Origin: Clostridiaceae bacterium
Lineage (GTDB): Bacteria; Bacillota; Clostridia; Lachnospirales; Lachnospiraceae
Length of the DNA stretch: 64,000 nt
Direction of reading: 5' to 3'
Assembly: GCA_910575585.1 (NCBI GenBank)
Contig: CAJTGF010000009.1
Location: 1-64,000, forward strand
The notes beneath the pieces are model-generated. The model searched no databases. It was not told where the DNA came from and saw only the letters and a program-made list of their open reading frames with translations. Positions 1 to 64,000 of this stretch are shown here, one piece after another (within the stretch, counting starts at the first letter, position 1; the number at the start of each line of letters is the position of its first letter). A program made the translations under genes and the position numbers.

Positions 1-112
1 ACTCAATTATACCAAACCAGACGGTTTCATGCTATCTTATTGCCAGTTTTTATTGTATTTTCAAGGTGCATAGGCACTTATTCAAGTGCGAAGTTTGAGT
101 CTCTTATAAAAA

Positions 113-145
113 CTCGCCTCTCTCTTTTCTCAAAGCAAGCGGAGT
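113..145 (-). pseudogene. short remnant of a large serine recombinase gene
   Basis: About 31 bases match the recombinase gene at 44806-44838 with roughly three mismatches. On the minus strand both read as a P-L-A-L-R-K-E-R-G segment, the linker after the recombinase domain. The open frame ends at once on either side. The match is short, so homology is likely but not proven. Confidence 0.35.
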
Positions 146-248
146 CTAACTGCTATGAACAATTTATCATCTGCTCATAGTCCATCTGCTCCTCCCCATA
201 AAACAGGACTCTCGTTTCCAGGAATCCTGTTTTTATAATCCTCTTAAA

Positions 249-357
249 CTGTAACGCTTTTTGTTAGGTACGCTATAATAAGGCTAAATTATTTTGAAAA
301 CCGTTGATGTTACGGTATTTATCGAGTTATAGCGTACGTAATTTGAATTCGTTACAG
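249..357. repeat. nested inverted repeat, about 109 bp
   Basis: CTGTAACG (249-256) pairs with CGTTACAG (350-357), and GTACGCTATAA (268-278) pairs with TTATAGCGTAC (327-337). The arms are separated by 11- and 12-nt internal loops around a 48-nt centre. No promoter or coding frame is evident inside. It could be a small non-autonomous element or a structured transcript. Confidence 0.4.
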
Positions 358-572
358 ATTAAATTTATCCCTTTTTGGAAAAGTATTCCTAATTAGCCTT
401 TCTCCCATAAGGCTTCTTACCTAAGACAATTTTGGCGTTTTAATGTACCACAGAATTCTTCCATACAGCTAATGGCTGTCTCAACAGCACTATAACATAC
501 TCAGGAGCCGTCCACTCTCCCTCTCCTTCACTTGCAAAAAGTGACAATATCCGTTCCAATGTAGCAGGGCAT

Positions 573-640
573 AAAAAATAGGGATAAAGCAAGTTCATCC
601 ACTTCGTGGTTTTCCTAACTTTATCCCTTGTTATACAGCC
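573..640 (-). other. P'-arm copy with built-in terminator (copy D side)
   Basis: On the minus strand this follows the sigK 3'-end copy at 651-716. It is closely similar to the sequence just inside the split of the real sigK at 60024-60092: GGCTGT, then AGGGATAAAG pairing with CTTTATCCCT, then a T-rich run. AGGGATAAAG lies at 580-589 and CTTTATCCCT at 619-628. It is read as the P' arm of a related sigK-targeting element, and the hairpin plus T-run would act as an intrinsic terminator. Confidence 0.55.
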
Positions 641-650
641 AAATTCTCTC

Positions 651-716
651 CTACCCCACACCCCCCATCCCTGCCCTTAACTTCTCCACCGCCTTCTTCT
701 CGATCCTGCTCACATA
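651..716 (-). pseudogene. sigK: sigK 3'-end copy D with adjoining P arm
   Basis: On the minus strand this encodes Y-V-S-R-I-E-K-K-A-V-E-K-L-R-A-G-M-G-G-V-G and then TAG, which is the end of SigK region 4.2. Upstream (717-740) it carries the same P half-site as copy A: TTATCCCTAACTTGACAGG and then AGAG up to the TA at 715-716. It lacks the first 189 codons and cannot act alone. Recombination with the attL at 60097 would give a full-length SigK with a different tail. Confidence 0.75.
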
Positions 717-747
717 CTCTCCTGTCAAGTTAGGGATAAAAAATTCC

Positions 748-2436
748 TCAGCTTTTTATCAAAACTTCCTTTCCTTCAAAGGCAAAGCCATATTTCCGAA
801 TACGGTCACCAGAAAATCCCCTGCTCTCCAAATCTGCCTGATACCGCTGTTCCTCAATCTGTTTCAGCGCAGCATCTGCAGTGTCCTCCAGAGATTTCTC
901 TTCGCCAGAATCCTTGACTTTAAATTCTATGATTATGGCATTGTCCGTTCCGTTTTTCGGCTCCATCATCACATCATATCTTCCGAAGCCACTCTCCCGG
1001 TTGGAGGTAATGATGTAGCGATCTGCCAGTTCCACGGCCAACCCCAGTACAAAGCCGTGGTAGAACCTCTCCGGCTGTGTCTCCATAGAGGGATTTCTTC
1101 CGCTGTCGAAATAGCTGAACGTGGCCAGGGCTACCCGGTTCATGTAAGCGTTCATGGACTTTACATCATCTTGCAAAAGCGCCCTGATAAAGCCGTTGTA
1201 GACCGTCCCGGAACGGGTAAACCATTTCCGAATCATCTTTTGGAACATAATCTGTACTTCCTTATTCGTCAGCGCCAACTCATACAGATCCGCTCCCGTG
1301 TCCTCATTTAATTCGTAACTCTCCGCTTTCAGGTATCCACATGCCAGGAACAGGCTCCAGATAGCGTTCTCATCTGCGTCTAACTGGTCAAAAATAATCT
1401 GTTCATCGATTTCCTTGTACAGATGCCCGCCTTTCAACAGGTTCTCCATGGATATTTTTATGTCTGTGCTTCCCTCCCGTATCAGCTTATCCACCAGTCC
1501 GTTGCTGCTGGTGTTGGCCCAGTAGGTGGAAAGCCTTTTTTTATCCAGATAATTGATAATCGACCATGGATTATAGATATCCTTCCTCTTTCCAAATGTA
1601 AAGCCATCATACCAGTCTTTTACAGCCAGCCGGTTTTCATACAGACCACATTCCTGCAATGCCGTCCATACCTCTTTCTCCGTAAACCCGAAGCTGTCTT
1701 CATATTTCTCCGATGTAGCAGTCACTACTTCCAGATTATTTAAATCAGAGAAAATGGACTCCTTGCTTATTCTTGTGATTCCCGTCATAACCGCCCGCTC
1801 CAGATACGGGTTCGTCTTGAATGTGGAATTGAACAGACACCTTATAAATTCCGCCATATCTTTCCAATAACCGTATACCCAAGCTTCCTGGAGAGGCGTG
1901 TCGTATTCGTCCAGCAAAATAATAACTTTTTTCCCATAATAACCTGATAGATAACCCGACAGATTTTTGAGAGAGTACGCAGCCTCAGAATCCGTCATTT
2001 CTACCAAAACCTTGCGAAAGCGTTCTGTTTCCCCTTCCTTCAGGCTCCCTCCTGTCAGCAGGAAATCATACCTGCGGTATACTTCTTCGATAAGCATACA
2101 AATCTTTTCCCTTGCCGAGGCAAAGGTATTGGCCTTTACATCCGCAAAGCTTAGGTAAATTACGGGCATACTTCCCTGAAGTTTGTGGTATTTCTCATTC
2201 TTCCATATGGATAAACCCTGAAACACCTCTCCCTGCCCCGCATATTGTACAGATAAGAATCGCTCCAACATGTTCATATTCAGGGTTTTTCCAAACCTTC
2301 TGGGACGAGTGATCAAAGTTACATCATCTTTGCTTTCCCACCATTCTTTGATAAAATCAGTCTTATCCACATAAAAGCAATGGTTTTCTATTAACTTTTC
2401 AAAACTCTGGATTCCTATCCCTATGGTTCTGGCCAT
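748..2436 (-). CDS. AAA-ATPase-like / PD-(D/E)XK nuclease family protein
   Basis: The protein has 562 residues and appears full length. The N-terminal AAA-ATPase_like domain has the family's R-P-R-R-F-G-K-T P-loop at residues 44-51 and an I-I-L-L-D-E-Y-D Walker B-like segment near residue 170. The C-terminal end carries a PD-(D/E)XK (DUF1703-like) core: G-F-G-R-Y-D then I-I-I-E-F-K-V, with D and E-x-K as the expected catalytic residues. Such proteins occur in many near-identical copies in gut Firmicutes and Bacteroidetes, and their function is unknown. The stop codon lies about 8 bp from the P arm of sigK copy D, and an internally deleted sister copy sits at 4362-5032 in the same relation to copy C. 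The gene therefore looks like cargo of a sigK-targeting unit. Confidence 0.85.
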   Translation of the reverse strand: MARTIGIGIQSFEKLIENHCFYVDKTDFIKEWWESKDDVTLITRPRRFGKTLNMNMLERFLSVQYAGQGEVFQGLSIWKNEKYHKLQGSMPVIYLSFADVKANTFASAREKICMLIEEVYRRYDFLLTGGSLKEGETERFRKVLVEMTDSEAAYSLKNLSGYLSGYYGKKVIILLDEYDTPLQEAWVYGYWKDMAEFIRCLFNSTFKTNPYLERAVMTGITRISKESIFSDLNNLEVVTATSEKYEDSFGFTEKEVWTALQECGLYENRLAVKDWYDGFTFGKRKDIYNPWSIINYLDKKRLSTYWANTSSNGLVDKLIREGSTDIKISMENLLKGGHLYKEIDEQIIFDQLDADENAIWSLFLACGYLKAESYELNEDTGADLYELALTNKEVQIMFQKMIRKWFTRSGTVYNGFIRALLQDDVKSMNAYMNRVALATFSYFDSGRNPSMETQPERFYHGFVLGLAVELADRYIITSNRESGFGRYDVMMEPKNGTDNAIIIEFKVKDSGEEKSLEDTADAALKQIEEQRYQADLESRGFSGDRIRKYGFAFEGKEVLIKS

Positions 2437-2590
2437 ATGATTACCCCCATTTATCTGAACTGCTTTATGAAATATACCTCATCTCTATTCTCAACAAACT
2501 TCTCTGATTCTAATAATCTCTTTACCATACTGGTCTCCTACCCATGACTTGCTGATTGGCATAATTATAATCGATTTCCTACCCTTTTAC
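2437..2590. other. short intergenic stretch
   Basis: Upstream region of the AAA-ATPase gene. No gene is seen, and no clear promoter could be assigned. Confidence 0.3.
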
Positions 2591-2695
2591 AAGAAAAAGG
2601 ATAAAGCAAGTTCCAACTTCATTTTCCCCTGCTTTACCCTATATTCATTCTTCTTACCCCGCACACTCCATCACCAGGTTCCGTCCACAAAGTCA
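2591..2695 (-). pseudogene. sigK: sigK tail fragment plus decayed P' arm (copy E)
   Basis: On the minus strand, 2695-2655 ends in V-M-E-C-A-G and then TAA, matching the V-G-M-E-C-S-G tail of the sigK 3' copies. It runs into a degenerate P' arm with AGGATAAAGC (2599-2608) opposite GCTTTACCCT (2631-2640). The order sigK tail then P' arm is the same as at 540-716. The VSRIEK helix is missing, so only the tail survives. Similarity is clear on alignment but eroded. Confidence 0.45.
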
Positions 2696-2699
2696 TCAT

Positions 2700-3032
2700 C
2701 TATTTTTTCCGGCGGCTCAGACCACCCCAGAGGAAAACGGTAAATTTCACGCCCACCAGCCCCGCGTCCCTCAAATCCGCCAAATCCCGCTGCAAAAGAC
2801 ACATATTATAGGGAAATATTTCACAGACATCAAAAAACTGAACAATGACATACTGACAAACCATTTCATAAAGCCGCAGCTGCCGTTCAATCCGCGGTAG
2901 ATTTTCCCTTTCACTCATAAACTTCCTTAATTCCTCTCCCCAAAAAGAAAAACTGGTACTTCGCGGGTTACCGTTCGCACCATGACTAATCACTCCGCTG
3001 ATTAGCCATGAACCATCGTCCCGCAAAATCAT
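2700..3032 (-). pseudogene. possible fragment of a WYL/HTH-type regulator
   Basis: This is a 110-codon frame. Its second half reads L-P-R-I-E-R-Q-L-R-L-Y-E-M and then L-L-Q-R-D-L-A-D-L-R-D-A-G-L-V, which resembles the N-terminal helix-turn-helix of clostridial WYL-domain regulators (a QRD-x3-L-x-D-A-G pattern). The first 35 residues have no recognisable character and overlap nothing known. No WYL domain follows, so it would be a relic. Assignment is weak. Confidence 0.25.
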
Positions 3033-3071
3033 TTTTTCGGCGGGAGCATCCTATTGCGGCGGCTTTGACTA

Positions 3072-3678
3072 GCCGTTTGCTCACTGCCATGAACTGGAGT
3101 ATTTTGAAGTAGAAGAAGGAAACCAGGAATTTTCCGCCGAGGACGGTGTCCTGTTTGATCGTAGCAAATCCAGCCTGTTTTGCTGCCCTGCAAAAAAATC
3201 CGGCGGCAGTTACCGGATTCCTGAAGGGGGCATGGACATTGACAACTGCGCCTTTCAGGGCTGTTTGGGACTGACGGAGATCATCATTCCTTCGACGGTG
3301 ACATTTATCGGGGACTGGGCTTTTGACGGCTGCTTTGGGCTGAAAGTTCTTTGTCTCCCACAGCAGATAAGAACGAAAAGCCTTGGCGATTTCATTTTCC
3401 GCAGCTGTGTCTCCCTGGCGGAGATGACGATTCCAAATGGCGTGGAACTTATCGGCTGGGGCGCATTTCAAGGCTGTGTGTCGCTGAAATACATATCTTT
3501 ACCCGGCACGGTGCGGTATATCCGTAAGGACGCCTTTCACGGCTGCGCTTCTCTGTCCAGAATACTATTTCGCGGGACGCCGCAGCAATGGGAGAAAATC
3601 ACGATAGAGGAAGGCAATGGAGTGCTTACCGCCGCCAAAAAATATACCCAAAGGACACCCCTACTCCGTTTGACGTAA
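3072..3678 (+). pseudogene. BspA/TpLRR leucine-rich-repeat protein fragment
   Basis: The frame is open from just after a TAG at 3069-3071, and the first ATG is at 3232. It encodes LRR_5-type repeats of about 23 residues with the signature A-F-x-G-C-x-x-L-x-x-I-x-I-P, seen at least four times (for example C-A-F-Q-G-C, W-A-F-D-G-C, G-A-F-Q-G-C, D-A-F-H-G-C). These occur in cell-surface proteins of gut and oral bacteria. There is no signal peptide, start or anchor. It runs directly into a Uma2 nuclease fragment in another frame, so both ends are rearranged. Confidence 0.6.
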
Positions 3679-4022
3679 AACTCTCTGATCATCCCCTTAC
3701 CATTGTCCAGCCCGACATCATGATCGTATGTGATAAAGACAAACTGGATGGGAATCGCTGCAACGGCGCACCCGATTTTATCATTGAGATTGTTTCCCCT
3801 GGCAATCCGGCAGATGATTATATCCGCAAACTCTACTATTATAAAAATACCGGAGTCCGCGAGTACTGGATCGTAGATCCCCGCCGTAAGATAGTGACAG
3901 TCAACTATTTTGAAGGAAATTTGCTGAACATTCAGTATTCTTTTGAATCTACAATCAAAGTTAATATCTATGATGATTTGTACATCAACTTCTTTGATAT
4001 CGCTGATTTGCTAACTATTTAG
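3657..4022 (+). pseudogene. Uma2-family (DUF820) PD-(D/E)XK nuclease, 3' part
   Basis: The last 121 codons match the Uma2 family: V-Q-P-D-I-M-I-V-C-D, then C-N-G-A-P-D-F-I-I-E-I-V-S-P, then D-Y-I-R-K-L-Y-Y-Y-K, then G-V-R-E-Y-W-I-V-D-P. The catalytic D, E and K positions are present. The usual N-terminal 60 or so residues are missing. The upstream part of the open frame (from 3588) is the LRR fragment read out of frame. It is a broken gene joined to the LRR relic by deletion or recombination. Confidence 0.6.
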
Positions 4023-4210
4023 CCCCCAAAAGGGGGGGGCGGGGTATTTCTGGTATGCTCCCTTCTAGAGTAGACAAGTGAAATAAAAATTTGTTACTTA
4101 GGAGGAAGCATATTATTTCCTTTACCTTATCTTTCATTGCCTTTCCCCGTCTTTGGGCAGGCTTTACCAATAACTTTCTGCCAATACATACATTCTAAAA
4201 AGTCAAAAAC

Positions 4211-4253
4211 AGAGATAATGTGCATTAATTATCTTTCGATCCACATTATCTCT
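4211..4253 (-). terminator. intrinsic terminator after sigK 3' copy C
   Basis: A 12-bp stem pairs AGAGATAATGTG (4211-4222) with CACATTATCTCT (4242-4253), with a 19-nt loop. On the minus strand it is followed by a T-rich run (GTTTTTGACTTTTT). It lies 17 bp beyond the stop of sigK copy C, suggesting this copy once ended a real sigK transcript. Confidence 0.7.
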
Positions 4254-4269
4254 CTTATATAATTTCAGC

Positions 4270-4335
4270 CTACCCCAAACACTCCATCCCCACCCGCAAT
4301 TTCTCCACCGCCTTCTTCTCAATTCTAGACACATA
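4270..4335 (-). pseudogene. sigK: sigK 3'-end copy C with adjoining P arm
   Basis: Minus-strand reading gives Y-V-S-R-I-E-K-K-A-V-E-K-L-R-V-G-M-E-C-L-G and TAG, nearly identical to copy A. The P half-site lies at 4334-4358, with one change in its outer arm (TTAGCCCTA instead of TTATCCCTA). The TA crossover is at 4334-4335. It is followed by its own terminator. Confidence 0.75.
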
Positions 4336-4361
4336 CTCTCCTGTCAAGTTAGGGCTAAAAA

Positions 4362-5032
4362 TTATTGTATCAGCACGGTTTTTCCCTCAAATGCAAATCC
4401 ATATTTGCGAATCCGTTCTGATGCAATCCCCCTGGCTTCTAAAGCTGACGCATATTGCTGTTCTTCAATCTGTCTCAATGCGGCATTTGCGGTATCTTCC
4501 ACAGACCTCTCTTCTCCGGAATCCCTGACCTTAAATTCTATGATTATGGCATTGTCTGTTTCATTTTTCGGCTCCATCATCACATCATATCTTCCAAAAC
4601 CGCTTTCCCGGTTGGATGTGATGACATAGCGGTCTGCCAGCTCCACAGTCAGTCCCAATACAAAGCCATGGTAAAACCGTTCAGGTTCAGATTTCTCTGA
4701 TGGTTTTGTCCCGCTATCGAAATCTTTTCTTAATATACGGCTATCCAGCAAAAAATCACCGGACAAGTTCCCTGGAGTTTTCGATATTTTTCATCATTCC
4801 ATATAGCCAGGCCCTCAAATATCTCCCCCTGCCCTGAATACTCAATAGATAAAAAGCGTTCCAGCATACTCATATTCAGAGTTTTTCCAAACCTTCTTGG
4901 ACGGGTAATCAGGGTTACATCATCTCCATTTTCCCACCATTTCTTGATAAAATTGGTCTTATCAATATAAAAATAGTGGTTCTCTATTAATTTTTCAAAG
5001 CTCTGGATTCCTATCCCCACTGTCCTTGCCAT
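4362..5032 (-). pseudogene. internally deleted AAA-ATPase/PD-(D/E)XK gene
   Basis: This is a sister of the intact gene at 748-2436. The 5' part (4730-5032) keeps the P-loop R-P-R-R-F-G-K-T and about 90 N-terminal residues. The 3' part (4362-4766, another frame) keeps the PD-(D/E)XK end from R-F-Y-H-G-F-V-L-G onward. Roughly 330 central codons are gone, and the two parts meet out of frame near 4730-4766. Like the intact copy, it ends next to a P arm and a sigK 3' copy (C). Confidence 0.85.
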
Positions 5033-5106
5033 GATACCACCTCCATATATGTACCTTTTCGTGTGGAGTATTTATCATTGACTGCTTACTTTAATCCCTG
5101 CCTGTT

Positions 5107-5190
5107 CTAATTGGATATCATCAAATCTCCCCTTCTGCCCATCCCCACCCGCAGCTTCTCCTCCGCCTTCTTCTCGCTCCTTAACACATA
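5107..5190 (-). pseudogene. sigK: sigK 3'-end copy B (decayed)
   Basis: Minus-strand reading begins Y-V-L-R-S-E-K-K-A-E-E-K-L-R-V-G-M-G, with several substitutions against copies A and C, and then an unrelated tail to TAG. The neighbouring P arm keeps ACAGGAGAGTATG but its outer part is eroded (CCCGCTATCTTA). It lies just beyond the end of the polysaccharide operon, and is the most degraded of the 66-bp copies. Confidence 0.6.
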
Positions 5191-5322
5191 CTCTCCTGTT
5201 AAGATAGCGGGAATTAAATGTTATGACGCGCCAATGTCTTTCCAGACAGATGGATTCTACAGAACATCTGAAAGAAGAGTCATCACAGACTGAATTTATT
5301 CCTCGTTATTCCCCAAATCAAA

Positions 5323-5841
5323 CTAATTATTAAAAATCACAAACCTGACAATGTCCTGATATTTCCCATCTGCATCCATAGCCTCATCCTTCAAAATCGC
5401 TTCTGTCATAAATCCGGCGCATTTGAGCAGATTCGCTTCATCCAGAAACTTATAGAACACATAGGAATAAACTTTATGCATTCCCATTTTCCTGAATGCC
5501 TTCTCCAAAAGCATCCTCACAGCGATACTCTGGCTTTCTGTATCCCATTCCTGATCATCACTTGTAAAAATACATAATTCACAGCGCTTGTTTGTACGAT
5601 CAATATCTTTAAGATAAGCTGTTGCAATGGGATAAGACGAGACACCAAAATCCTCATCTATCCGCTCTACAATATATTGCTGATACAATCCGGTCTCAAT
5701 GTAAGTATGATAGAACGCCTCATTAGATTCCAATGTAATTGGTTGCTGGTTCAGGCAATGTGCCGACACGCTGGGCGTATTCCGCCATTTTACGATATTC
5801 GGTCCGTCATCTAATGTAATGGATCTTAAATATATCCGCAT
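5323..5841 (-). CDS. GNAT-family N-acetyltransferase
   Basis: The protein has 172 residues and resembles RimJ/RimL/PseH-type acetyltransferases. It begins M-R-I-Y-L-R-S-I-T-L-D-D-G-P-N-I-V-K-W-R-N, with a mid-protein A-V-R-M-L-L-E-K-A-F-R-K-M-G-M-H-K-V segment typical of the acetyl-CoA-binding helix and next strand. It is the last gene of the polysaccharide operon, 36 bp after the WecD-like gene, so it probably acylates an amino sugar or nucleotide-sugar intermediate. No classic Q-x-x-G-x-G/A loop is obvious, so the substrate cannot be read from sequence. It lies between the operon and the sigK 3' copies. Confidence 0.7.
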   Translation of the reverse strand: MRIYLRSITLDDGPNIVKWRNTPSVSAHCLNQQPITLESNEAFYHTYIETGLYQQYIVERIDEDFGVSSYPIATAYLKDIDRTNKRCELCIFTSDDQEWDTESQSIAVRMLLEKAFRKMGMHKVYSYVFYKFLDEANLLKCAGFMTEAILKDEAMDADGKYQDIVRFVIFNN

Positions 5842-5877
5842 GATAATCTCTCCTTAAATATTGTTTTTTCAAACAAA

Positions 5878-6633
5878 CTATTGATGCTTGATCAGAACGT
5901 AATTCATTTCTTTTATGTGGAATCCATATTGTATATGCAGACGTAATATGGGCAAATTATTAGAGGACACTGTGCTAATAACCGTTTTCCCGCCAAGCCT
6001 CCTACAAGATTCCAGTTCTGTATATAAAACAAGAAATCCCAATCCCCTGTCCATGGCTTCACCAAACACTCCCCCCAGCAAACCATAACATATTTGCTTA
6101 GTATCAGGCTGACTGTTTATATTAAAAGCAACGGGGGTATCTTTATAGAAGGCCACCTCTAAACTTGCGCCTTTATTTATCGCATCACAACACCAGTTGT
6201 AATATCTCTTTCCCGCAAGTTTCTTTGAAAATATAGGATCCAAGGCTATTCGGTCTGTGGAAAAAATTGCGCCTTCGGCAATCTCATCAAGTACCTTTTC
6301 CCTAATCTCTTTTACAGCAGTTTCTACTCTTAAATGTGGCACAAAACGATTATACATAGAAGGTAATTTTGTATTTCTAACATCCCCAGCCAGCTTAAAA
6401 GCCACTTCAATGACGGAATATCCACATTTTTGTCCTGTGCATAACAAATTATAATTGTCTGTAGGAATTTTTAAAACACTATATGGCACGGATATTCGGT
6501 TTAACTCTGTCTCAAGCTTATCTCCACAGTCATTACTGCTGCATACTATTTCGATAACGTCGACTCCTAAATTCTCTTTTTCCCAAAACGCATTAATTAT
6601 CTTCATAATATTCCTCTTGTTAACTACCTTCAA
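5878..6633 (-). CDS. GNAT-like acyltransferase, possibly WecD-type
   Basis: The protein has 251 residues. The second half has a GNAT layout: Y-Y-N-W-C-C-D-A-I-N-K-G, then V-A-F-Y-K-D-T-P-V-A-F-N-I, G-L-L-G-G-V-F, L-G-F-L-V-L-Y-T-E, and finally S-S-N-N-L-P-I-L-R-L-H-I-Q-Y-G-F, the N-x-P-x-x-x-L-Y-x-x-x-G-F motif of the fold's last helix. TDP-fucosamine acetyltransferase WecD has a similar two-part build. A WecE-like aminotransferase is in the same operon, so N-acylation of a 4-amino-4,6-dideoxyhexose is a reasonable guess. The start may instead be the internal ATG nine codons in. Confidence 0.6.
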   Translation of the reverse strand: MKVVNKRNIMKIINAFWEKENLGVDVIEIVCSSNDCGDKLETELNRISVPYSVLKIPTDNYNLLCTGQKCGYSVIEVAFKLAGDVRNTKLPSMYNRFVPHLRVETAVKEIREKVLDEIAEGAIFSTDRIALDPIFSKKLAGKRYYNWCCDAINKGASLEVAFYKDTPVAFNINSQPDTKQICYGLLGGVFGEAMDRGLGFLVLYTELESCRRLGGKTVISTVSSNNLPILRLHIQYGFHIKEMNYVLIKHQ

Positions 6634-6642
6634 TCCTTACGT

Positions 6643-7175
6643 TTAGATGTCTGCTATCTTGGCCACAACAATGATGCTGCTTCCGAACGGAACCCGATCA
6701 GACTTTCTCATGAGTCCCCGCTCTATCATCTCAAATAGTTCCAAAACTACATTTATAATTGCAGAGTTTGACTTAAACTGTGACTGTGCAATTTTTTCCC
6801 GTTCTTCATCTGTACGGTCATTCCGCGTTTTTAACATCCCTATTTTTTCCATCAGTACCCTGATAAACAAAACAGGCACGAACAGGAAGCTCATAAAATA
6901 GCTTCGATAGCAAATATGGAATCCACAAGCTGTCACAAGCTCACACAGCGGGTTTATTCTGTATCTTCGAAAATGGCCTGTAGCGTTATCTTCTCTGCTC
7001 CACAGACACATAAATGCCGGAACAGTGATGATACAAGTACCCCCCTAGCCATCTTTTTATACAGTAGTTTTAAGAATCTCTCATCACCATCTGCATGCTC
7101 GGGAACATCCAAAAGAAGCAGCTGATTGATACATTCATCATTAACTATGTCATCTACTACAGTACCGCATAGGTT
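6643..7175 (-). pseudogene. class I SAM methyltransferase, 5'-truncated and frameshifted
   Basis: The 3' part (6643-7011 and just upstream) reads G-G-T-C-I-I-T-V-P-A-F-M-C-L-W-S-R-E-D and then G-H-F-R-R-Y, a typical Methyltransf_11/12 C-terminal half. The preceding part (to 7175) reads L-L-L-L-D-V-P-E-H-A-D-G-D-E-R-F-L-K in another frame. The shift falls at six G on the minus strand (7040-7045), where seven would restore the frame. The SAM-binding motif I region is absent, and the frame joins straight onto the stop of the upstream glycosyltransferase gene, so it is dead regardless of the G tract. Confidence 0.65.
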
Positions 7176-8117
7176 TCATTTCCCTTCGACGTTAATCGTA
7201 TTTTTTATAACATATTGTGGTGATTCATTTATACAAATATAAATCTTTCCTAAGTATTCCCCTATTAGTCCTAACAACAGCATCGTCAAACCCGATGAAA
7301 ATAAGATAATAGCCATAATGGAACTATACCCAATCGCTATAGATGGATCAACTATTTTCTTTATTATGATGGAAACACCAAATAAAAATCCAACTATAGC
7401 AAAAGTAATACCAAGCAGTGATGATATCCTTAAGGGTTTGACAGAAAAAGCTGTTAATCCATTGATAAATAATGATAGTGATTTTTTTAATGTAAACCCG
7501 GATGGATTTTCATCTGCTCTGTCTCTCTGCTCCATTGGAACAGAGCTCACATTTTTCGTTACTCTCAAGATCAGTCCCTCCAGGTACGGATAAGGATTCT
7601 TGTACTTGATTATTTCATCGCAGACATATTTTCTCATAGCACTGAAGTTTTCCATTCGTATATCTTCCGGTTTATCCAACAATATTCTTGTCATCCATAG
7701 ATTAATATCACTTCCAAATCTCTTATAAAATTTTTCTTTTTTTTGATAATACACAGCTGTTGCCACATCGCACGCCTGATTTTCCAAAAGTTCTATCAAT
7801 TTCCATAATTCATATGCAGGGCTCTGATAATCATCGTCCAGATTTACGATATAATCTCCTTTTGCATAGGAATACCCGGCCATTACAGCGCTATGCTTTC
7901 CCATGTTCCTGGCAAGATTTACAATCTTTATTTTATGATCTTTTTGAGCTAAGCGTTTCAGCACTTCATAAACCAAATCAGGAGAATTATCATTGACCGC
8001 AATTATCTCGTAATCGTATTCCGGCCTTTCCTTTACCGTCTTTTTTATTTCATCAATAACTAATTCAATCGTCTTTTCACTTCTATAGCATGGTATTACA
8101 AAGCTAAGCAGGCACAT
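7176..8117 (-). CDS. GT2 polyprenyl-phosphate glycosyltransferase (GtrB/ArnC-like)
   Basis: The protein has 313 residues. The N-terminal GT-A domain starts S-F-V-I-P-C-Y-R-S-E-K-T-I, has N-D-N-S-P-D and Y-I-V-N-L-D-D-D-Y-Q, the D-D-D being the metal/nucleotide motif. Two C-terminal membrane helices (about residues 230-255 and 262-290) are typical of DPM1/GtrB enzymes that load a sugar on undecaprenyl phosphate at the cytoplasmic face. The neighbouring ArnE/F-like pair and a GT-C-like protein suggest a side-chain module: load on carrier, flip, transfer outside. An N-terminal methionine with a nearby alternative start is possible. Confidence 0.85.
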   Translation of the reverse strand: MCLLSFVIPCYRSEKTIELVIDEIKKTVKERPEYDYEIIAVNDNSPDLVYEVLKRLAQKDHKIKIVNLARNMGKHSAVMAGYSYAKGDYIVNLDDDYQSPAYELWKLIELLENQACDVATAVYYQKKEKFYKRFGSDINLWMTRILLDKPEDIRMENFSAMRKYVCDEIIKYKNPYPYLEGLILRVTKNVSSVPMEQRDRADENPSGFTLKKSLSLFINGLTAFSVKPLRISSLLGITFAIVGFLFGVSIIIKKIVDPSIAIGYSSIMAIILFSSGLTMLLLGLIGEYLGKIYICINESPQYVIKNTINVEGK

Positions 8118-8132
8118 CCTGTCATTCCCCCG

Positions 8133-8477
8133 TTACAAATTAAATATCAAAATACCAAACAGAATAACTCCTAATCCCACCTGCTTCTTTCGCATAATCG
8201 GCTCCTTCAAAAAAAGCAGTCCAAACAACGGCACCCAAAAATATCCTGTAGCCTCAAGAGCAGCTCCCATAGACAGGGGAACAACTCTATACGAAAACGT
8301 TGTCAGCAATGTTGAAAAAAAGAACAACGAATACGCAAAAAACACCCTTAGGTTGAGATATTCCCGCAATACATTTTTATATTTTTGTTCGGCGCTCTTT
8401 TTCAGAATAATCTGAGACACAGATGAAATGGCTGCTGAAATCAAAATCATTCCTATATACATCCTGTTATCTGCCAT
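8133..8477 (-). CDS. EamA/SMR-type small membrane protein (ArnF/ArnE-like)
   Basis: The protein has 114 residues and four predicted membrane helices, with the DMT-superfamily pattern: I-L-K-K-S-A at the end of helix 1, V-V-P-L-S-M-G-A-A-L-E-A in helix 3, and G-V-I-L-F-G-I-L-I-F-N-L at the C terminus. It overlaps the next DMT gene by 11 bp, and both sit between a GtrB-like transferase and a WecE-like aminotransferase. By analogy with ArnE/ArnF the two probably form a heterodimer that flips an undecaprenyl-phosphate sugar. Drug efflux by a small multidrug-resistance pump is the alternative, less likely here. Confidence 0.7.
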   Translation of the reverse strand: MADNRMYIGMILISAAISSVSQIILKKSAEQKYKNVLREYLNLRVFFAYSLFFFSTLLTTFSYRVVPLSMGAALEATGYFWVPLFGLLFLKEPIMRKKQVGLGVILFGILIFNL

Positions 8478-8835
8478 CTGATTTCACCACTATCATAATT
8501 CCTGTCACAATAATCGCAGCACCGACAATCTTTTGAATTGTGATCCTTTCATCAAAAATCAGCAGCCCCCATATCAGCCCCCATATTACTGTAACCGCCC
8601 TGTTGGCATAAGCCGTAACCAATGGAACGCGCTTCAAAATCTGTTGCCACAATACGGCATATATCCCCATATTCAGAAAAATTAGTCCGTAAAAGAAAAA
8701 AAAGGGCAATGAAAATATCTCAGACTGTCCTGCTAACTTAGAGCAAATTCCACATAAGGAATATATCAGCAAAAGCATCTGTAATACTATGTAAGCACCT
8801 GCAGTTTTTATATCTTTGCTATTCTTCCTGCTCAT
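8467..8835 (-). CDS. EamA/SMR-type small membrane protein (ArnE-like)
   Basis: The protein has 122 residues and four membrane helices: L-Q-M-L-L-L-I-Y-S-L-C, F-F-F-F-Y-G-L-I-F-L-N, A-N-R-A-V-T-V-I-W-G-L-I-W-G and a C-terminal helix ending before a short charged tail. The P-L-V-T-A-Y-A-N-R segment is the usual DMT family signature. Translation is probably coupled to wecE (ATGA-type 4-bp overlap) and to the partner gene downstream (11-bp overlap). Likely one half of an undecaprenyl-phosphate-sugar flippase. Confidence 0.7.
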   Translation of the reverse strand: MSRKNSKDIKTAGAYIVLQMLLLIYSLCGICSKLAGQSEIFSLPFFFFYGLIFLNMGIYAVLWQQILKRVPLVTAYANRAVTVIWGLIWGLLIFDERITIQKIVGAAIIVTGIMIVVKSDGR

Positions 8836-9965
8836 TTCACAGTAAAAAAGGCTTTAACTGCCTCAATAATGATTTCCCGGTCTTCTTGTGACATATTGTA
8901 ATACATAGGGAGTCTGACCAACCGCTTAGACTCCGCAGTCGTATGTTCATCTTTCCCGTCAAAATGTCCATACTTTAGTCCTGCCGGTGCGGAGTGGAGC
9001 GGAATATAATGGAAAACACACAGTATTCCGCAACTCTTCATATATTCAATAAGCTCTGTCCTCTCATTGATATCTTCGCACTTTATGTAATACATATGCG
9101 CATTGTGAATACATCCCTCCGGAACCGACGGACATTCTAATCTTCCTGCTCTCTCCAGAGGACGAAATGCTTCATCATAACAGTTCCATGTTGCAAGACG
9201 ATTCTTATTGATCTCCTCTGCGTGCTCTAACTGCGCCCATAAATATGCCGCATTTAATTCAGACGGCAAATAGCTGTCCCCATAATCAACCCAGGTATAT
9301 TTATCAATCTGCCCTCGATAAAATCTAGAACGGTTCGTACCTTTTTCCCGCAGTATTTCAGCCTTCGCGATATATTCCGGTCGATTGATAACAATCGCTC
9401 CTCCTTCTCCCATGGAATAGTTTTTTGTCTCATGAAAAGAATAGCATCCAAAATCACCTATAGTCCCAAGGGCTTTCCCCTTGTATGTACTCATAACTCC
9501 CTGTGCCGCATCCTCCACTACAAACAGGTTATATCGATCTGCTATATCCATAATCGTATCCATTTCACACGAAATCCCGGCATAGTGAACAACACAAATT
9601 ACCTTTGTTTTATTGGTAATAGCTCTTTCTATTTTCGTTTCATCAATATTCATAGTGTCAGGACGAATATCCACAAACACTAATTTATACCCCCCCAGAA
9701 CAAACGCATTAGCCGTGCTGGAAAACGTATAACTTGGCAAAATAACTTCATCGCCGGGCTGACCTCCGCAAAGCAATGCAGCCATATCCAATGCGGCCGA
9801 TCCGCTGGTAGTCAGCAGTACTTCTTCTGCCTGAAATCGTTCCCGAAACCATGCGGTACACTTTTTCGTAAATATACCATCACCGCATATTTTATGAGCC
9901 TCAATCGACTGTTTTATATAATCATACTCTTTTCCGATAAAAGTCGGAACATTAAACCCAATCAT
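8832..9965 (-). CDS. wecE: dTDP-4-amino-4,6-dideoxygalactose transaminase (WecE/RffA-like)
   Basis: The protein has 377 residues, the family's normal length. It is a fold-type I PLP enzyme of the DegT/DnrJ/EryC1 group. WecE hallmarks are L-T-T-S-G-S-A-A-L-D-M-A-A-L-L, G-T-I-G-D-F-G-C-Y-S-F-H-E-T-K-N with the Schiff-base lysine, E-G-G-A, L-R-E-K-G-T-N-R-S-R-F, and S-Y-L-P-S-E-L-N-A-A-Y-L-W-A-Q-L. It should convert a dTDP-4-keto-6-deoxyhexose plus glutamate to the 4-amino sugar in the cytoplasm. The dTDP-sugar supply genes (active RmlA, RmlB) are not in the window. A seven-G tract at 9690-9696 encodes Gly-Gly and is currently in frame. Confidence 0.85.
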   Translation of the reverse strand: MIGFNVPTFIGKEYDYIKQSIEAHKICGDGIFTKKCTAWFRERFQAEEVLLTTSGSAALDMAALLCGGQPGDEVILPSYTFSSTANAFVLGGYKLVFVDIRPDTMNIDETKIERAITNKTKVICVVHYAGISCEMDTIMDIADRYNLFVVEDAAQGVMSTYKGKALGTIGDFGCYSFHETKNYSMGEGGAIVINRPEYIAKAEILREKGTNRSRFYRGQIDKYTWVDYGDSYLPSELNAAYLWAQLEHAEEINKNRLATWNCYDEAFRPLERAGRLECPSVPEGCIHNAHMYYIKCEDINERTELIEYMKSCGILCVFHYIPLHSAPAGLKYGHFDGKDEHTTAESKRLVRLPMYYNMSQEDREIIIEAVKAFFTVK

Positions 9966-9983
9966 TCCTCTTCTCCTTTGCGC

Positions 9984-11996
9984 TCAGCTATACATTGTCA
10001 AAGAAATCCCATGGCACACAAACACGAATATGGTCACAAAAGACAGGTACTTATTGTTAATAAAGTACGGTCTCTTCTCTCTGTCCAGAATACCCTCCAA
10101 AAAGCAATACCCGCATGCATAACTTAAATAGAACAAGTACAGCAGCATTCCCTGTCTCCACTCTAACCTTGCCGCAAGCATAGGTGCTATGGGACCAAAC
10201 AGGGAAATTCCCCAGAACAAAAAATCATGTCTGCAGAAAACCAATTCTCTTGCTTTTCTGTTTAACATTGTAAATGCCGCTGTAGCCAGAAACAGATAGT
10301 TAATTGTACTAAACAGATAGAATTTTGTATTTGCGCTCCACAGTTCATTCGGAAGTGTTATATTAAACTTTATATCCACAAAAGCAAATAATCTTTTTGC
10401 AATAGCAACACATGCGTCTAATGGCTTTTTTGCATAGGCATCGAATCCCTGTGCCATAGTAATCTCTTTTGTATCCAGATACATTGCGTTTTTCCTGATT
10501 GAATGAATCTGATCATCAAAAACCTGTGTAGGATATCCTGTAATCCAGCCACTTAAAGCGGAATCCATGCCTTGTTCTAATAATGTTGTTGTTTTCGTTA
10601 TGTATGCGCCATCTTTATCATAGGCAAACAAACCATAATGTCCCCGCTGGTTGTTTATGTAAATCTGCGGCAGACAAATCAATAAAAAGGCCAGGGAAAA
10701 TGCCACTGCAGCTAAAGTGAATTTATGTATAGACAATTTATCTATATTCTTAAACATCCCCGTATTGCTTTTAAGAGAAGAACTCATAAATACAACTATG
10801 GAAATTATCAGGATTATCATTACACCAATCAAGTAGCTGGTTCTAATTGCCAGCGAAAGGGATAAAAACATGCCGCTCAACATAGCATATCTGATATGGC
10901 CGGTAAGAAAAACCATTACTATAAACAAAGCGCCTGCCAAGTAAAAAGTCATTCCAAATAAATCTCCGTCAATACTAACAAGATTTCCTTTATAAAAAAC
11001 AAAAAAGTTTATGTATGCCAATACAATTTGAATAATATATACTTTTCTGCCGTGGATTACTTCATAAAGTTTTGGCATTACATATCCAAATAAAAACGCA
11101 GATGTTAATGCCGGAAGAGTAAAATAAACAAGGTATGAATCAATATTTAATCTATTTCCAATAAACTGAGCAATAAAACTGGGCAGAAAAACGCCATACC
11201 CGCGAAAACTAGGAATCCTTTTTATGGTTTCTCTGATTATTTCTCCTGTCACTCCCGATTTTGCAAATACACCACCGATCTCCCAATATCCCGGTTGGTC
11301 TCCAAAAGCATTAAAATTTGTAATGCCATGTTTATACCACAAAACATCAAATATATAAGTACATATAAAAACAGCCAGGACAATGCTTCGATAATAATAT
11401 TTACGATCTTGCAAGGTGAAATTAGCAGAATACATTAATTTATAGCAAATCAATAAAACAGCCATTATCAGAGCACTGAATAATCCATATAGAACAGCCC
11501 TGATTCCTATGGATATTAAACTATCTTCATATGGGGTAATCTGTAAATACTCTCCCTCTTCAGAATATAAATCGTAGTTACTTATGACATTATCCACTTC
11601 CATATTAATAGATGCTGAATATGATTGCATCCATATATTAATTCCACCGCTACATGACTTATTTATCGGTATTACGATGGTTCCTCCAACCGTTGACCCA
11701 ATAATAGTATTGTTTGCCGCGCCATCTTCCTGAGACATAAACGACCATTCTCCTGTTTTCTCCATGGATTCAAATGTATTTTTTTCAATTTCCTTCCCAT
11801 CTATAAGATAGATCCACACCTCATGGCCTTTTGATAATTTACCAGGGTCTGTTATCGTAAGTTTTATTTCAGTCTTCGGCAATAATAAATCTGCAATCTT
11901 ATTGATGTGTGTAAAAAAACAACTGCTAATAAGAACTGCAAATAAGACAAGCCATATGTATTTTTTTAGTACAACCCTATATTTCATCAAATTCAT
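9984..11996 (-). CDS. large polytopic membrane protein, probable GT-C-type glycosyltransferase
   Basis: About 670 residues, with an N-terminal membrane helix (near residues 10-30), a roughly 130-residue exported beta-rich stretch, and then about ten membrane helices. The layout fits GT-C enzymes that use lipid-phosphate sugars on the outer face, such as the GtrC-like partner of a GtrB. No catalytic motif can be named with confidence. The chosen start is the ATG at 11996; a GTG two codons upstream overlaps the stop of the preceding gene. The gene is visibly more AT-rich than the acyl-enzyme genes beside it. Confidence 0.55.
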   Translation of the reverse strand: MNLMKYRVVLKKYIWLVLFAVLISSCFFTHINKIADLLLPKTEIKLTITDPGKLSKGHEVWIYLIDGKEIEKNTFESMEKTGEWSFMSQEDGAANNTIIGSTVGGTIVIPINKSCSGGINIWMQSYSASINMEVDNVISNYDLYSEEGEYLQITPYEDSLISIGIRAVLYGLFSALIMAVLLICYKLMYSANFTLQDRKYYYRSIVLAVFICTYIFDVLWYKHGITNFNAFGDQPGYWEIGGVFAKSGVTGEIIRETIKRIPSFRGYGVFLPSFIAQFIGNRLNIDSYLVYFTLPALTSAFLFGYVMPKLYEVIHGRKVYIIQIVLAYINFFVFYKGNLVSIDGDLFGMTFYLAGALFIVMVFLTGHIRYAMLSGMFLSLSLAIRTSYLIGVMIILIISIVVFMSSSLKSNTGMFKNIDKLSIHKFTLAAVAFSLAFLLICLPQIYINNQRGHYGLFAYDKDGAYITKTTTLLEQGMDSALSGWITGYPTQVFDDQIHSIRKNAMYLDTKEITMAQGFDAYAKKPLDACVAIAKRLFAFVDIKFNITLPNELWSANTKFYLFSTINYLFLATAAFTMLNRKARELVFCRHDFLFWGISLFGPIAPMLAARLEWRQGMLLYLFYLSYACGYCFLEGILDREKRPYFINNKYLSFVTIFVFVCHGISLTMYS

Positions 11997-12001
11997 TCTC
12001 A

Positions 12002-12952
12002 CTAATAGACCATCTCCATTCTTATGCGCTCCGCTGCGTCAAAAAACCCTCTGTATTCCTCCGGAGCCCATTTTTCACGGATCCGCTGCTGAACGCCTGA
12101 CGGGCCAACAACAGACGGAACCGAAAGCGCCACATCCCTGACGCCATGCTCTCCCAGAAGAACCGATGATACTGACGCGATTATAGGGCGAAAATTAATA
12201 ACCGCATCTGCAATTTGACATACGCAAGTGGCAATACCATAATGAGTCCGCCCTTTTGCGGCAATGATCTCCGAACCCATATCCCTTGTTCTTTCTGATA
12301 AATCTGTCTTTATTTCATCATCCCATTTAAGCCCCGCATCACAACAGTACTCAGCAACAGGGACCCCTCCAACCGTCACATGGCTCCAGAGGGGAACCTG
12401 TGCCTCTCCATGTTCTCCGACCACATATCCGTTTACAACGCCGGTACTTAATCCCACATAGTCTGCAATGGCGCATACAAAGCGAGAAGAATCAAGGATA
12501 CATCCGGAACCGAACACTATACCGTTTGGAAGGGACATCCACTGCGCCGCTTTAAAAGTTAAGATATCAACCGGATTTGAAATAATAAGGATTACGCCCC
12601 GTGTATAATATGGTTTTATTGAATCTATCACAGACTTCATAATCTTCACATTCTCATTTGTCAGATCAAGCCTTGTCTCCCCCGGCTTTCTCCCCCTTCC
12701 GGCCGTTATGATGATCATGTCGCAATCCACACAATTACTGTAATCCCCGACATACAGATCAGCCGTACCCATGCCGGGAAGCCCATGCCTGATGTCCTTA
12801 GCCTCCCCTTCGGTCTTCTCAACATTAACATCAATAAGAACGATCTGCCGCGCAATATCACGAAGAGCTAATGCATAAGCAATGGAAGAACCCACATAGC
12901 CGGCCCCGATAATCACAACCTTTCGATTTCCTAAAGAATAGTTTCTCTTCAT
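12002..12952 (-). CDS. L-lactate/malate dehydrogenase family enzyme
   Basis: About 316 residues from the ATG at 12952, which follows a GAGG ribosome site; a longer frame begins at 12976. The Rossmann motif is V-V-I-I-G-A-G-Y-V-G-S-S. Active-site segments are K-P-G-E-T-R-L-D-L, I-S-N-P-V-D, L-D-S-S-R-F and G-E-H-G-E-A-Q-V-P with the catalytic histidine. At the specificity position (LDH residue 102, normally Gln in N-Q-K-P-G) this protein has Arg (G-R-K-P-G), as malate dehydrogenases do. It may therefore reduce or oxidise a 2-oxo dicarboxylate or another unusual 2-hydroxy acid. Its place between luxC and a membrane transferase suggests a biosynthetic, not fermentative, role. Confidence 0.8.
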   Translation of the reverse strand: MKRNYSLGNRKVVIIGAGYVGSSIAYALALRDIARQIVLIDVNVEKTEGEAKDIRHGLPGMGTADLYVGDYSNCVDCDMIIITAGRGRKPGETRLDLTNENVKIMKSVIDSIKPYYTRGVILIISNPVDILTFKAAQWMSLPNGIVFGSGCILDSSRFVCAIADYVGLSTGVVNGYVVGEHGEAQVPLWSHVTVGGVPVAEYCCDAGLKWDDEIKTDLSERTRDMGSEIIAAKGRTHYGIATCVCQIADAVINFRPIIASVSSVLLGEHGVRDVALSVPSVVGPSGVQQRIREKWAPEEYRGFFDAAERIRMEMVY

Positions 12953-12959
12953 ATTATCC

Positions 12960-14174
12960 TCATGCCAAAACCACAATTCTGCTCAAAAGAGCCGGAAGAT
13001 CATAACCATCCCAGATAAGGTCAAAATCCATTGTTTTGCCAATGGGCACCACACGGTCAACTCCCTTAATTCCAGACTGTATCAGCGGAAGGACCGCTTT
13101 CCTGTTTCCAATGTAACCAATAGTCTGACATCGCTTATCATCACAAAGGGGGGCAAGGCTCATAATATCCTCACAATCATATTCATAGAAATAGCCGCTG
13201 TTATCCCGATACTCCATAAGAGTCTTTGTAATCTCCGGTACTGATACGCGGACGATCCGATTGTCCCCATGCTCCTCAACCTTAACTCCGGGTACTGCAG
13301 CAGCAATAAGATAAGACTTCGTCAGTTTATTGACTCCCTGGATTGCCTGAAATATATATTTCTGCTGTGCCAGCTTATGCTCCTCATCCCAGAAAATCCT
13401 TTTTGCTTCCTCTATCCGGCTGCCCGTCCAGACCACAAGGCGGGGACTTGTGCAGGCGTTCTGATCTGACAAAAAAGTATCGTTATAGAAATCCTCAGCC
13501 ACATGGGCTTTGTCCTCCATATCCATGTAGATGTCTGAATCAATAATGGCCAAAGAATAGCGGTCAGCAAAGGTGATCTCTCCCGAGCGGGGAGGCAGCG
13601 GGGACTCCCTCAACTCTGCAATGGTCTGATCTCCGCCCCAGACAACGCGCACATCAGCAATAGAACTGAATAAATCATTAATATCCTTGTCTCTCCCATA
13701 GCGGACAAACAGAACATATGGCTTCATATCCTCATACTGCTCCAGCACCTGATTGAATGCATCGATGATAATCCTCACCTGCGGGAAATCCTTAGATGGC
13801 ACCCGGACTATATTCCCATTGCCGGAAAGAAGCCCGGCCGCCATGGAATATGCAAAATTCACAGGAACGTTGGAAGGCGTGATGTGAAAGGCTATGCCTT
13901 TCCCAAGACGCAGTTCTCCATCCTTCCCTTCAAACCGCTCCTTCATCTTCCGTACAGACCCCCTGCGAATCCAAAAACCAAAGGTTACAACATCTGGATA
14001 TGCTTTAGCGTCTTTATTCTTCATAAGTACTTTTGAGACATGATCCAGAAAATCAAGTATGCTGTCATCAAAAGCAATCTTCGCCGGAATATTTAAAAGC
14101 TGTGCGGCAATATCAGCGGAACCAGTCAGATACATTACCCTTCCAAGCACATCAAGCTTCAAATTTGTCTGCAT
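12960..14174 (-). CDS. luxC: LuxC-like acyl-CoA/acyl-protein reductase
   Basis: About 404 residues, taking M-Q-T-N-L-K as the start; the frame is open to 14183. It has the aldehyde-dehydrogenase-like fold of LuxC: I-T-P-S-N-V-P-V-N-F-A-Y-S near residue 100, V-P-S-K-D-F-P, and S-D-Q-N-A-C-T-S-P-R-L, whose cysteine is the expected thioester-forming nucleophile. LuxC reduces an activated acyl group with NADPH to an aldehyde. Its partner LuxE lies immediately upstream, with about a 23-bp overlap. Such LuxE/LuxC pairs occur in polysaccharide clusters without any luciferase. The acyl substrate is presumably made by the ACP-based enzymes of this operon. Confidence 0.8.
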   Translation of the reverse strand: MQTNLKLDVLGRVMYLTGSADIAAQLLNIPAKIAFDDSILDFLDHVSKVLMKNKDAKAYPDVVTFGFWIRRGSVRKMKERFEGKDGELRLGKGIAFHITPSNVPVNFAYSMAAGLLSGNGNIVRVPSKDFPQVRIIIDAFNQVLEQYEDMKPYVLFVRYGRDKDINDLFSSIADVRVVWGGDQTIAELRESPLPPRSGEITFADRYSLAIIDSDIYMDMEDKAHVAEDFYNDTFLSDQNACTSPRLVVWTGSRIEEAKRIFWDEEHKLAQQKYIFQAIQGVNKLTKSYLIAAAVPGVKVEEHGDNRIVRVSVPEITKTLMEYRDNSGYFYEYDCEDIMSLAPLCDDKRCQTIGYIGNRKAVLPLIQSGIKGVDRVVPIGKTMDFDLIWDGYDLPALLSRIVVLA

Positions 14175-15246
14175 ATGTATCACTGCACCCCCTTATCTCA
14201 GCATTCCGAAGCCGGCCGTTAATCTTAAAATACTTACCTTTACGTCCGCATGGACAATCATCAACACCAAGAACTGCCCCTTCGTCCTCTGTTAGCAGAC
14301 TATGGCCAGGGTAGGACTCCGGAATTGCGGAAACCACCTGGATGATGCCAGGCTCACCCATACAGGCCTCCGTAAAGTCCCCAGGCCTGCGTGTGATCAC
14401 ATCGGAAAAGATGCTGGCATGCAGATGTCCGTATTGGCATTCCATATAGATACAGCCGGTCTGCTCAACCATTCCATAGTAATCATGGATATGCTCCAAA
14501 CCGCAGACATCTTTCAGCCGCTCATGAAACTCCTCCCGGCTCACCGCCTGGGACACAAGCTTTTTCCAGCCGCCGCCATGAATAAGGATACCATTAGATA
14601 AGTCAAAGGTTATTCCTTTTTCCTTAAGCCTTAACAACTCCTTATAAAAATGCTGCCAAATCATAAAGGTAAAGCCAAATAATAAGATCCTCTGATCTCC
14701 GTATTTTTTAAGAAATTCCTTTAGCCCATCCACATCCAGCTTCATATCATCATCAAGAGCATATATTTTTTTTGCGCCGAAAACAGAGAATCCAAGGATT
14801 CCAGCGCCGCGGGCCGAGAACATTGCCCTGTTCTTTATGACACCAGGACAGTCAATGATGATCATCGGCATACGGCTTGAGCCTGTAAAATCAGACACGA
14901 TCTTAACCATGGTCTTCTGCTGATTGGAAGATGTCGTTCGATCAAGATAAATTCTGCTTACAGCCTGTCCCGTCGTGCCGGAAGATGTCATGGTCTTTAC
15001 CACATCTTCTGATACAACAGACTTCAATTCCAGTTCTTTAAACAGCCGCACTGGGAGAAACGGAAGCTCCTTATAAGACTTAATCTTTTCTATATTAAAA
15101 TTGACCGCCCCAAGCATCCGTGCATACTCCGGGCAATTTTTCTGGTGAAGCTTTGTCAGCTTTGTAAGTCTATCTGTCAGCAGCTTCTCCTTTTCATCCG
15201 CATCCAGTGAATACGGGGGAATATTGATCATTTCTTCATAGGTCAT
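14152..15246 (-). CDS. luxE: LuxE-like acyl-protein synthetase
   Basis: The protein has 364 residues, of the LuxE/PaaK adenylate-forming family. It carries T-S-S-G-T-T-G-Q near residue 88 (ATP-binding loop), G-I-L-I-H-G-G-G-W-K-K, Y-Y-G-M-V-E-Q-T-G and a C-terminal C-P-C-G-R-K-G-K-Y-F-K-I-N-G-R-L. It activates a carboxylic acid as acyl-AMP and passes the acyl group to itself or to LuxC. It is upstream of and overlaps luxC, and follows a GNAT acyltransferase. In this operon the acid probably comes from the thioesterase or the NeuB/LDH-type enzymes. Confidence 0.8.
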   Translation of the reverse strand: MTYEEMINIPPYSLDADEKEKLLTDRLTKLTKLHQKNCPEYARMLGAVNFNIEKIKSYKELPFLPVRLFKELELKSVVSEDVVKTMTSSGTTGQAVSRIYLDRTTSSNQQKTMVKIVSDFTGSSRMPMIIIDCPGVIKNRAMFSARGAGILGFSVFGAKKIYALDDDMKLDVDGLKEFLKKYGDQRILLFGFTFMIWQHFYKELLRLKEKGITFDLSNGILIHGGGWKKLVSQAVSREEFHERLKDVCGLEHIHDYYGMVEQTGCIYMECQYGHLHASIFSDVITRRPGDFTEACMGEPGIIQVVSAIPESYPGHSLLTEDEGAVLGVDDCPCGRKGKYFKINGRLRNAEIRGCSDTYADKFEA

Positions 15247-15267
15247 AACACATTCCTCACAAAACAG

Positions 15268-15810
15268 TCATCGATATATCATCTTCACCAGTTTTTCCCT
15301 TGCCGGCGCATAAAGGTCCTTTGTCAAAGAAAGAAATATAACTCTGCGTCCCCGCTCTTCATCGTATACCGGTTCTTCAAATTTCCAGCCGAAATATCTG
15401 GCAAACTTTAACGCGGAATCATTATTCTCATCGACATCACCCAAAATCTTGGTCATATGCAGATGTTCAAACCCCCAGTCAATAATCAGCATCTGAATCT
15501 CAAAACTTTGAAACGCGTTCCCAACACCGATCAATCTGCTGGAAAATCCACACGTTCCCTCAACATCGCACATTCCAATTGTTCCTACTGGTTTACCATT
15601 TTTGTCTTCAGCTATGAAAAACCAGTCTCCCTCCCTGCTTTGCTGTTTCCTGATCCAATTAGCCTGTTTTTCCACATCGCCGTCTATATTATGAAAAAAA
15701 CGGCCGCTGCTTTTAGGATTTAAACGCATATCCATTGTCGCCTGAGCATCTTCCGGTTCAACTGCCCGCAATGTGACGTATCTGCCCTGGATTCTCTTAT
15801 CATATTTCAT
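15268..15810 (-). CDS. GNAT N-acetyltransferase (RimJ/RimL-like)
   Basis: The protein has 180 residues. It starts G-R-Y-V-T-L-R-A-V-E-P-E-D-A-Q-A-T-M-D-M-R, the normal opening of RimJ/RimL GNATs. It then shows K-P-V-G-T-I-G-M-C-D and a helix followed by M-T-K-I-L-G-D-V-D-E-N-N-D-S-A-L-K-F-A-R-Y-F-G-W. Start and stop overlap the thioesterase gene by 4 bp, so it is translationally coupled. Likely substrate is an amino group on a sugar or on the acyl product. Confidence 0.7.
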   Translation of the reverse strand: MKYDKRIQGRYVTLRAVEPEDAQATMDMRLNPKSSGRFFHNIDGDVEKQANWIRKQQSREGDWFFIAEDKNGKPVGTIGMCDVEGTCGFSSRLIGVGNAFQSFEIQMLIIDWGFEHLHMTKILGDVDENNDSALKFARYFGWKFEEPVYDEERGRRVIFLSLTKDLYAPAREKLVKMIYR

Positions 15811-16544
15811 AAGGCTTCTCCTGTCTTAACTCTCTTATACTGACTAATAATCATATCAGCCATATTATGATAATATGTTTCAATAAAAAAATGAGAGCCG
15901 GTATATTCAATAAACTCACATTTTCCTACGAAATATTCAGTCCATCCAGCCATCTCCTCATATGGCGTATCCTCCTGAGAATAGAATACTGTGGCTGGAA
16001 TCTCAGTCTTAAAATAAACAGACTCAAAGTCATAGTCTGCTATCATTTGATAATCAGCTTTAAAAATCGGAAGATATACGCGCCAGAAGCTTTTATTTTC
16101 AAACAGTCTCCGGTCTATCCCTCCAAAATCAATCGTTCTCTCTTTAACCCAGTCATCTATACTGTCAGCCGGTATACTCCGCAATGCTTTTATCGGATGC
16201 GGCTGATGTGCCGACAGAAAAACCCCCCATGGTTTTCTGCATCCATGATCCGCTGCAATTCTCATAAGCACATCAAACATAGCAATGCTCCCCATGGAGT
16301 ATCCCATCATGGAATACTCCATATCGGGATTTTCATTAAGAGTGTTTATGATTTGAGGATATAAGTCACTGGTCAATTCGTCAAAACTATGACATAATGG
16401 TTCTTTCATCCTCATTCCATGACCGGAATACTCTAATTTGACAAACTTCACATTATCACCGCATGCGCTTTCGATGTTATTATAGAAATCAGCCGTTCCT
16501 CCGGCAAACGGAAAACAAAACAGCAAAAATTTATTATCTCTCAT
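15807..16544 (-). CDS. type II thioesterase (GrsT-like, alpha/beta hydrolase)
   Basis: The protein has 245 residues, the usual size for type II thioesterases. It starts L-F-C-F-P-F-A-G-G-T-A-D-F-Y and has Y-S-G-H-G-M-R-M near residue 40, the nucleophile elbow G-Y-S-M-G (Ser83) and a late G-S-H-F-F-I-E catalytic histidine. Such enzymes release or edit acyl groups on carrier proteins. It overlaps the AMP-ligase gene by 11 bp and follows the ACP gene, so its substrate is probably an acyl-ACP of this operon. A run of six C on the plus strand (in H-P-I-K context) is in frame. Confidence 0.8.
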   Translation of the reverse strand: MRDNKFLLFCFPFAGGTADFYNNIESACGDNVKFVKLEYSGHGMRMKEPLCHSFDELTSDLYPQIINTLNENPDMEYSMMGYSMGSIAMFDVLMRIAADHGCRKPWGVFLSAHQPHPIKALRSIPADSIDDWVKERTIDFGGIDRRLFENKSFWRVYLPIFKADYQMIADYDFESVYFKTEIPATVFYSQEDTPYEEMAGWTEYFVGKCEFIEYTGSHFFIETYYHNMADMIISQYKRVKTGEAL

Positions 16545-17952
16545 AATATTTTGTTAATTCCTTATACAGGGTTTTTCCAGAATCATTCTTAGGAATCTCA
16601 TCAATAAAAAGAACCTTAAACGCGGCAGGGTTCAGTCTGGTCTTTCCAACAATAAAATTCTTTACAGGCTCCACATACTTCTCATCAGTCACAAAGATAT
16701 ACATATGGTCATCTACGCCAACGCTGGCCGCTTCTATTTTAAATGCGCCTTTAATAAGACGATCCACCTCATCAAGATTTACCCGATTGCCGTATATCTT
16801 AAGGAACCGCTTCTTTCTCCCGACGATATAATAATACCCGTCCTCATCAAACTGAGCCATATCACCGGTTTCAAGGATTCCGCCTCGTTCATCACCTTTG
16901 CCAAGGTCATCTTTACATTCGGCATAGCCAAGGGTTACGTTCTTTCCCTCATAGACAAGTTCTCCGGTAATATAAGGATCGGTTATCTCTTTACCATTGA
17001 CATCAATGAGACGGAACTTACCTCCGGGGATGACAATCCCCATGGAACCCTTTTTTTCAACAGCTTTCTCGTAAGGCAGATAACCCATGCGGGCTGTGGC
17101 TTCACACTGACCATACATGACCACGAACCTTTTCCCCTGTTCCTTTGCATACTTGGCAAATTTCTCATGAAGTTCCGGCAGAATTTTTCCGCCGGCCTGT
17201 GTCATGGTACGAAGACTTGGCAGTTCCATTCGATAAAACCGCAGCTTGTCCAGCATCTCATAGGTGTAAGGCACACCGCCGAAGGATGTGGCCTTGCTCT
17301 CTTTGAAGAAACTCCAAAACTCTTTCTCCATCAGAGTCTTATCAGTTACAAGAATGGACGCGCCAACCAGCAGATGGGAATTAATAATGGAAAGACCGTA
17401 AGTATAATTCATCGGAAGCGTGGTGATGGGCCTCTCTGTCTCATCTAACTCCAGATATGTTACAATAGACCTGGCATTATCAAGAATATTTGTATAAGAC
17501 TGCCTTACAAACTTTGGGCTTCCCGTAGAACCCGATGTGGTCAGAAGAAGACCAAGCTCTCCATAAAGCAGGCAGTCTTTCACATATCCCGTTCTCAACA
17601 GCACATATTCGTATGCCTCATACATCTGCTCCATTCCGGAAAACTGATCCATCTGCTCCTTAGGAACCCACAGAAACCCAGGCTCATAGGCAGCCATCAG
17701 ATCATTTAGCAGCTCCTCCTCCAAATGGCTGTTTAAAAGAACCGGGACAATACTGTTGTTGATAAAACTAACATAGCCCAGAATGGAGCCGATTTCATTA
17801 CGGCACAGGCAAAAGACAAGACACCGCCTTCCAATCTGTTCAGCCAATATATACGATTCTGCCTTAAGTAAACCATAAGTCAAAACATTTCCATGCTCAT
17901 CAATAAGAGCTGTTTTATCCTTATACTTTCCAAGATCCCAAATACTGCTCAT
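16534..17952 (-). CDS. AMP-dependent acyl ligase
   Basis: The protein has 472 residues, in the ANL superfamily. The P-loop-like motif L-T-T-S-G-S-T-G-S-P-K lies near residue 132, V-M-Y-G-Q-C-E-A-T-A near 275, E-T-G-D-M-A-Q-F near 375, and G-R-K-K-R-F-L-K-I-Y-G-N-R-V-N-L-D-E-V. The late catalytic lysine is in S-G-K-T-L-Y-K-E-L. It makes an acyl-AMP and then an acyl-thioester, most likely on the adjacent ACP, whose stop codon it overlaps by one base. It is shorter than typical acetyl-CoA synthetases and closest in build to ligases that load carrier proteins. Confidence 0.8.
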   Translation of the reverse strand: MSSIWDLGKYKDKTALIDEHGNVLTYGLLKAESYILAEQIGRRCLVFCLCRNEIGSILGYVSFINNSIVPVLLNSHLEEELLNDLMAAYEPGFLWVPKEQMDQFSGMEQMYEAYEYVLLRTGYVKDCLLYGELGLLLTTSGSTGSPKFVRQSYTNILDNARSIVTYLELDETERPITTLPMNYTYGLSIINSHLLVGASILVTDKTLMEKEFWSFFKESKATSFGGVPYTYEMLDKLRFYRMELPSLRTMTQAGGKILPELHEKFAKYAKEQGKRFVVMYGQCEATARMGYLPYEKAVEKKGSMGIVIPGGKFRLIDVNGKEITDPYITGELVYEGKNVTLGYAECKDDLGKGDERGGILETGDMAQFDEDGYYYIVGRKKRFLKIYGNRVNLDEVDRLIKGAFKIEAASVGVDDHMYIFVTDEKYVEPVKNFIVGKTRLNPAAFKVLFIDEIPKNDSGKTLYKELTKYYER

Positions 17953-18194
17953 TAAAATTCAACTCCATAATCCGCTTTCGCCAGAATCTCTTTACCCTTT
18001 TCAAATGAATTGAAATCAATAATGTCATCCGTATCCAGCATAATATCAAACGCATCTTCCAGCGCTGAAACAAGTCCCATATGGCCTACGGAATCCCACG
18101 CCTCAATATCCTGGTACTTCAAACTCTGAGCCTCTTTGGCACTTACAGAAAACGTCTCCTCAAACACCTTTGTGTACTTCTCCAGATTAGTCAT
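17952..18194 (-). CDS. acyl carrier protein
   Basis: The protein has 80 residues, is acidic, and has the standard four-helix ACP pattern. The phosphopantetheine serine is Ser35 in W-D-S-V-G-H-M, followed by the acidic recognition helix (L-E-D-A-F-D-I) and L-D-T-D-D-I-I-D-F-N-S. It sits directly before the acyl ligase and after the NeuB-family gene. It is dedicated to this operon, not housekeeping, judging by location and divergence. A holo-ACP synthase is not in the window. Confidence 0.85.
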   Translation of the reverse strand: MTNLEKYTKVFEETFSVSAKEAQSLKYQDIEAWDSVGHMGLVSALEDAFDIMLDTDDIIDFNSFEKGKEILAKADYGVEF

Positions 18195-18215
18195 TTTAAA
18201 TTCCTCCTACTTTTC

Positions 18216-19247
18216 TTAATTAATGTGTTCAGGCAGGATAATCGTATCTGCCTCAATGTCCTTAACAGCTTTCTTCCCTGTTACCTGATCTATTTGATTC
18301 GGCGCAAACCCTGTTCCTGGTCTCTTGGCACAAAGATCAGTCTCTTCAATGATCTCTCCCGCTGCTATATCTCTTGCAGATACAATGCTTCTGCGCATAT
18401 TTCTCCGCTGATCAAATTCCTGTTGAATCAGAATCCGCTCTTTCCCGCCCATGGCGATCTGCATATGGCGGCACTTGGAAACTAATTCCGTAAACTTTGC
18501 AGGTTCCGTAGCCATGCCGTTATCCATGCCGACTTTACTCTTATCTAAGGTCAAATGCTTTTCGATAACGCCTGCCCCCAAAACAACCGCAGCAACAGCG
18601 GCAGCATCCCCCTCTGTGTGATCAGAATAACCTATGGGGTGCATGCCAAACTTTTCACGCAGTCCTATAATGTTATTTAAATTCACATTGGTCAAAATCG
18701 TCGGGTAAATCGAAACACAATGCAGAATAACCATCTGGTCTGCACCGACGCCATGTAAAACATCTACTGCTTCTGCCACCTCATCCATGGTGGACATCCC
18801 AGTCGAAAGAATAATGGGAACATGCTTTTTTCCTATATACCTTAAAAACTTAGGGTTATTCAGTTCCATTGAAGAAATTTTGATGTAAGGCACATCGCAT
18901 TCCTCCACCAGAAAATCCACTTCTTCTTCCGAGTAAGGGGTTGAAGAAAACGCAATTTTCTTTAACCTGCAGTATTCTGCCAGCTCCTTAAGCTGCTCTG
19001 GAGCCATGGAAAACTTCTTCACAAATCGCTTTGAAATTGGATTTGCATCATAGTATGTCTTGGAATACAGAGACGAAACAGACCATGACTGAAACTTCAC
19101 ACAATCGCAGCCTATATCCACAGAAGCATCTATCATTTGCCTGGCAGTCTCCATGCTTCCGTTGTGACTGCTGTTTAATTCTGATACTATGTATGGCCTT
19201 CCATAATCGGAAATAACCGTTCCGTCTCTCAATATACACTCAGCCAT
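18216..19247 (-). CDS. NeuB-family synthase (PEP-condensing) with SAF domain
   Basis: About 343 residues. The TIM-barrel NeuB domain shows Y-I-V-S-E-L-N-S-S-H-N-G, K-F-Q-S-W, F-S-S-T-P-Y, I-K-I-S-S-M-E, L-S-T-G-M-S-T, L-H-C-V-S-I-Y-P-T, G-Y-S-D-H and I-E-K-H-L-T-L-D; the two histidines correspond to the metal ligands. A C-terminal SAF (antifreeze-like) domain follows. NeuB enzymes add phosphoenolpyruvate to an aldehyde sugar to give a nonulosonic acid. The usual G-P-D-H loop after E-K-H is G-M-D-N here, so the aldehyde partner may be unusual. No CMP-sugar synthetase (NeuA-like) is in the operon. Confidence 0.8.
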   Translation of the reverse strand: MAECILRDGTVISDYGRPYIVSELNSSHNGSMETARQMIDASVDIGCDCVKFQSWSVSSLYSKTYYDANPISKRFVKKFSMAPEQLKELAEYCRLKKIAFSSTPYSEEEVDFLVEECDVPYIKISSMELNNPKFLRYIGKKHVPIILSTGMSTMDEVAEAVDVLHGVGADQMVILHCVSIYPTILTNVNLNNIIGLREKFGMHPIGYSDHTEGDAAAVAAVVLGAGVIEKHLTLDKSKVGMDNGMATEPAKFTELVSKCRHMQIAMGGKERILIQQEFDQRRNMRRSIVSARDIAAGEIIEETDLCAKRPGTGFAPNQIDQVTGKKAVKDIEADTIILPEHIN

Positions 19248-19249
19248 TA

Positions 19250-21031
19250 TCATTCCTCCATCATATCAATAACCATTTCTTCCCTTACCAGATCTCTTGG
19301 AAGGAATGGCGACATATCCTCAATAGGACGATGCACTAATTTCCGTTTCTCATTGATTGCATAGGATTCGTGGAAGTACTTCTGCTCCGGCGTACAGATC
19401 ACCTCAATAATTTCCGCCCTTCCATCAAACAGGCCCGGCAGCGTTTCAAGAAATTCCGTCCAATCCGGTATTATTCTGTATTCAAACCCGAAACAGCGGG
19501 CAATGCTCTTAAAATCCGGTTTTGGAACTCCGTCGCTGGGGTCATTTCCAATGGTACGTTTTCTAAAGAGGTCTGTCTGACGTTTTCTGATGACTGCGTA
19601 CATATTGTTATTAATAACAAAAATCTTTACAGGAATCTTTAAATACGATACGATCTGAAGTTCCTGCAGATTCATCATGATGGAACCATCACCTACTATG
19701 CAGCAAATATTCTGCCTGCCCGCTTCATAGGCTCCGATAATAGCCGGAATCCCATAGCCCATTGCGCCTTGAGCTGCGGGGAAGACACACCGTTGACCTT
19801 CTCTGTACTTCACTGACGATGGAACAATTAATTCTTCTAATCCGGCATCTGCAATAACTGTTGCATTTTGGGGAAGAACAGTACTTAGCTTATCCATAAA
19901 ACAGTACAAATCAATCTTGTTCTCTTCTTTCAGTTTCCCGATAAACTGCTCATTTTCTAATGCAAATACGGATTTCCAGTGAATACATTTATCCGGCCAC
20001 TTGCTGCCATGTACTTGAAGATTGCTTCCAAGGAGCATTGAAAGAAATTCTGCCGCATCACTGATAACAAGCTTATCAATCTTTACACCATTCTTGGTGT
20101 GTTCAAACTCATCAATGTCTACTGCTGCAATCTTTGCTTCCCTGGCAAAGTTATCTTTTATGCCTGTTAACTGTGAACAAAGCTTAGAACCAATCACAAG
20201 AACATAATCACTATTCTGAATCGTAAAATTACCTGCCCGAGATCCTCCAAGACTGCCTACTGTTCCGATAGACAGTTCATTGGCAGTTCCGTATACGTCA
20301 CAAGCAGCCGGAGAACACACAGCGGGAATATGGTATGTCTCGATCAGATTCCGAATCTCTTCTCCCGCCCCTCTTGCGCCTCCCCCAATCAATACAACAG
20401 GCCTATGCGCTTCATTCAGTCCACTGGCAATCAATCTTACGGCTTCACTTATATCAGGCTTTTCACAATGAGGAGGCACGTAATGCTCCAATTCACTTTC
20501 TTCTATCCTCATGTTCTGGACATCCAGGGGAACATCAATCCACACCGGTCCTTTACGGCCATCTTCAGCAATGAACAGCGCCTTCTCCACCTCATAAGCC
20601 GTACGCTTCGCATTATCCAGCATGACGGCATACTTCGTTACCGGCTCTACAATGCTTATAATATCTGCCTCCTGAGAGCCATAAGTTCTGATCGGGACGC
20701 CGGTATAACGAACATTCTCATTCAATTGATTATTTCCAGAGATAAACACAACCGGCAGGTTATCCTGATATGCACACAAAACAGCTGTCACAGCGTTGGC
20801 TGCAGCACACCCGGTAGAAACCAGGCATGCAGACACACCTTCATGAAGAGACGCATATGCCATGGCCGCATAGGAAGCACCCTGCTCATGAAATGTGGAA
20901 ACTGGTGTTATTTCCTTATTTTTTGCAACCGCATCCGTAAGATACAGAATCCCCCGCCCCGTAATAAGAAAAATATGTTTCGCACCAGCCTCATTCACTT
21001 TTCTGATTATGTAATCTGCTACTCGTTCCAT
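19250..21031 (-). CDS. thiamine-diphosphate enzyme (acetolactate synthase-like)
   Basis: About 593 residues from the ATG at 21031, which has a GCAGGA ribosome site and follows the preceding stop by one base; the open frame extends to 21142 but would overlap that gene. The N-terminal domain has the cofactor glutamate in F-H-E-Q-G-A. The C-terminal domain has G-D-G-S-I-M-M-N and N-N-N-M-Y, the ThDP/Mg motif. It is of the IlvB group, but operon context points to a special carboligase joining a pyruvate-derived two-carbon unit to an aldehyde, as YerE does in branched-sugar synthesis, or a decarboxylase. No small regulatory subunit is present. Confidence 0.8.
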   Translation of the reverse strand: MERVADYIIRKVNEAGAKHIFLITGRGILYLTDAVAKNKEITPVSTFHEQGASYAAMAYASLHEGVSACLVSTGCAAANAVTAVLCAYQDNLPVVFISGNNQLNENVRYTGVPIRTYGSQEADIISIVEPVTKYAVMLDNAKRTAYEVEKALFIAEDGRKGPVWIDVPLDVQNMRIEESELEHYVPPHCEKPDISEAVRLIASGLNEAHRPVVLIGGGARGAGEEIRNLIETYHIPAVCSPAACDVYGTANELSIGTVGSLGGSRAGNFTIQNSDYVLVIGSKLCSQLTGIKDNFAREAKIAAVDIDEFEHTKNGVKIDKLVISDAAEFLSMLLGSNLQVHGSKWPDKCIHWKSVFALENEQFIGKLKEENKIDLYCFMDKLSTVLPQNATVIADAGLEELIVPSSVKYREGQRCVFPAAQGAMGYGIPAIIGAYEAGRQNICCIVGDGSIMMNLQELQIVSYLKIPVKIFVINNNMYAVIRKRQTDLFRKRTIGNDPSDGVPKPDFKSIARCFGFEYRIIPDWTEFLETLPGLFDGRAEIIEVICTPEQKYFHESYAINEKRKLVHRPIEDMSPFLPRDLVREEMVIDMMEE

Positions 21032-21032
21032 T

Positions 21033-21497
21033 TTATCCTGCTTTCTTTGACGCATTTGGTCTAAACTGTTCCATAATTTCAGGAATAACGAATTTAAGTT
21101 TCGCATCACATACAAGTTTTCCGTCAATATAACCCCATGCACAGCCGACAGCCACGCCTCTCCTCCAGGACTTTACTTCAGCCCTTACTTCAAGCCTTGC
21201 TCCCGGATAAACATCCGCATAAACGTGGGCTTCATCAGCTGAGATAAAATTGGTGATCTTCCCCTTATTATCATCCAGCGTCAGTACAGGCATTAAGAAT
21301 GCCTCCGTAAGCACCTCTATCAGCATTGTAAACGGTACAGGCTGGTTCTCTTTGCTGCTGCAGTGAAACAGCCACTCATTTTCCGAAAAATACTTGTATC
21401 CACGGGCAGATTTTCCAGGTTCAATACTTTCTATGGTATCAATCAATATATATGGATACCTGTGCCTGTGATACTCCTGAATCTCCTTATTATCCAT
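21033..21497 (-). CDS. FabZ-like hotdog protein with degenerate active site
   Basis: About 154 residues from the ATG at 21497 (GGAGG eight bases upstream). The fold signature is kept: H-R-Y-P-Y-I-L-I-D, G-Y-K-Y-F-S-E-N-E-W, M-L-I-E-V-L-T-E-A-F, V-Y-P-G-A-R-L. The catalytic G-H-F-P-G-x-P-x-x-P-G loop is replaced by L-F-H-C-S-S-K-E-N-Q-P-V-P-F. The glutamate on the long helix remains, but the motif's His-Phe-Pro-Gly is lost, so dehydratase activity is doubtful. It may pair with one of the three other FabZ-like proteins as a non-catalytic subunit. Confidence 0.75.
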   Translation of the reverse strand: MDNKEIQEYHRHRYPYILIDTIESIEPGKSARGYKYFSENEWLFHCSSKENQPVPFTMLIEVLTEAFLMPVLTLDDNKGKITNFISADEAHVYADVYPGARLEVRAEVKSWRRGVAVGCAWGYIDGKLVCDAKLKFVIPEIMEQFRPNASKKAG

Positions 21498-21972
21498 AGG
21501 TTCTTCCTCCATTGTCCATACCCTGATCCGGCATCACAAATTCAAACTCAGCACTGCAGGCCTCTTTTCCGTTTATCAATCCCCGGACATTTCCCCTGCC
21601 TTTTACTCCATCCCATTCCACAAGCCTGGTCTCTATGTCTAATCGGGAACCGGGTACAACCCGCTCCTTCAACCGTATATTTTTGGCAGCTACTGCACGC
21701 ACAGTTTTTCCCTCATTGCCATCCATTGTAAGAACAGTCAGCGTGAGCATCTGAAACAGAGCTTCCATTTGAATCATTCCGGGCATCAGTGGACTGCCAG
21801 GAAAATGTCCCTGGAAATACCCTTCATTTACCGTCACATTTTTATAACCAGCCGCAGAACTTCCCGGAATAACTTCCTCTGCTTTATCAATCAATAAAAA
21901 TGGGTAGCGGTTCGTAACATATTTCTTAATCTGGCATATTCCTAAATTTTTAAGTGTTCTATTATCATCCAT
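21490..21972 (-). CDS. 3-hydroxyacyl-ACP dehydratase (FabZ-like)
   Basis: The protein has 160 residues, the standard FabZ length, with a complete active-site segment: G-H-F-P-G-S-P-L-M-P-G-M-I-Q-M-E-A-L (catalytic His and Glu). N-R-Y-P-F-L-L-I-D opens the fold and P-G-S-R-L-D closes it. It dehydrates a 3-hydroxyacyl thioester on ACP to the 2-enoyl form. It overlaps the next, degenerate FabZ-like gene by a few bases. It is the most canonical of the four FabZ-like genes here. Confidence 0.85.
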   Translation of the reverse strand: MDDNRTLKNLGICQIKKYVTNRYPFLLIDKAEEVIPGSSAAGYKNVTVNEGYFQGHFPGSPLMPGMIQMEALFQMLTLTVLTMDGNEGKTVRAVAAKNIRLKERVVPGSRLDIETRLVEWDGVKGRGNVRGLINGKEACSAEFEFVMPDQGMDNGGRTYG

Positions 21973-22005
21973 ACAATTATGTCCTATAACCTTTCCTGAT
22001 CATAC

Positions 22006-22758
22006 TTACATGAAAAGTCCGCCATCGACTCCTATGATTTCTCCTGTGATATAGCCCGACATGCCTGATGCTAAAAACAAAACTACTTTAGCCACTTCTT
22101 CAGGCTGTCCTAAACGTTTTAAGCCGATTGCCTCTATACTCTCACGAATCTTATCAGGACTCATCTCATAAAACATATCTGTATCTATGCTTCCAGGAGC
22201 AACGCCATTCACTTTGATGTTTTGCTGCGCAAACTCCTTTGCCCAGCTTTTTGTAAGGCTTGCAACCGCTCCTTTGGTAGCTCCATATACAGACTGTCCA
22301 ACATTTCCCCTTAGGCCAACAATGGATGAAATATTGATAATGGAACCTCCATCAGGGTTACGCTTCATCAATCTCAATGCACCCTGAACCATATGGATTA
22401 CACCGACTATATTAACCGAAAGCATTTTTTCTATTTTGTTGTCATCAATCATTTCAATAACGCCGTCAAATTTTACTCCGGCATTATTTACAAGGATATC
22501 CAGTCTTCCTTCTTGTTCTGTCTTTATCTTTTTTATGCAATGCATGATAGAGGGCTTGTCCGTAATATCAAAAACTACAGGTATCACTTTCCCGTCAAGA
22601 GTATCACACTGTTCTTTCAGCATCTTTGATGACTGTTCTTTAAGAATATTCGCATACACCACTGCCCCCTGGTCAGCGAAAAGGCTGCATATGCTTCTTC
22701 CTATGCCCTGATCGCATCCAGTGACCAAAGCGACCTTATTTTGCAATAATTTATCCAT
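22006..22758 (-). CDS. short-chain dehydrogenase/reductase (FabG-like)
   Basis: About 250 residues from the ATG at 22758 (GGAGAG upstream). The Rossmann motif is A-L-V-T-G-C-D-Q-G-I-G; N-N-A-G, the catalytic S-S-I and Y-G-A-T-K are present, and the C terminus G-Y-I-T-G-E-I-I-G-V-D-G-G is that of FabG. It would reduce a 3-oxoacyl thioester, or oxidise the reverse, using NADP(H). A paralogous gene lies one base upstream; two reductases suggest two distinct reactions or chain positions. Confidence 0.85.
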   Translation of the reverse strand: MDKLLQNKVALVTGCDQGIGRSICSLFADQGAVVYANILKEQSSKMLKEQCDTLDGKVIPVVFDITDKPSIMHCIKKIKTEQEGRLDILVNNAGVKFDGVIEMIDDNKIEKMLSVNIVGVIHMVQGALRLMKRNPDGGSIINISSIVGLRGNVGQSVYGATKGAVASLTKSWAKEFAQQNIKVNGVAPGSIDTDMFYEMSPDKIRESIEAIGLKRLGQPEEVAKVVLFLASGMSGYITGEIIGVDGGLFM

Positions 22759-22773
22759 TAAATCTCTCTCCAA

Positions 22774-23487
22774 TCATAGAACTAAACCGCCGTTTACACG
22801 TATTACTTCACCGGTAACATAACTTGCCATATCAGAAGCTAAAAACAATACAACATCTGCGATTTCCTCTGGTTTGGCGATTCTTCCCAATCCGATTTTT
22901 GAGAGTTCAATTTTCAATTCCTCTTCACTGATGATATTGAACATGTCTGTATCGACATTACCTGGTGCAACCGCATTAACGCGGATTCCTTCAGCCGAAT
23001 ACTCTTTCGTCCATGTCCTCGTCATACTCTCAACAGCGGCTTTCGTTCCGGCATAAACAGTTTGTCCAATATCGCTTTCCTGCGCCATAATTGATGACAT
23101 ATTGATTATGCATGGAGAGTCAGATTTTCTGAGCAATCTGATTGCTGCTTTTGTTACATTCAGCAGCCCGAATACATTGGTATCATAAATCTTTTTTACC
23201 GATGCATCAGCTACCATCTCCAAGCGTTCAAGAATAGTAATTCCCGCATTATTCACAAGAATATCTATTTTTCCCGCTTCTTTCTTTACTGTCTTAATAC
23301 ACTCCTTTACGCTCTGGGGATCACATACATCCAGCTGCACAGGGATGATCTTCCCTTCCCTGTTTTCAACAGTTCTAAATCCGCCATAAACAACGGCTCC
23401 CTCTGATGCTAATTTCTCACAGACAGCATTCCCGATCCCCCTGCTTGCACCAGTGACAAGGGCCGTCTTGTTTTCCAGCATCAACAT
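22774..23487 (-). CDS. short-chain dehydrogenase/reductase (FabG-like)
   Basis: About 237 residues from the ATG at 23487, with AGGAGG seven bases upstream. It carries T-G-A-S-R-G-I-G, N-N-A-G-I-T, M-S-S-I-M, Y-A-G-T-K and a C-terminal G-E-V-I-R-V-N-G-G-L. It is shorter than its downstream paralogue in the region after the first strand (Y-G-G-F-R-T-V-E-N). It is adjacent to FabZ-like genes on both sides of the reductase pair and belongs to the same acyl module. Confidence 0.85.
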   Translation of the reverse strand: MLMLENKTALVTGASRGIGNAVCEKLASEGAVVYGGFRTVENREGKIIPVQLDVCDPQSVKECIKTVKKEAGKIDILVNNAGITILERLEMVADASVKKIYDTNVFGLLNVTKAAIRLLRKSDSPCIINMSSIMAQESDIGQTVYAGTKAAVESMTRTWTKEYSAEGIRVNAVAPGNVDTDMFNIISEEELKIELSKIGLGRIAKPEEIADVVLFLASDMASYVTGEVIRVNGGLVL

Positions 23488-23504
23488 ACACGTACCTCCT
23501 GTCA

Positions 23505-23975
23505 CTATTTAATTTTCGGTTTAAACTGGTTAAATACATCCGGAATGATTATGGTCGATTCCAGCTCACATGCCAATTCATCTGCGATGTAGCCTTTTAC
23601 CTGTCCATGGCAAAGACCGCGTTTAAATGATAGGATTTTGGCACACATATCAAGGCGGTCACCTGGCTTTACTTCCTGATGGAATGTTCCTGCATGGCGG
23701 TAACCATGGACGATCTTCCCTTCCATCCCCTCAGTAGTCAATATGGCAACCGTAAGCATCTGTGCCATTGCCTCTACCTGAAGACATCCAGGCATATTGG
23801 GATCTCCCGGAAAATGAGCGGGAATATACCATTCATTATTTGTTATATTCTTAAATCCTTTTGCATACTTGCCAGGAACTACTTCTGTAACCCTGTCAAT
23901 AAGCAAAAAGGGGTATCTGTTTGGCTGATATCGTAATAATTCAACAGCATCTAATGAAAATGCTTTATCGCCCAT
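23505..23975 (-). CDS. 3-hydroxyacyl-ACP dehydratase (FabZ-like)
   Basis: About 156 residues from the ATG at 23975, preceded by GGAGGAG; the open frame extends to 24005. N-R-Y-P-F-L-L-I-D, A-H-F-P-G-D-P-N-M-P-G-C-L-Q-V-E-A-M with catalytic His and Glu, and P-G-D-R-L-D are present. It ends F-N-Q-F-K-P-K-I-K, which helps show that the longer tail of the neighbouring fabZ-like gene is abnormal. It should be active. Confidence 0.8.
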   Translation of the reverse strand: MGDKAFSLDAVELLRYQPNRYPFLLIDRVTEVVPGKYAKGFKNITNNEWYIPAHFPGDPNMPGCLQVEAMAQMLTVAILTTEGMEGKIVHGYRHAGTFHQEVKPGDRLDMCAKILSFKRGLCHGQVKGYIADELACELESTIIIPDVFNQFKPKIK

Positions 23976-24023
23976 CTTAATTCTCCTCCTTACTAAACGA
24001 TACATTTGTGTATTAAATCAAAA

Positions 24024-24620
24024 TCAAGATGCTCTCAAAGCATTCATTATTCTGTTGTTGTAATTTCGCCATTGCAGCGCTTCAAAACAAATTACTTCAG
24101 CTCTGTACCCCCCCCGAGCTAATAATTCTGTTTTATTCCTTGGTTTAAAGTCTTTTAACACATCGGGAATTGCGATAACAAGGTCAGCCTTACAGGCAAT
24201 CTTGCCATTAAGAAATCCAACAGACTTTCCTTTCGCCAAACCTCTTTTATATGAGTCAAGTTCCGAAACGATATCAAGCCTGTCACCGGGAATGATCTTT
24301 TCTCTAAAGTCAGTCATTGTCTTAATAAAAGCAGTCTTCTTTCCTTCATTACCTGGAATGGTTAAAAAAGACATAAGAAACATCTGGGTTAAAGCTTCCA
24401 TTTGTACAAACCCTGGTACATTGGGTTCATCCTCAAAATGCGCCGGAAAGAACCACTCGTTATAGGAAAAATTCTTATAACCGCTGGCTTTCCTTCCTGC
24501 TATGACCTCTTCAACATAATCAATAAAAAGAAGAGGGTATCTGTTCTGCTGAAATTTTTGAATTTCGAAAGCATCCATATCTTTATATGTAATGATGCCC
24601 TCCTTTTCAACTTTTCGCAT
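24024..24620 (-). CDS. FabZ-like dehydratase with an abnormal C-terminal tail
   Basis: The protein has 198 residues; GAGGAG precedes the ATG. The fold is normal: N-R-Y-P-L-L-F-I-D, A-H-F-E-D-E-P-N-V-P-G-F-V-Q-M-E-A-L. The catalytic His and Glu are kept, but the usual H-F-P-G is H-F-E-D. Paralogues end soon after the F-K-P-R/K segment. Here the frame runs on for about 38 residues through an eight-G tract (24108-24115, minus strand). With seven or nine G the protein would stop within a few codons. The tail is therefore probably a read-through product of tract-length change. Confidence 0.75.
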   Translation of the reverse strand: MRKVEKEGIITYKDMDAFEIQKFQQNRYPLLFIDYVEEVIAGRKASGYKNFSYNEWFFPAHFEDEPNVPGFVQMEALTQMFLMSFLTIPGNEGKKTAFIKTMTDFREKIIPGDRLDIVSELDSYKRGLAKGKSVGFLNGKIACKADLVIAIPDVLKDFKPRNKTELLARGGYRAEVICFEALQWRNYNNRIMNALRAS

Positions 24621-24642
24621 CTTTTTCGTCTCCTCTCAAATA

Positions 24643-25782
24643 TCAGTGCTTTTTCGTCACAAATTTGATAACCTCATCACAGATTCTCTGAACATCATCA
24701 TAGGTCATATATAAATTCATGGGCAAGCTGACAATATGCTCACTGACATAATCAGCATATGGACAGGTTCCCTTAGCATAATCATACATCTGATAGTTAA
24801 TGTTATTGGTGTAATGAACACCCGGGTAGATTTGTGCCGCATTCAATGCCACCATTAATTCATCACGATTTTCAACACAAATCTGAAACAGATGGCAGGC
24901 GCTTTCACATCCGTCTTCAAGCCTTACCAACTTAATCTCATCAGGATACCGCAAAAAACGGTCCTGATACCACCGGACCAGCTGACGCCGGTATGCATTG
25001 TCGCGGTCAAGATACTTTAGCTGTACCAGGCCGATGGAAGCCATGACGGAATTGCCGTGTCCCTTATCTCCCACATACTCTACATCATACCGCCACTTAT
25101 AGTTGCCGGAGTCCGAACTTCTGGCATATGTATCCTTATTAATCCCAAGCCAGCATTTCTTCCGGACGATCTCGTCAAACTCCCCTTTCTTGAAGCAAAT
25201 CATTCCGCTGTCTGCTGTAGGCAGATTCTTGACCGCCTGGTAGGAATAAACTACCACCTCCGCCTCCCGTCCCGGAATCTCCCCTTTATAGCGTGTTCCA
25301 GCCATATGAGCTGCATCCAGGATCAGTTTCAAATCATGCTCTTCACAGATCTTCACTATCTCATAGTAATGTCCCATGTTGCCGCCAAGACCTACATACA
25401 TGACCGCCCTTGTTCTATCCGTAATATGTTCCAGCACTGACTTGGGAGTCATGCACATGGTATCATCAATATCGGCAAACACAGCCTTCATGCCTGACTT
25501 AAGGATAGCATGATTGGAAGAAACAAACGTAATGGGTGTTGTGATGATTTCATCGCCGTCCTTCCAGCCGTACTGCTCCTTCAGAATATCAACCGCCATA
25601 TAAAGTCCAATGGTAGATGAGTTCAGATAGTGGGCAAACGGCATCCCGGTATATGCTTTCCATGCATCCTCAAACTTCACAGTTTTAAATCCCATGCCGG
25701 TCCATCCTGCTTCCAGGCACTCCCGAATCTCTGCCAGGCACTCGTCAACTTCATACTTTGCTTTAAATAACTGAATTCCCAT
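24643..25782 (-). CDS. DegT/DnrJ/EryC1-family PLP aminotransferase
   Basis: The protein has 379 residues. It shows A-H-Y-L-N-S-S-T-I-G-L-Y in the cofactor-phosphate region, D-A-A-H-M-A-G-T, and Y-S-Y-Q-A-V-K-N-L, whose lysine forms the Schiff base. It is not close to the WecE-type gene at 8832. Family members transaminate keto sugars bound to nucleotides, such as VioA or DesV, but an acyl aldehyde made by LuxC is another possible substrate because the gene sits at the head of the acyl module. A gap of about 70 bp separates it from the upstream HTH gene. Confidence 0.8.
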   Translation of the reverse strand: MGIQLFKAKYEVDECLAEIRECLEAGWTGMGFKTVKFEDAWKAYTGMPFAHYLNSSTIGLYMAVDILKEQYGWKDGDEIITTPITFVSSNHAILKSGMKAVFADIDDTMCMTPKSVLEHITDRTRAVMYVGLGGNMGHYYEIVKICEEHDLKLILDAAHMAGTRYKGEIPGREAEVVVYSYQAVKNLPTADSGMICFKKGEFDEIVRKKCWLGINKDTYARSSDSGNYKWRYDVEYVGDKGHGNSVMASIGLVQLKYLDRDNAYRRQLVRWYQDRFLRYPDEIKLVRLEDGCESACHLFQICVENRDELMVALNAAQIYPGVHYTNNINYQMYDYAKGTCPYADYVSEHIVSLPMNLYMTYDDVQRICDEVIKFVTKKH

Positions 25783-25852
25783 TGAGCTTCCCCTCCTTCT
25801 TGAACGCTTTTATTTTATGGGCGGACGGTCCCAAAAACAACCGACTATCCGT

Positions 25853-26899
25853 TTACCTCTCCCGCCCTGAAACCCGGTCGCAAAGGCTTAAAATATAGGC
25901 GCCATACTCTGTTGTGCCATATCTGTTTCCATGCATCCTCAGCTGTTTTGTCGTAATCAGTCCCCGACGCCAGGCCACCTCCTCCAAACAATAGACATTC
26001 ATGCCACACTTATCCTGAACGATTTTCAAAAAAGCCGACGCTTCCTGAACATGATCGAAGCTATCCACTTCAATCTCTACAAAGCCTCTGTCCAGCATCG
26101 CCACATACATCTCATTTTCTGATGTATATTTGTATATAAATGTGGGAATATCCTCTTCTTTTGCAACATCATGAAGTAATCGTGATGGAAACAGCAAAAT
26201 TGGGATATCCGAATAATCGTACTGTGTACGTAAGGGTTCATCCTCATTGGAACTTACGATCTTCTTATTCACGTCCATCTGAATATGAGATGACCTGCAA
26301 TTTCTTTTTGGCAGCGCCAGCACGGTAAAGCGTTCTTTATCTATCATCGCTTTCTGAAAGAATCTTGTCTGATCAACTCCATAAAGAAGACACCTTCCAT
26401 ACACGAGCATCGTGTTCATTGCCTCTCCATCCCATTTTTTTACTGCATCACAGAGCTTTCCCGTAAAACTAAAAAGCCTGATCCCATACTCACTGCCATC
26501 TCCCATTGTCTCATCCATGTATCTCTTTTCCCGCTCATTGCAGACAATCAGTATATTCCGAATTCCCACAAGAAGAAAATAACTGAGCAAAAAGTAAACG
26601 ATTGGTTTATCGTAGACCATAGTATGAATGCCAATACCATATGGATTTTCCTCTGTAACAATAATCCCCTGCCAATTCCCGTCATGGTGAACCACATCTC
26701 CCGCCAGAAGACTGTCTGAGTCCGTGTCCAGAAGAATCGACAGCCGCCTCAAATATCCGATTTCCGGCAGGCCTATGCCCCTTTCCCATTTGGAGACTGC
26801 TTTATCGCTGATGCCGATACGGTCTGCCAGATCTTTTTGAGTGTAGCCTGCCCGTTTGCGCAGGCATGCTATAGCCTTTCCTATCTTGTTCACATCCAT
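25853..26899 (-). CDS. HTH (Xre) domain fused to degenerate RmlA-like nucleotidyltransferase
   Basis: The protein has 348 residues. Residues 1-66 form a Cro/C1-type HTH (Y-T-Q-K-D-L-A-D-R-I-G-I-S-D-K-A-V-S-K-W-E-R-G). The remainder aligns with glucose-1-phosphate thymidylyltransferase: Y-D-K-P-I-V-Y-F-L-L-S-Y-F-L-L-V-G-I-R-N-I-L-I matches the RmlA Y-D-K-P-M-I-Y-Y-P-L segment, and the C-terminal C-L-E-E-V-A-W-R-R-G-L-I-T matches C-P-E-E-I-A. The catalytic G-G-x-G-T-R-L loop is replaced (T-E-E-N-P-Y-G-I-G-I). It is probably a regulator sensing a nucleotide or nucleotide sugar, not an enzyme. It overlaps the upstream transferase gene by 10 bp. Confidence 0.75.
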   Translation of the reverse strand: MDVNKIGKAIACLRKRAGYTQKDLADRIGISDKAVSKWERGIGLPEIGYLRRLSILLDTDSDSLLAGDVVHHDGNWQGIIVTEENPYGIGIHTMVYDKPIVYFLLSYFLLVGIRNILIVCNEREKRYMDETMGDGSEYGIRLFSFTGKLCDAVKKWDGEAMNTMLVYGRCLLYGVDQTRFFQKAMIDKERFTVLALPKRNCRSSHIQMDVNKKIVSSNEDEPLRTQYDYSDIPILLFPSRLLHDVAKEEDIPTFIYKYTSENEMYVAMLDRGFVEIEVDSFDHVQEASAFLKIVQDKCGMNVYCLEEVAWRRGLITTKQLRMHGNRYGTTEYGAYILSLCDRVSGRER

Positions 26900-28083
26900 G
26901 GGCGCCTGTATACTTTCTTTCGCGCATAAGCTTTGCGTTCACGAAAATGTATCTTTAATTTCTCTAAAAACACTTGAATGCCGCCACTCCTTAAATAATA
27001 GAAACTAAGGTAAACCAAATCTGCCGGGCGAAGGAAACAATACCAGATTTTGCTTAGATAAAACCCTTTACAAGGATTCATCTCATTGTTATACTCCACT
27101 GCCTCCGGAGTCTGTTTTTTGAAGTTTTGAATAATGGATTCCTCTGTAAAGTTCTCTCTCAAATTTTCCTGTGACGCCAAAATACAATTTGTCCGCTGTT
27201 TCCCATCCAGTACCGCTGTTTCCAGCTTATCTAACCATGACTCACTGGTATTTTCTGCCAATAATCCATTTATTCCATCCTGCACTGCCTCTACGTAAGG
27301 AATCACTTTTGAATAAACCCCGCATACTCCAGACATGCTGTACTCGATATACTTATTAAAATACTTACATCTGGTAAACCGGTTATCTCCAAGAGGAGCT
27401 ATGCCAATGTCAAATTTTTCTTTTTTCATAAACTCACGATACTCAAGCAAAGGCATTCCCTTTACATACCTGATTTTTGTTCTGCCTTCATATTCTGAAA
27501 GGTCAGGTTTCACACCTATAAATGTGATTGAAATTTTATTTCCATATTTCCCAATCAGCTTGCAAACCGCGGTTTTCGCATATTCATTAAACAGTAACAA
27601 ATGCCCGGGATTGGCAGCATATACGATCTTCACTCTATCGTTTTCAGACTTTGTATGTTCCGCGATCTGCTCCGCTCTGACGATTGTATCTGTCTTTATG
27701 AAACGCTTTCCAACAGTATGCTTTTTGTAATCCTGTCCTATAAAATTACTTGATGACCATATCGCGTTAGAGTAATGCAGAGTTTTCTTAAGACCACTTC
27801 GTCTCCAATACGCCATTGGATTATAATGGAGCAGATCGTCATCACAAAAGGTAATAACAAACCGTCCGGATTCCGCGGCTCTCTTAGCCACAGCAGCAGA
27901 CAACACATCATTAGGCCGTAAGAATACAATAATTTCATGCCCATGGATGTCTGCCGGTTTTACGTCCCATAATAAAATAAAATGAGAACGGATGCCATGA
28001 TCAGGGTTAAGATGTAAAAATATATCCTTCATTGTGCTGATTGTTGGCATGTCACGCTCATATATGAATAAAAGACTGCTCAT
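26890..28083 (-). CDS. glycosyltransferase (GT-B type), paralogue of the next gene
   Basis: The protein has 397 residues. It resembles GT4/Glyco_trans_1-type transferases: V-K-I-V-Y-A-A-N-P-G-H, I-S-I-T-F-I-G-V-K-P-D-L-S, G-I-A-P-L-G-D-N-R-F-T-R-C-K-Y-F-N-K-Y-I-E-Y and G-I-N-G-L-L-A-E-N. It is clearly paralogous to the product of 28099-29310 along its whole length, so the two likely arose by tandem duplication and may add two related sugars. It is cytoplasmic with a basic C-terminal tail. Confidence 0.75.
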   Translation of the reverse strand: MSSLLFIYERDMPTISTMKDIFLHLNPDHGIRSHFILLWDVKPADIHGHEIIVFLRPNDVLSAAVAKRAAESGRFVITFCDDDLLHYNPMAYWRRSGLKKTLHYSNAIWSSSNFIGQDYKKHTVGKRFIKTDTIVRAEQIAEHTKSENDRVKIVYAANPGHLLLFNEYAKTAVCKLIGKYGNKISITFIGVKPDLSEYEGRTKIRYVKGMPLLEYREFMKKEKFDIGIAPLGDNRFTRCKYFNKYIEYSMSGVCGVYSKVIPYVEAVQDGINGLLAENTSESWLDKLETAVLDGKQRTNCILASQENLRENFTEESIIQNFKKQTPEAVEYNNEMNPCKGFYLSKIWYCFLRPADLVYLSFYYLRSGGIQVFLEKLKIHFRERKAYARKKVYRRPWM

Positions 28084-28098
28084 TTTTAATCCATCCCT

Positions 28099-29310
28099 TT
28101 AATTATCAAGTTTATCGTTTCTTGCGGCTCTTTGATCATGAATGTAACTTTGGATTTTGACAGCGGTTCCCCGGATGCCTGCTAATTTCATATACACAAC
28201 GACTAAATAAAAGCATTCTATAAATCTAAACAAAAGAAACTTAGCCTTTGATGATATTATGCAAACCCGCTTATTTTTTCTCCTGCATTCCAACTCTGGA
28301 ATATCTTCCTTAAATTTCTGAATAATATGATTTGGTTCCATCTGTGTAGTAATTAAATCATATGCATTTTGATAGCAGTTTTTTCTCAGTTCACAATCAT
28401 CAATTGCTTTACACAGTGCCTGAAACCATGAATCTGCATCATTGTCTGCCAGAAATCCGTTTTTTTCATCTTCGATAATCAGTGTATAAGGTAATGCGCG
28501 GCTGTAAATCCCTACTGTTCCAGCTATGGTATACTCAATAAACTTATTAAAATACTTATACTTGGTGAACTCATTTGACTCTAAAGGCGAAAGACCAATA
28601 TCATAATCGCCTCTTTGAATCTCCTTTCGATATTGATTAAGCGGCATTGCACTTATATAGCGTATCTTAATCTGCCGCTCAAACCGGGATACATCCGGAT
28701 GAACGCCGAAAAATGTAAATGAAACTCTCCTTCCATATCTTTCAATTAATTTGGGAATCGTCGGAAGAATAAACTGATCAAACATTCCCTCATGGTTTGC
28801 CCCTGCTGCGTATACAATTTTAACTTCTTCTTCAGCACATTTTGTTTTCTTTTCCTCGGGAGATATTAACAGGTTCTGTTCAACTGCTGTATGAATTGTA
28901 ACTGACCTATTGGCCGGTATTAATTGGGCGTATTTCTCCCCTAGTGCCTTATTGGATGACAATATCAAATCCGTACAAGTGAACCCATCTCTGACCGCCT
29001 TTTTTCTCCATGGGAGATACTGCACTCTATTTACTGCCGATCTGGGCAGGCTCAGTACATCATCATCAAAAAACTGTATGCAGAAAGCACCTGATGAGCG
29101 GGCTTTCTTAATAAGCATTTGCGCAAGAAGATCCTGGTTCCTTACAAAAACCACAGCATCTGCCCAATGCAACCATCTTTCCGTAACTTTATCCGTTGTC
29201 ACAAACCTGCTCTTTAACCCATGCTGTATCGCCGTTTTTCCCATAAATATCTCGTACATCCCCTCAGATGTTGCCATCTTTCTTTGATATACAAATAAAA
29301 TATTTGACAT
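28099..29310 (-). CDS. glycosyltransferase (GT-B type)
   Basis: About 403 residues from the ATG at 29310, after an AGAGGGG ribosome site; the frame is open to 29337. The C-terminal Rossmann half has I-V-Y-A-A-G-A-N-H-E-G, F-T-F-F-G-V-H-P-D-V-S, Y-D-I-G-L-S-P-L-E-S-N-E-F-T-K-Y-K-Y-F-N-K-F-I-E-Y and N-G-F-L-A-D-N. It is paralogous to the downstream transferase. It would add a sugar to the lipid-linked repeat unit at the cytoplasmic face. Confidence 0.75.
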   Translation of the reverse strand: MSNILFVYQRKMATSEGMYEIFMGKTAIQHGLKSRFVTTDKVTERWLHWADAVVFVRNQDLLAQMLIKKARSSGAFCIQFFDDDVLSLPRSAVNRVQYLPWRKKAVRDGFTCTDLILSSNKALGEKYAQLIPANRSVTIHTAVEQNLLISPEEKKTKCAEEEVKIVYAAGANHEGMFDQFILPTIPKLIERYGRRVSFTFFGVHPDVSRFERQIKIRYISAMPLNQYRKEIQRGDYDIGLSPLESNEFTKYKYFNKFIEYTIAGTVGIYSRALPYTLIIEDEKNGFLADNDADSWFQALCKAIDDCELRKNCYQNAYDLITTQMEPNHIIQKFKEDIPELECRRKNKRVCIISSKAKFLLFRFIECFYLVVVYMKLAGIRGTAVKIQSYIHDQRAARNDKLDN

Positions 29311-29323
29311 AAATTCCCCTCTG

Positions 29324-30005
29324 TCATATATCTTCAAATATTTGTTGATTTATAATGCGGTCAAACAATTCAACGGTAAGTTCCGTTGTCAAAAGTAAGT
29401 TCCTGTTCTCTTTTGTAAGCTGTTTAATATTATGCAGATCGAAATTTTCAATCTTTTCAATTACTTCATTCGGCAGCCTGCGCTTTATGACTTTCCCATT
29501 AATAACGATGGAATACTTTGGAATGTCTTTTGATACTACCGAACCTGCGCCTATCACACTTCCTTTTCCTATAGTAACACCTGACAAGATTGTGACGCCC
29601 TGGCATATCCATACATCATCCTCGACAATTATAGGCCCCTTGGAACCTGTTGGTTCTTTTACCGTTTCGCCTAACACATGACTTATATAAGGAAAAGTTG
29701 TAATCCTGTCCAGAGGATGTACCCCCCCCAAGCAAGAAAGAAACATCCTCTGCTATTGAACAGTAATTGCCAATAACCAGACGTTCCTTTGGGTTGTCCC
29801 AGCAGAGCACCCTTAATCTCCCATATGTACTGTCACCTACGATCACTTTCGAGCTGTCAAATTTATTAGCAGCTGTGGTTCCGTTGTGACAGTTTTTCTC
29901 TCTCCAGTTCTTTTGAAACGCAATAAAGTCCACTTTAATTTTCAATGACAGTATAATCTCTTTTCTGCATTTCCAGAAAACTTTTAGCTTTTTAAAGAAA
30001 CCCAT
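29324..30005 (-). pseudogene. CatB/Vat-like hexapeptide O-acetyltransferase, out of frame at a poly-G tract
   Basis: Two frames make one protein of about 225 residues. The first (from 30005) runs G-N-Y-C-S-I-A-E-D-V-S-F-L-L-G-G. The second continues V-H-P-L-D-R-I-T-T-F-P-Y, then V-W-I-C-Q-G-V-T-I-L-S-G-V-T-I-G-K-G-S-V-I-G-A-G-S-V-V, the left-handed beta-helix. The shift lies exactly at eight G on the minus strand (29722-29729); seven would join them. The rest is uncorrupted, so this looks like a contingency switch in the OFF state. A sequencing error in the homopolymer is the alternative. Confidence 0.8.
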
Positions 30006-30025
30006 ATATTTTTAATCCTCAAAAA

Positions 30026-31489
30026 TCATCTGCCAGCCTGTGATGTTTTTATCTTTTGCTTCAGCAACCCAGCCACTTCCTGATAACATACATTTTTCGT
30101 CACCATTGAACCTGCAAGATAAACTGCAATCCCCACAAATATTTGCATAAACATGATCACACTGTCATTCTGTATAGGAAGCCTCCCGGTCAAGCCTACT
30201 GCAATTGCCATACACAGGCACAAAAATACCACAGCTGCCATATCCTTTAGCCATTCAAAATATTTGTATTCAATTTTGTTTCTCGTAAACAGCTGCGTAA
30301 TAATCACATTGATAATTGCAACTCCGGCAGAAACAGCGGAAATACCATATATATCCGTCTCCAGTACAAATACCGCAATACTAACTCCTATGATAAGAAG
30401 CAGCATTCTTATAACCTCAATAAACACCCCCTTCTTTGGCTCTCCCAAGGCATATATTAGCTGCATATTGATTGACCTTAAGGGGTTTAACCCATAATAA
30501 ACACAGGCAAAAATTAAAATCGGAACGCATGCACTCCATTTTTCAGTAAAAAGGAAAGGAATTAATTTTTCTCCTATGAGAGCTAAACCGGTCATCATGG
30601 GAAAAATTAAATAGCAGGATACCGATACAATTTTTTTACAAATCCTTTTTAATGCCACAGCGTCATTTTGACAGGAGGAAAATGCAGGAAGCATTACACT
30701 GCTGACAGCGCCAAACACCTGGAGACAGATCATCTCTGGAAGCTGATTGCCCTTGCTGTACAGCCCCAAATCAGACATTGAATAACGCTTCCCCAGCAAG
30801 GCGCTTGAATAATTATTCCCTATAAAATCCACAAGTGTCGCCATAAGCAAAAACATGCTGAAGCCTGCTAATGATTTCATCCTTTCTCTCTCGATATGCC
30901 TGGTAGGTCTCCACTTGATCCGCATAAAAAGAACTGCATTAGTAATAGCATCCCGCGATAATGTACAAATAACCAAAGCCCATACACCGGCTCTTAAACA
31001 GGCAAGTATTACTCCTGCCATGCCACTGACAGAATTTGCGATTACATTGGCAATACACAGTTCTCTGAAACGGAATTCCCTTGTGATTATCGCTGTCTGT
31101 ACATTTCCAAATGCGCATAAAAATAAAGACAGCATTTGAACCCTAAGCACAATTATAAGAACAGGCTCTTCATAGAATGATGCGATCACCGGAGAAATAA
31201 GAAAGAACAATATATAGCATATTGCCGCAAAAACAAATCCAATATAGAACGCATTATTATAATCTATCTCATCCACATACTCTTTCCTGATCAACCCTGC
31301 GCTAAGTCCGCTCTGAACAATAATGGTTGTAAGACTGATAAAAATATTGGTCAAAGCTATTATTCCGTAAGCTTTCGGAAACAGTATTCTTGCCAGGATA
31401 ACCGATATGATCAGGGAAACTCCCTTCGTAGATACAGCTTCTATGATTTTCCACATAGCGCTTGCCGCAAATGTCTCTTTTCTGATCAT
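30026..31489 (-). CDS. wzx: polysaccharide flippase (Wzx-like, MOP superfamily)
   Basis: The protein has 487 residues with 12-14 predicted membrane helices. It opens with W-K-I-I-E-A-V-S-T-K-G-V-S-L-I-I-S and the L-A-R-I-L-F-P-K-A-Y-G-I-I-A pattern of Polysacc_synt_3 (WzxC/TagF-type) exporters. It moves the undecaprenyl-linked repeat across the membrane. With the EpsG-like polymerase it forms the Wzx/Wzy export core of the operon. Confidence 0.85.
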   Translation of the reverse strand: MIRKETFAASAMWKIIEAVSTKGVSLIISVILARILFPKAYGIIALTNIFISLTTIIVQSGLSAGLIRKEYVDEIDYNNAFYIGFVFAAICYILFFLISPVIASFYEEPVLIIVLRVQMLSLFLCAFGNVQTAIITREFRFRELCIANVIANSVSGMAGVILACLRAGVWALVICTLSRDAITNAVLFMRIKWRPTRHIERERMKSLAGFSMFLLMATLVDFIGNNYSSALLGKRYSMSDLGLYSKGNQLPEMICLQVFGAVSSVMLPAFSSCQNDAVALKRICKKIVSVSCYLIFPMMTGLALIGEKLIPFLFTEKWSACVPILIFACVYYGLNPLRSINMQLIYALGEPKKGVFIEVIRMLLLIIGVSIAVFVLETDIYGISAVSAGVAIINVIITQLFTRNKIEYKYFEWLKDMAAVVFLCLCMAIAVGLTGRLPIQNDSVIMFMQIFVGIAVYLAGSMVTKNVCYQEVAGLLKQKIKTSQAGR

Positions 31490-31511
31490 AATTCAATACA
31501 TCTCTCCTCAT

Positions 31512-32618
31512 TTATGGAAACATACTATTTTCCCCAAGAAATACAAAAACAGATGATGACGTCCCTAAATACGGCAATGTCTGATAAAAAGCAACCACAT
31601 ACATCCATGCGAAAACCATTAGTATATATACATTAATTTTCATTCCTCTACACATACGAACCTTTTTCCTATGCTCTCGAATTATATAGGCCGTCATAGC
31701 ATACAATACAAGATCAATACCTGTCACAACGTAAAGCAGGCGCATATATGTATCATTCAGCCTTAAAAAAGGAATATACAAAATCGTGATAATGTTGAGA
31801 TTACTTATTATTTTCGCGGCATACCGTCCGCTTCCCGTAACATCATATCTGCTGACTATCTTTTTTGATCTTTGTGTCAGATATATGTTCCCAAACAAAA
31901 TCATAAGTTCTGCCGAAAATCCCTTTAAATTCGGAAAACCTTCTTTTCCGATTCCTCCGCTTAACCAGGTTATTATCTTTTCTCTGCTGGTAAAGCATCT
32001 GACCAAATTAAGCAAAATGTCTGTATACCGAACCACCAATATTCCTATGACCACAAATATAAAATATAAAACAATATTTATCCTTTTAGTATCTTTTTTT
32101 ACCAAAAGCATAACGGAAAACAGTACGGACGAATAATGCACCAAAACAGCCATTATCAGAAATATACAGTAAACTTTTACATTTGTTTTCGATCTGTCAA
32201 ACAAAAATGTCATTCCATACATCATGATGACACACGCTAAAGCCGCTCTCATACCCGATACGTGCCACGGGAATAAAGCTATCATGTACATCGCTGCTGC
32301 CAAAGTCTTTGGTTGATTAATTTTCCGAAATGTAAGATTCAGAAAAAAAAGCAACAGCGTCGCTTCAACCATCCGAAAGCTTGTAAATGAAAATCCCATT
32401 GACCTGCAGGTAAGCATTAAAAACGTGAATAATGGCTCAAAAGCATCCCGCATACCCTCATTGTAGATCCATTCATAAATAGAAGTATCCGGCGCTCCTG
32501 TATTCAGCGAAAACAGAAGCCACATATAAAACATAATCCCCCAGTACAGCAGCTTCGATCTGGGCATAAAAAACGCAGCAGCAAACAATACGACTAATAT
32601 TATTATTGACATATTCAT
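31512..32618 (-). CDS. EpsG-family polysaccharide polymerase (Wzy-like)
   Basis: The protein has 368 residues and about ten membrane helices. EpsG-family signs are D-T-S-I-Y-E-W-I-Y (the D-x-x-x-Y segment in the first outer loop), E-P-L-F-T-F-L-M-L, and R-A-A-L-A-C-V-I-M-M-Y-G. It probably links repeat units outside the cell. It follows the CgeB-like transferase gene by 3 bp and precedes the flippase. Confidence 0.8.
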   Translation of the reverse strand: MNMSIIILVVLFAAAFFMPRSKLLYWGIMFYMWLLFSLNTGAPDTSIYEWIYNEGMRDAFEPLFTFLMLTCRSMGFSFTSFRMVEATLLLFFLNLTFRKINQPKTLAAAMYMIALFPWHVSGMRAALACVIMMYGMTFLFDRSKTNVKVYCIFLIMAVLVHYSSVLFSVMLLVKKDTKRINIVLYFIFVVIGILVVRYTDILLNLVRCFTSREKIITWLSGGIGKEGFPNLKGFSAELMILFGNIYLTQRSKKIVSRYDVTGSGRYAAKIISNLNIITILYIPFLRLNDTYMRLLYVVTGIDLVLYAMTAYIIREHRKKVRMCRGMKINVYILMVFAWMYVVAFYQTLPYLGTSSSVFVFLGENSMFP

Positions 32619-32621
32619 TTC

Positions 32622-33533
32622 TCATCCATGGATCATCATTTTTAATTTCTGATCAAAATCAAATTTCTTTATCCTTTCATTCGAAACTTCTTTAACAGCT
32701 CTATTCAGGAAGACATCCAATTCATCAAAACTGTCCTCTCCCAAAATGAAATAAGTATTCTTATCATAAAGTTCAAAATCATGTATCCCACGGTTATTTG
32801 TAATGCATTTAATCCCGTCAAAAACCGCTTCCATTTCTCTTTGTGTGATACTCCTCTGTCCCTCCGGGACAACATTCAAAACTGCCTTTGTGTCAATCAA
32901 CAAGTCAAGATACTCCTCATAAGTCAATAGCTTCTTATAATACTTTCTCTTAAATTTTAAAAACTGTCGGTCAGCGCAGATATGGAAATAGGTTCGCAGA
33001 CCTTTATCATTCAGTTCTCTTTCCAACTGAAGCAGCTGCCCAGCTCGCCCTTTGTCTCGTCCCACATAGACAACATCATATTTTGGATTTTGTCTTGGCG
33101 TTCTTTTATATTCCATAAAAAAAGAAGGGCTGCTCCATTTCATTGAGTAACGTTTACAATCATCCTGATCATAAGACCATTTTTCTACGAACTTACTAAC
33201 ACAGTCCGGATTAATCGTCCTATCTGCTCTATTCTCATAAGATAATATAATTTGGGAATCGGGATGATTACCTTTAATCCAGTCTAAATAGTCCGGTAAG
33301 ATTAAGGGATCAAAAACCACAAACACCTTGCAGTCTGCTTTTCGTACACGGGCATTGTACCAGATCTTCTGATAAGGCAGTTTCAGTCGAAACCATGCCT
33401 CGCGCATAATCCTAAGCAGAATACTATTCCCCTTGTAGGGAGTATATATTTGATATCCATAATGTTGAATCGCATCAAACACATAGTCCTTCTTTAGTTT
33501 TGCTCTAACGATGCATACATCCTTTTTATCCAT
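32622..33533 (-). CDS. probable glycosyltransferase, CgeB-like or capsule type
   Basis: About 303 residues from the ATG at 33533 (GGAG upstream). The C-terminal half has Y-D-V-V-Y-V-G-R-D-K-G-R-A, then Y-E-E-Y-L-D-L-L-I-D-T-K-A-V-L-N-V-V-P-E-G-Q-R-S-I-T-Q-R-E-M-E-A, a layout like GT-B transferases in which the late E contacts the nucleotide sugar. No close family could be named. Position among polymerase and transferase genes supports a role in repeat-unit assembly. Confidence 0.55.
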   Translation of the reverse strand: MDKKDVCIVRAKLKKDYVFDAIQHYGYQIYTPYKGNSILLRIMREAWFRLKLPYQKIWYNARVRKADCKVFVVFDPLILPDYLDWIKGNHPDSQIILSYENRADRTINPDCVSKFVEKWSYDQDDCKRYSMKWSSPSFFMEYKRTPRQNPKYDVVYVGRDKGRAGQLLQLERELNDKGLRTYFHICADRQFLKFKRKYYKKLLTYEEYLDLLIDTKAVLNVVPEGQRSITQREMEAVFDGIKCITNNRGIHDFELYDKNTYFILGEDSFDELDVFLNRAVKEVSNERIKKFDFDQKLKMMIHG

Positions 33534-33566
33534 GCTTTTTCTCCACACTTTCAATAGTTTCGGATA

Positions 33567-36533
33567 TCAATCACTCACAAGACCATATACTGTCTTCATC
33601 TGCTTTTCTACCGCGGAAAGACTATATTTTTTTAATGCCTGCTTATTTTTCTTTACACTGTCTGCGGATGTCTTTTTCAAACAATCACGGGAATTATTTG
33701 TAAGGTTCTTTAAGGTCCTTACAACATCATCAACCCTATTTTCATCAAATATATAATCTCGATCTTTGACCAGATCCGTATTTCCCCGTATATCGCTGCA
33801 TACCACCGGAGTCTCACAGGCTATCGCCTCCATAAGAGCTAAGGACAGCCCCTCCTGGTGTGACGGGAATACAAACAAATCAGCCGCCTGGCACAGTTCA
33901 CTTATATCTGTTCTGAACCCAAGAAACATTACCTGATCGTCCAACTCTAAACTATGGACAAGGAACTTCAATTCTGTTTCCAACTCGCCTTTGCCTGCAA
34001 TCATGTATCGGATACCGGAATTCTTCATTTCTCCCAAAGCCTTGATCACCACTTCATGATTCTTACGAGGTATCAATTCACCCACTGAAAGCAAAAGTAT
34101 TGTCTGAGAATCCGCACCTAACTCTCTGCGCTTTTCTTCCGGATCTGCCATACCGCTGTTAAATTTATCTGTATCGATCCCCACTCCGGGAATATACACA
34201 ATTTTCTTAGCAAAAAATTTATTCTTCGCCCTATTATAATCTTCTTTATTAATTGTAATAAGAACATCCGTAATCCTGCTCAGCTCCTTTTCTATTGGAT
34301 AATAGATCAGCCAGTTTTTCTTGGGAGCACCGTCATAGAAATGAAAGCCATGAGCTGTATATATTTTTTTTATTCCGTTTTTCTTTCCTATGATACGGCT
34401 GACAACACCTCCAACAGGACTATGTCCATGAATAAAACTATAACCGTCATCAGCGGTAACGCAATGATGTTTCCGATGATTTTGCGGCGCCGCACTCCCC
34501 TTGACCACATCATCAAGCTGTTTTAACGCCTTTAAGACTCCACGGACATCCGCAGCGTTACGCTCAAAATCTATGTGGTAGCAATCAACCTTCAGTTCAT
34601 CCAGCTGAATCAGAAGTTCCTGTATCTTTTCATTCGTGCAGGTGCTTCCTTTCTTAAAATTTGCTGCAACATCTACGTCAAATCCCATAGAAATCAGGAG
34701 TTTGATGTTAGGGATATTAAACTGATCGATCATTGATGCCACAGACGCAACGATCAGCGCTTTTTTATTATACTTGTCAACCTTCATTGACTCCGCGGCA
34801 AATATTGACTCTTTGAGACCACAGACCTCATAGGGAAAGGAGTATCGGGACAGCGCCTGATCATAGCAGCTATTCCCAAAAGCCTTATTAACCAATCCGC
34901 TGATCTTCCCTGGAACATGACACGCCATCCTCACTGCCGGATTTAGAATTTTGGCGCTCCGCACCGGATTGCCAACCGCCAAACCAATCTCCTCCACCAT
35001 CTGACTCGTTTTTGTATACTCCCCATTCTGTGGAAAATACACGCCATTTTCTCCGGATAGTATTAGCCCGCACAAAAACTCGCACAAATTATCAATGTAC
35101 AGCACAGAGCGGGCATTATCAATATCAGGAAAAATCGGCAGCCTATGAGCCATCTTGCTTAATATCTGATAATTCCCCTTGCTTCCCGGTCCGTAAATCA
35201 TGGGAGGTCTTAGGACAGCAACCTTAAAGTCATCCGTTTCAAGGCTTCTCACCCCCTTATCTGCCTGCCACTTTGAATCTCCGTAGAAATTAGACGGTGA
35301 TGGCTGCGTATCCCGTGTGATCATCTTTTCATGTCCTAATCCGCCGTTCTCACCATAGATGATCATAGAGGACATGAAAACAAATTGCTTTACGCCTGCA
35401 TCTTTAGCCTTCTTAGCTGTTTCTATGGCTAAATCTGTATTTACCTTATAATACATTTCTTTAATCTCATCCGATACGTTTCCCACATCCGCGTGGGCGA
35501 TTCCAGCCACATGGTAAACCGTATCATAAGGAGCGAAAACGCAATCTCTCCATCCTCCGTCCGTCATATCTATCACTTCTATAGTCACAGTCGGATAATG
35601 TTTGGCTGCATATTTTCTGAGGTATTCGCCTATATAACTGCCGGCTCCTGTTATGAGAATCTTTTTCTCAGCATTCCTGTCAATCTTTATTTCCTTATCA
35701 CAGCCCAGCACAACTGCCGGGTCAGCAGCGGGTACACCTGGCCGCAAAGCTTTGTATATTTTTCCTGTACCGCCCTCAACTACGCCATCGTGACGCATAA
35801 CAGAGCTTATGGTTTCAAAAAAACAAAGGATATCCGTCATCAGCCCCAGCCTTTTCACATATTCTCCATCAAGCCGTGCTTTCTCTGATATCTCCAATTC
35901 ATCCCTGCCATTGATCTGTGCCAGCCCGGTCAGTCCGGGCATAACACTGTTGGCGTCATATTTTTCCCGTTCAAACACTAAATCGTCCTGATTCCACAAG
36001 GCAGGACGGGGACCTATGATACTCATCCTGCCACAGAATATATCCCAAAGCTGGGGAATCTCGTCCAGGCTAGTCTTCCTTAAAATCCGTCCAACTTTCG
36101 TTGTATACTTGTCTGGATCGGTAAGCTGGTGTGTTGGAACATTATGAGGAGCATCGGTACTCATAGTCCTGAATTTATGGATCATCACATAATGCTTGTC
36201 CTTCCCAATCCGCTTCTGTACAAAAAAAACAGGCCCAGGATCATCAATCCACACTGCAAGACTGATTCCCACAAATAGAGGCCACAACAACACAAGACCG
36301 CCGAAAGACAGTGCTTTATCCAACACAGGTTTTATTTTTCTCTCGTATGTGGTTACTTTCCTCACATTGCGGCAGTCCTTATCTGTATCCACCGTCATAT
36401 TATAATGGAGATATGGATTATCATCATCAATACGATTGTCCTCTGTTCTTTTCTTTGCCACGGCGCTCATTACTCCATAAACAGCCCCTAAGCCTGCTGC
36501 TGTGACCAAAAAATTTCTAGTGTTCCTGCCCAT
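33567..36533 (-). CDS. three-domain fusion: sugar transferase, SDR epimerase/reductase, GT4 transferase
   Basis: About 988 residues in one frame. Residues 65-275 form a bacterial sugar transferase (WcaJ/PglC type) with one membrane helix, D-D-P-G-P-V-F-F-V-Q-K-R-I-G, H-K-F-R-T-M, T-S-L-D-E-I-P-Q-L-W and S-I-I-G-P-R-P. Residues 293-590 form an extended SDR with G-A-G-S-Y-I-G and Y-G-D-S-K. Residues 600-990 form a GT4 with G-K-G-E-L and E-G-L-S-L-A-L-M-E-A. It could modify the first sugar, load it on undecaprenyl phosphate and add the second. The chosen start is the ATG at 36533; a TTG lies two codons upstream, right after the loaP stop. Confidence 0.85.
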   Translation of the reverse strand: MGRNTRNFLVTAAGLGAVYGVMSAVAKKRTEDNRIDDDNPYLHYNMTVDTDKDCRNVRKVTTYERKIKPVLDKALSFGGLVLLWPLFVGISLAVWIDDPGPVFFVQKRIGKDKHYVMIHKFRTMSTDAPHNVPTHQLTDPDKYTTKVGRILRKTSLDEIPQLWDIFCGRMSIIGPRPALWNQDDLVFEREKYDANSVMPGLTGLAQINGRDELEISEKARLDGEYVKRLGLMTDILCFFETISSVMRHDGVVEGGTGKIYKALRPGVPAADPAVVLGCDKEIKIDRNAEKKILITGAGSYIGEYLRKYAAKHYPTVTIEVIDMTDGGWRDCVFAPYDTVYHVAGIAHADVGNVSDEIKEMYYKVNTDLAIETAKKAKDAGVKQFVFMSSMIIYGENGGLGHEKMITRDTQPSPSNFYGDSKWQADKGVRSLETDDFKVAVLRPPMIYGPGSKGNYQILSKMAHRLPIFPDIDNARSVLYIDNLCEFLCGLILSGENGVYFPQNGEYTKTSQMVEEIGLAVGNPVRSAKILNPAVRMACHVPGKISGLVNKAFGNSCYDQALSRYSFPYEVCGLKESIFAAESMKVDKYNKKALIVASVASMIDQFNIPNIKLLISMGFDVDVAANFKKGSTCTNEKIQELLIQLDELKVDCYHIDFERNAADVRGVLKALKQLDDVVKGSAAPQNHRKHHCVTADDGYSFIHGHSPVGGVVSRIIGKKNGIKKIYTAHGFHFYDGAPKKNWLIYYPIEKELSRITDVLITINKEDYNRAKNKFFAKKIVYIPGVGIDTDKFNSGMADPEEKRRELGADSQTILLLSVGELIPRKNHEVVIKALGEMKNSGIRYMIAGKGELETELKFLVHSLELDDQVMFLGFRTDISELCQAADLFVFPSHQEGLSLALMEAIACETPVVCSDIRGNTDLVKDRDYIFDENRVDDVVRTLKNLTNNSRDCLKKTSADSVKKNKQALKKYSLSAVEKQMKTVYGLVSD

Positions 36534-36539
36534 ATGCAA

Positions 36540-37070
36540 CTACCGAGTCCCTTCAACTATTTTATTAGTCTTCTCCGTGATTTCCAGCCCCAGCTCCGCC
36601 AGCTTCTCTTCTCCATGAATCCTCATGCTAATATATCCTTTCCGCTTGTGACGGTCTATTTTTTTTACTCTGGGCTCCATTCCCGTCAGCTCTCCCTGAA
36701 TCACTTTCAAAACTCCATCCCGAATCACTCCATAGGACATCCCAATCTCATTCCGACCGCCTGTCAGTTTCATTAAGAACTCTTCTTCTTCACACAAGAC
36801 AGGACAGATCACCCTGCTGCATCCAAAAATCTCTTCTGTCTCCAGCATCGCATTCCATTCGTTAAAAATAAGTCCTTGTATCTTTGTGACTACAAATAAA
36901 TATCCCGGCAGAAATCGCGCTCTCTCCTCATGCCACGCACCCAAATATCTTTTCTTCCTGACGCAGTACAGAATTCTGCAGTCATCAAAACTTCCACCAC
37001 GCGCCCGGCTCTGAATTTCCCGTTTTACAGTTTCCTCCAACCCCGGTTCGGTCTGAAGCACATACCACAT
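36540..37070 (-). CDS. loaP: NusG-family antiterminator (LoaP/UpxY-like)
   Basis: The protein has 176 residues. The NGN domain opens M-W-Y-V-L-Q-T-E-P-G and contains R-F-L-P-G-Y-L-F-V near residue 55. A KOW domain lies at about 115-165 (V-I-Q-G-E-L-T-G-M-E-P-R-V-K-K-I-D). Specialised NusG paralogues of this type head long polysaccharide or antibiotic operons and suppress termination inside them. As the first gene of a 33-gene, 32-kb operon behind an apparent invertible promoter, it fits that job. The ribosome site is GGAG about ten bases upstream. Confidence 0.85.
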   Translation of the reverse strand: MWYVLQTEPGLEETVKREIQSRARGGSFDDCRILYCVRKKRYLGAWHEERARFLPGYLFVVTKIQGLIFNEWNAMLETEEIFGCSRVICPVLCEEEEFLMKLTGGRNEIGMSYGVIRDGVLKVIQGELTGMEPRVKKIDRHKRKGYISMRIHGEEKLAELGLEITEKTNKIVEGTR

Positions 37071-37111
37071 CCGACTATCACTCCAATTTGAAAAGGAAAA
37101 TCATTATATGT

Positions 37112-37145
37112 TCGCTTAACTGTATATTAAGCGACACTTTTTATT
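37112..37145 (+). repeat. left inverted repeat of the invertible segment
   Basis: 34 bp, perfectly matching the reverse complement of 37313-37346. It contains its own dyad, TCGCTTAA (37112-37119) and TTAAGCGA (37127-37134) around CTGTATA. Read outward (minus strand) it is followed by ACATATAATG and has no T-run. Confidence 0.9.
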
Positions 37146-37242
37146 CGTTTTATTAACGTTAACGCTTGTAAAATTCTAATATTTACTTCGAAAATTAAGG
37201 AATTCTTTGAAGACTACTGAAAAAAATGACATCTTGACACAG

Positions 37243-37271
37243 TTGACATCCATTAGAATTGATGCTATAAT
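37243..37271 (+). promoter_or_regulatory. consensus sigma-A promoter inside the invertible segment
   Basis: TTGACA at 37243-37248 and TATAAT at 37266-37271 with a 17-bp spacer: both hexamers match consensus fully. It reads right. Start would be near 37278, and the transcript would end at the terminator at 37316-37355, giving an RNA of about 75-80 nt with no frame. Confidence 0.85.
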
Positions 37272-37312
37272 CAAACTCATTAAAGAAAATTGAAACTTTT
37301 TATATAAATTTA

Positions 37313-37346
37313 AATAAAAAGTGTCGCTTAATATACAGTTAAGCGA
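37313..37346 (-). repeat. right inverted repeat of the invertible segment
   Basis: 34 bp, perfect partner of 37112-37145. Bases just outside (CACTTTTTT) extend its internal dyad into a full terminator, which the left repeat lacks. Confidence 0.9.
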
Positions 37347-37355
37347 CACTTTTTT
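37316..37355. terminator. strong bidirectional terminator at the right repeat
   Basis: A 16-bp stem pairs 37316-37331 with 37339-37354 around a 7-nt loop, with T-runs on both strands. On the plus strand it stops the outward-pointing promoter; on the minus strand it stops transcripts coming from sigK copy A. Confidence 0.85.
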
Positions 37356-37380
37356 ACATAGTTTATATCAAAGTCCCCTT

Positions 37381-37446
37381 CTACCCAGAACACTCCATCC
37401 CCACCCGCAATTTCTCCACCGCCTTCTTCTCGATCCTGGACACATA
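37381..37446 (-). CDS. sigK: sigK 3' part (copy A), right end of the intervening element
   Basis: Minus-strand reading from the TA at 37446-37445 gives the last 20 codons of SigK: V-S-R-I-E-K-K-A-V-E-K-L and a short tail, then TAG at 37383-37381. Joining to Tyr189 of the 5' part at 60096-60098 gives a 209-residue SigK and restores the I-S-R-S-Y-V-S-R-I-E motif of region 4.2. The P half-site is at 37445-37469. Of several copies this is nearest the recombinases and the best preserved. Confidence 0.75.
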   Translation of the reverse strand, partial: YVSRIEKKAVEKLRVGMECSG

Positions 37447-37661
37447 CTCTCCTGTCAAGTTAGGGATAAAAATTTCTCTTAAATCTTGCACAATCGACAA
37501 AATCTCGCAATTCTTACATAATCGTTATAGAACTGTGAGTAGTTTAATCTATTTATCTTATAGGACAGGAATATATTATTGTATATGCATCTGACATTTG
37601 CGTCCGATTCAAACGCTCCATAAAGCAGTTCAAGTTTTTTTGTTATTATTTTATCAAATAA
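37447..37661. other. AT-rich end of the element
   Basis: Between the P half-site and thyX. No gene is seen. It is AT-rich with poly-T/A runs and presumably the downstream region of the defence-like operon. Confidence 0.3.
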
Positions 37662-38291
37662 TTACTCTACACTTTCTATATCTACAAAAATAATAGGTAG
37701 TTTTTCTTTCAGAATTCTTAATAACTTACATGCCACTTCTCTCATTTGTGGGTGAGCTCTGAGAGATGTTCGCAATTTTAAAAAATGTCTCATTTCTCTC
37801 ATATTCATTGTAACTACAATTTCAGTTTTTAAACTATTTGGTAAAATACTTCTAGCCTCCTCAGGGCTTGTTCCCAATAAAATTAATGAGTTATAGCTAT
37901 CCTCTATCTTTTGCATTGTATCTTTCCATATTTTGTATTGTTCTTGCTCCTCATCCCAAAAACATGGCCTTATTAAAGTTAACTCATTCCCAAATTTTTC
38001 TTTATTATAATTACAATATCTTGTACTTTCTTGACTATAACTGGCAATCCTATGCCGTACAATCTCATGTGAAACCCCTCTGTCACATATAAACTTTACT
38101 GTGACTTTTTCGTGCTCTAAAACTGATTCATGTCCATTTTTAATAAGCATTTGTATAAATTTATTAGCAGAATCTTTTGTAATCTTATCTTCACTTTTAT
38201 AGCAAACCCTTCCATAAAGTTCTAAGTTTTTTGATATAATATCTGAATTAATATCTGACAAAATTTCCACATTTGGTTCAATTATTCTCAT
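37662..38291 (-). CDS. thyX: FAD-dependent thymidylate synthase ThyX
   Basis: The protein has 209 residues. The family's signature RHR-x7-S is exact at residues 79-89 (R-H-R-I-A-S-Y-S-Q-E-S), with G-H-E-S-V-L-E-H at 53-60 and a late S-L-R-A-H-P-Q-M-R-E that binds dUMP. ThyX methylates dUMP with methylene-tetrahydrofolate and reduced flavin. The start overlaps the stop of the preceding unknown gene (ATGA), so it is translationally coupled to the defence-like operon as its last gene. Host nucleotide metabolism, or a role acting on phage or plasmid nucleotides, are both possible. Confidence 0.9.
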   Translation of the reverse strand: MRIIEPNVEILSDINSDIISKNLELYGRVCYKSEDKITKDSANKFIQMLIKNGHESVLEHEKVTVKFICDRGVSHEIVRHRIASYSQESTRYCNYNKEKFGNELTLIRPCFWDEEQEQYKIWKDTMQKIEDSYNSLILLGTSPEEARSILPNSLKTEIVVTMNMREMRHFLKLRTSLRAHPQMREVACKLLRILKEKLPIIFVDIESVE

Positions 38292-39223
38292 ATATCCTCC
38301 TGATTTATCACTTCACTAATATCAAATACATATGTATTTCCATAATTTTCACTGATTCTGCCTTCTGCAATAGGGTTATCATACAAAATCTCAATATTTT
38401 GTTTGCTATTTAATGAAAACAATAATGCACCTAATGCATTTATCTTTGTTCCCAAAGGGGATACTCTTATGTATAGTTCTGGAGAGGCGCGGACTACTCT
38501 TTCCAAATAATTATACGATGATAAATAACTGTTTCCAATTATATATTCTGGTTTACGGTCGGCCTGCTTTATTAAATCCAAGTTTTCTTCAAATACATAA
38601 TTATGCCATCCTGGTTGATAACTGGGTAATGTAATGACAGGTACAATATTTTCAAATTCATATTTTTCATTTATCTGTTCTGTTCTTTTCCCTTCAAATC
38701 CTAAAAATACTATCCACCGTTCATTTAAATTTTTATCATTCTCTCGCAAAAAGCCGGGTATAGCTTCTATACCACGAAATTTTTTATATAGATCAAATCG
38801 ATCCGTATATTCCAAGTCTTCTGATGTAAGTATATTTTTACAATATCTAAGCGGTTCTGTATAAATACAATACACTTTTCTAAAATGTATCTTCTTTATA
38901 TGAAATAGCAGCGTTCCCAATAACCTTAAATTCATAGCTGTTATATTTAACATAAGAGGAACGTTTACATCTAGGTTATTGAAGATTTTTCCTGTTTCAA
39001 ATTTTAAGTCATAATCTTTCCCATTATATCTAAAATTATCCTTTACATAATCATAATTAAACAAAATTGGAAAACATGAACATATCTTTGTCAATTCATT
39101 TATCTTTGGATTGTTATCCGCTCTAGGCTCATCGCTGACATTTCCTATATAGCAGATATTCTTATCTGCTTTTAACTTAATAAACTCTTCCCAGTAAAAA
39201 CACTTTTCAAAATATTCTTCCAT
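38288..39223 (-). CDS. unknown protein of the ThyX/AAA/PRTase operon
   Basis: The protein has 311 residues, with no confident family. Features seen: N-I-C-Y-I-G-N-V-S-D-E-P-R-A near residue 22; L-N-I-T-A-M-N-L-R-L-L-G-T-L-L-F-H-I followed by V-Y-C-I-Y-T-E-P-L-R-Y near 92-125, a strand-helix-strand order like Rossmannoid sensors; and W-I-V-F-L-G-F-E-G-K-R-T. It is cytoplasmic with no membrane segments. It lies 10 bp after the ATPase gene and overlaps thyX by 4 bp, so it is part of the same system. It may sense a nucleotide signal, but that is a guess. Confidence 0.7.
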   Translation of the reverse strand: MEEYFEKCFYWEEFIKLKADKNICYIGNVSDEPRADNNPKINELTKICSCFPILFNYDYVKDNFRYNGKDYDLKFETGKIFNNLDVNVPLMLNITAMNLRLLGTLLFHIKKIHFRKVYCIYTEPLRYCKNILTSEDLEYTDRFDLYKKFRGIEAIPGFLRENDKNLNERWIVFLGFEGKRTEQINEKYEFENIVPVITLPSYQPGWHNYVFEENLDLIKQADRKPEYIIGNSYLSSYNYLERVVRASPELYIRVSPLGTKINALGALLFSLNSKQNIEILYDNPIAEGRISENYGNTYVFDISEVINQEDI

Positions 39224-39233
39224 ATTTCACCCA

Positions 39234-41135
39234 TTAAAAATTCAATTCCATTTGATAATAGTCCCATTTTGGAAAATCATTTTCCTCTTTCAAATATTTT
39301 TTCTCATATTTCTTTATTATAGTATTTATTGCTTTAGTATCATTACTGATTAATACATTTAATTCCTCTAAGTCAAATTCTGTTTTTTGTTTTCTTCTCC
39401 ATGAAATTTGAAAACTTGGAGTATATATAGGATGCAACATATATAGATATTCATCGGCACTTATCATATATATGGATTTATTTTTATTATTTTTCTTCTT
39501 TAATAAAACGCCTCGCATAACGCATTCCTTTAAAAATAGCACTATATTTTCGTCTATACTTGCTTTTGATGTTTTTATCGAAAAGTGATTTGGTTCAAAT
39601 TTAGCGATGTTATCGTCTCGATGAAAAATCCTATAAATTTTTCCCAAAGAAATAACAAAGGTTCTCATATTTAAACCAATTTGTGGAATAGCGCTTATTT
39701 GATTTACCCGCTTATTTGAAACCAGCATCACTGCTTCCGTTTGAATTTTACATGAAATCATATCTGGTTTTTCATAATTAAAATTACTATCTGATATTGC
39801 CCGCTCAAAAATCTCATTGCAAAGTTCTAATAAGTAACGCAAAGTCCCTCCAGATATATTAACTAATGTATTAAATCCCGAGTACTTTTTTTGTATGGAA
39901 AATCTCAGACATAAATAATAAATTAATGCATATTTATAATTGCCTACTGCACTAATGTATTTATCATCTTTATTTATAACATGTTCATATATTTGCTCAA
40001 AACTTTTTCTTTTGCTATTTTTTAAATACATTAGTTTACATATTAAAAAGTCAAAATAATTTTGATAGAAATAATCTTCAATCTTTGATTTTGATAAATT
40101 TAGTTCTTGCATGAATTTCTGTATATCTTTATCCAATTTAGAACTTTGCTTTTTAAAAATCATTTCAAATTCTTGTTCCTCCGTACATTTTTCAAACAAT
40201 TCCTCGAATCGTATATGCGAAATATTTTTTAAGTTATTCTTTTTATAGAATAGCTCCATTCGCTTTTTACATACATCTAATGCATATTCATAGTAATCAT
40301 CTCTTTTTTCAAGAATAAGTTCATTTAAGTCAACTATTCTGATATCATCTGTTTCTCTTACATACTCTTCCCCGATGGTCTGAGAAGTTTTCAACCCATC
40401 AGGGCGCATACATATTTTATAGGAGTGAAACTTATCCGCATATTTCAAAAATGATAAGATTAACTTTTGCTGCCATTCAAACAATCCCTCAAACTCATCA
40501 ATCAAATAAAATATTGTTTTCTCATTTAGCCGATACATTGATGACATCATTAATAAATCTTTTGGAAAATTTCTTATTATAGTGGCATAATCTCCAATAT
40601 GTGGATATTTTTCATAGGCGCAATTATTAATATAGTCACGGATTTTATATAATTCATGAAAAATAACATTCGCCAAATCATTCAAAGAACATACATTACT
40701 GTCATTCGTAAACAGCACAGCATATTTTCTACATAGTTCTTCTTCATTTTCAATCATCAATTTATCTTTTAATTTTATAAACTGATTTATAAGCTCAAAA
40801 CTTAATTTTGCAACTAAATAATAAGAAAATAATTTTTCCCATTTAACTTGTTCCAAACCTTGTCCCTGAAAAGAGGTAGTGATATTCAAATCTACTCTAT
40901 AATATATACCTATATAATTATTATCATTTAAATAACTTTCTAAATCTTTTGTTTCGGCTAAAGTTAAAACCTTTAAAATTGTTGTTTTCCCCGTTCCTCT
41001 TGAACCAGAAATTAAAATTGGTTTTGTATCGCAAAATTTTTCAAAAAAACTTGGTTCAACAAAATAATCAAAAATATTTACTTTTAATTGTTCTTCTCTG
41101 TATTCAGCAAATGGGGTGCTTATCAATTTTTTCAT
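39234..41135 (-). CDS. ORC/CDC6-like AAA-type ATPase
   Basis: The protein has 633 residues. Walker A is G-S-R-G-T-G-K-T at 44-51; Walker B is I-F-Y-L-I-D-E-F-E, with D213 and E214. M-R-P-D-G-L-K-T-S after Walker B resembles a sensor-1/arginine region of ORC/CDC6- or STAND-like ATPases. A roughly 350-residue helical C-terminal part follows, ending in a likely winged-helix region. The N-terminal F-A-E-Y-R-E-E-Q-L segment is typical of these conflict-system ATPases. It is 3 bp from the upstream PRTase-like gene. It probably detects an invader-derived structure, or couples the other components. Confidence 0.75.
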   Translation of the reverse strand: MKKLISTPFAEYREEQLKVNIFDYFVEPSFFEKFCDTKPILISGSRGTGKTTILKVLTLAETKDLESYLNDNNYIGIYYRVDLNITTSFQGQGLEQVKWEKLFSYYLVAKLSFELINQFIKLKDKLMIENEEELCRKYAVLFTNDSNVCSLNDLANVIFHELYKIRDYINNCAYEKYPHIGDYATIIRNFPKDLLMMSSMYRLNEKTIFYLIDEFEGLFEWQQKLILSFLKYADKFHSYKICMRPDGLKTSQTIGEEYVRETDDIRIVDLNELILEKRDDYYEYALDVCKKRMELFYKKNNLKNISHIRFEELFEKCTEEQEFEMIFKKQSSKLDKDIQKFMQELNLSKSKIEDYFYQNYFDFLICKLMYLKNSKRKSFEQIYEHVINKDDKYISAVGNYKYALIYYLCLRFSIQKKYSGFNTLVNISGGTLRYLLELCNEIFERAISDSNFNYEKPDMISCKIQTEAVMLVSNKRVNQISAIPQIGLNMRTFVISLGKIYRIFHRDDNIAKFEPNHFSIKTSKASIDENIVLFLKECVMRGVLLKKKNNKNKSIYMISADEYLYMLHPIYTPSFQISWRRKQKTEFDLEELNVLISNDTKAINTIIKKYEKKYLKEENDFPKWDYYQMELNF

Positions 41136-41138
41136 AGT

Positions 41139-42044
41139 TTACCTCTTATATAATTCTTTCCATTTATTTTCCTTTTTATACCAATACAATGACAACGCAG
41201 TATTTGAGGCTCTTCCATGTTGAAAAAGTACTGGCAAATTTTTACTAAATTTACTTTTGTAACCCAGTTCACATTCTTTCTTCCTCACATAGTCAAGAAC
41301 AATATCTTTCTTATCAGGATTTAATTCCCAATATTCATTTGTTTCATCAAACAAATCAATATTTTCGCCAAAATGCTCCGAAACAATAACAACCAAATTT
41401 GGATTTTTTTCTTTTAATTTATCAATTCCTTCCTGGCACCCCCCATAAGCAAGATAATAAAAAATGATATCTGGATTTTCTTTTGCTAAATCTCTTAATC
41501 TAATTTTTTTACTTTTACCAAAAATTCCTTTTTCCCAAAACTCGTCAAACTGCGTTCCAGTTCCGATTAAATCATCATAAAAAACAAAATATTTATAATT
41601 CATAGCAATCATCAAAGGCAAATCCTGTATATCTATGTACGTTATAGCAGATGGTACTTCTCTAGTCTTTTTAAACTGTGATGTCAGACCAAACGAACTG
41701 GCTGATGGATCAGATTCATCAACTGGTACAAAACACATCTTTTTATAAATATCATGCAATTCTGAATTTATGGTAACTGAAGATAAACCTTTCTGAGCCA
41801 TTTTGTTTCTTATCCAAATATCTCGTTTCATTAGTCTCATCAAATTGCAAATGATAGATTCTTCTTGTTCACTACTATAATAAATCAGCATATCCAATAG
41901 AACCCATCCAATAACTTTTTCATTTTCATTAAAATTTCCCATAAATTCTTCAATACTAGTAGCGCTCAAACCATCCCAAACATTATTTGCCATATAACGA
42001 ATTTTCTTTTTTACAGAATCTTCCCACTCTTTTAAGTTTATCAT
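41139..42044 (-). CDS. phosphoribosyltransferase-like protein (PRTase-CE type)
   Basis: The protein has 301 residues. The PRPP-binding loop is Y-F-V-F-Y-D-D-L-I-G-T-G-T-Q-F at about 152-166, the D-D-x-x-x-T-G-x-T pattern of type I phosphoribosyltransferases. No other PRTase enzyme family fits the rest. Proteins of this kind have been described by computational surveys of bacterial conflict systems alongside ORC/CDC6-like ATPases and SLATT proteins, and this operon has that set. The start overlaps the SLATT-like stop (TAATG). It may act as a nucleotide-modifying effector. Confidence 0.75.
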   Translation of the reverse strand: MINLKEWEDSVKKKIRYMANNVWDGLSATSIEEFMGNFNENEKVIGWVLLDMLIYYSSEQEESIICNLMRLMKRDIWIRNKMAQKGLSSVTINSELHDIYKKMCFVPVDESDPSASSFGLTSQFKKTREVPSAITYIDIQDLPLMIAMNYKYFVFYDDLIGTGTQFDEFWEKGIFGKSKKIRLRDLAKENPDIIFYYLAYGGCQEGIDKLKEKNPNLVVIVSEHFGENIDLFDETNEYWELNPDKKDIVLDYVRKKECELGYKSKFSKNLPVLFQHGRASNTALSLYWYKKENKWKELYKR

Positions 42045-42502
42045 TATTTAACTTCTTCTCTTTCTTTTGGAATATTTTCAATCCATACTGTTAAGTCTTC
42101 TTGCATTATTATTTGCAATTTACTGTTTATTATTTCAAAGTCTTTTCTTATATCACTGAATTTAACACTAAATTTGTATTCGCGTCTTAAAGCAAGTAAC
42201 TCTACTAAAGTTCTTGTCCTTTGCTCATATAAATTTTTATAGTTTAAAAAGCTCATAGCACCGTTTGCTACTAATAAAGCAGAACTAAGGACTAATGCTA
42301 CAATTTTAAACAACAACGTTATCTCTTCTATAAAAGAAATACCGACAGAAAAAGAAAGAGCAGCATTCATAATAACAGTAATCCAACATAAATTTATATA
42401 TTTCTTATGATATATTTTTCTTTTATTTGAAAAATCATCAATTAATTTGTCTAATTCTTTTTCAAATATTTCTTTTTCCAAGTCTAGTTTATTATCTGTC
42501 AT
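42044..42502 (-). CDS. SLATT-like two-helix membrane protein
   Basis: The protein has 152 residues. A coiled-coil-like N-terminal segment is followed by two membrane helices (about 38-60 and 66-90), the second containing L-S-S-A-L-L-V-A-N-G-A-M-S-F-L. A cytoplasmic helical tail follows, starting Y-E-Q-R-T-R-T-L-V-E-L-L-A-L-R-R-E-Y. This is the layout of SLATT domains, proposed pore-forming effectors of nucleotide-signal defence systems. The gene overlaps the methyltransferase gene by 11 bp and the PRTase-like gene by 1 bp. In this system it may be the membrane-damaging component. Confidence 0.75.
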   Translation of the reverse strand: MTDNKLDLEKEIFEKELDKLIDDFSNKRKIYHKKYINLCWITVIMNAALSFSVGISFIEEITLLFKIVALVLSSALLVANGAMSFLNYKNLYEQRTRTLVELLALRREYKFSVKFSDIRKDFEIINSKLQIIMQEDLTVWIENIPKEREEVK

Positions 42503-43634
42503 TCGTCATATCCTCTTCATCAAGAAATAGTGATTTAACATCATCTGCTGTAATATAAGATACTGAAACGCCCCTCTTTGGTATTTTAAGCCTGCCATTA
42601 TGATCACTGTTCTTTTTAAGAATATCTAACATCTTTTTCGTGATATCTTTCAAAATCAGCAAACAATCTGATATTGCTATATCATCCACTTCATTAATAC
42701 ACCAATAACCAGCAGCTTTCCCGATCCTATTTATTAATACATCACCCTTTTTTGCTTTGATAACATTCTTTTTGATTATAGTATTATCATAATATCGCTT
42801 AGATGGTTTCCATATTCCACACTTTAGGGTAGCACAATGGAATATCTCTTGCCCATCTTCTTTAAAACTATCGCTTGATATATTCCCGCGCATTATTTCT
42901 ATCTTGTTCTTTTTTGAAGATTTTCTTATGAACCACCAATCTCCATTTTCTATTTCTTTTCTGTCAATTTTTCTAATTTCATTAAATTTCCACTCATTCT
43001 CACAAATAGTGTTATAAAGAACAGTTTTATCACATTTTTTACCCTTTTGAAGAATAATAACAAAGGTATTGATTTCTCCTATCTCAAATGCTGTGGATGG
43101 TAACTTTACAATTTTTAAAACAGCATAATCCATTGCAATTTGACGCCGTATATTCTGAAAACTTACTCCTGCGACAAATGTATATGGTAATATAAACACC
43201 AAAATGCTTCCTTCATGTGCCAATAACATGTTTGCTTGCACTAGTTCACATTCATATCGTTTATTCAGCAACTTGGAATAGAATACTTCTGTCATTTCTC
43301 CTTCCAAATTATATTTTCTTTCATTTTCTGAAATATATCCAAATGGCGGATTTGACAAAATCAAATCATAAGTTCTATTTTTTCGAAATTCCTCCTTAGC
43401 AAACTCTCTTCCATCTATACTTTCAAATGTTGAACCGCAAAAACTATACACTCCTGATTTCCCCTCTATATCTATACCTGTAATGAGAGCTTTCGGATAT
43501 TTCTCTTTACCTGCTTGCAATAAATTCCATGAACCACAACATATATCTACTATAGACCCAACTTCTGTTTGAGGTATAATAGTGAGTATACTTCTTGCTA
43601 AATCAATTGGTGTATAATAGGCATATCTTTCCAT
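42492..43634 (-). CDS. N6-adenine DNA methyltransferase with C-terminal recognition-like region
   Basis: The protein has 380 residues. It has a Y-Y-T-P motif X (6-9), D-I-C-C-G-S-W-N-L-L motif I (D30, G34) and N-P-P-F motif IV (95-98), as in HsdM-like N6-adenine methylases. The C-terminal 120 residues (G-D-V-L-I-N-R-I-G-K-A-A-G-Y, I-S-D-C-L-L-I-L) resemble a single target-recognition half of type I S subunits. No restriction nuclease is nearby. It is the first gene of the operon, overlapping the next by 11 bp. It may mark self DNA for the other components. Confidence 0.8.
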   Translation of the reverse strand: MERYAYYTPIDLARSILTIIPQTEVGSIVDICCGSWNLLQAGKEKYPKALITGIDIEGKSGVYSFCGSTFESIDGREFAKEEFRKNRTYDLILSNPPFGYISENERKYNLEGEMTEVFYSKLLNKRYECELVQANMLLAHEGSILVFILPYTFVAGVSFQNIRRQIAMDYAVLKIVKLPSTAFEIGEINTFVIILQKGKKCDKTVLYNTICENEWKFNEIRKIDRKEIENGDWWFIRKSSKKNKIEIMRGNISSDSFKEDGQEIFHCATLKCGIWKPSKRYYDNTIIKKNVIKAKKGDVLINRIGKAAGYWCINEVDDIAISDCLLILKDITKKMLDILKKNSDHNGRLKIPKRGVSVSYITADDVKSLFLDEEDMTNDR

Positions 43635-43920
43635 ACTTTTCTCCGCTAAATATATAAAATAATTTTATCTTATTATTACGCTCTATACAGATTAGTTTTG
43701 TCTGTTCTGCATGTCCAATGGTAAACAAACTTCTTTAACATTTGATTTGTCAATCTTTCTCTACATGTTTGTTTCTGTGTATGCTTATATAATACTGATA
43801 ATGCCCATAATTCTACAACATAATCCAGACAGCAACGTTTCTGACGGACAACACTAAGTTTGATTATATCACATATTTTAATATAAAGAAACTCAATTTA
43901 ACCCGTAAGATACAAATCTC
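43635..43920. other. intergenic region upstream of the defence-like operon
   Basis: Holds the candidate promoter below and nothing else recognisable. It separates the AT-rich operon from the recombinase genes, where base composition changes abruptly. Confidence 0.4.
43863..43891 (-). promoter_or_regulatory. candidate promoter of the defence-like operon
   Basis: On the minus strand, TATAAT (43868-43863) follows TTTCTT (43891-43886) with a 17-bp spacer. The -10 is perfect and the -35 weak. It would leave a leader of about 220 nt before the methyltransferase start, long enough for regulation, though no structure was identified. Confidence 0.4.
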
Positions 43921-45486
43921 TCATAATCGGTAAAAATCCTCAAAATTCCACTCAATCCTCACGCTCCCATCTCCCAGGACCACCACCCGGCGGACAAACG
44001 TCTCCACCATCTCCCTTGTAAGGCTCTCGAAGGGCAAAAGCCTTTGTATCATCCTGCCCCCTTTTTCCTGTCCTTCCTCCTCCATCCTCGCCTCCCATAG
44101 TTCCTTTTCCAAGCTCTCCCTATCAGCCGCCAGCCTTTCCTCCTTCCCATCTAACCCCTTTTTCGCCTCAATAAACTGTTCTCTGCTAATCCCCCCATTT
44201 TTATACTCCTTATACTTCCCATGCCTCATCCCCTTAACCCTCATAATCTCTGTCTCACACCGACTCAGTTCTTGTTCCGCCTGCCTGATTTTTTCCGCCC
44301 TTTCCTCTTCCGTATGATCCGCTTCCCCCTTATCTTCCACTTCCCCGTATGCCTCCCCCAGCCGACCCAGCATACCTAAAACCGCTTCCTCCATATCTTT
44401 CTCCCGGATTGACTTACCATAGCAGCCATATCCTCCCGCCACTCTAGGCATTTGGCACCGATACCTGCCATGCTTTCCGGTAATCCTGTGATTACAGCTT
44501 CCGCAATATACTTTCCCCACAAAAACAGATATTTCCGATGTTCCCCTCTTCCCACATCCGGAATACTTCTTTCTCATCCCATTTACTTTCTCAAATACCT
44601 CCCTGGACACCAAAGGCTCATGATTATCCGGAACAACGATCCACTCGTCCCTCGGAACCGCCACATCCTTTCTGCTCCCGACGGAGGCCGGCTTTACCTT
44701 CCCATATACCGCATCCCCCACATACCTTTGATCCTTTAAGATACGGGATATGGCAGAGCAGCCCCAGACGCTCCTTTCCCCTGCCTGTTCCTTAAAAAAA
44801 TGCTCCCCTCTCTCTTTCCTCAAAGCAAGCGGACTGGGGATTCCTTCCTGGTTCAGTTTCCTGGCAATACGGGTTTTCGGAACCCCCTCCGCCGCCATTT
44901 CAAAAATCCTCCTGACTACCGGCCCTGTCTCGCTGTCAGCTTCAAGCTTCTTATCCTTAGACTTTTTATACCCATAGGGGGCAAACGCCGTAACAAACTG
45001 CCCCTGTCCGGCCTTCATCCTGCGCACGCTGACGATCTTCTCCGACAAGTCTTTACTGTACAGGTCATATACCAGATTCTTAAATGCCGTATCCATAAAT
45101 TCACCAGTTGTGCCGCATACCTTACTGTCATATCCGTCATTTACCGCTATAAACCGGATGCCAAGGAAGGGAAATACCTGTTCCAGATAATTGCCGACTT
45201 CAATATAATTTCTTCCGAACCTGGAAAGGTCTTTCACCAGGATACAAGATACGGCCCTTTGCTTTACCAACGCCAACAGGTTCTGCATCTGGGGACGTTC
45301 AAAATCGGTTCCGCTGTACCCATCGTCACAAAACTCCATCCATCTGTATCCCGCCAGTTCTTCCTGGCCTTCCACATAAGATTTCAGCAGTTCCCTCTGT
45401 ACGGATATACTATTGCTTTCATCCGAATTTCCATCCTTGTCCTCATCCGAAAGTCTCAGATACAAAGCGCCAATTTTCTCCGCCAT
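43921..45486 (-). CDS. large serine recombinase 1
   Basis: The protein has 521 residues. The resolvase domain has catalytic Ser13 in Y-L-R-L-S and the R-F-G-R-N-Y arginine region near residue 92. A recombinase domain (about 165-270) has Y-G-Y-K-K and R-Y-V-G. The zinc ribbon is C-G-S-C...C...C near 330-360, then a coiled coil. GGAGGT lies 5 bp before the ATG. It is the last of three tandem recombinase genes, its start lying inside the upstream one by 44 bp. One or more of the three presumably excises the element. Confidence 0.85.
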   Translation of the reverse strand: MAEKIGALYLRLSDEDKDGNSDESNSISVQRELLKSYVEGQEELAGYRWMEFCDDGYSGTDFERPQMQNLLALVKQRAVSCILVKDLSRFGRNYIEVGNYLEQVFPFLGIRFIAVNDGYDSKVCGTTGEFMDTAFKNLVYDLYSKDLSEKIVSVRRMKAGQGQFVTAFAPYGYKKSKDKKLEADSETGPVVRRIFEMAAEGVPKTRIARKLNQEGIPSPLALRKERGEHFFKEQAGERSVWGCSAISRILKDQRYVGDAVYGKVKPASVGSRKDVAVPRDEWIVVPDNHEPLVSREVFEKVNGMRKKYSGCGKRGTSEISVFVGKVYCGSCNHRITGKHGRYRCQMPRVAGGYGCYGKSIREKDMEEAVLGMLGRLGEAYGEVEDKGEADHTEEERAEKIRQAEQELSRCETEIMRVKGMRHGKYKEYKNGGISREQFIEAKKGLDGKEERLAADRESLEKELWEARMEEEGQEKGGRMIQRLLPFESLTREMVETFVRRVVVLGDGSVRIEWNFEDFYRL

Positions 45487-47197
45487 CCTCTACCTCCGTC
45501 CGTATCGTACCCATCTGGCCCCTGTTCCCATACCATTCCAGAACCTTTTCTGTTTTCTCAAACTCATCCATAAAAGGAAACATCACCTGTATCCTGTCCT
45601 CGTATAAAACAACCTGTTTAATCATTGCCTCACACATAGCGCTGGTGAAACAGTCAGAATCCTTAAACTTCAATAAATTTTCCATCCACCCCCTGTCAGT
45701 TTCCAAAACCTCTTCCGCCTCATTCATCCGCTGCCTTATCTCTTCCATCCTGCTTTCTGCCTGCTCACAGTCACTAATGTATTGATTCCTGGCAAACCGA
45801 TAATCCTGTTCCGACAAGAGGCCCTCCTTATAATCCTCATAAAGTTCCGTCCTTCTTTTGCGGAGATTTTTCTGTTCTTTTTCCAACCCCTGCAGTTTTA
45901 TTTCCCATTCGCTCAGGTATGAATCCGATTTCACTTCTTTTTCCACCCCGGCCAACACCTCCGCCATATCAGCCAGTACCTCCAACTCCTTTTTACACAC
46001 CCAAAATACGGCGTCCAGCAATTCCCTCTCCTCCACTGCCTTTGAGGGACAGCCATTCTCACTCATATACTTTCTGGTACAATAGAATGAATAATGGTTC
46101 AAGGTTCCGTCCTTATTAAAATAACCGCTGTCACGGTGTACCCCACTGCCGCACACTCCGCACTTTATCCGTCCGGCCAGTATGTTTTTCGTCCGTTTCT
46201 TATGCCGGTTAGCTTCTATCTGCTGATTCCGCCTCTCCTTGCTCCTGTCCATCAATTCCTGAACCTGATAAAAAATATCCTCTTCAATGATAGCTTCATG
46301 AGTACCAGGGATTAGATTCCACTGCTCCCTCGGGATAGATGCCTTTTCTTTCCCCTGATACAAAGCCCTGCCGCTTTTCCTCTCTACCATACAGCCAAGA
46401 TAACAAGGATTTTTTAATATCTCCGTTACGGAAGAACCCCGCCACAAGGAATCCGGCTTTCCATCCCCATGCCCCTCCTGAAAACGGATTTGAAACTGTG
46501 TAGGAACCTTTTTATCATTTAACTTCCGGGCAATGGCCACGGCTCCCATCCCTTCCAGTTTCCACTGAAAAATAAGCCGCACCACTTCGGCCCGCTCCCT
46601 ATGTACCACCAGCCGATACCTGTCCTGGGGATCACGCACATAGCCATAAGGCGGAATCTTTCCCATAAACCTTCCGCTTTTCTTCTTAACGTCCAAAGAA
46701 GTACATATCTTTTTTGAAATATCTTTCGCATAATTGTCATGAAGAATAGCCTTAAGAGGCACCAGCAGCCCATCCGCCGTTTTCCCATGCAGAGTGTCAA
46801 ACCCGTCATTTACCGATATAAACCTTACACCAAGGTACGGAAAAATCTTTTCCAGATAATTGCCTGTCTCCAGGTAATTCCTCCCAAACCGGGACAAGTC
46901 CTTCACTGCGATACAGTTGATCTTTCCTTTCCGCACCTCATCCATCAACGCCTGAAAGCCTGGACGCTCAAAATCCGTTCCCGCCTGCCCGTTATCCACC
47001 CATGTACTCACCAAATTCAGTTCCGGGCATTTTTCTATGTACTGCCGTACAATAAATATCTGATTTTCCAGAGAATCCCCCGTAGTCCCATTGTCCTCTA
47101 TGGAAAGACGGGCGTAGATTGCCGTATTATAAAAAATCTTTTTCTCCTCTGACACAATCGGTTCCGGCACGATACCTTTTCTGCTTTTCCTCGCCAT
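45443..47197 (-). CDS. large serine recombinase 2
   Basis: The protein has 584 residues. Catalytic Ser32 lies in Y-A-R-L-S, the D-L-S-R-F-G-R-N-Y-L segment is present, and P-P-Y-G-Y opens the recombinase domain. The zinc ribbon is C-G-V-C-G-S-G-V...Y-C-T-R-K-Y-M-S-E-N-G-C, followed by a long coiled coil. The ribosome site is GGAGG nine bases before the ATG. It overlaps the neighbours by 71 bp (upstream) and 44 bp (downstream). Confidence 0.85.
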   Translation of the reverse strand: MARKSRKGIVPEPIVSEEKKIFYNTAIYARLSIEDNGTTGDSLENQIFIVRQYIEKCPELNLVSTWVDNGQAGTDFERPGFQALMDEVRKGKINCIAVKDLSRFGRNYLETGNYLEKIFPYLGVRFISVNDGFDTLHGKTADGLLVPLKAILHDNYAKDISKKICTSLDVKKKSGRFMGKIPPYGYVRDPQDRYRLVVHRERAEVVRLIFQWKLEGMGAVAIARKLNDKKVPTQFQIRFQEGHGDGKPDSLWRGSSVTEILKNPCYLGCMVERKSGRALYQGKEKASIPREQWNLIPGTHEAIIEEDIFYQVQELMDRSKERRNQQIEANRHKKRTKNILAGRIKCGVCGSGVHRDSGYFNKDGTLNHYSFYCTRKYMSENGCPSKAVEERELLDAVFWVCKKELEVLADMAEVLAGVEKEVKSDSYLSEWEIKLQGLEKEQKNLRKRRTELYEDYKEGLLSEQDYRFARNQYISDCEQAESRMEEIRQRMNEAEEVLETDRGWMENLLKFKDSDCFTSAMCEAMIKQVVLYEDRIQVMFPFMDEFEKTEKVLEWYGNRGQMGTIRTEVEDGGENWRFVSETFG

Positions 47198-48920
47198 CTC
47201 GTCCCGCCTCCTTTGCCGCTGTCAGAAAAGAACGGATCGCTTCTTCATCCCTTTCCGACATCCGATTTTTATCCGAAGTTTCCCCCATAATCTCCTCCAG
47301 GCTTCTGACCGCAGCCGCAAATTCATTTTGATATCGGAAATGAATACGCACCACCCCGTGATCAAACACCAGTATTCTGTCAATGGTAAAAATGAGAAGG
47401 CTCCGGCTCAGTTCCTCCACATTGCCCGCTCTCTTAAAATGGTCAATCCAGTTGTTGCGGGAGGATTCCCCTTGTACAAGAGAATCAATTTCCTCTTCCA
47501 AAAGCCGGATGGCTTCCTCCATCTCCAGGCAGACCTTTTCATAATCCTCCTTCATTTCCATATAGTCTTTTTTCGTAAGGAGCCCTTCTTTATAATCCTC
47601 ATACAAGGAAAGCTTCAGCTTTTGAATGCGCAACAGTTCGTCTTTTCGCTTTTTAAGCTGCCCCTGCCTTTTTTGTACCTCATACTCCTGCAAAGGCAGT
47701 TCCTTAATTGCTTTTAACAGGTTCTCCAGAGAGCACACAAGAAAGACATGGATACGGATCATTTTAAGAACCACTTCCTTTAAGTCATTCTCCCTGATAC
47801 GGTGGCTGCTGCATACGGTTTTATCCTTTTTATTCCCGGAACACATATAGTATGTATATTCTTTTCCGCCTGTCCGCTGTTTTTTCCGCACCATGGCCTC
47901 ATTGCAGTCCCCGCAGTATAAAAGCCCTGCAAAGAGATACACTTCCTGCTCCTTCGGCGATGTCCTGGTGTCCCACAAAAGCAGCTTCTGGACAAGGGCA
48001 AAATCCTCCTTTGACACAATGGGCTCATGGGTATCCTCCACCCGTATCCAGTCCTCTTTTTCCACCTTGATCCGTTTCTTTACCTTATAATTTAATGTCT
48101 TCTCCTTCCCCTGAACCATAGTTCCCGTATAGATCTCATTCTTTAATACCCGTTCCACTGCCACCGCCGACCACTTTGCCTTGGGGTTAAGTTTAAAGGA
48201 TGTACTGTAACGCCAATTCAGCAAAGCCTTGTACTCCATGGGAGACGGAATCCCCCGCTCATTCAGATAATCCGCAATCCTTTTGTGGTTTTTTCCGGCA
48301 ATCTTCATGGCAAAAATATCCCGCACCACCGCTGCAGCCGTCTCATCAATGACTAAGTGCCCTTTGTCCTCCTTATCCCTGAAATATCCGAAAACAGGGA
48401 AGCTTCCGATATAATCCCCTTTCCTCTGCCTCACATCAATCTGGCTGCGCACCTTGATGGAAATATCCCGGCAGTAGGAATCATTCATCAGGTTGCGGAA
48501 CGGCAAAATCATATTGTCCGCCCTGCTTTCCGGGCGGGCGCTGTCATAGCCGTCATTGACCGCGATAAACCGGACTCCCAGGAACGGAAATATCTGCTGG
48601 ATATACCTTCCTGTCTCAATGTAGTTGCGGCCAAAACGGGACAAATCCTTCACCACAATACAGTTGATTTCCCCTGCCCTGACTTCCTCCAAAAGCTGCA
48701 TAATCCCGGGTCTGTCAAAATTAATGCCGCTATACCCGTCATCCACTCGTTCCCAACAAACCTGAATATCCGGTTTGTTCCGCAAAAACCCATAGATTAA
48801 TTCCCTCTGGTTGGTGATACTGTTGCTTTCCTGCTTATCTCCGTCTTCCTTTGACAGCCGGATGTAAATGGCCGCACGGTAAACAGCTTCTTCTCCCGCA
48901 ATCATTTTTTTATTTTGCAA
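47127..48920 (-). CDS. large serine recombinase 3
   Basis: The protein has 597 residues. It begins at a TTG preceded by AGGAGGT at eight bases. Catalytic Ser23 lies in Y-I-R-L-S, D-L-S-R-F-G-R-N-Y-I and F-P-V-F-G-Y are present, and the zinc ribbon is C-G-D-C-N-E-A-M...Y-M-C-S-G-N-K-K-D-K-T-V-C. It is the first gene of the three-recombinase array. Which of the three acts on the sigK sites cannot be told from sequence. Confidence 0.85.
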   Translation of the reverse strand: MQNKKMIAGEEAVYRAAIYIRLSKEDGDKQESNSITNQRELIYGFLRNKPDIQVCWERVDDGYSGINFDRPGIMQLLEEVRAGEINCIVVKDLSRFGRNYIETGRYIQQIFPFLGVRFIAVNDGYDSARPESRADNMILPFRNLMNDSYCRDISIKVRSQIDVRQRKGDYIGSFPVFGYFRDKEDKGHLVIDETAAAVVRDIFAMKIAGKNHKRIADYLNERGIPSPMEYKALLNWRYSTSFKLNPKAKWSAVAVERVLKNEIYTGTMVQGKEKTLNYKVKKRIKVEKEDWIRVEDTHEPIVSKEDFALVQKLLLWDTRTSPKEQEVYLFAGLLYCGDCNEAMVRKKQRTGGKEYTYYMCSGNKKDKTVCSSHRIRENDLKEVVLKMIRIHVFLVCSLENLLKAIKELPLQEYEVQKRQGQLKKRKDELLRIQKLKLSLYEDYKEGLLTKKDYMEMKEDYEKVCLEMEEAIRLLEEEIDSLVQGESSRNNWIDHFKRAGNVEELSRSLLIFTIDRILVFDHGVVRIHFRYQNEFAAAVRSLEEIMGETSDKNRMSERDEEAIRSFLTAAKEAGRDGEEKQKRYRAGTDCVRGEKDFL

Positions 48921-49066
48921 AATAAAAGACCTCCTAATGGTGTAATCCGTCAGAAAAACACATTAGAATGGCCTGATTTTCTTTATCACTATTTCTATTC
49001 GCCCTGTAGTTAGTTTACCATAAAATACAGGCTCTGTCCATAGATTTCTAATATGTTTCCTTTCCC

Positions 49067-49327
49067 TTACATCGTTTTAAAATACTGCTTCAGCCTGTCT
49101 GTCAGCGTCACGTCCGTATCGGCAAATACGGACTGCACCACCAGGTTTCCGCACCGGAACAGATATGGGTTTTTTATCTGCATAATAAAATCCGCAATCC
49201 GTTCTTCCTTCCCCAAATCCGGATCAATCCGTACATCTCGGATATCTGTCAGGGCCTCTCTATTAAGTGATTGAACATCCATTTGTTTTAGGTCTTCCCA
49301 TTTTGGTGATCCTTCCATATCAGTCAC
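49067..49327 (-). CDS. small protein of a recombinase-linked family (DUF6870-like)
   Basis: The protein has 86 residues. N-terminal D-W/E-L-K-Q-M-D-V-Q-S-L-N-R-E-A-L-T-D-I-R-D-V leads to I-A-D-F-I-M-Q-I-K-N-P-Y-L-F-R-C-G, a conserved pattern of small proteins found next to serine recombinases in clostridial elements. No function is known. It is acidic and cytoplasmic. It is co-oriented with and 146 bp upstream of recombinase 3. Confidence 0.65.
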   Translation of the reverse strand: MTDMEGSPKWEDLKQMDVQSLNREALTDIRDVRIDPDLGKEERIADFIMQIKNPYLFRCGNLVVQSVFADTDVTLTDRLKQYFKTM

Positions 49328-50067
49328 CTCCCGCTTCTCTCCTATAAATATGAAAATATCCGATTGTCCTATGATAATTATTGATCTGCCTGATACAAGA
49401 TTCTCATAAGTTCCTGTTGATTTTATTTTTGTGCCGTATTCTCAGGCAGCAAGATTGCCCTATTGCTCACCCCCGGCACGGGAATATTCAAGCCGCTTGA
49501 GGTTAGCCAATACCCCCGCTGCAAGCAATGGGACATTAAACTTGCAAGTTTGCGAAACATCAGGATTGTTGACCCTGCGGGCACCTGCCAAAGCCAAGCC
49601 AGTTAAACCAGTTTGACCTTGGCACATTGCCTTTGCAGGAATAAGCGCCACGATACCGACAGCAGGCAGCGGCAGATGACTAAGCTGCCTACGCCATGCC
49701 CACAGTATCCCCCTTTCACCCTGGGGTACGGGAATTTTGGTTCTTCACTTGCCGGCGGCTCATGGCGATTTTGGCATTACCAGTGCCAATACAGGCCCTT
49801 CGGGTTCCCGCTCGTGCCTTTGATGTCATCTTATTGACGGCCCGTGACAGAAAGCTGGCATCACCTCCTTATCCTGTCCGGTTCCGCAGGCAGTCATCGC
49901 GCCCGTGCCTGGGCCGCTTGCCGGTCTCCCGGCCCCGCCCGGCAGAAGAAACTTGAATACTGATTACTGATGAGCAGGTACATGCCCTGTTGTTTTTCAA
50001 GGTTCACAGGCAGGCATAAAAACCCCCTCATAAGGTTCGGTAACGAAAAACGGGTTTGAAAACCAAT
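49328..50067. other. 740-bp stretch without a convincing gene
   Basis: It is clearly more GC-rich than its flanks. Only short frames on both strands are open (for example 49431-49616, 49460-49651, 49613-49837), none with a good ribosome site or known motif. A T5CAAGGTTCACAGGCAGGC-type motif near 49995-50015 recurs in eroded form at the left window edge (about 50-78). This could be an untranslated conserved block of the ancestral conjugative element. Confidence 0.35.
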
Positions 50068-50515
50068 TTACTCAAAAAATTTTTTTAATTTTTTCAGTAT
50101 CTTCTTTTTCCGCTTGTGGATAAGCTGCCTGCGTAAGACGAAAGGCAGCGCTGATCTCCCGTTCTGACTTTTCCAGATAGAAAATTTTCTGAATCAGATC
50201 CAGTTCTTCATCCGTCAGGGTTTTCAAAGCTGTCTCCAGTGTTTCCATAAGCTGCGCCTTAATCATGATGTTGTCCAGCGACTCTCCCGGAGCAGCAAAA
50301 GCCCATTCTGCTTCCAGAAGCTGTTCATAAGAAGCCTCCCTTCCGGGAACATAGGTAACGGTCCGGTTCTTTTCATCCACCACAAACCGGCCTTTTTTCA
50401 GATGTTTCATGAAGTAGCGTTCCTTATCCTCCGCACGTTTGTATTCCCGGTAAACTTCCTCGCTGACCTGCACCGCCAGCCCCTCTATGAATAAATAAAA
50501 CTTTTTTTCTGACAC
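50068..50515 (-). pseudogene. sigma-70-like HTH protein of integrative elements, 3' frameshift
   Basis: It starts at a GTG with GGAGG eight bases upstream. It resembles the sigma-factor-like proteins of clostridial conjugative elements: L-T-D-E-E-L-D-L-I-Q-K-I-F-Y and S-E-R-E-I-S-A-A-F. After A-A the frame runs into a polar tail to 50072. Shifting one base gives I-H-K-R-K-K-K-I-L-K-K-L-K-K-F-F-E, the expected end of the HTH helix, to a TAA at 50068. A single base was lost near 50125. Confidence 0.65.
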
Positions 50516-50984
50516 TATGTTATCCTCCGAAATTCTGAAATGTTAATGGGTTTCAGAATCCCGAAGGCGGCGAGCGACACCGGGGAATTATGACAAAATC
50601 CTCCAAAAAACGACAAGAAAAAAGCCACATCCGACATATATCGGATGTGGCTGATAAAACAGGCTGCCCAAACAGCTTATGAAAAATATACAAAAAAATA
50701 AAAGCAGACACGACTACCTTTCCTTATGCCGCATCTCTTTCTATAAAGTAACGGCTTCGATACTATCTGAAACCGTTACATATTTATATTGTTTATCATA
50801 GCGTCATGCTACTTCAAACCAATTAATGATCTTGCAGTTCCAGCATTTCTAAAAATGTACATGGTTTAACTCATTTGTCACTATATCACTTTTTGTTAAA
50901 TATCAATTTTTCATATTTACTATCAGAAAATAAGCGCAAGTTCTCTGGAAAATTCATATCTATCCTCTGACAACAGATGTATTT
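50516..50984. other. intergenic region
   Basis: No gene is seen. It contains a strong hairpin at 50612-50652. A motif near 50538-50557 (GAAATGTTAATGGGTTTCAG) is repeated with one mismatch at 51001-51020. Confidence 0.35.
50612..50652 (-). terminator. intrinsic terminator
   Basis: A perfect 12-bp stem pairs AGCCACATCCGA (50623-50634) with TCGGATGTGGCT (50641-50652) around a 6-nt loop. On the minus strand it is followed by six T. It would stop transcripts arriving from the sugar operon before the sigma-like gene. Confidence 0.8.
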
Positions 50985-51024
50985 AAGGCTGAAACCCAAA
51001 GAAATATTAATGGGTTTCAGCCTT
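50985..51024 (-). terminator. hairpin after the GH1 gene
   Basis: A 14-bp stem pairs AAGGCTGAAACCCA (50985-50998) with TGGGTTTCAGCCTT (51011-51024), 67 bp past the GH1 stop. The following T-run is short, so it may be a weak terminator or an RNA-stability structure. Confidence 0.5.
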
Positions 51025-51090
51025 TGATAAAAGACGATAGCTAGTAAAGTCACCAACGGTGCCTTTTGATTCTAAATTATAAAATTCAAA

Positions 51091-52527
<1,437 letters not shown>

Positions 52528-54396
52528 TTATTGAAAATAGTAAAGCATATCCTGTGCTTTTACTTCCCCGATAACGGGGCTACTCATTTCGCCAAGTACG
52601 GCAACATTAGAAACCAGCACCATGGTTGTGGCCCTGCATCCGGCTTCCTTGATTGCCTTAAGGTCAAACTCAATCAGCGGATCTCCTGCTTTCACCTGCG
52701 TTCCCTGCTCCACCAAGGGACGGAATCCTTTCCCCTCCATATTCACTGTATTGATTCCGATATGAAGCAGGATTTCCATGCCATCCGGTGTCTGAAGGCC
52801 CACGGCATGGCCTGTGGGAAACAGAGCTGCCACCACCCCGTCAGCCGGCGCATACAGCATTCCTGCCTCCGGTTCTATCCCCACTCCTACGCCCATAGTT
52901 CCTTCTGCAAAAAGAGGGTCGTCTACCTCACGCAAAGGGATTGCTTTTCCATTTAATGGGCTGTATACTGTTTTTTTAGTTTTCCCGTTTTCTGTTTTTT
53001 CGTCCTGCTTTTTTGTTTCTTTTCCTGCATCCCCATTTTCCTCAAACCCCAAGAAAAATGTTACTGCTGCCGAAACCACAATGGTTACCGCAATTCCTAT
53101 CACCATAGCAAGGATGGTATCCTGGAAAATCGGGAGAGCCATGATCGTAGAGTATCCCATGGTATACGCCCTGGCTCCCAGAAGCCCGGTTACAATTCCG
53201 CCCACCGCTCCTCCAGCCATTACCCCGTACATGGGTTTTTTCAGCTTCAGGTTCACCCCATAAATTGCCGGCTCTGTCACTCCCGCAACGATGCACCCAA
53301 AGGCCAGACTGAATACTTCGGAGCGGAACGCCATATTTTTGGTGCGCAACCCTACGCCCAGGCAGGCCCCTCCCTCCGCCATATTATGTAAGATAAAGGA
53401 CGGACGGAAAATCGGGTCATAACCAGGATCCGCGATGGATTGTGCCATAAAAGGCGAGATTGCATGATGCATTCCTGTCATAACAAGCCATGGCATGCAG
53501 CCCGCAAGCACTGCCACTGCCGCAAATCCCGCATAAGCCCCCAACCACACAAACACTCCCGAAATAGCGGAGCCTACATAACTTCCCATAGGGCCAAGAA
53601 CCGTAAAACCCAATATCATGGACAATCCCATGGCTCCCATTCCCACAAAGATGGACTTGAAAATTCTCGGAACGTGTTTATTTAGCCATTTTTCAATATA
53701 GCAGCAGGCCACCGCAATCAAAAGCGCCGGGAGGAGCTGCTGCTGGTATTTTACCAGACGGACAGGAATCCCCAATATGGTAATGGCCTCCCCAGATGCC
53801 ACCATCTCCGTAAATGCGGGTGTCAGCAGGCTGGCTGCACCTGCCATGGCGTAAACCGGCGTGGAATTTAACTGTTTTGCCGCACCATAAGCCACAAAAA
53901 TCGGCATAAAATAAAACGGCGCATTGGCTACCCAGCTAAGTATCACATAGGTACTGCTGTCGCCAAAAGCAGGAAAAGCATAAGTAAGCAGCAAAAGCAG
54001 GACTTTTAACATTCCGCCCCCGATAAGTCCGGGAACCAGGGGAGACACTGCTCCGGCGACAAATCCTACCACATCATTAGCGTATCCTGCCAAGGTTTTC
54101 TTTTCCTTTTTGGCCGAACCATCCCCCATGGCAGTCTCTCCTCCCCCTGCGGCATCGTAAATCTCCGCCGCTGCTGTATAGACAGGAATCAGTTCTTTCC
54201 CCAAAACAATCTGAACCTGTCCTGTGGCATAGATAGCTCCCAACACGCCGTCCACTTTTTTAATAGCTTCCATATCTGCCTGTTCCTTGTCGAACAATGT
54301 AAAACGGAGCCGGGTGGCGCAGTGGCCTACCGCTTTTATATTCCCAATCCCTCCTGATTTTTCCATCAGTTCCTGTGCCGTACCCTTATAATCCAT
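52528..54396 (-). CDS. bglP: beta-glucoside PTS transporter, EIIBCA
   Basis: The protein has 622 residues, in B-C-A order. EIIB has the phosphorylated Cys26 in G-H-C-A-T-R-L-R. The EIIC membrane part spans about 100-450. EIIA has E-I-L-L-H-I-G-I-N-T-V with the active histidine and A-G-D-P-L-I-E-F-D. It imports and phosphorylates aryl- or alkyl-beta-glucosides or cellobiose-like sugars. It overlaps the RraA-like gene by 11 bp. No antiterminator of the BglG type is beside it; a LysR regulator is divergent. Confidence 0.9.
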   Translation of the reverse strand: MDYKGTAQELMEKSGGIGNIKAVGHCATRLRFTLFDKEQADMEAIKKVDGVLGAIYATGQVQIVLGKELIPVYTAAAEIYDAAGGGETAMGDGSAKKEKKTLAGYANDVVGFVAGAVSPLVPGLIGGGMLKVLLLLLTYAFPAFGDSSTYVILSWVANAPFYFMPIFVAYGAAKQLNSTPVYAMAGAASLLTPAFTEMVASGEAITILGIPVRLVKYQQQLLPALLIAVACCYIEKWLNKHVPRIFKSIFVGMGAMGLSMILGFTVLGPMGSYVGSAISGVFVWLGAYAGFAAVAVLAGCMPWLVMTGMHHAISPFMAQSIADPGYDPIFRPSFILHNMAEGGACLGVGLRTKNMAFRSEVFSLAFGCIVAGVTEPAIYGVNLKLKKPMYGVMAGGAVGGIVTGLLGARAYTMGYSTIMALPIFQDTILAMVIGIAVTIVVSAAVTFFLGFEENGDAGKETKKQDEKTENGKTKKTVYSPLNGKAIPLREVDDPLFAEGTMGVGVGIEPEAGMLYAPADGVVAALFPTGHAVGLQTPDGMEILLHIGINTVNMEGKGFRPLVEQGTQVKAGDPLIEFDLKAIKEAGCRATTMVLVSNVAVLGEMSSPVIGEVKAQDMLYYFQ

Positions 54397-55126
54397 ATCC
54401 TGTTCCCCCCTTTTCTATCCCATAGTTCTTTTCATTTCCTTTATCCTGTCCTGAAATGATACTGCAGTGGTCGCTGCGAAGCTTATCATACATCCATTTC
54501 AGATCAAGACGTCCCTTTTCTTTAATATCCCTCATCATTCCTGCTTCCTTTTCCATAATGGCACACGCCTTCTGATAGATCTCTTCTGCGTCCTCCTGGG
54601 CGAAGGAAACCAAACCATTCCCATCCCCGATGAGAATGTCTCCCGGATTGATAATCCGTCCGCCGATATTAACCGGGACATTGATTTCCCCAGGACCATT
54701 TTTGTAAGGCCCATTGGGACAGGAACTTCTGGCAAATACGGGGAAAGACATCTGGGAAATCTCAACTCTGTCCCGTATTGCGCCATAGACCACGAATCCG
54801 GCCAGTTTCCTCTTTTCCGCATAAGAAGCCATAATCTCTCCGCAGAGCGCACGGTTTTCAAACCCTCCGCCATCCACCACAATCACGTCACCTTCCTTTG
54901 CCTGATCGATGGCATAGTAAAAAAGAAGATTATCTCCCGCAGGCACCCTTACCGTATAGGCACAGCCCATCAACCGCGCACCATTGACGGAAAAAACATC
55001 CCCGGATGTAGCCGCCGTGCGGTTCATACTGTCCCCGATATTTGGAACCGGGACAGAAGCAAATTTTGAAATCAGTTTCGGGGAGGGGCGTTTTATCTCC
55101 TCATTAATCACATATCCAATATTCAT
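54386..55126 (-). CDS. RraA/HMG-aldolase-family protein
   Basis: About 246 residues from the ATG at 55126, with GGAGG five bases upstream; the frame is open to 55225. The motifs G-D-S-M-N-R, G-D-N-L-L-F-Y-Y-A-I, G-D-V-I-V-V-D-G-G-G, V-V-Y-G-A-I-R-D and P-G-D-I-L-I-G-D-G-N-G-L match 4-hydroxy-4-methyl-2-oxoglutarate/oxaloacetate aldolase-like proteins. Such genes occur in sugar-acid operons. Its substrate here is unclear; linkage to a beta-glucoside PTS is unusual. Confidence 0.75.
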   Translation of the reverse strand: MNIGYVINEEIKRPSPKLISKFASVPVPNIGDSMNRTAATSGDVFSVNGARLMGCAYTVRVPAGDNLLFYYAIDQAKEGDVIVVDGGGFENRALCGEIMASYAEKRKLAGFVVYGAIRDRVEISQMSFPVFARSSCPNGPYKNGPGEINVPVNIGGRIINPGDILIGDGNGLVSFAQEDAEEIYQKACAIMEKEAGMMRDIKEKGRLDLKWMYDKLRSDHCSIISGQDKGNEKNYGIEKGGTGYGL

Positions 55127-55220
55127 TTTCTCCTCCATTCTTCCCCTAGGCGCCGTGGGATTTTGCTGTATTTCTGATCCGGTATGGGATTGAAACTCCA
55201 GCAGGTCTGTTGATGAGAAA

Positions 55221-55271
55221 ATCATAACACAAGATTAATTACTTGTAAAACGAATAATATAGGTATATAAT
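55221..55271. promoter_or_regulatory. face-to-face promoters of the RraA-PTS-GH1 operon and lysR
   Basis: Minus strand: TTTACA (55249-55244), 17 bp, TATGAT (55226-55221). Plus strand: TTGTAA (55243-55248), 17 bp, TATAAT (55266-55271). The two -35 boxes overlap almost fully, so transcription in one direction should exclude the other. A dyad (AGATTAATTACTT...TTAAGTAATCT, about 55231-55282) is a candidate LysR binding site. Confidence 0.7.
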
Positions 55272-55304
55272 ATTAAGTAATCTGGTATTTAAAAGGAGAC
55301 ACTT

Positions 55305-56219
55305 ATGACCTACGAACAAGTGGAAAGTTTCCTGGCCGCTGTAACATGCGGCAATATTTCCGCAGCGGCAGATTACCTGTTCGTTTCACAGTCCACGGTA
55401 AGCAACAGGATTCAATTAATGGAGCAGGAACTGGGAATTTCCCTTTTTATCCGAAAAAAAGGGCATAGAAATATAGAATTGACTTCTTATGGAGAAGCGT
55501 TTATTCCCATTGCCAGCCAATGGGCCGCTTTATGGAAAGATACGCAAAATTTAAAATATGCGGCGGATATACAGACTCTGCAGATTGCGGCGGTAGATGC
55601 TGTCAGCAACTGTACCTTTGTTCCGCTGTTTAACCGTCATATTGAACAATATCCCAATATCCGACTTTCCGTAAATACATTTCATTCAGAAGAAATCCAT
55701 GATATGATCCAAAACCGTACCATGGATATGGGCTTCGTTTTTAAGCAGATCCGTTATCCAGATATCCTGTCAAAACCTGTTTACCGGGAGCTTATGTATC
55801 TGGTATGCCACAAAGACAGCAACTATCATAACCATATCCAGCCTGGTGAATTAAACCCAGAAGAAGAAATCTTTCTTTGCTGGGAAAATGATTACCAACA
55901 GTGGCATGACCGTCATTGGAATCCGGCTGTCCGTGCCCTGATCACGGTTAATACCGGCTCCATGCTGCAGCACTATCTGGGAAAACCAGGCCGGTGGGCC
56001 ATCGCACCCATGTCTGTCATCCAATCCATCAGCCCATTAAACAACTTGACCTGGTATTCTATTGATGATGGACCGCCTCCACGTATCTGTTACCAATTGA
56101 CTAACCGGTACTCTAAAGCCAGCCGTCTGGCTCCTATTGAAACATTTACCAATGAATTAGAGGAATTTATTGAGAAAAGTCTCAGCATTTGCCGATTTGA
56201 AGATTGGATGCTGGCATAA
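55305..56219 (+). CDS. LysR-family transcriptional regulator
   Basis: The protein has 304 residues. An N-terminal winged HTH (F-L-A-A-V-T-C-G-N-I-S-A-A-A-D-Y-L-F-V-S-Q-S-T-V-S-N-R-I) is followed by a substrate-binding domain. AAAAGGAG lies just before the ATG. It is divergent from the RraA-PTS-GH1 operon, with overlapping promoters, so it likely controls that operon and itself. The inducer is unknown; a beta-glucoside-derived metabolite is likely. Confidence 0.85.
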   Translation: MTYEQVESFLAAVTCGNISAAADYLFVSQSTVSNRIQLMEQELGISLFIRKKGHRNIELTSYGEAFIPIASQWAALWKDTQNLKYAADIQTLQIAAVDAVSNCTFVPLFNRHIEQYPNIRLSVNTFHSEEIHDMIQNRTMDMGFVFKQIRYPDILSKPVYRELMYLVCHKDSNYHNHIQPGELNPEEEIFLCWENDYQQWHDRHWNPAVRALITVNTGSMLQHYLGKPGRWAIAPMSVIQSISPLNNLTWYSIDDGPPPRICYQLTNRYSKASRLAPIETFTNELEEFIEKSLSICRFEDWMLA

Positions 56220-56380
56220 CCATATCCTACCATTTCCTGATTCCCCTATTTTCCTATAAATATTTTTAATTGGTTCCGTTTTGATCCAGTTGGATCATCT
56301 TCACAAAAAGTGTCTACCAGCATCTTCCAAAACGAGTACGGTAAGGGGCAGATTCCCTATAGGTCTGCCTCTTGCCTTAG
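56220..56380. other. intergenic region
   Basis: No gene is seen. A short hairpin (GGCAGA...TCTGCC, about 56345-56372) may end the lysR transcript. Confidence 0.3.
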
Positions 56381-57831
56381 TTATAATCTAACTGTTTTTC
56401 TTTTTTCACTGTTTTTTCCATCTGCAATGTTTTTTATACCTGTTTTCCTCCTTTGCCAGCATAGTAGTCCCATCTCTTTCAATTCTCCAAACATCGCATC
56501 AAACTTCTGATTAATCTCCTGCCGTTCTTCCCCCATAGGCCCTCCATAGACCTTATAGCCATTTTCCTTCACAAAAACCGCATCCCCTGAATGTGCAGTC
56601 AGATACTGGCTCTGGTTCCCCTCCTTTTCCAGTTTATCTGCCACATAACACGCAAACGCCCTGGCCATCTGCTCACAATTATCACAGTGCCTTCCATGTA
56701 CCGTCCTTGCAAACCGTTCATGCATTTCCCAGGAATCTATTAAAAATTTCGTATGCTCCTCCTTCCATTGAACTTTATGGAAATCTGCAGGTAGTTGTTC
56801 TGTCCTGTTTAGAGATGCAAACTGGTAGTTGAGCCGCCTCTTTTTATCCTTGGGAATGACATGACCGGTAATCTCTTTATGTACCCTGGAAAGTTTCTCT
56901 ATAGCCTTGTTAGGATAATCCCTCAGAACATACATATCCAGAGTTGCGCCATATCTGGTATCATAAACCTCCCAAACTGCCTGATTCCAGGTTGTCTGCT
57001 GTTCATCCGTAAGGTTCTTTGGAGTAATCTGCTCAATCATGTTCCCACACAATATTTCTTCCCTCCTGACCTCTTTATCGTGGTTATCCTTCATAACCTG
57101 GAGCTGTTCCTCCGGTGTAAGTTTTTCCCTTTTCGATGACATCCTCCGAAGCAAGGCAGTCACGGAGGCCGGGACTCCCTTTAACCCTGGGCAACCAGAA
57201 ACCGGAACCGGGATTCCGGTCGCACTTAATCTGCATGACTGTCCAATATAGTAATCAAGGGCATGGGCCAGGCTTCCCGCCCCTCCTTCCCTGGTAAAAT
57301 TAATTACGTGGTATTTTGGGTCATACATGGCAGGCCCGCTGCCCCCGATTCCCCTGGAACCAAAGGAGAGAGAGACAGGGTTCCTCCAAGGGATACATCT
57401 TTCTTATCCATCTTAAGGATACGAGCCAGGTCGCAAAATGCCACATAACATTCATCCAGCAGGGACTGGGCCTCTTCATCTGACAGGCTTGCCCCAAATT
57501 CCACTCCCTGAATTCCCAGTTCCTTAAAATCATTTTCGTCTGCATGCCGCCCATCTTTTAAATATTCCGGGCCAGTTCTGCATACGGAATCCAGCTTGGA
57601 ATATGGCAATGGCTTTTTCCTGCTATCCGTCTCTTTTGTCCGTTTCTTCTGGGCTTCATAGTCTCCTTTTTCTTCCTTTATCCTGTCTGGCGGATCTGTA
57701 TAAAAATATTGTTCCATACGGTTCTTGCCACTGCCTTTTGCATCCCCGGCATTCTGTCCCAAAATACGAGCATTTCTTCTCTTTCTCTTGCCTCCGATGG
57801 GAATTCCAAAATCCTTGATCGCTTTTGTCAT
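56381..57831 (-). pseudogene. large polyvalent (LPD-type) mobile-element protein, frameshifted and missing HEWGH
   Basis: It starts at the ATG at 57831 with GGAGG six bases upstream (A-I-K-D-F-G-I-P-I-G-G-K-R-K is typical). The first frame runs to L-G-G-T-L-S-L-S and then shifts. The second frame continues F-G-S-R-G-I-G-G-S-G and V-I-N-F-T-R-E-G-G-A-G-S-L-A-H. The shift is two extra bases in a TC-dinucleotide run (about 57366-57378). The expected S-L-A-H-E-W-G-H-A-L-D is S-L-A-H-A-L-D: four residues, including the metal-binding HExxH core, are gone. A relic of a conjugative element. Confidence 0.75.
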
Positions 57832-57879
57832 GATTTTCCTCCATACCGTGCATGTTTCAAAGCACAAACAGATATCCTG

Positions 57880-58065
57880 TCACTGGTAACGGTGACCGTT
57901 TATTTTTCTCCAATAAACAACACTTCCGAATACCAGAAAAATCAATACAACAAGTCCTATGCCTGCAGCAGCCCGGATATCCGCTAAATTGGCGGATGGC
58001 TCTGGTTCCCTTTCCCCTTGATACTCCAGTTCTGATATTTCATTTTCAATACTTATACCCTCTAC
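57880..58065 (-). pseudogene. C-terminal fragment of a mobile-element membrane protein
   Basis: An open 61-codon end without a start: acidic E-P-E-P-S-A-N-L-A-D-I, one membrane helix (A-G-I-G-L-V-V-L-I-F-L-V-F-G-S-V-V-Y-W) and a short basic tail ending in Y-Q. It resembles the ends of DUF4366/CD1107-type surface proteins of clostridial conjugative elements. A stop lies immediately upstream. Only the tail survives. Confidence 0.4.
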
Positions 58066-58223
58066 CTATTTTATAATTCCAGTATAGAGAGAGAAGCCTT
58101 TTTAGTCCAATATGAAAACAGCAGTCCGGGATATAGGGAATATGCAGGAATCATTCAAATGCTATTCTCAATCTTTTCATTTTATGTTATACTTAACGGA
58201 AAGGAAAGGCGGTGAGAAGCTTA

Positions 58224-58655
58224 ATGAAAATCTATTTGGATAACTGCTGCTACAACAGACCTTTTGATGACCAGAGTCAAATAAAAATACATCTTGAGGC
58301 ACAGGCAAAATTATATATTCAGGCAAAAATCAAAGAGGGAGTCTATGATTTAGTATGGTCTTATATTTTGGACTATGAAAATGGAAAAAATCCTTACGAG
58401 GAAAAACGTCTGGCAATTGCCCCCTGGAAAATGATCGCCTCCTCCTGCATAACGGACGAATCGGAAGATATCCTCACATTTGCGGAATCCCTTGCTTCAA
58501 AAGGAATAAAAACATACGATGCCTTACACATCTCCTGTGCCGTAGCTGCCCATTGCGAATACTATTTAACTACTGATAAGAAACTGTTAAATACTCCTAT
58601 ACCGGAAATCAAAATCGTAAGCCCTATCGTTTTTGTAAATGAAATGGAGGAATAA
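58224..58655 (+). CDS. PIN-domain protein, probable toxin
   Basis: About 143 residues from the ATG at 58224; a GTG four codons upstream is possible. K-I-Y-L-D-N-C-C-Y-N-R-P-F-D-D opens the fold, and G-I-K-T-Y-D-A-L-H-I-S-C-A-V...Y-Y-L-T-T-D-K-K-L-L carries the usual later acidic residues. PIN toxins cut RNA with Mg2+. It is on the plus strand against most neighbours and is followed 2 bp later by a small gene, forming a likely addiction pair that would stabilise the element. Confidence 0.75.
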   Translation: MKIYLDNCCYNRPFDDQSQIKIHLEAQAKLYIQAKIKEGVYDLVWSYILDYENGKNPYEEKRLAIAPWKMIASSCITDESEDILTFAESLASKGIKTYDALHISCAVAAHCEYYLTTDKKLLNTPIPEIKIVSPIVFVNEMEE

Positions 58656-58657
58656 CT

Positions 58658-58861
58658 ATGATAAGGACAGATACTATCGTGAAACAAGAAGGTATCAATG
58701 CTTTAATTTCTAAATTAGGCTATGTGGATGCCGAAAGATTTATTGTATTAATAACCAAAGAGCCCTTTGATTATACCAAATGGCGCGAACACTCTTTAGA
58801 TGAAGGGCTTAATGTCCGTCAGCTGAGTCAAAAAGCTATGATGTATTCTAAAAATATGTAA
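58658..58861 (+). CDS. small protein, probable antitoxin partner
   Basis: The protein has 67 residues: V-K-Q-E-G-I-N-A-L-I-S-K-L-G-Y-V-D-A-E-R-F-I-V-L-I and then F-D-Y-T-K-W-R-E. Small proteins of this form are typically encoded beside such PIN genes. The end may wrap the toxin. It has its own GGAGG ribosome site over the toxin's end. The order is toxin first, which is less common. Confidence 0.65.
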   Translation: MIRTDTIVKQEGINALISKLGYVDAERFIVLITKEPFDYTKWREHSLDEGLNVRQLSQKAMMYSKNM

Positions 58862-58907
58862 TCACCAAACGTATGCCCCTGCTCTGTCCGTAAATTCAAG
58901 GATTAAA

Positions 58908-58962
58908 AAAATAAGCAGCCCTGCCAACATAAGTTCCTTTCTATGGCAAATGCTGCTTATTT
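58908..58962. terminator. terminator after the toxin-antitoxin pair
   Basis: AAATAAGCAGC (58908-58918) pairs with GCTGCTTATTT (58952-58962). It is flanked by A-runs upstream and T-runs downstream, so works in both directions. Confidence 0.75.
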
Positions 58963-59024
58963 TTATCATAATTTTTTACGATTCCTGACTGTTACGATAG
59001 TAGTTAATCAGTATTGATGTATAC

Positions 59025-59050
59025 GAAAGGCCAGTCTTTGCCGGCCTTTC
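59025..59050. terminator. short hairpin between convergent genes
   Basis: GAAAGGCC (59025-59032) pairs with GGCCTTTC (59043-59050), a compact stem 8 bp beyond the stop of the broken gene at 59058. The T-run is weak on both strands. Confidence 0.5.
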
Positions 59051-59057
59051 ATATATA

Positions 59058-59786
59058 TTAGCTCTCCATATAGATTCCCATTTCATATCTTACACCTGTT
59101 TCAGGATACAACACCACACACTCAGGGTCTAATTTTCTTGCATGTTTGTTTACCTGATCAAAATATTCTTCTATGGTAGTTCCCTGCAAACGCTTTTTAA
59201 TATTTTCTGTATGGAAAGGAATGATAATCTGCCCTCGGTATTAAACCAATATCTGCGCCAATTTTTCGGGAAATACCTGTTTCCCATTCTCTCTCATCGT
59301 CCCCTGACGAAGTACTACACTGCTTCTCTGATCCTCGCACCGCAGAATACCATCTCTCCATAAATGGATTCCGCTGATAATCGATATCGTAAAACCATTA
59401 TCCGTGGTAATCCGATAATCCGTACTTTCCAGAGAACCCCAGATATCACATTCATGATGCCCTGGCCGGCCTCCCATCAGAGGGGCCAAATCAAGATCCG
59501 GGTCATAAGTTTTACCTTGCATCTCATTATGTTTAGCCTGACTTGTTTCCACTCTAAAGCCATCCATATGATAACACTGCCCAGGTAATACAGGAATCAT
59601 ATTGTCAAGTGGAACTCCACCTACAAAATACGTGTAAATGTGGAGAAGTCCATCAATCACTTCAAGGACAGCTTCTGTGTTGCGGGGTGCAAGACGCAGA
59701 ATGAAAAAACGCTCCATGCGGATCTGCTGCTTGCCGGAATCACACAGCTTATAACCGTTATAGTGGCTGACAAGATCCATAAACAC
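59058..59786 (-). pseudogene. unknown mobile-element protein split by an in-frame TAA
   Basis: The frame from 59786 runs through L-E-V-I-D-G-L-L-H-I-Y-T-Y-F-V-G-G-V-P and E-K-L-A-Q-I-L-V, meets TAA at 59243-59241, and continues in the same frame with Y-R-G-Q-I-I-I-P-F-H-T-E-N and ends G-V-R-Y-E-M-G-I-Y-M-E-S. Both parts look coding and belong together. The family was not recognised. A start upstream of 59786 may also be lost. Confidence 0.45.
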
Positions 59787-60023
59787 CAGTATATCCGCAG
59801 CCTAAAGCCCCTGATTGCCTGAAGCCGTCCATTCCATACACTTCCTTTGACAGGTGCATCCTCCTGTCTTATTGCGTTGCCATAAAATCCTGTTTCCTGC
59901 ATACGACTCCCTGCCATGCTCCCCCTGACGGGATTTTTGACTATTGGGCACCCAATTTAACATTTGTTTCGCAATTACCTATCTGATTTTAAGATTGTTT
60001 CTGATTTTCTAAATAGGGCAGGG
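59787..60023. other. intergenic region at the left inner end of the element
   Basis: No convincing gene; a short frame at 59657-59917 overlaps the broken gene in another register and has no support. Confidence 0.3.
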
Positions 60024-60081
60024 TAAAAAAATAGGGATAAAGCAGATTCAGCCATCCAAAGGCTTTTCTAACTTTATCCCT
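60024..60081 (-). terminator. terminator inside the P' arm, just after the sigK break
   Basis: AGGGATAAAG (60033-60042) pairs with CTTTATCCCT (60072-60081). On the minus strand it is followed by T7. The same hairpin occurs in the P' copy at 573-640 and, eroded, at 2591-2640. It would end transcripts of the truncated sigK within about 40 bp of its new stop. Confidence 0.75.
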
Positions 60082-60662
60082 ATTATAACAGCCGAGTAAG
60101 ACCGCGAGATCCCCAACGCCCCCGCAATCTCCCTCTGCGTAAACTCCTTACTCCCAAACAACCCATACCGCATCCGGATCACCTTCTGTTCCGTAGGCTT
60201 TAAGCACTTTCGAAAAGCCTCATAAAGCTCCTTAATATCCTGGCTTAGGATCAAATCTTCCAGGGCATCCTTAGTCTCCATCTCGATCACGTCCACCAGG
60301 CTCACCGATTCCCCGTCCTTATCCACCCCAATGGGGTCATATAAAGAAACCTCTTTCGAATACTTCTTGTGGGCCCGCAGAAGCATTAAGATCTCATTTT
60401 CCACACACTTGGCCGCATAGGTGGCCAGACGGGATCCCCGGTCCACATTAAAAGTATTTACCGCTTTGATCAGCCCGATGGTCCCCACAGACAGCAGATC
60501 CTCAGTCTCATAATCCGTGTACTGATATTTCTTCACCACATGGGCCACCAGGCGCATATTATGTTCTATAAGCTTATTTTTCGCTTCCTGGTCGCCCTCT
60601 TTTAAGAGTTCCAGGCACTCCCGCTCCTCGCGGGCATTTAATGGTTTGGCAAAGGTTTTCAA
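60048..60662 (-). CDS. sigK: sporulation sigma factor SigK, 5' part, interrupted
   Basis: The first 189 codons encode SigK: L-I-E-H-N-M-R-L-V-A-H-V-V-K-K (region 2), S-V-G-T-I-G-L-I-K-A-V, R-L-A-T-Y-A-A-K-C-V-E-N-E-I-L-M-L-L-R, S-L-Y-D-P-I-G, and R-E-I-A-G-A-L-G-I-S-R-S-Y of region 4.2. After Tyr189 the frame enters the element and adds 15 foreign residues to a TGA. Region 4.2 lacks its recognition end, so the truncated product should be inactive. The start is TTG with AGGTGG six bases upstream. SigK drives late mother-cell genes in sporulation. Confidence 0.85.
   Translation of the reverse strand: MKTFAKPLNAREERECLELLKEGDQEAKNKLIEHNMRLVAHVVKKYQYTDYETEDLLSVGTIGLIKAVNTFNVDRGSRLATYAAKCVENEILMLLRAHKKYSKEVSLYDPIGVDKDGESVSLVDVIEMETKDALEDLILSQDIKELYEAFRKCLKPTEQKVIRMRYGLFGSKEFTQREIAGALGISRSYSAVIIGIKLEKPLDG
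60074..60098. other. attL half-site of the sigK-intervening element
   Basis: 25 nt on the plus strand beginning TTATCCCTA and ending CCGAGTA, 19 of 25 identical to the minus-strand site at 37469-37445. The shared TA at 60097-60098 is the inferred crossover dinucleotide. Confidence 0.75.
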
Positions 60663-60663
60663 A

Positions 60664-60720
60664 GAAAGCCACCTAAAAGCAGAACTTAATAAAAGTTTAT
60701 GCTTCGGTGGCTTTCAAAGT
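60664..60720 (-). promoter_or_regulatory. hairpin covering the sigK ribosome site, with a candidate sporulation promoter in its loop
   Basis: GAAAGCCACC (60715-60706) pairs with GGTGGCTTTC (60673-60664) on the transcript, and the second arm contains the sigK ribosome site AGGTGG (60674-60669). Inside the loop, CATAAACT (60701-60694) resembles the -10 of sigma-E/sigma-K promoters, with an AC 17 bp upstream (60720-60719). Read-through RNA from the upstream gene would hide the ribosome site; RNA from the loop promoter would not. Confidence 0.45.
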
Positions 60721-60743
60721 GCTTTTACACCTTCCTGCGCAGC

Positions 60744-61559
60744 TTATACTATTTTCAGGCCGAATAAGGTTATGGCATTTTCGCGAAGGATCATCTGCTT
60801 CTCATGGCTTGTCAGCCGGGAATCCGTGACCCTTGCCCGCATCATGCCGATATGGTGAAGGGGGGTGTCGGTGCCAAAAAGGATGTGTTCTGCCCCGATG
60901 CGCTCCACGGCCCACTCCAGGATGCCGGGCAGAATACTCTTTACGCTGGATACATCCGTATACATATTTCCATGTTTACAGCTTTCTATCGCCCGGACCT
61001 GATGACCGGGATCTTTATCGCTGCCGCAGCCCAAATGGGCTGCGATAACGACAGCCTGGGGATATTTATCGGCAAAAACCACCATATCCTCCGGCATGCT
61101 TTGTTCCTCTCCGCTGTGGATCTGCATAATGGCCCCATGCTGGCTGCAGAAAGCAAACAATTCATCCCCATATTCCTTGATGGGATAACCATGCGCTTCC
61201 GGGTGGACCTTAACCCCTATGCATTTGGGATTTTTCAGGATTCGTTCCGCCTGATAATAACTTTCAGGCTCCAAAGGGTTTACCACCACCCACTGATACA
61301 GCCAGTCTGTCTCTGCGGCAAGCTGCTCGAGGCGCAGATTGCCTTCCCGTACACCTATGCCGTCTACATGAAACAGGCTTTCCATGGAAGAGGCCATGGC
61401 AGCCCGAACCCCCGCCTGTCTGTATTCCCTTTCCAATTGTTCCATGGACAAGGCGCATAACTGACGCTCCAACGCCATTTGGGGCAGCCCTCCAAGCTGC
61501 CCCAAATGACCGTGGGTATCGACGGCCCAATCGTACGCTCTTTTCTCTTGGCGTTCCAT
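60744..61559 (-). CDS. amidohydrolase-family metal-dependent hydrolase
   Basis: The protein has 271 residues, in the Amidohydro_2 TIM-barrel family. D-T-H-G-H carries the first metal ligands, G-V-K-V-H-P-E and Q-I-H-S-G-E follow, A-A-H-L-G-C-G, and the late aspartate is in F-G-T-D-T-P. The substrate is unknown; such enzymes hydrolyse or decarboxylate small carboxylates. The start abuts the stop of the solute-binding-protein relic, so it may once have shared that operon. Confidence 0.8.
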   Translation of the reverse strand: MERQEKRAYDWAVDTHGHLGQLGGLPQMALERQLCALSMEQLEREYRQAGVRAAMASSMESLFHVDGIGVREGNLRLEQLAAETDWLYQWVVVNPLEPESYYQAERILKNPKCIGVKVHPEAHGYPIKEYGDELFAFCSQHGAIMQIHSGEEQSMPEDMVVFADKYPQAVVIAAHLGCGSDKDPGHQVRAIESCKHGNMYTDVSSVKSILPGILEWAVERIGAEHILFGTDTPLHHIGMMRARVTDSRLTSHEKQMILRENAITLFGLKIV

Positions 61560-62143
61560 TAATTATATACAACAGAAGACTTCCTCGCCTCATCAAGGAT
61601 CGCGTTTCCGTTCTTTACATAATCATCCAGGGCCTGCTGGGCGCTCTTTTCGCCTGTGATAGCTGCCTGGAGTTCGGGGAACAGCACGTTCCTAAGCTCC
61701 GTGTACCCGGGAAGGTTCTTGGAAAAGTTAAACAGGTACTGATCGTTTTTATTGTAGGCTTCCAGGTAAGGAAGCTCACCAGATACCTTGGCTACCACGG
61801 AGGAGCGCACCGGCGTTCCGTTTTTCGAAGCGGTCACCAGCTCTTCGTCCGAGCAGAAAAACTTCACAAAATCCTTTGCGGCGGCAATCCTGGCCTCATC
61901 CCCTGTGTTCATGATCATGGCTCCCGTCACATAGGTAAAGCCATTGGGGTGAGGATCCCCCGGAATATTGGCCAGGCGGTAATCAAATGCCGGCAATGTC
62001 CCTGACTCCATGTCCGCGGCCAGATTGGCTAAAAGCACGCTGTTGGTAAAGCTGACGGCGATCTGCTGATTCTGGAACATGGCGTTGTTGGTATTGGAAT
62101 CCAGACTCTCCGCTCCGGGAACCGTAAGCCCTTTGTTGTACAA
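61559..62143 (-). pseudogene. ABC transporter solute-binding protein, 3' part
   Basis: About 194 codons of the C-terminal lobe: N-T-N-N-A-M-F-Q-N-Q-Q-I-A-V-S-F-T-N, G-F-T-Y-V-T-G-A-M-I-M-N-T, A-A-K-D-F-V-K-F-F-C-S-D-E, and D-D-Y-V-K-N-G-N-A-I-L-D-E. It belongs to the sugar-binding (family 1) type. The signal peptide and N-terminal lobe are missing. It is fused at about 62140 to the start of a permease gene, so two or more genes collapsed by deletion. Confidence 0.75.
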
Positions 62144-62240
62144 ACGTATTTCTCACTGCGTCCGTCTGAAACAAACTGATGCGAAATCCCTCAAAAATAG
62201 GATAGATCGTGAATATGGCAAAAACCAAGAAATTTTTTTG
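62142..62240 (-). pseudogene. ABC sugar permease, 5' fragment
   Basis: L-V-F-A-I-F-T-I-Y-P-I-F-E-G-F-R-I-S-L-F-Q-T-D is the first membrane helix and following segment of a MalF/UgpA-type permease. The frame has a stop just upstream and runs out of register into the solute-binding-protein remnant. Confidence 0.55.
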
Positions 62241-62297
62241 TCAACATTAAGAACGAAATAAAATTTTTCTTTTTCTATTCATTTTGCAAAATAACGC

Positions 62298-62347
62298 AAA
62301 AAAATCAGAAGAACATTTTGTCAATATGGACAATAATGTCTTCTGAT
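62298..62347 (-). terminator. intrinsic terminator after purH
   Basis: ATCAGAAGA (62304-62312) pairs with TCTTCTGAT (62339-62347), with a further imperfect inner stem. On the minus strand it is followed by T7. It lies about 70 bp past the purH stop. Confidence 0.8.
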
Positions 62348-62417
62348 CTTCCCTTGAATATTTTATGCAATTTTCATATGTCTATCGGGCCCGGAATATG
62401 GTTTTCCAATGGGACTC

Positions 62418-63596
62418 TTAATGATGGAACAAACGGATCCCCGTAAACGCCATGGCCATGCCGTACTTATCACAGGTTTCGATCACCTGATCATCCCTGA
62501 CAGACCCTCCGGGCTCCGCGATGTAGGCTACGCCGCTTTTGTAAGCGCGCTCAATATTGTCTCCAAAGGGGAAGAACGCGTCGGACCCAAGGGATACCCC
62601 CTTCATCTGGTCAAGCCATGCCCGCTTTTCCTCCCTGGTAAATACGGGAGGCTTCACTTTAAAGATCTTCTCCCAGGCTCCGTCCGCCAGCACGTCCATA
62701 TACTCCTCGCCGATGTACACATCTATGGCGTTGTCCCTGTCTGCCCTCTTGATGCCGTCCACAAAGGAAAGGGACAAAACCTGGGGAGCCTGCCGCAGAA
62801 ACCAGTTGTCCGCCTTATTTCCCGCAAGCCTGGTGCAGTGGACTCTGGATTGCTGGCCCGCGCCGATGCCGATGGCCTGGCCGTCCTTTGCGTAGCACAC
62901 GGAATTGGACTGGGTATATTTCAGAGTGATCAAAGAGATCAGCAGATCCCGCTTGGCCTCCGCCGGGATCTCGGTATTCTTTGTGACCACATTGGCCAAC
63001 AGCTCCTCATTGATATCCAGCTCATTTCTCCCCTGCTCAAAGGTGATGCCAAAGACCTGCTTGCGCTCTAAGGTGGCAGGCGCGTAATCCTCATCAATCT
63101 GGATCACGCAGTAATTGCCCTTTTTCTTCTCCTTAAGGATCGTTAGCGCCTCCGGCTCATACCCCGGGGCGATGATGCCGTCGGACACTTCCCGCTTTAC
63201 GATCCTGGCCGTATCCACGTCGCACACATCGGACAGGGCAATAAAATCGCCGAAGGAGGACATCCGGTCAGCCCCCCGGGCCCGGGCGTAAGCACAGGCT
63301 AAGGGAGACAGTTCTCCCATGTCGTCTACCCAGTAGATCTTGGCCAGCGTTTCATCAAGGGGCAGTCCCACCGCCGCTCCCGCAGGAGACACATGCTTAA
63401 AAGACGCAGCCGCCGGAAGTTTTGTGGCAGTTTTCAGCTCCCGCACCAGCTGCCAGCCGTTAAAAGCGTCCAGAAAGTTGATATACCCCGGCTTTCCGCT
63501 AAGCACCGTAATGGGCAGTTCTCTGTCCTCCTCCATAAAAATGCGGGACGGCTTCTGATTGGGGTTGCAGCCGTATTTCAGTTCCAGTTCTTTCAT
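62418..63596 (-). CDS. purH: AICAR formyltransferase (stand-alone PurH domain)
   Basis: About 392 residues from the ATG at 63596, with AGGAGGATATT before it; the frame is open to 63683. L-K-Y-G-C-N-P-N-Q-K-P opens the protein, and A-S-F-K-H-V-S-P-A-G-A-A, S-D-V-C-D-V and the C-terminal G-S-D-A-F-F-P-F-x-D and E-P-G-G-S-V-R-D-D are all hallmarks of the transformylase domain. It converts AICAR to FAICAR in purine synthesis. The cyclohydrolase is a separate upstream gene, an arrangement common in Lachnospiraceae. Confidence 0.9.
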   Translation of the reverse strand: MKELELKYGCNPNQKPSRIFMEEDRELPITVLSGKPGYINFLDAFNGWQLVRELKTATKLPAAASFKHVSPAGAAVGLPLDETLAKIYWVDDMGELSPLACAYARARGADRMSSFGDFIALSDVCDVDTARIVKREVSDGIIAPGYEPEALTILKEKKKGNYCVIQIDEDYAPATLERKQVFGITFEQGRNELDINEELLANVVTKNTEIPAEAKRDLLISLITLKYTQSNSVCYAKDGQAIGIGAGQQSRVHCTRLAGNKADNWFLRQAPQVLSLSFVDGIKRADRDNAIDVYIGEEYMDVLADGAWEKIFKVKPPVFTREEKRAWLDQMKGVSLGSDAFFPFGDNIERAYKSGVAYIAEPGGSVRDDQVIETCDKYGMAMAFTGIRLFHH

Positions 63597-63630
63597 GTTC
63601 CAATATCCTCCTTTAATCCAGTTTTGGGCG

Positions 63631-64000
63631 TTACTGGTTCTTGTTGACGATTCTGGTCTCATAGGCTCCCGACTGAATATCAATATATCTTACAAAAAGC
63701 GAAACCTTATTTTCTACATTAAGGCTTTCCCACACCATGTCCGTAAATTCCTCCATGGAATCCGGGATCCCCACCAGTTTAGGCTCCCCCTCAAAGCTTG
63801 GCAGCGGATTTCCGTCCCCCATATACGTGTGGATGAAATGCCCCTCCCCCGCCGCCGGGTCATTGTAGGCAAAGGTATAGCGGTTGCAGCCTTCGGGCTT
63901 TCCGTTGTTGCTCTTTAAAATAGACATGGCGTAATTGTAGGCGCCGTTTTCGATATGCATGATCCCTGATATTCTTGGGGTGTAGTTGGGTCCGTCAGGC
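63631..64000 (-). CDS. purO: IMP cyclohydrolase (PurO-type), partial at window edge
   Basis: The last 122 codons are visible, and the frame continues off the right edge (N-Y-T-P-R-I-S-G-I-M before the first internal ATG). M-H-I-E-N-G-A-Y-N-Y-A-M, F-I-H-T-Y-M-G-D-G and L-F-V-R-Y-I-D fit the IMP cyclohydrolase family found next to stand-alone formyltransferases. It closes FAICAR to IMP. It is 35 bp upstream of purH in the same direction. Confidence 0.8.
   Translation of the reverse strand, partial: PDGPNYTPRISGIMHIENGAYNYAMSILKSNNGKPEGCNRYTFAYNDPAAGEGHFIHTYMGDGNPLPSFEGEPKLVGIPDSMEEFTDMVWESLNVENKVSLFVRYIDIQSGAYETRIVNKNQ

Follow-up and report, generated by a model that had tools for sequence, protein, structure and literature searches.

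Capsule operons of Bacteroides begin with NusG-type genes (UpxY), and the invertase FinA of B. fragilis is the serine recombinase Mpi. According to PMC3090145, the several polysaccharide operons in a Bacteroides fragilis genome are each preceded by an invertible promoter; the promoter of its large capsule is reported there to be OFF in all three sequenced strains and to be linked to the tyrosine recombinase Tsr19. For cwpV of Clostridioides difficile, PMC2784873 describes the trans-acting tyrosine recombinase RecV, a mostly OFF state and an OFF-specific intrinsic terminator. A preprint on Eggerthella lenta (PMC13174815) reports capsule clusters, loaP and a site-specific megabase inversion at a short inverted repeat. 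In an inverton survey of the hCom2 gut community Firmicutes_A show a median of 3 per genome, and the repeat groups are dominated by that phylum (PMC11892184). The main text of this survey contains none of the terms symbiosum, Hungatella and Lachnospir, and the repeats described here could be among the groups of its supplements. PMC10939037, searched for Firmicutes terms, contains none. As far as PMC13121745 describes it, capsule expression of Mediterraneibacter gnavus is apparently not phase-variable, hence the trait is seemingly not general in Lachnospiraceae. Our literature search, with most subscription papers outside its scope, did not find loaP-linked invertible promoters in Lachnospiraceae. 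Invertible capsule promoters are known as a kind, and the loaP-linked version of the Lachnospiraceae seems to be undescribed.

The element analysed here comes from a Hungatella-related gut bacterium and is located at 37112-37346 of the window, i.e. the whole 64-kb stretch of DNA under study. It resembles the B. fragilis loci, as PMC3090145 presents them, in that several polysaccharide operons per genome would each have an invertible promoter. In contrast to B. fragilis it belongs to another phylum, the repeats are unrelated and the first gene is LoaP-like instead of UpxY. Moreover a tyrosine recombinase is the candidate for the whole set, whereas FinA/Mpi serves most loci there; we liken this candidate to a master invertase in role, and it lies outside the Mpi/FinA family of serine recombinases. 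In the family described here the site seemingly doubles as terminator. With cwpV and RecV, as described in PMC2784873, the element shares the class Clostridia, a tyrosine recombinase in trans (a candidate in our case) and a mostly OFF state. In cwpV, however, the invertible segment does not include the promoter, and its inversion creates or destroys a terminator downstream of that promoter. In our case the promoter is part of the segment, which sets the element apart from a cwpV-type terminator switch; the promoter itself would turn and a fixed far site would end the transcript. The E. lenta inversion comprises ~2 Mb in the preprint's account and repositions clusters against regulators, whereas the segment described here is a promoter segment of 235 bp in another phylum.

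The promoter segment and the presumed operon behind it

The features are collected in Table 1. Both 34-nt arms are 100% complementary and are separated by 167 nt. The first-pass annotation had described perfect 34-bp repeats bounding 235 bp, a sigma-A promoter reading away from loaP and a 42-bp spacing to the first operon gene. All three were borne out: the promoter matches the consensus at 12/12 positions with TG preceding the -10 element, and the start codon of the loaP-like gene is located 42 nt from the left arm. Scanning an 800-bp stretch for promoters yielded five sites of at least 9/12 compared to a shuffled mean of 2.9, and the one within the segment is the single perfect match.

Table 1. 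Coordinates of the element, its operon and the candidate recombinase (window positions unless a contig is named).
Feature	Position	Strand	Remarks
Left (loaP-near) inverted-repeat arm	37112..37145	.	palindromic core 37112-37134
Left core	37112..37134		TCGCTTAA / 7-nt centre 37120-37126 / TTAAGCGA
Right (loaP-far) inverted-repeat arm	37313..37346	.	palindromic core 37324-37346, 7-nt centre 37332-37338
Consensus promoter	37243..37271	+	TTGACA-17-TATAAT, extended -10; points away from loaP (OFF)
Terminator-like hairpin on right site	37316..37354	.	A-tract, 16-pair stem counting A-T pairs, T-tract
loaP-like NusG-family antiterminator gene, first in operon	36540..37070	-	NCBIfam LoaP 111.9 bits; Pfam NusG over cut-off
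Second gene	33567..36539	-	sugar transferase, epimerase-like and glycosyltransferase domains
Remainder of presumed polysaccharide operon	5323..36539	-	EpsG, flippase-type Polysacc_synt, NeuB, DegT aminotransferases, glycosyltransferase 2, others
Candidate invertase, 328-aa tyrosine recombinase	G000 C100:3033-4016		paralogue C31:52920-53831

Three features had not been annotated before: a palindrome within each arm, the terminator-like character of the right arm and the membership of the element in a genome-wide family. The palindrome reads TCGCTTAA-7 nt-TTAAGCGA in each arm, and the centre of the right core equals that of the left core, inverted. In the right arm it extends to GTGTCGCTTAA-7 nt-TTAAGCGACAC, with 37321-37349 as the full palindrome, while the outer side of the left arm has neither the GTG...CAC extension nor a U-tract.

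The product of the first gene, termed loaP in the earlier annotation, exceeds the Pfam NusG cut-off and falls below the curated cut-off of the NCBIfam LoaP model NF033641 (111.9 vs 125 bits), hence the label “loaP-like”; in the own genome 4/15 match rows against this model are above the cut-off. A count of 33 operon genes had been proposed and is about right, since the minus strand has 34 partly overlapping ORFs of 80 aa or more from 5323 to 37070. These genes presumably form a single polysaccharide operon.

Tandem LoaP-like gene pairs head many switch loci (L009, L010, L013; in relatives e.g. L109, L111, L209). In the own genome the second gene of such pairs outscores the first against the LoaP model; the window locus has a single gene. 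Just beyond the switch, 37662-47197 contains Thy1, ORC-CDC6-like and N6-methylase genes as well as two large serine recombinases and is probably a mobile element.

Matched sites, orientation and far-site tails among relatives

Searching the own genome (G000) with the window segment led to matches on several contigs and to seven complete copies. Each has a TTGACA-17-TATAAT promoter, each adjoins a loaP homologue and each is OFF, the latter counting against inversion. The site is present in 5/26 congeneric genomes; in the remaining 21 it is absent when one mismatch is allowed, and a search for degenerate sites with up to 3 mismatches in G001, G004 and G005 was negative. A scan of named genomes returned 28 stretches from uncultured Hungatella MAGs, the uncultured bacterium CANDBT, Bacterium 1XD21-70 and [Clostridium] symbiosum ATCC 14940. 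Eight genomes bear the site (G000, G002, G003, G008, G024, C. symbiosum, 1XD21-70 and CANDBT). After manual removal of duplicate places this TTAA-type set consists of 39 loci, 33 with a pair and 6 without. In 28 of the 33 pairs a loaP gene is found within 400 bp, the remaining 5 being unscored; L016, L017 and L012 are single sites and were left out of the pair counts.

The 7-nt centre is identical (inverted) inside all 33 TTAA-type pairs from the eight genomes, even though 22 of these pairs deviate from the half-site consensus by at least one mismatch. Comparing centres between loci, merely 11/528 are identical, and 23 different centres occur. Loci of one genome seldom share a centre (six different centres among the seven copies of G000), but privacy is not strict: one centre is common to two loci in each of G000, G008 and CANDBT. 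Tyrosine recombinases require identical crossover centres for strand exchange, and a 7-nt central crossover flanked by inverted half-sites suits these enzymes and not serine recombinases. Centres which match within the pair and mostly differ between loci are thus the pattern expected of tyrosine-recombinase crossover sites, unlike transposon ends.

Two further G000 sites with the same centre lie on different contigs (L022:1202-1224 on C28, L012:5392-5414 on C131). A loaP-like gene adjoins one of them and an outward promoter the other, and their inner sides hold a DUF6017 gene and a PF00589 frame of 417 aa; this looks like an eighth G000 switch interrupted by a mobile element. The lone sites L016:6240-6261 and L017:6973-6995, one upstream of a loaP-like gene with a 6-nt centre and one without loaP, are perhaps dead switches or plain terminators.

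A second palindrome, TCGYAGAGT-5-ACTCTRCGA, occurs in 11/26 congeners but in 0/5 of the TTAA-type ones. This sister type was collected in 33 stretches, 27 of them with a pair. The centres are matched in 27/27 around a TTGACA-17-TRWAAT-like promoter beside loaP genes, and 16 of the pairs have loaP in the stretch.

Regarding orientation, 26 of the 28 scorable TTAA-type pairs are OFF and two are ON (L054 = G024:C77; L056 = G003:C98). The sister type shows 13 OFF and 3 ON among its 16 scorable loci, as tallied by eye. Pooling both types, 5/44 scorable loci are ON and 39/44 OFF (outward). Equal odds of ON and OFF are rejected (p 1.4e-7), whereby the loci are not independent and an assembly represents the majority state. 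This is clearest at a sister-type locus that is orthologous in two species (G017:C4 vs G009:C91): a 1446-bp segment is inverted site to site at 89% identity, whereas the flanks are collinear (left 1145 bp at 90%, right 613 bp at 84%) and the breakpoints fall at the sites. In the pairwise comparison of loci, all inverted relations involve one of the five ON copies except L071 vs L135, an 84-bp match that is probably due to chance or to a palindrome. We also considered mutual exclusion of ON copies in the same genome, by which a single capsule would be made at any time. The five ON copies are distributed over five genomes, as happens by chance in 44% of draws, and nothing is claimed.

Taken over the relatives, the family occurs in both orientations. 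The first-pass annotation of an invertible promoter in OFF orientation is supported by the recurrence of the cassette at loaP-like genes in eight genomes, by the matched centres, by ON copies in relatives and by the site-to-site inversion in the sister type.

The two sites of a pair differ in their flanks. The far site runs outward as CACTTTTT-like sequence and forms, together with the inner AAAAAGTG, a hairpin with A- and U-tracts. CAC/CAT closing the stem is present at 26/28 far sites vs 6/28 near sites. The tail positions 4-11 contain on average 5.8 U of 8 on the far side vs 3.1 on the near side, with the far side higher in 25/28 and 3 ties (Wilcoxon p 1e-5); these counts are partly conditioned by search patterns which required CACTT on some site side. 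For the seven G000 copies, found without this condition, the far tail is higher in 6 with 1 tie. In the ON copies L054 and L056 the U-tract is still on the far side, indicating that the flanks stay while the segment turns. In the window, our terminator scan flagged the right-site hairpin on the minus strand and not on the plus strand, because it counts A-T pairs as stem. By symmetry the hairpin would also stop plus-strand transcripts from the OFF promoter, a plus-strand reading that follows our own criterion. As the tail is found on the far site and is mostly missing from the near site, transcription from the OFF promoter is expected to be halted. OFF transcripts are predicted to end at the far site and ON transcripts to cross the near site. 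The same far hairpin may block upstream read-through into the operon.

A candidate recombinase that may act in trans

The own genome has 47 matches to PF00589. Leaving aside two weak matches, the hits to PF00589 in the five TTAA-type congeners gave 107 recombinase ORFs. Exactly five families are common to all five genomes at 45-55% identity: two are Xer-like, two correspond to the recombinases of a tandem pair, and the fifth includes C100 and C31 of G000. The two Xer-like families were taken for housekeeping Xer proteins, and the co-occurrence profiles cover the tandem pair and the C100 family. The latter is present at ≥56% identity in 8/8 site-bearing genomes, three of which were reached through site hits, and in 1/21 site-less congeners (Fisher p 9e-5 on the 26 congeners). 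The exception, G004, carries the recombinase at 78% yet no site even at 3 mismatches; this genome is 73% complete.

C100 and C31 score 89.3 and 88.5 bits against Pfam Phage_integrase (PF00589, cut-off 27.1) and also have the N-terminal SAM-like domain. They are not of the FimB/FimE type according to the NCBIfam tyrosine-type DNA invertase model: C31 reaches 24.5 bits vs the required 222, and C100 is absent from the matches. The C100 gene is preceded by sugar transferase and glycosyltransferase-2 genes and followed by a weak Wzz match (under cut-off). This arrangement, a polysaccharide cluster, is common to G000, G002, G003, G004, G008 and G024. In CANDBT (G028) the C100-family gene is located 3.1 kb from a site pair. 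An invertase encoded elsewhere in the genome, as envisaged earlier, was thereby found as a candidate through co-occurrence, and the C100 protein is the best candidate by correlation.

More distant C100 homologues (≤38%) in other congeners lie inside long sister-type segments (10 loci and L215). Re-examination of 17 loci with distant homologues gave 13 in which inverted repeats of 14 nt or more enclose the gene and 4 in which they do not (raw counts). Together with the co-occurrence of the C100 family and the TTAA-type site this suggests that each of two sister lineages serves its own site type, the C100 lineage in trans and the other in cis, as far as a correlation can indicate. L204:2698-4176, L214:2653-4091 and nine more are ~1.3-1.5 kb invertible segments, each encoding a tyrosine recombinase of its own next to an outward promoter. 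L249:1401-2836 and L250:1029-2457 (G001, G005) hold distant homologues enclosed by repeats of other sequence, perhaps further site types.

Proposed switch and alternatives

We propose that the tyrosine recombinase C100, perhaps with C31, would bind in trans both TTAAGCGA half-sites of each palindrome and exchange strands within the 7-nt centre. With centres matched in the pair and mostly private to the locus, flips would stay local. In the OFF state the promoter would fire into the loaP-far site, where the site and its outer CACTTTTTT tail would act as intrinsic terminator. After inversion it would fire through the tail-less loaP-near site into loaP, and LoaP would then let the polymerase read the long polysaccharide operon. 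We assign a probability of roughly 85% to this reading as a whole, i.e. a site-specific invertible promoter, currently OFF, which is one of a genome-wide set, is flipped in trans by a tyrosine recombinase with C100/C31 as best candidate, and is combined with a far-site terminator and control of a LoaP-led operon. Here we infer the inversion of the window copy, the recombinase activity, the termination and the operon control.

The promoter might invert by means of another enzyme, which we regard as unlikely though worth keeping in mind. One option is the tandem Xer-like pair (G000 C14:76006-77678; L042:278-1953). It was our first candidate, as it occurs in all five site-bearing congeners, and it is found in C. 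symbiosum as well; genomes that have the other site type carry diverged forms of it. It was dropped because the pair is conserved in 22/26 congeners, 17 of them site-less (Fisher p 0.56), and has no strong match in the site-rich CANDBT. Its tree seemingly tracks site type only loosely, with 7 label changes vs a shuffled mean of ~11 and genomes with neither site mixed in. The large serine recombinases at 43921-47197 are just 6.6 kb from the window copy, but are part of an apparent mobile element at this locus, the one surveyed for serine recombinases, and a 7-nt crossover between inverted half-sites is tyrosine-type.

Less probable still is a fixed cassette that does not invert, its outward promoter producing a short terminated, perhaps regulatory RNA while loaP is driven otherwise. 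The outward direction in 7/7 G000 copies and 39/44 scorable loci would fit, and the promoter-to-terminator distance would indeed yield a short RNA. The five ON copies and the exact inversion between orthologues contradict it, matched crossover centres would be purposeless without recombination, and an Rfam search gave no family match anywhere in the 64-kb window. Hardly credible, finally, is a dispersed MITE-like mobile element with the repeats as its ends and a promoter brought along by chance. The numerous copies in several genomes, each ending in inverted repeats, resemble such an element, but agreement within a copy combined with different centres between copies is the opposite of transposon ends; moreover a loaP homologue adjoins 28/33 pairs and near and far flanks differ consistently.

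Extending the preferred reading of a promoter flipped in trans, we lean towards a network in Lachnospiraceae that corresponds to the capsule switches of Bacteroides. The C100/C31 lineage would flip in trans the promoters of at least seven LoaP-led polysaccharide operons per genome, the site would double as an orientation-dependent terminator and mostly private 7-nt centres would prevent recombination across loci. The sister lineage inside its own segment would then represent a step between cis and trans control.

If true, capsule switching by promoter inversion at operons headed by a NusG-type gene has evolved, or been reassembled, in Gram-positive gut bacteria along lines similar to those in Bacteroides, using another recombinase and another antiterminator. 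A named enzyme and site would be available for testing, along with compact switches that combine promoter, crossover site and terminator in one unit, and the matched pairs of recombinase lineage and site type make recombinase-site recognition testable. Such a network would account for the variable surfaces of Hungatella-like species and of [Clostridium] symbiosum.
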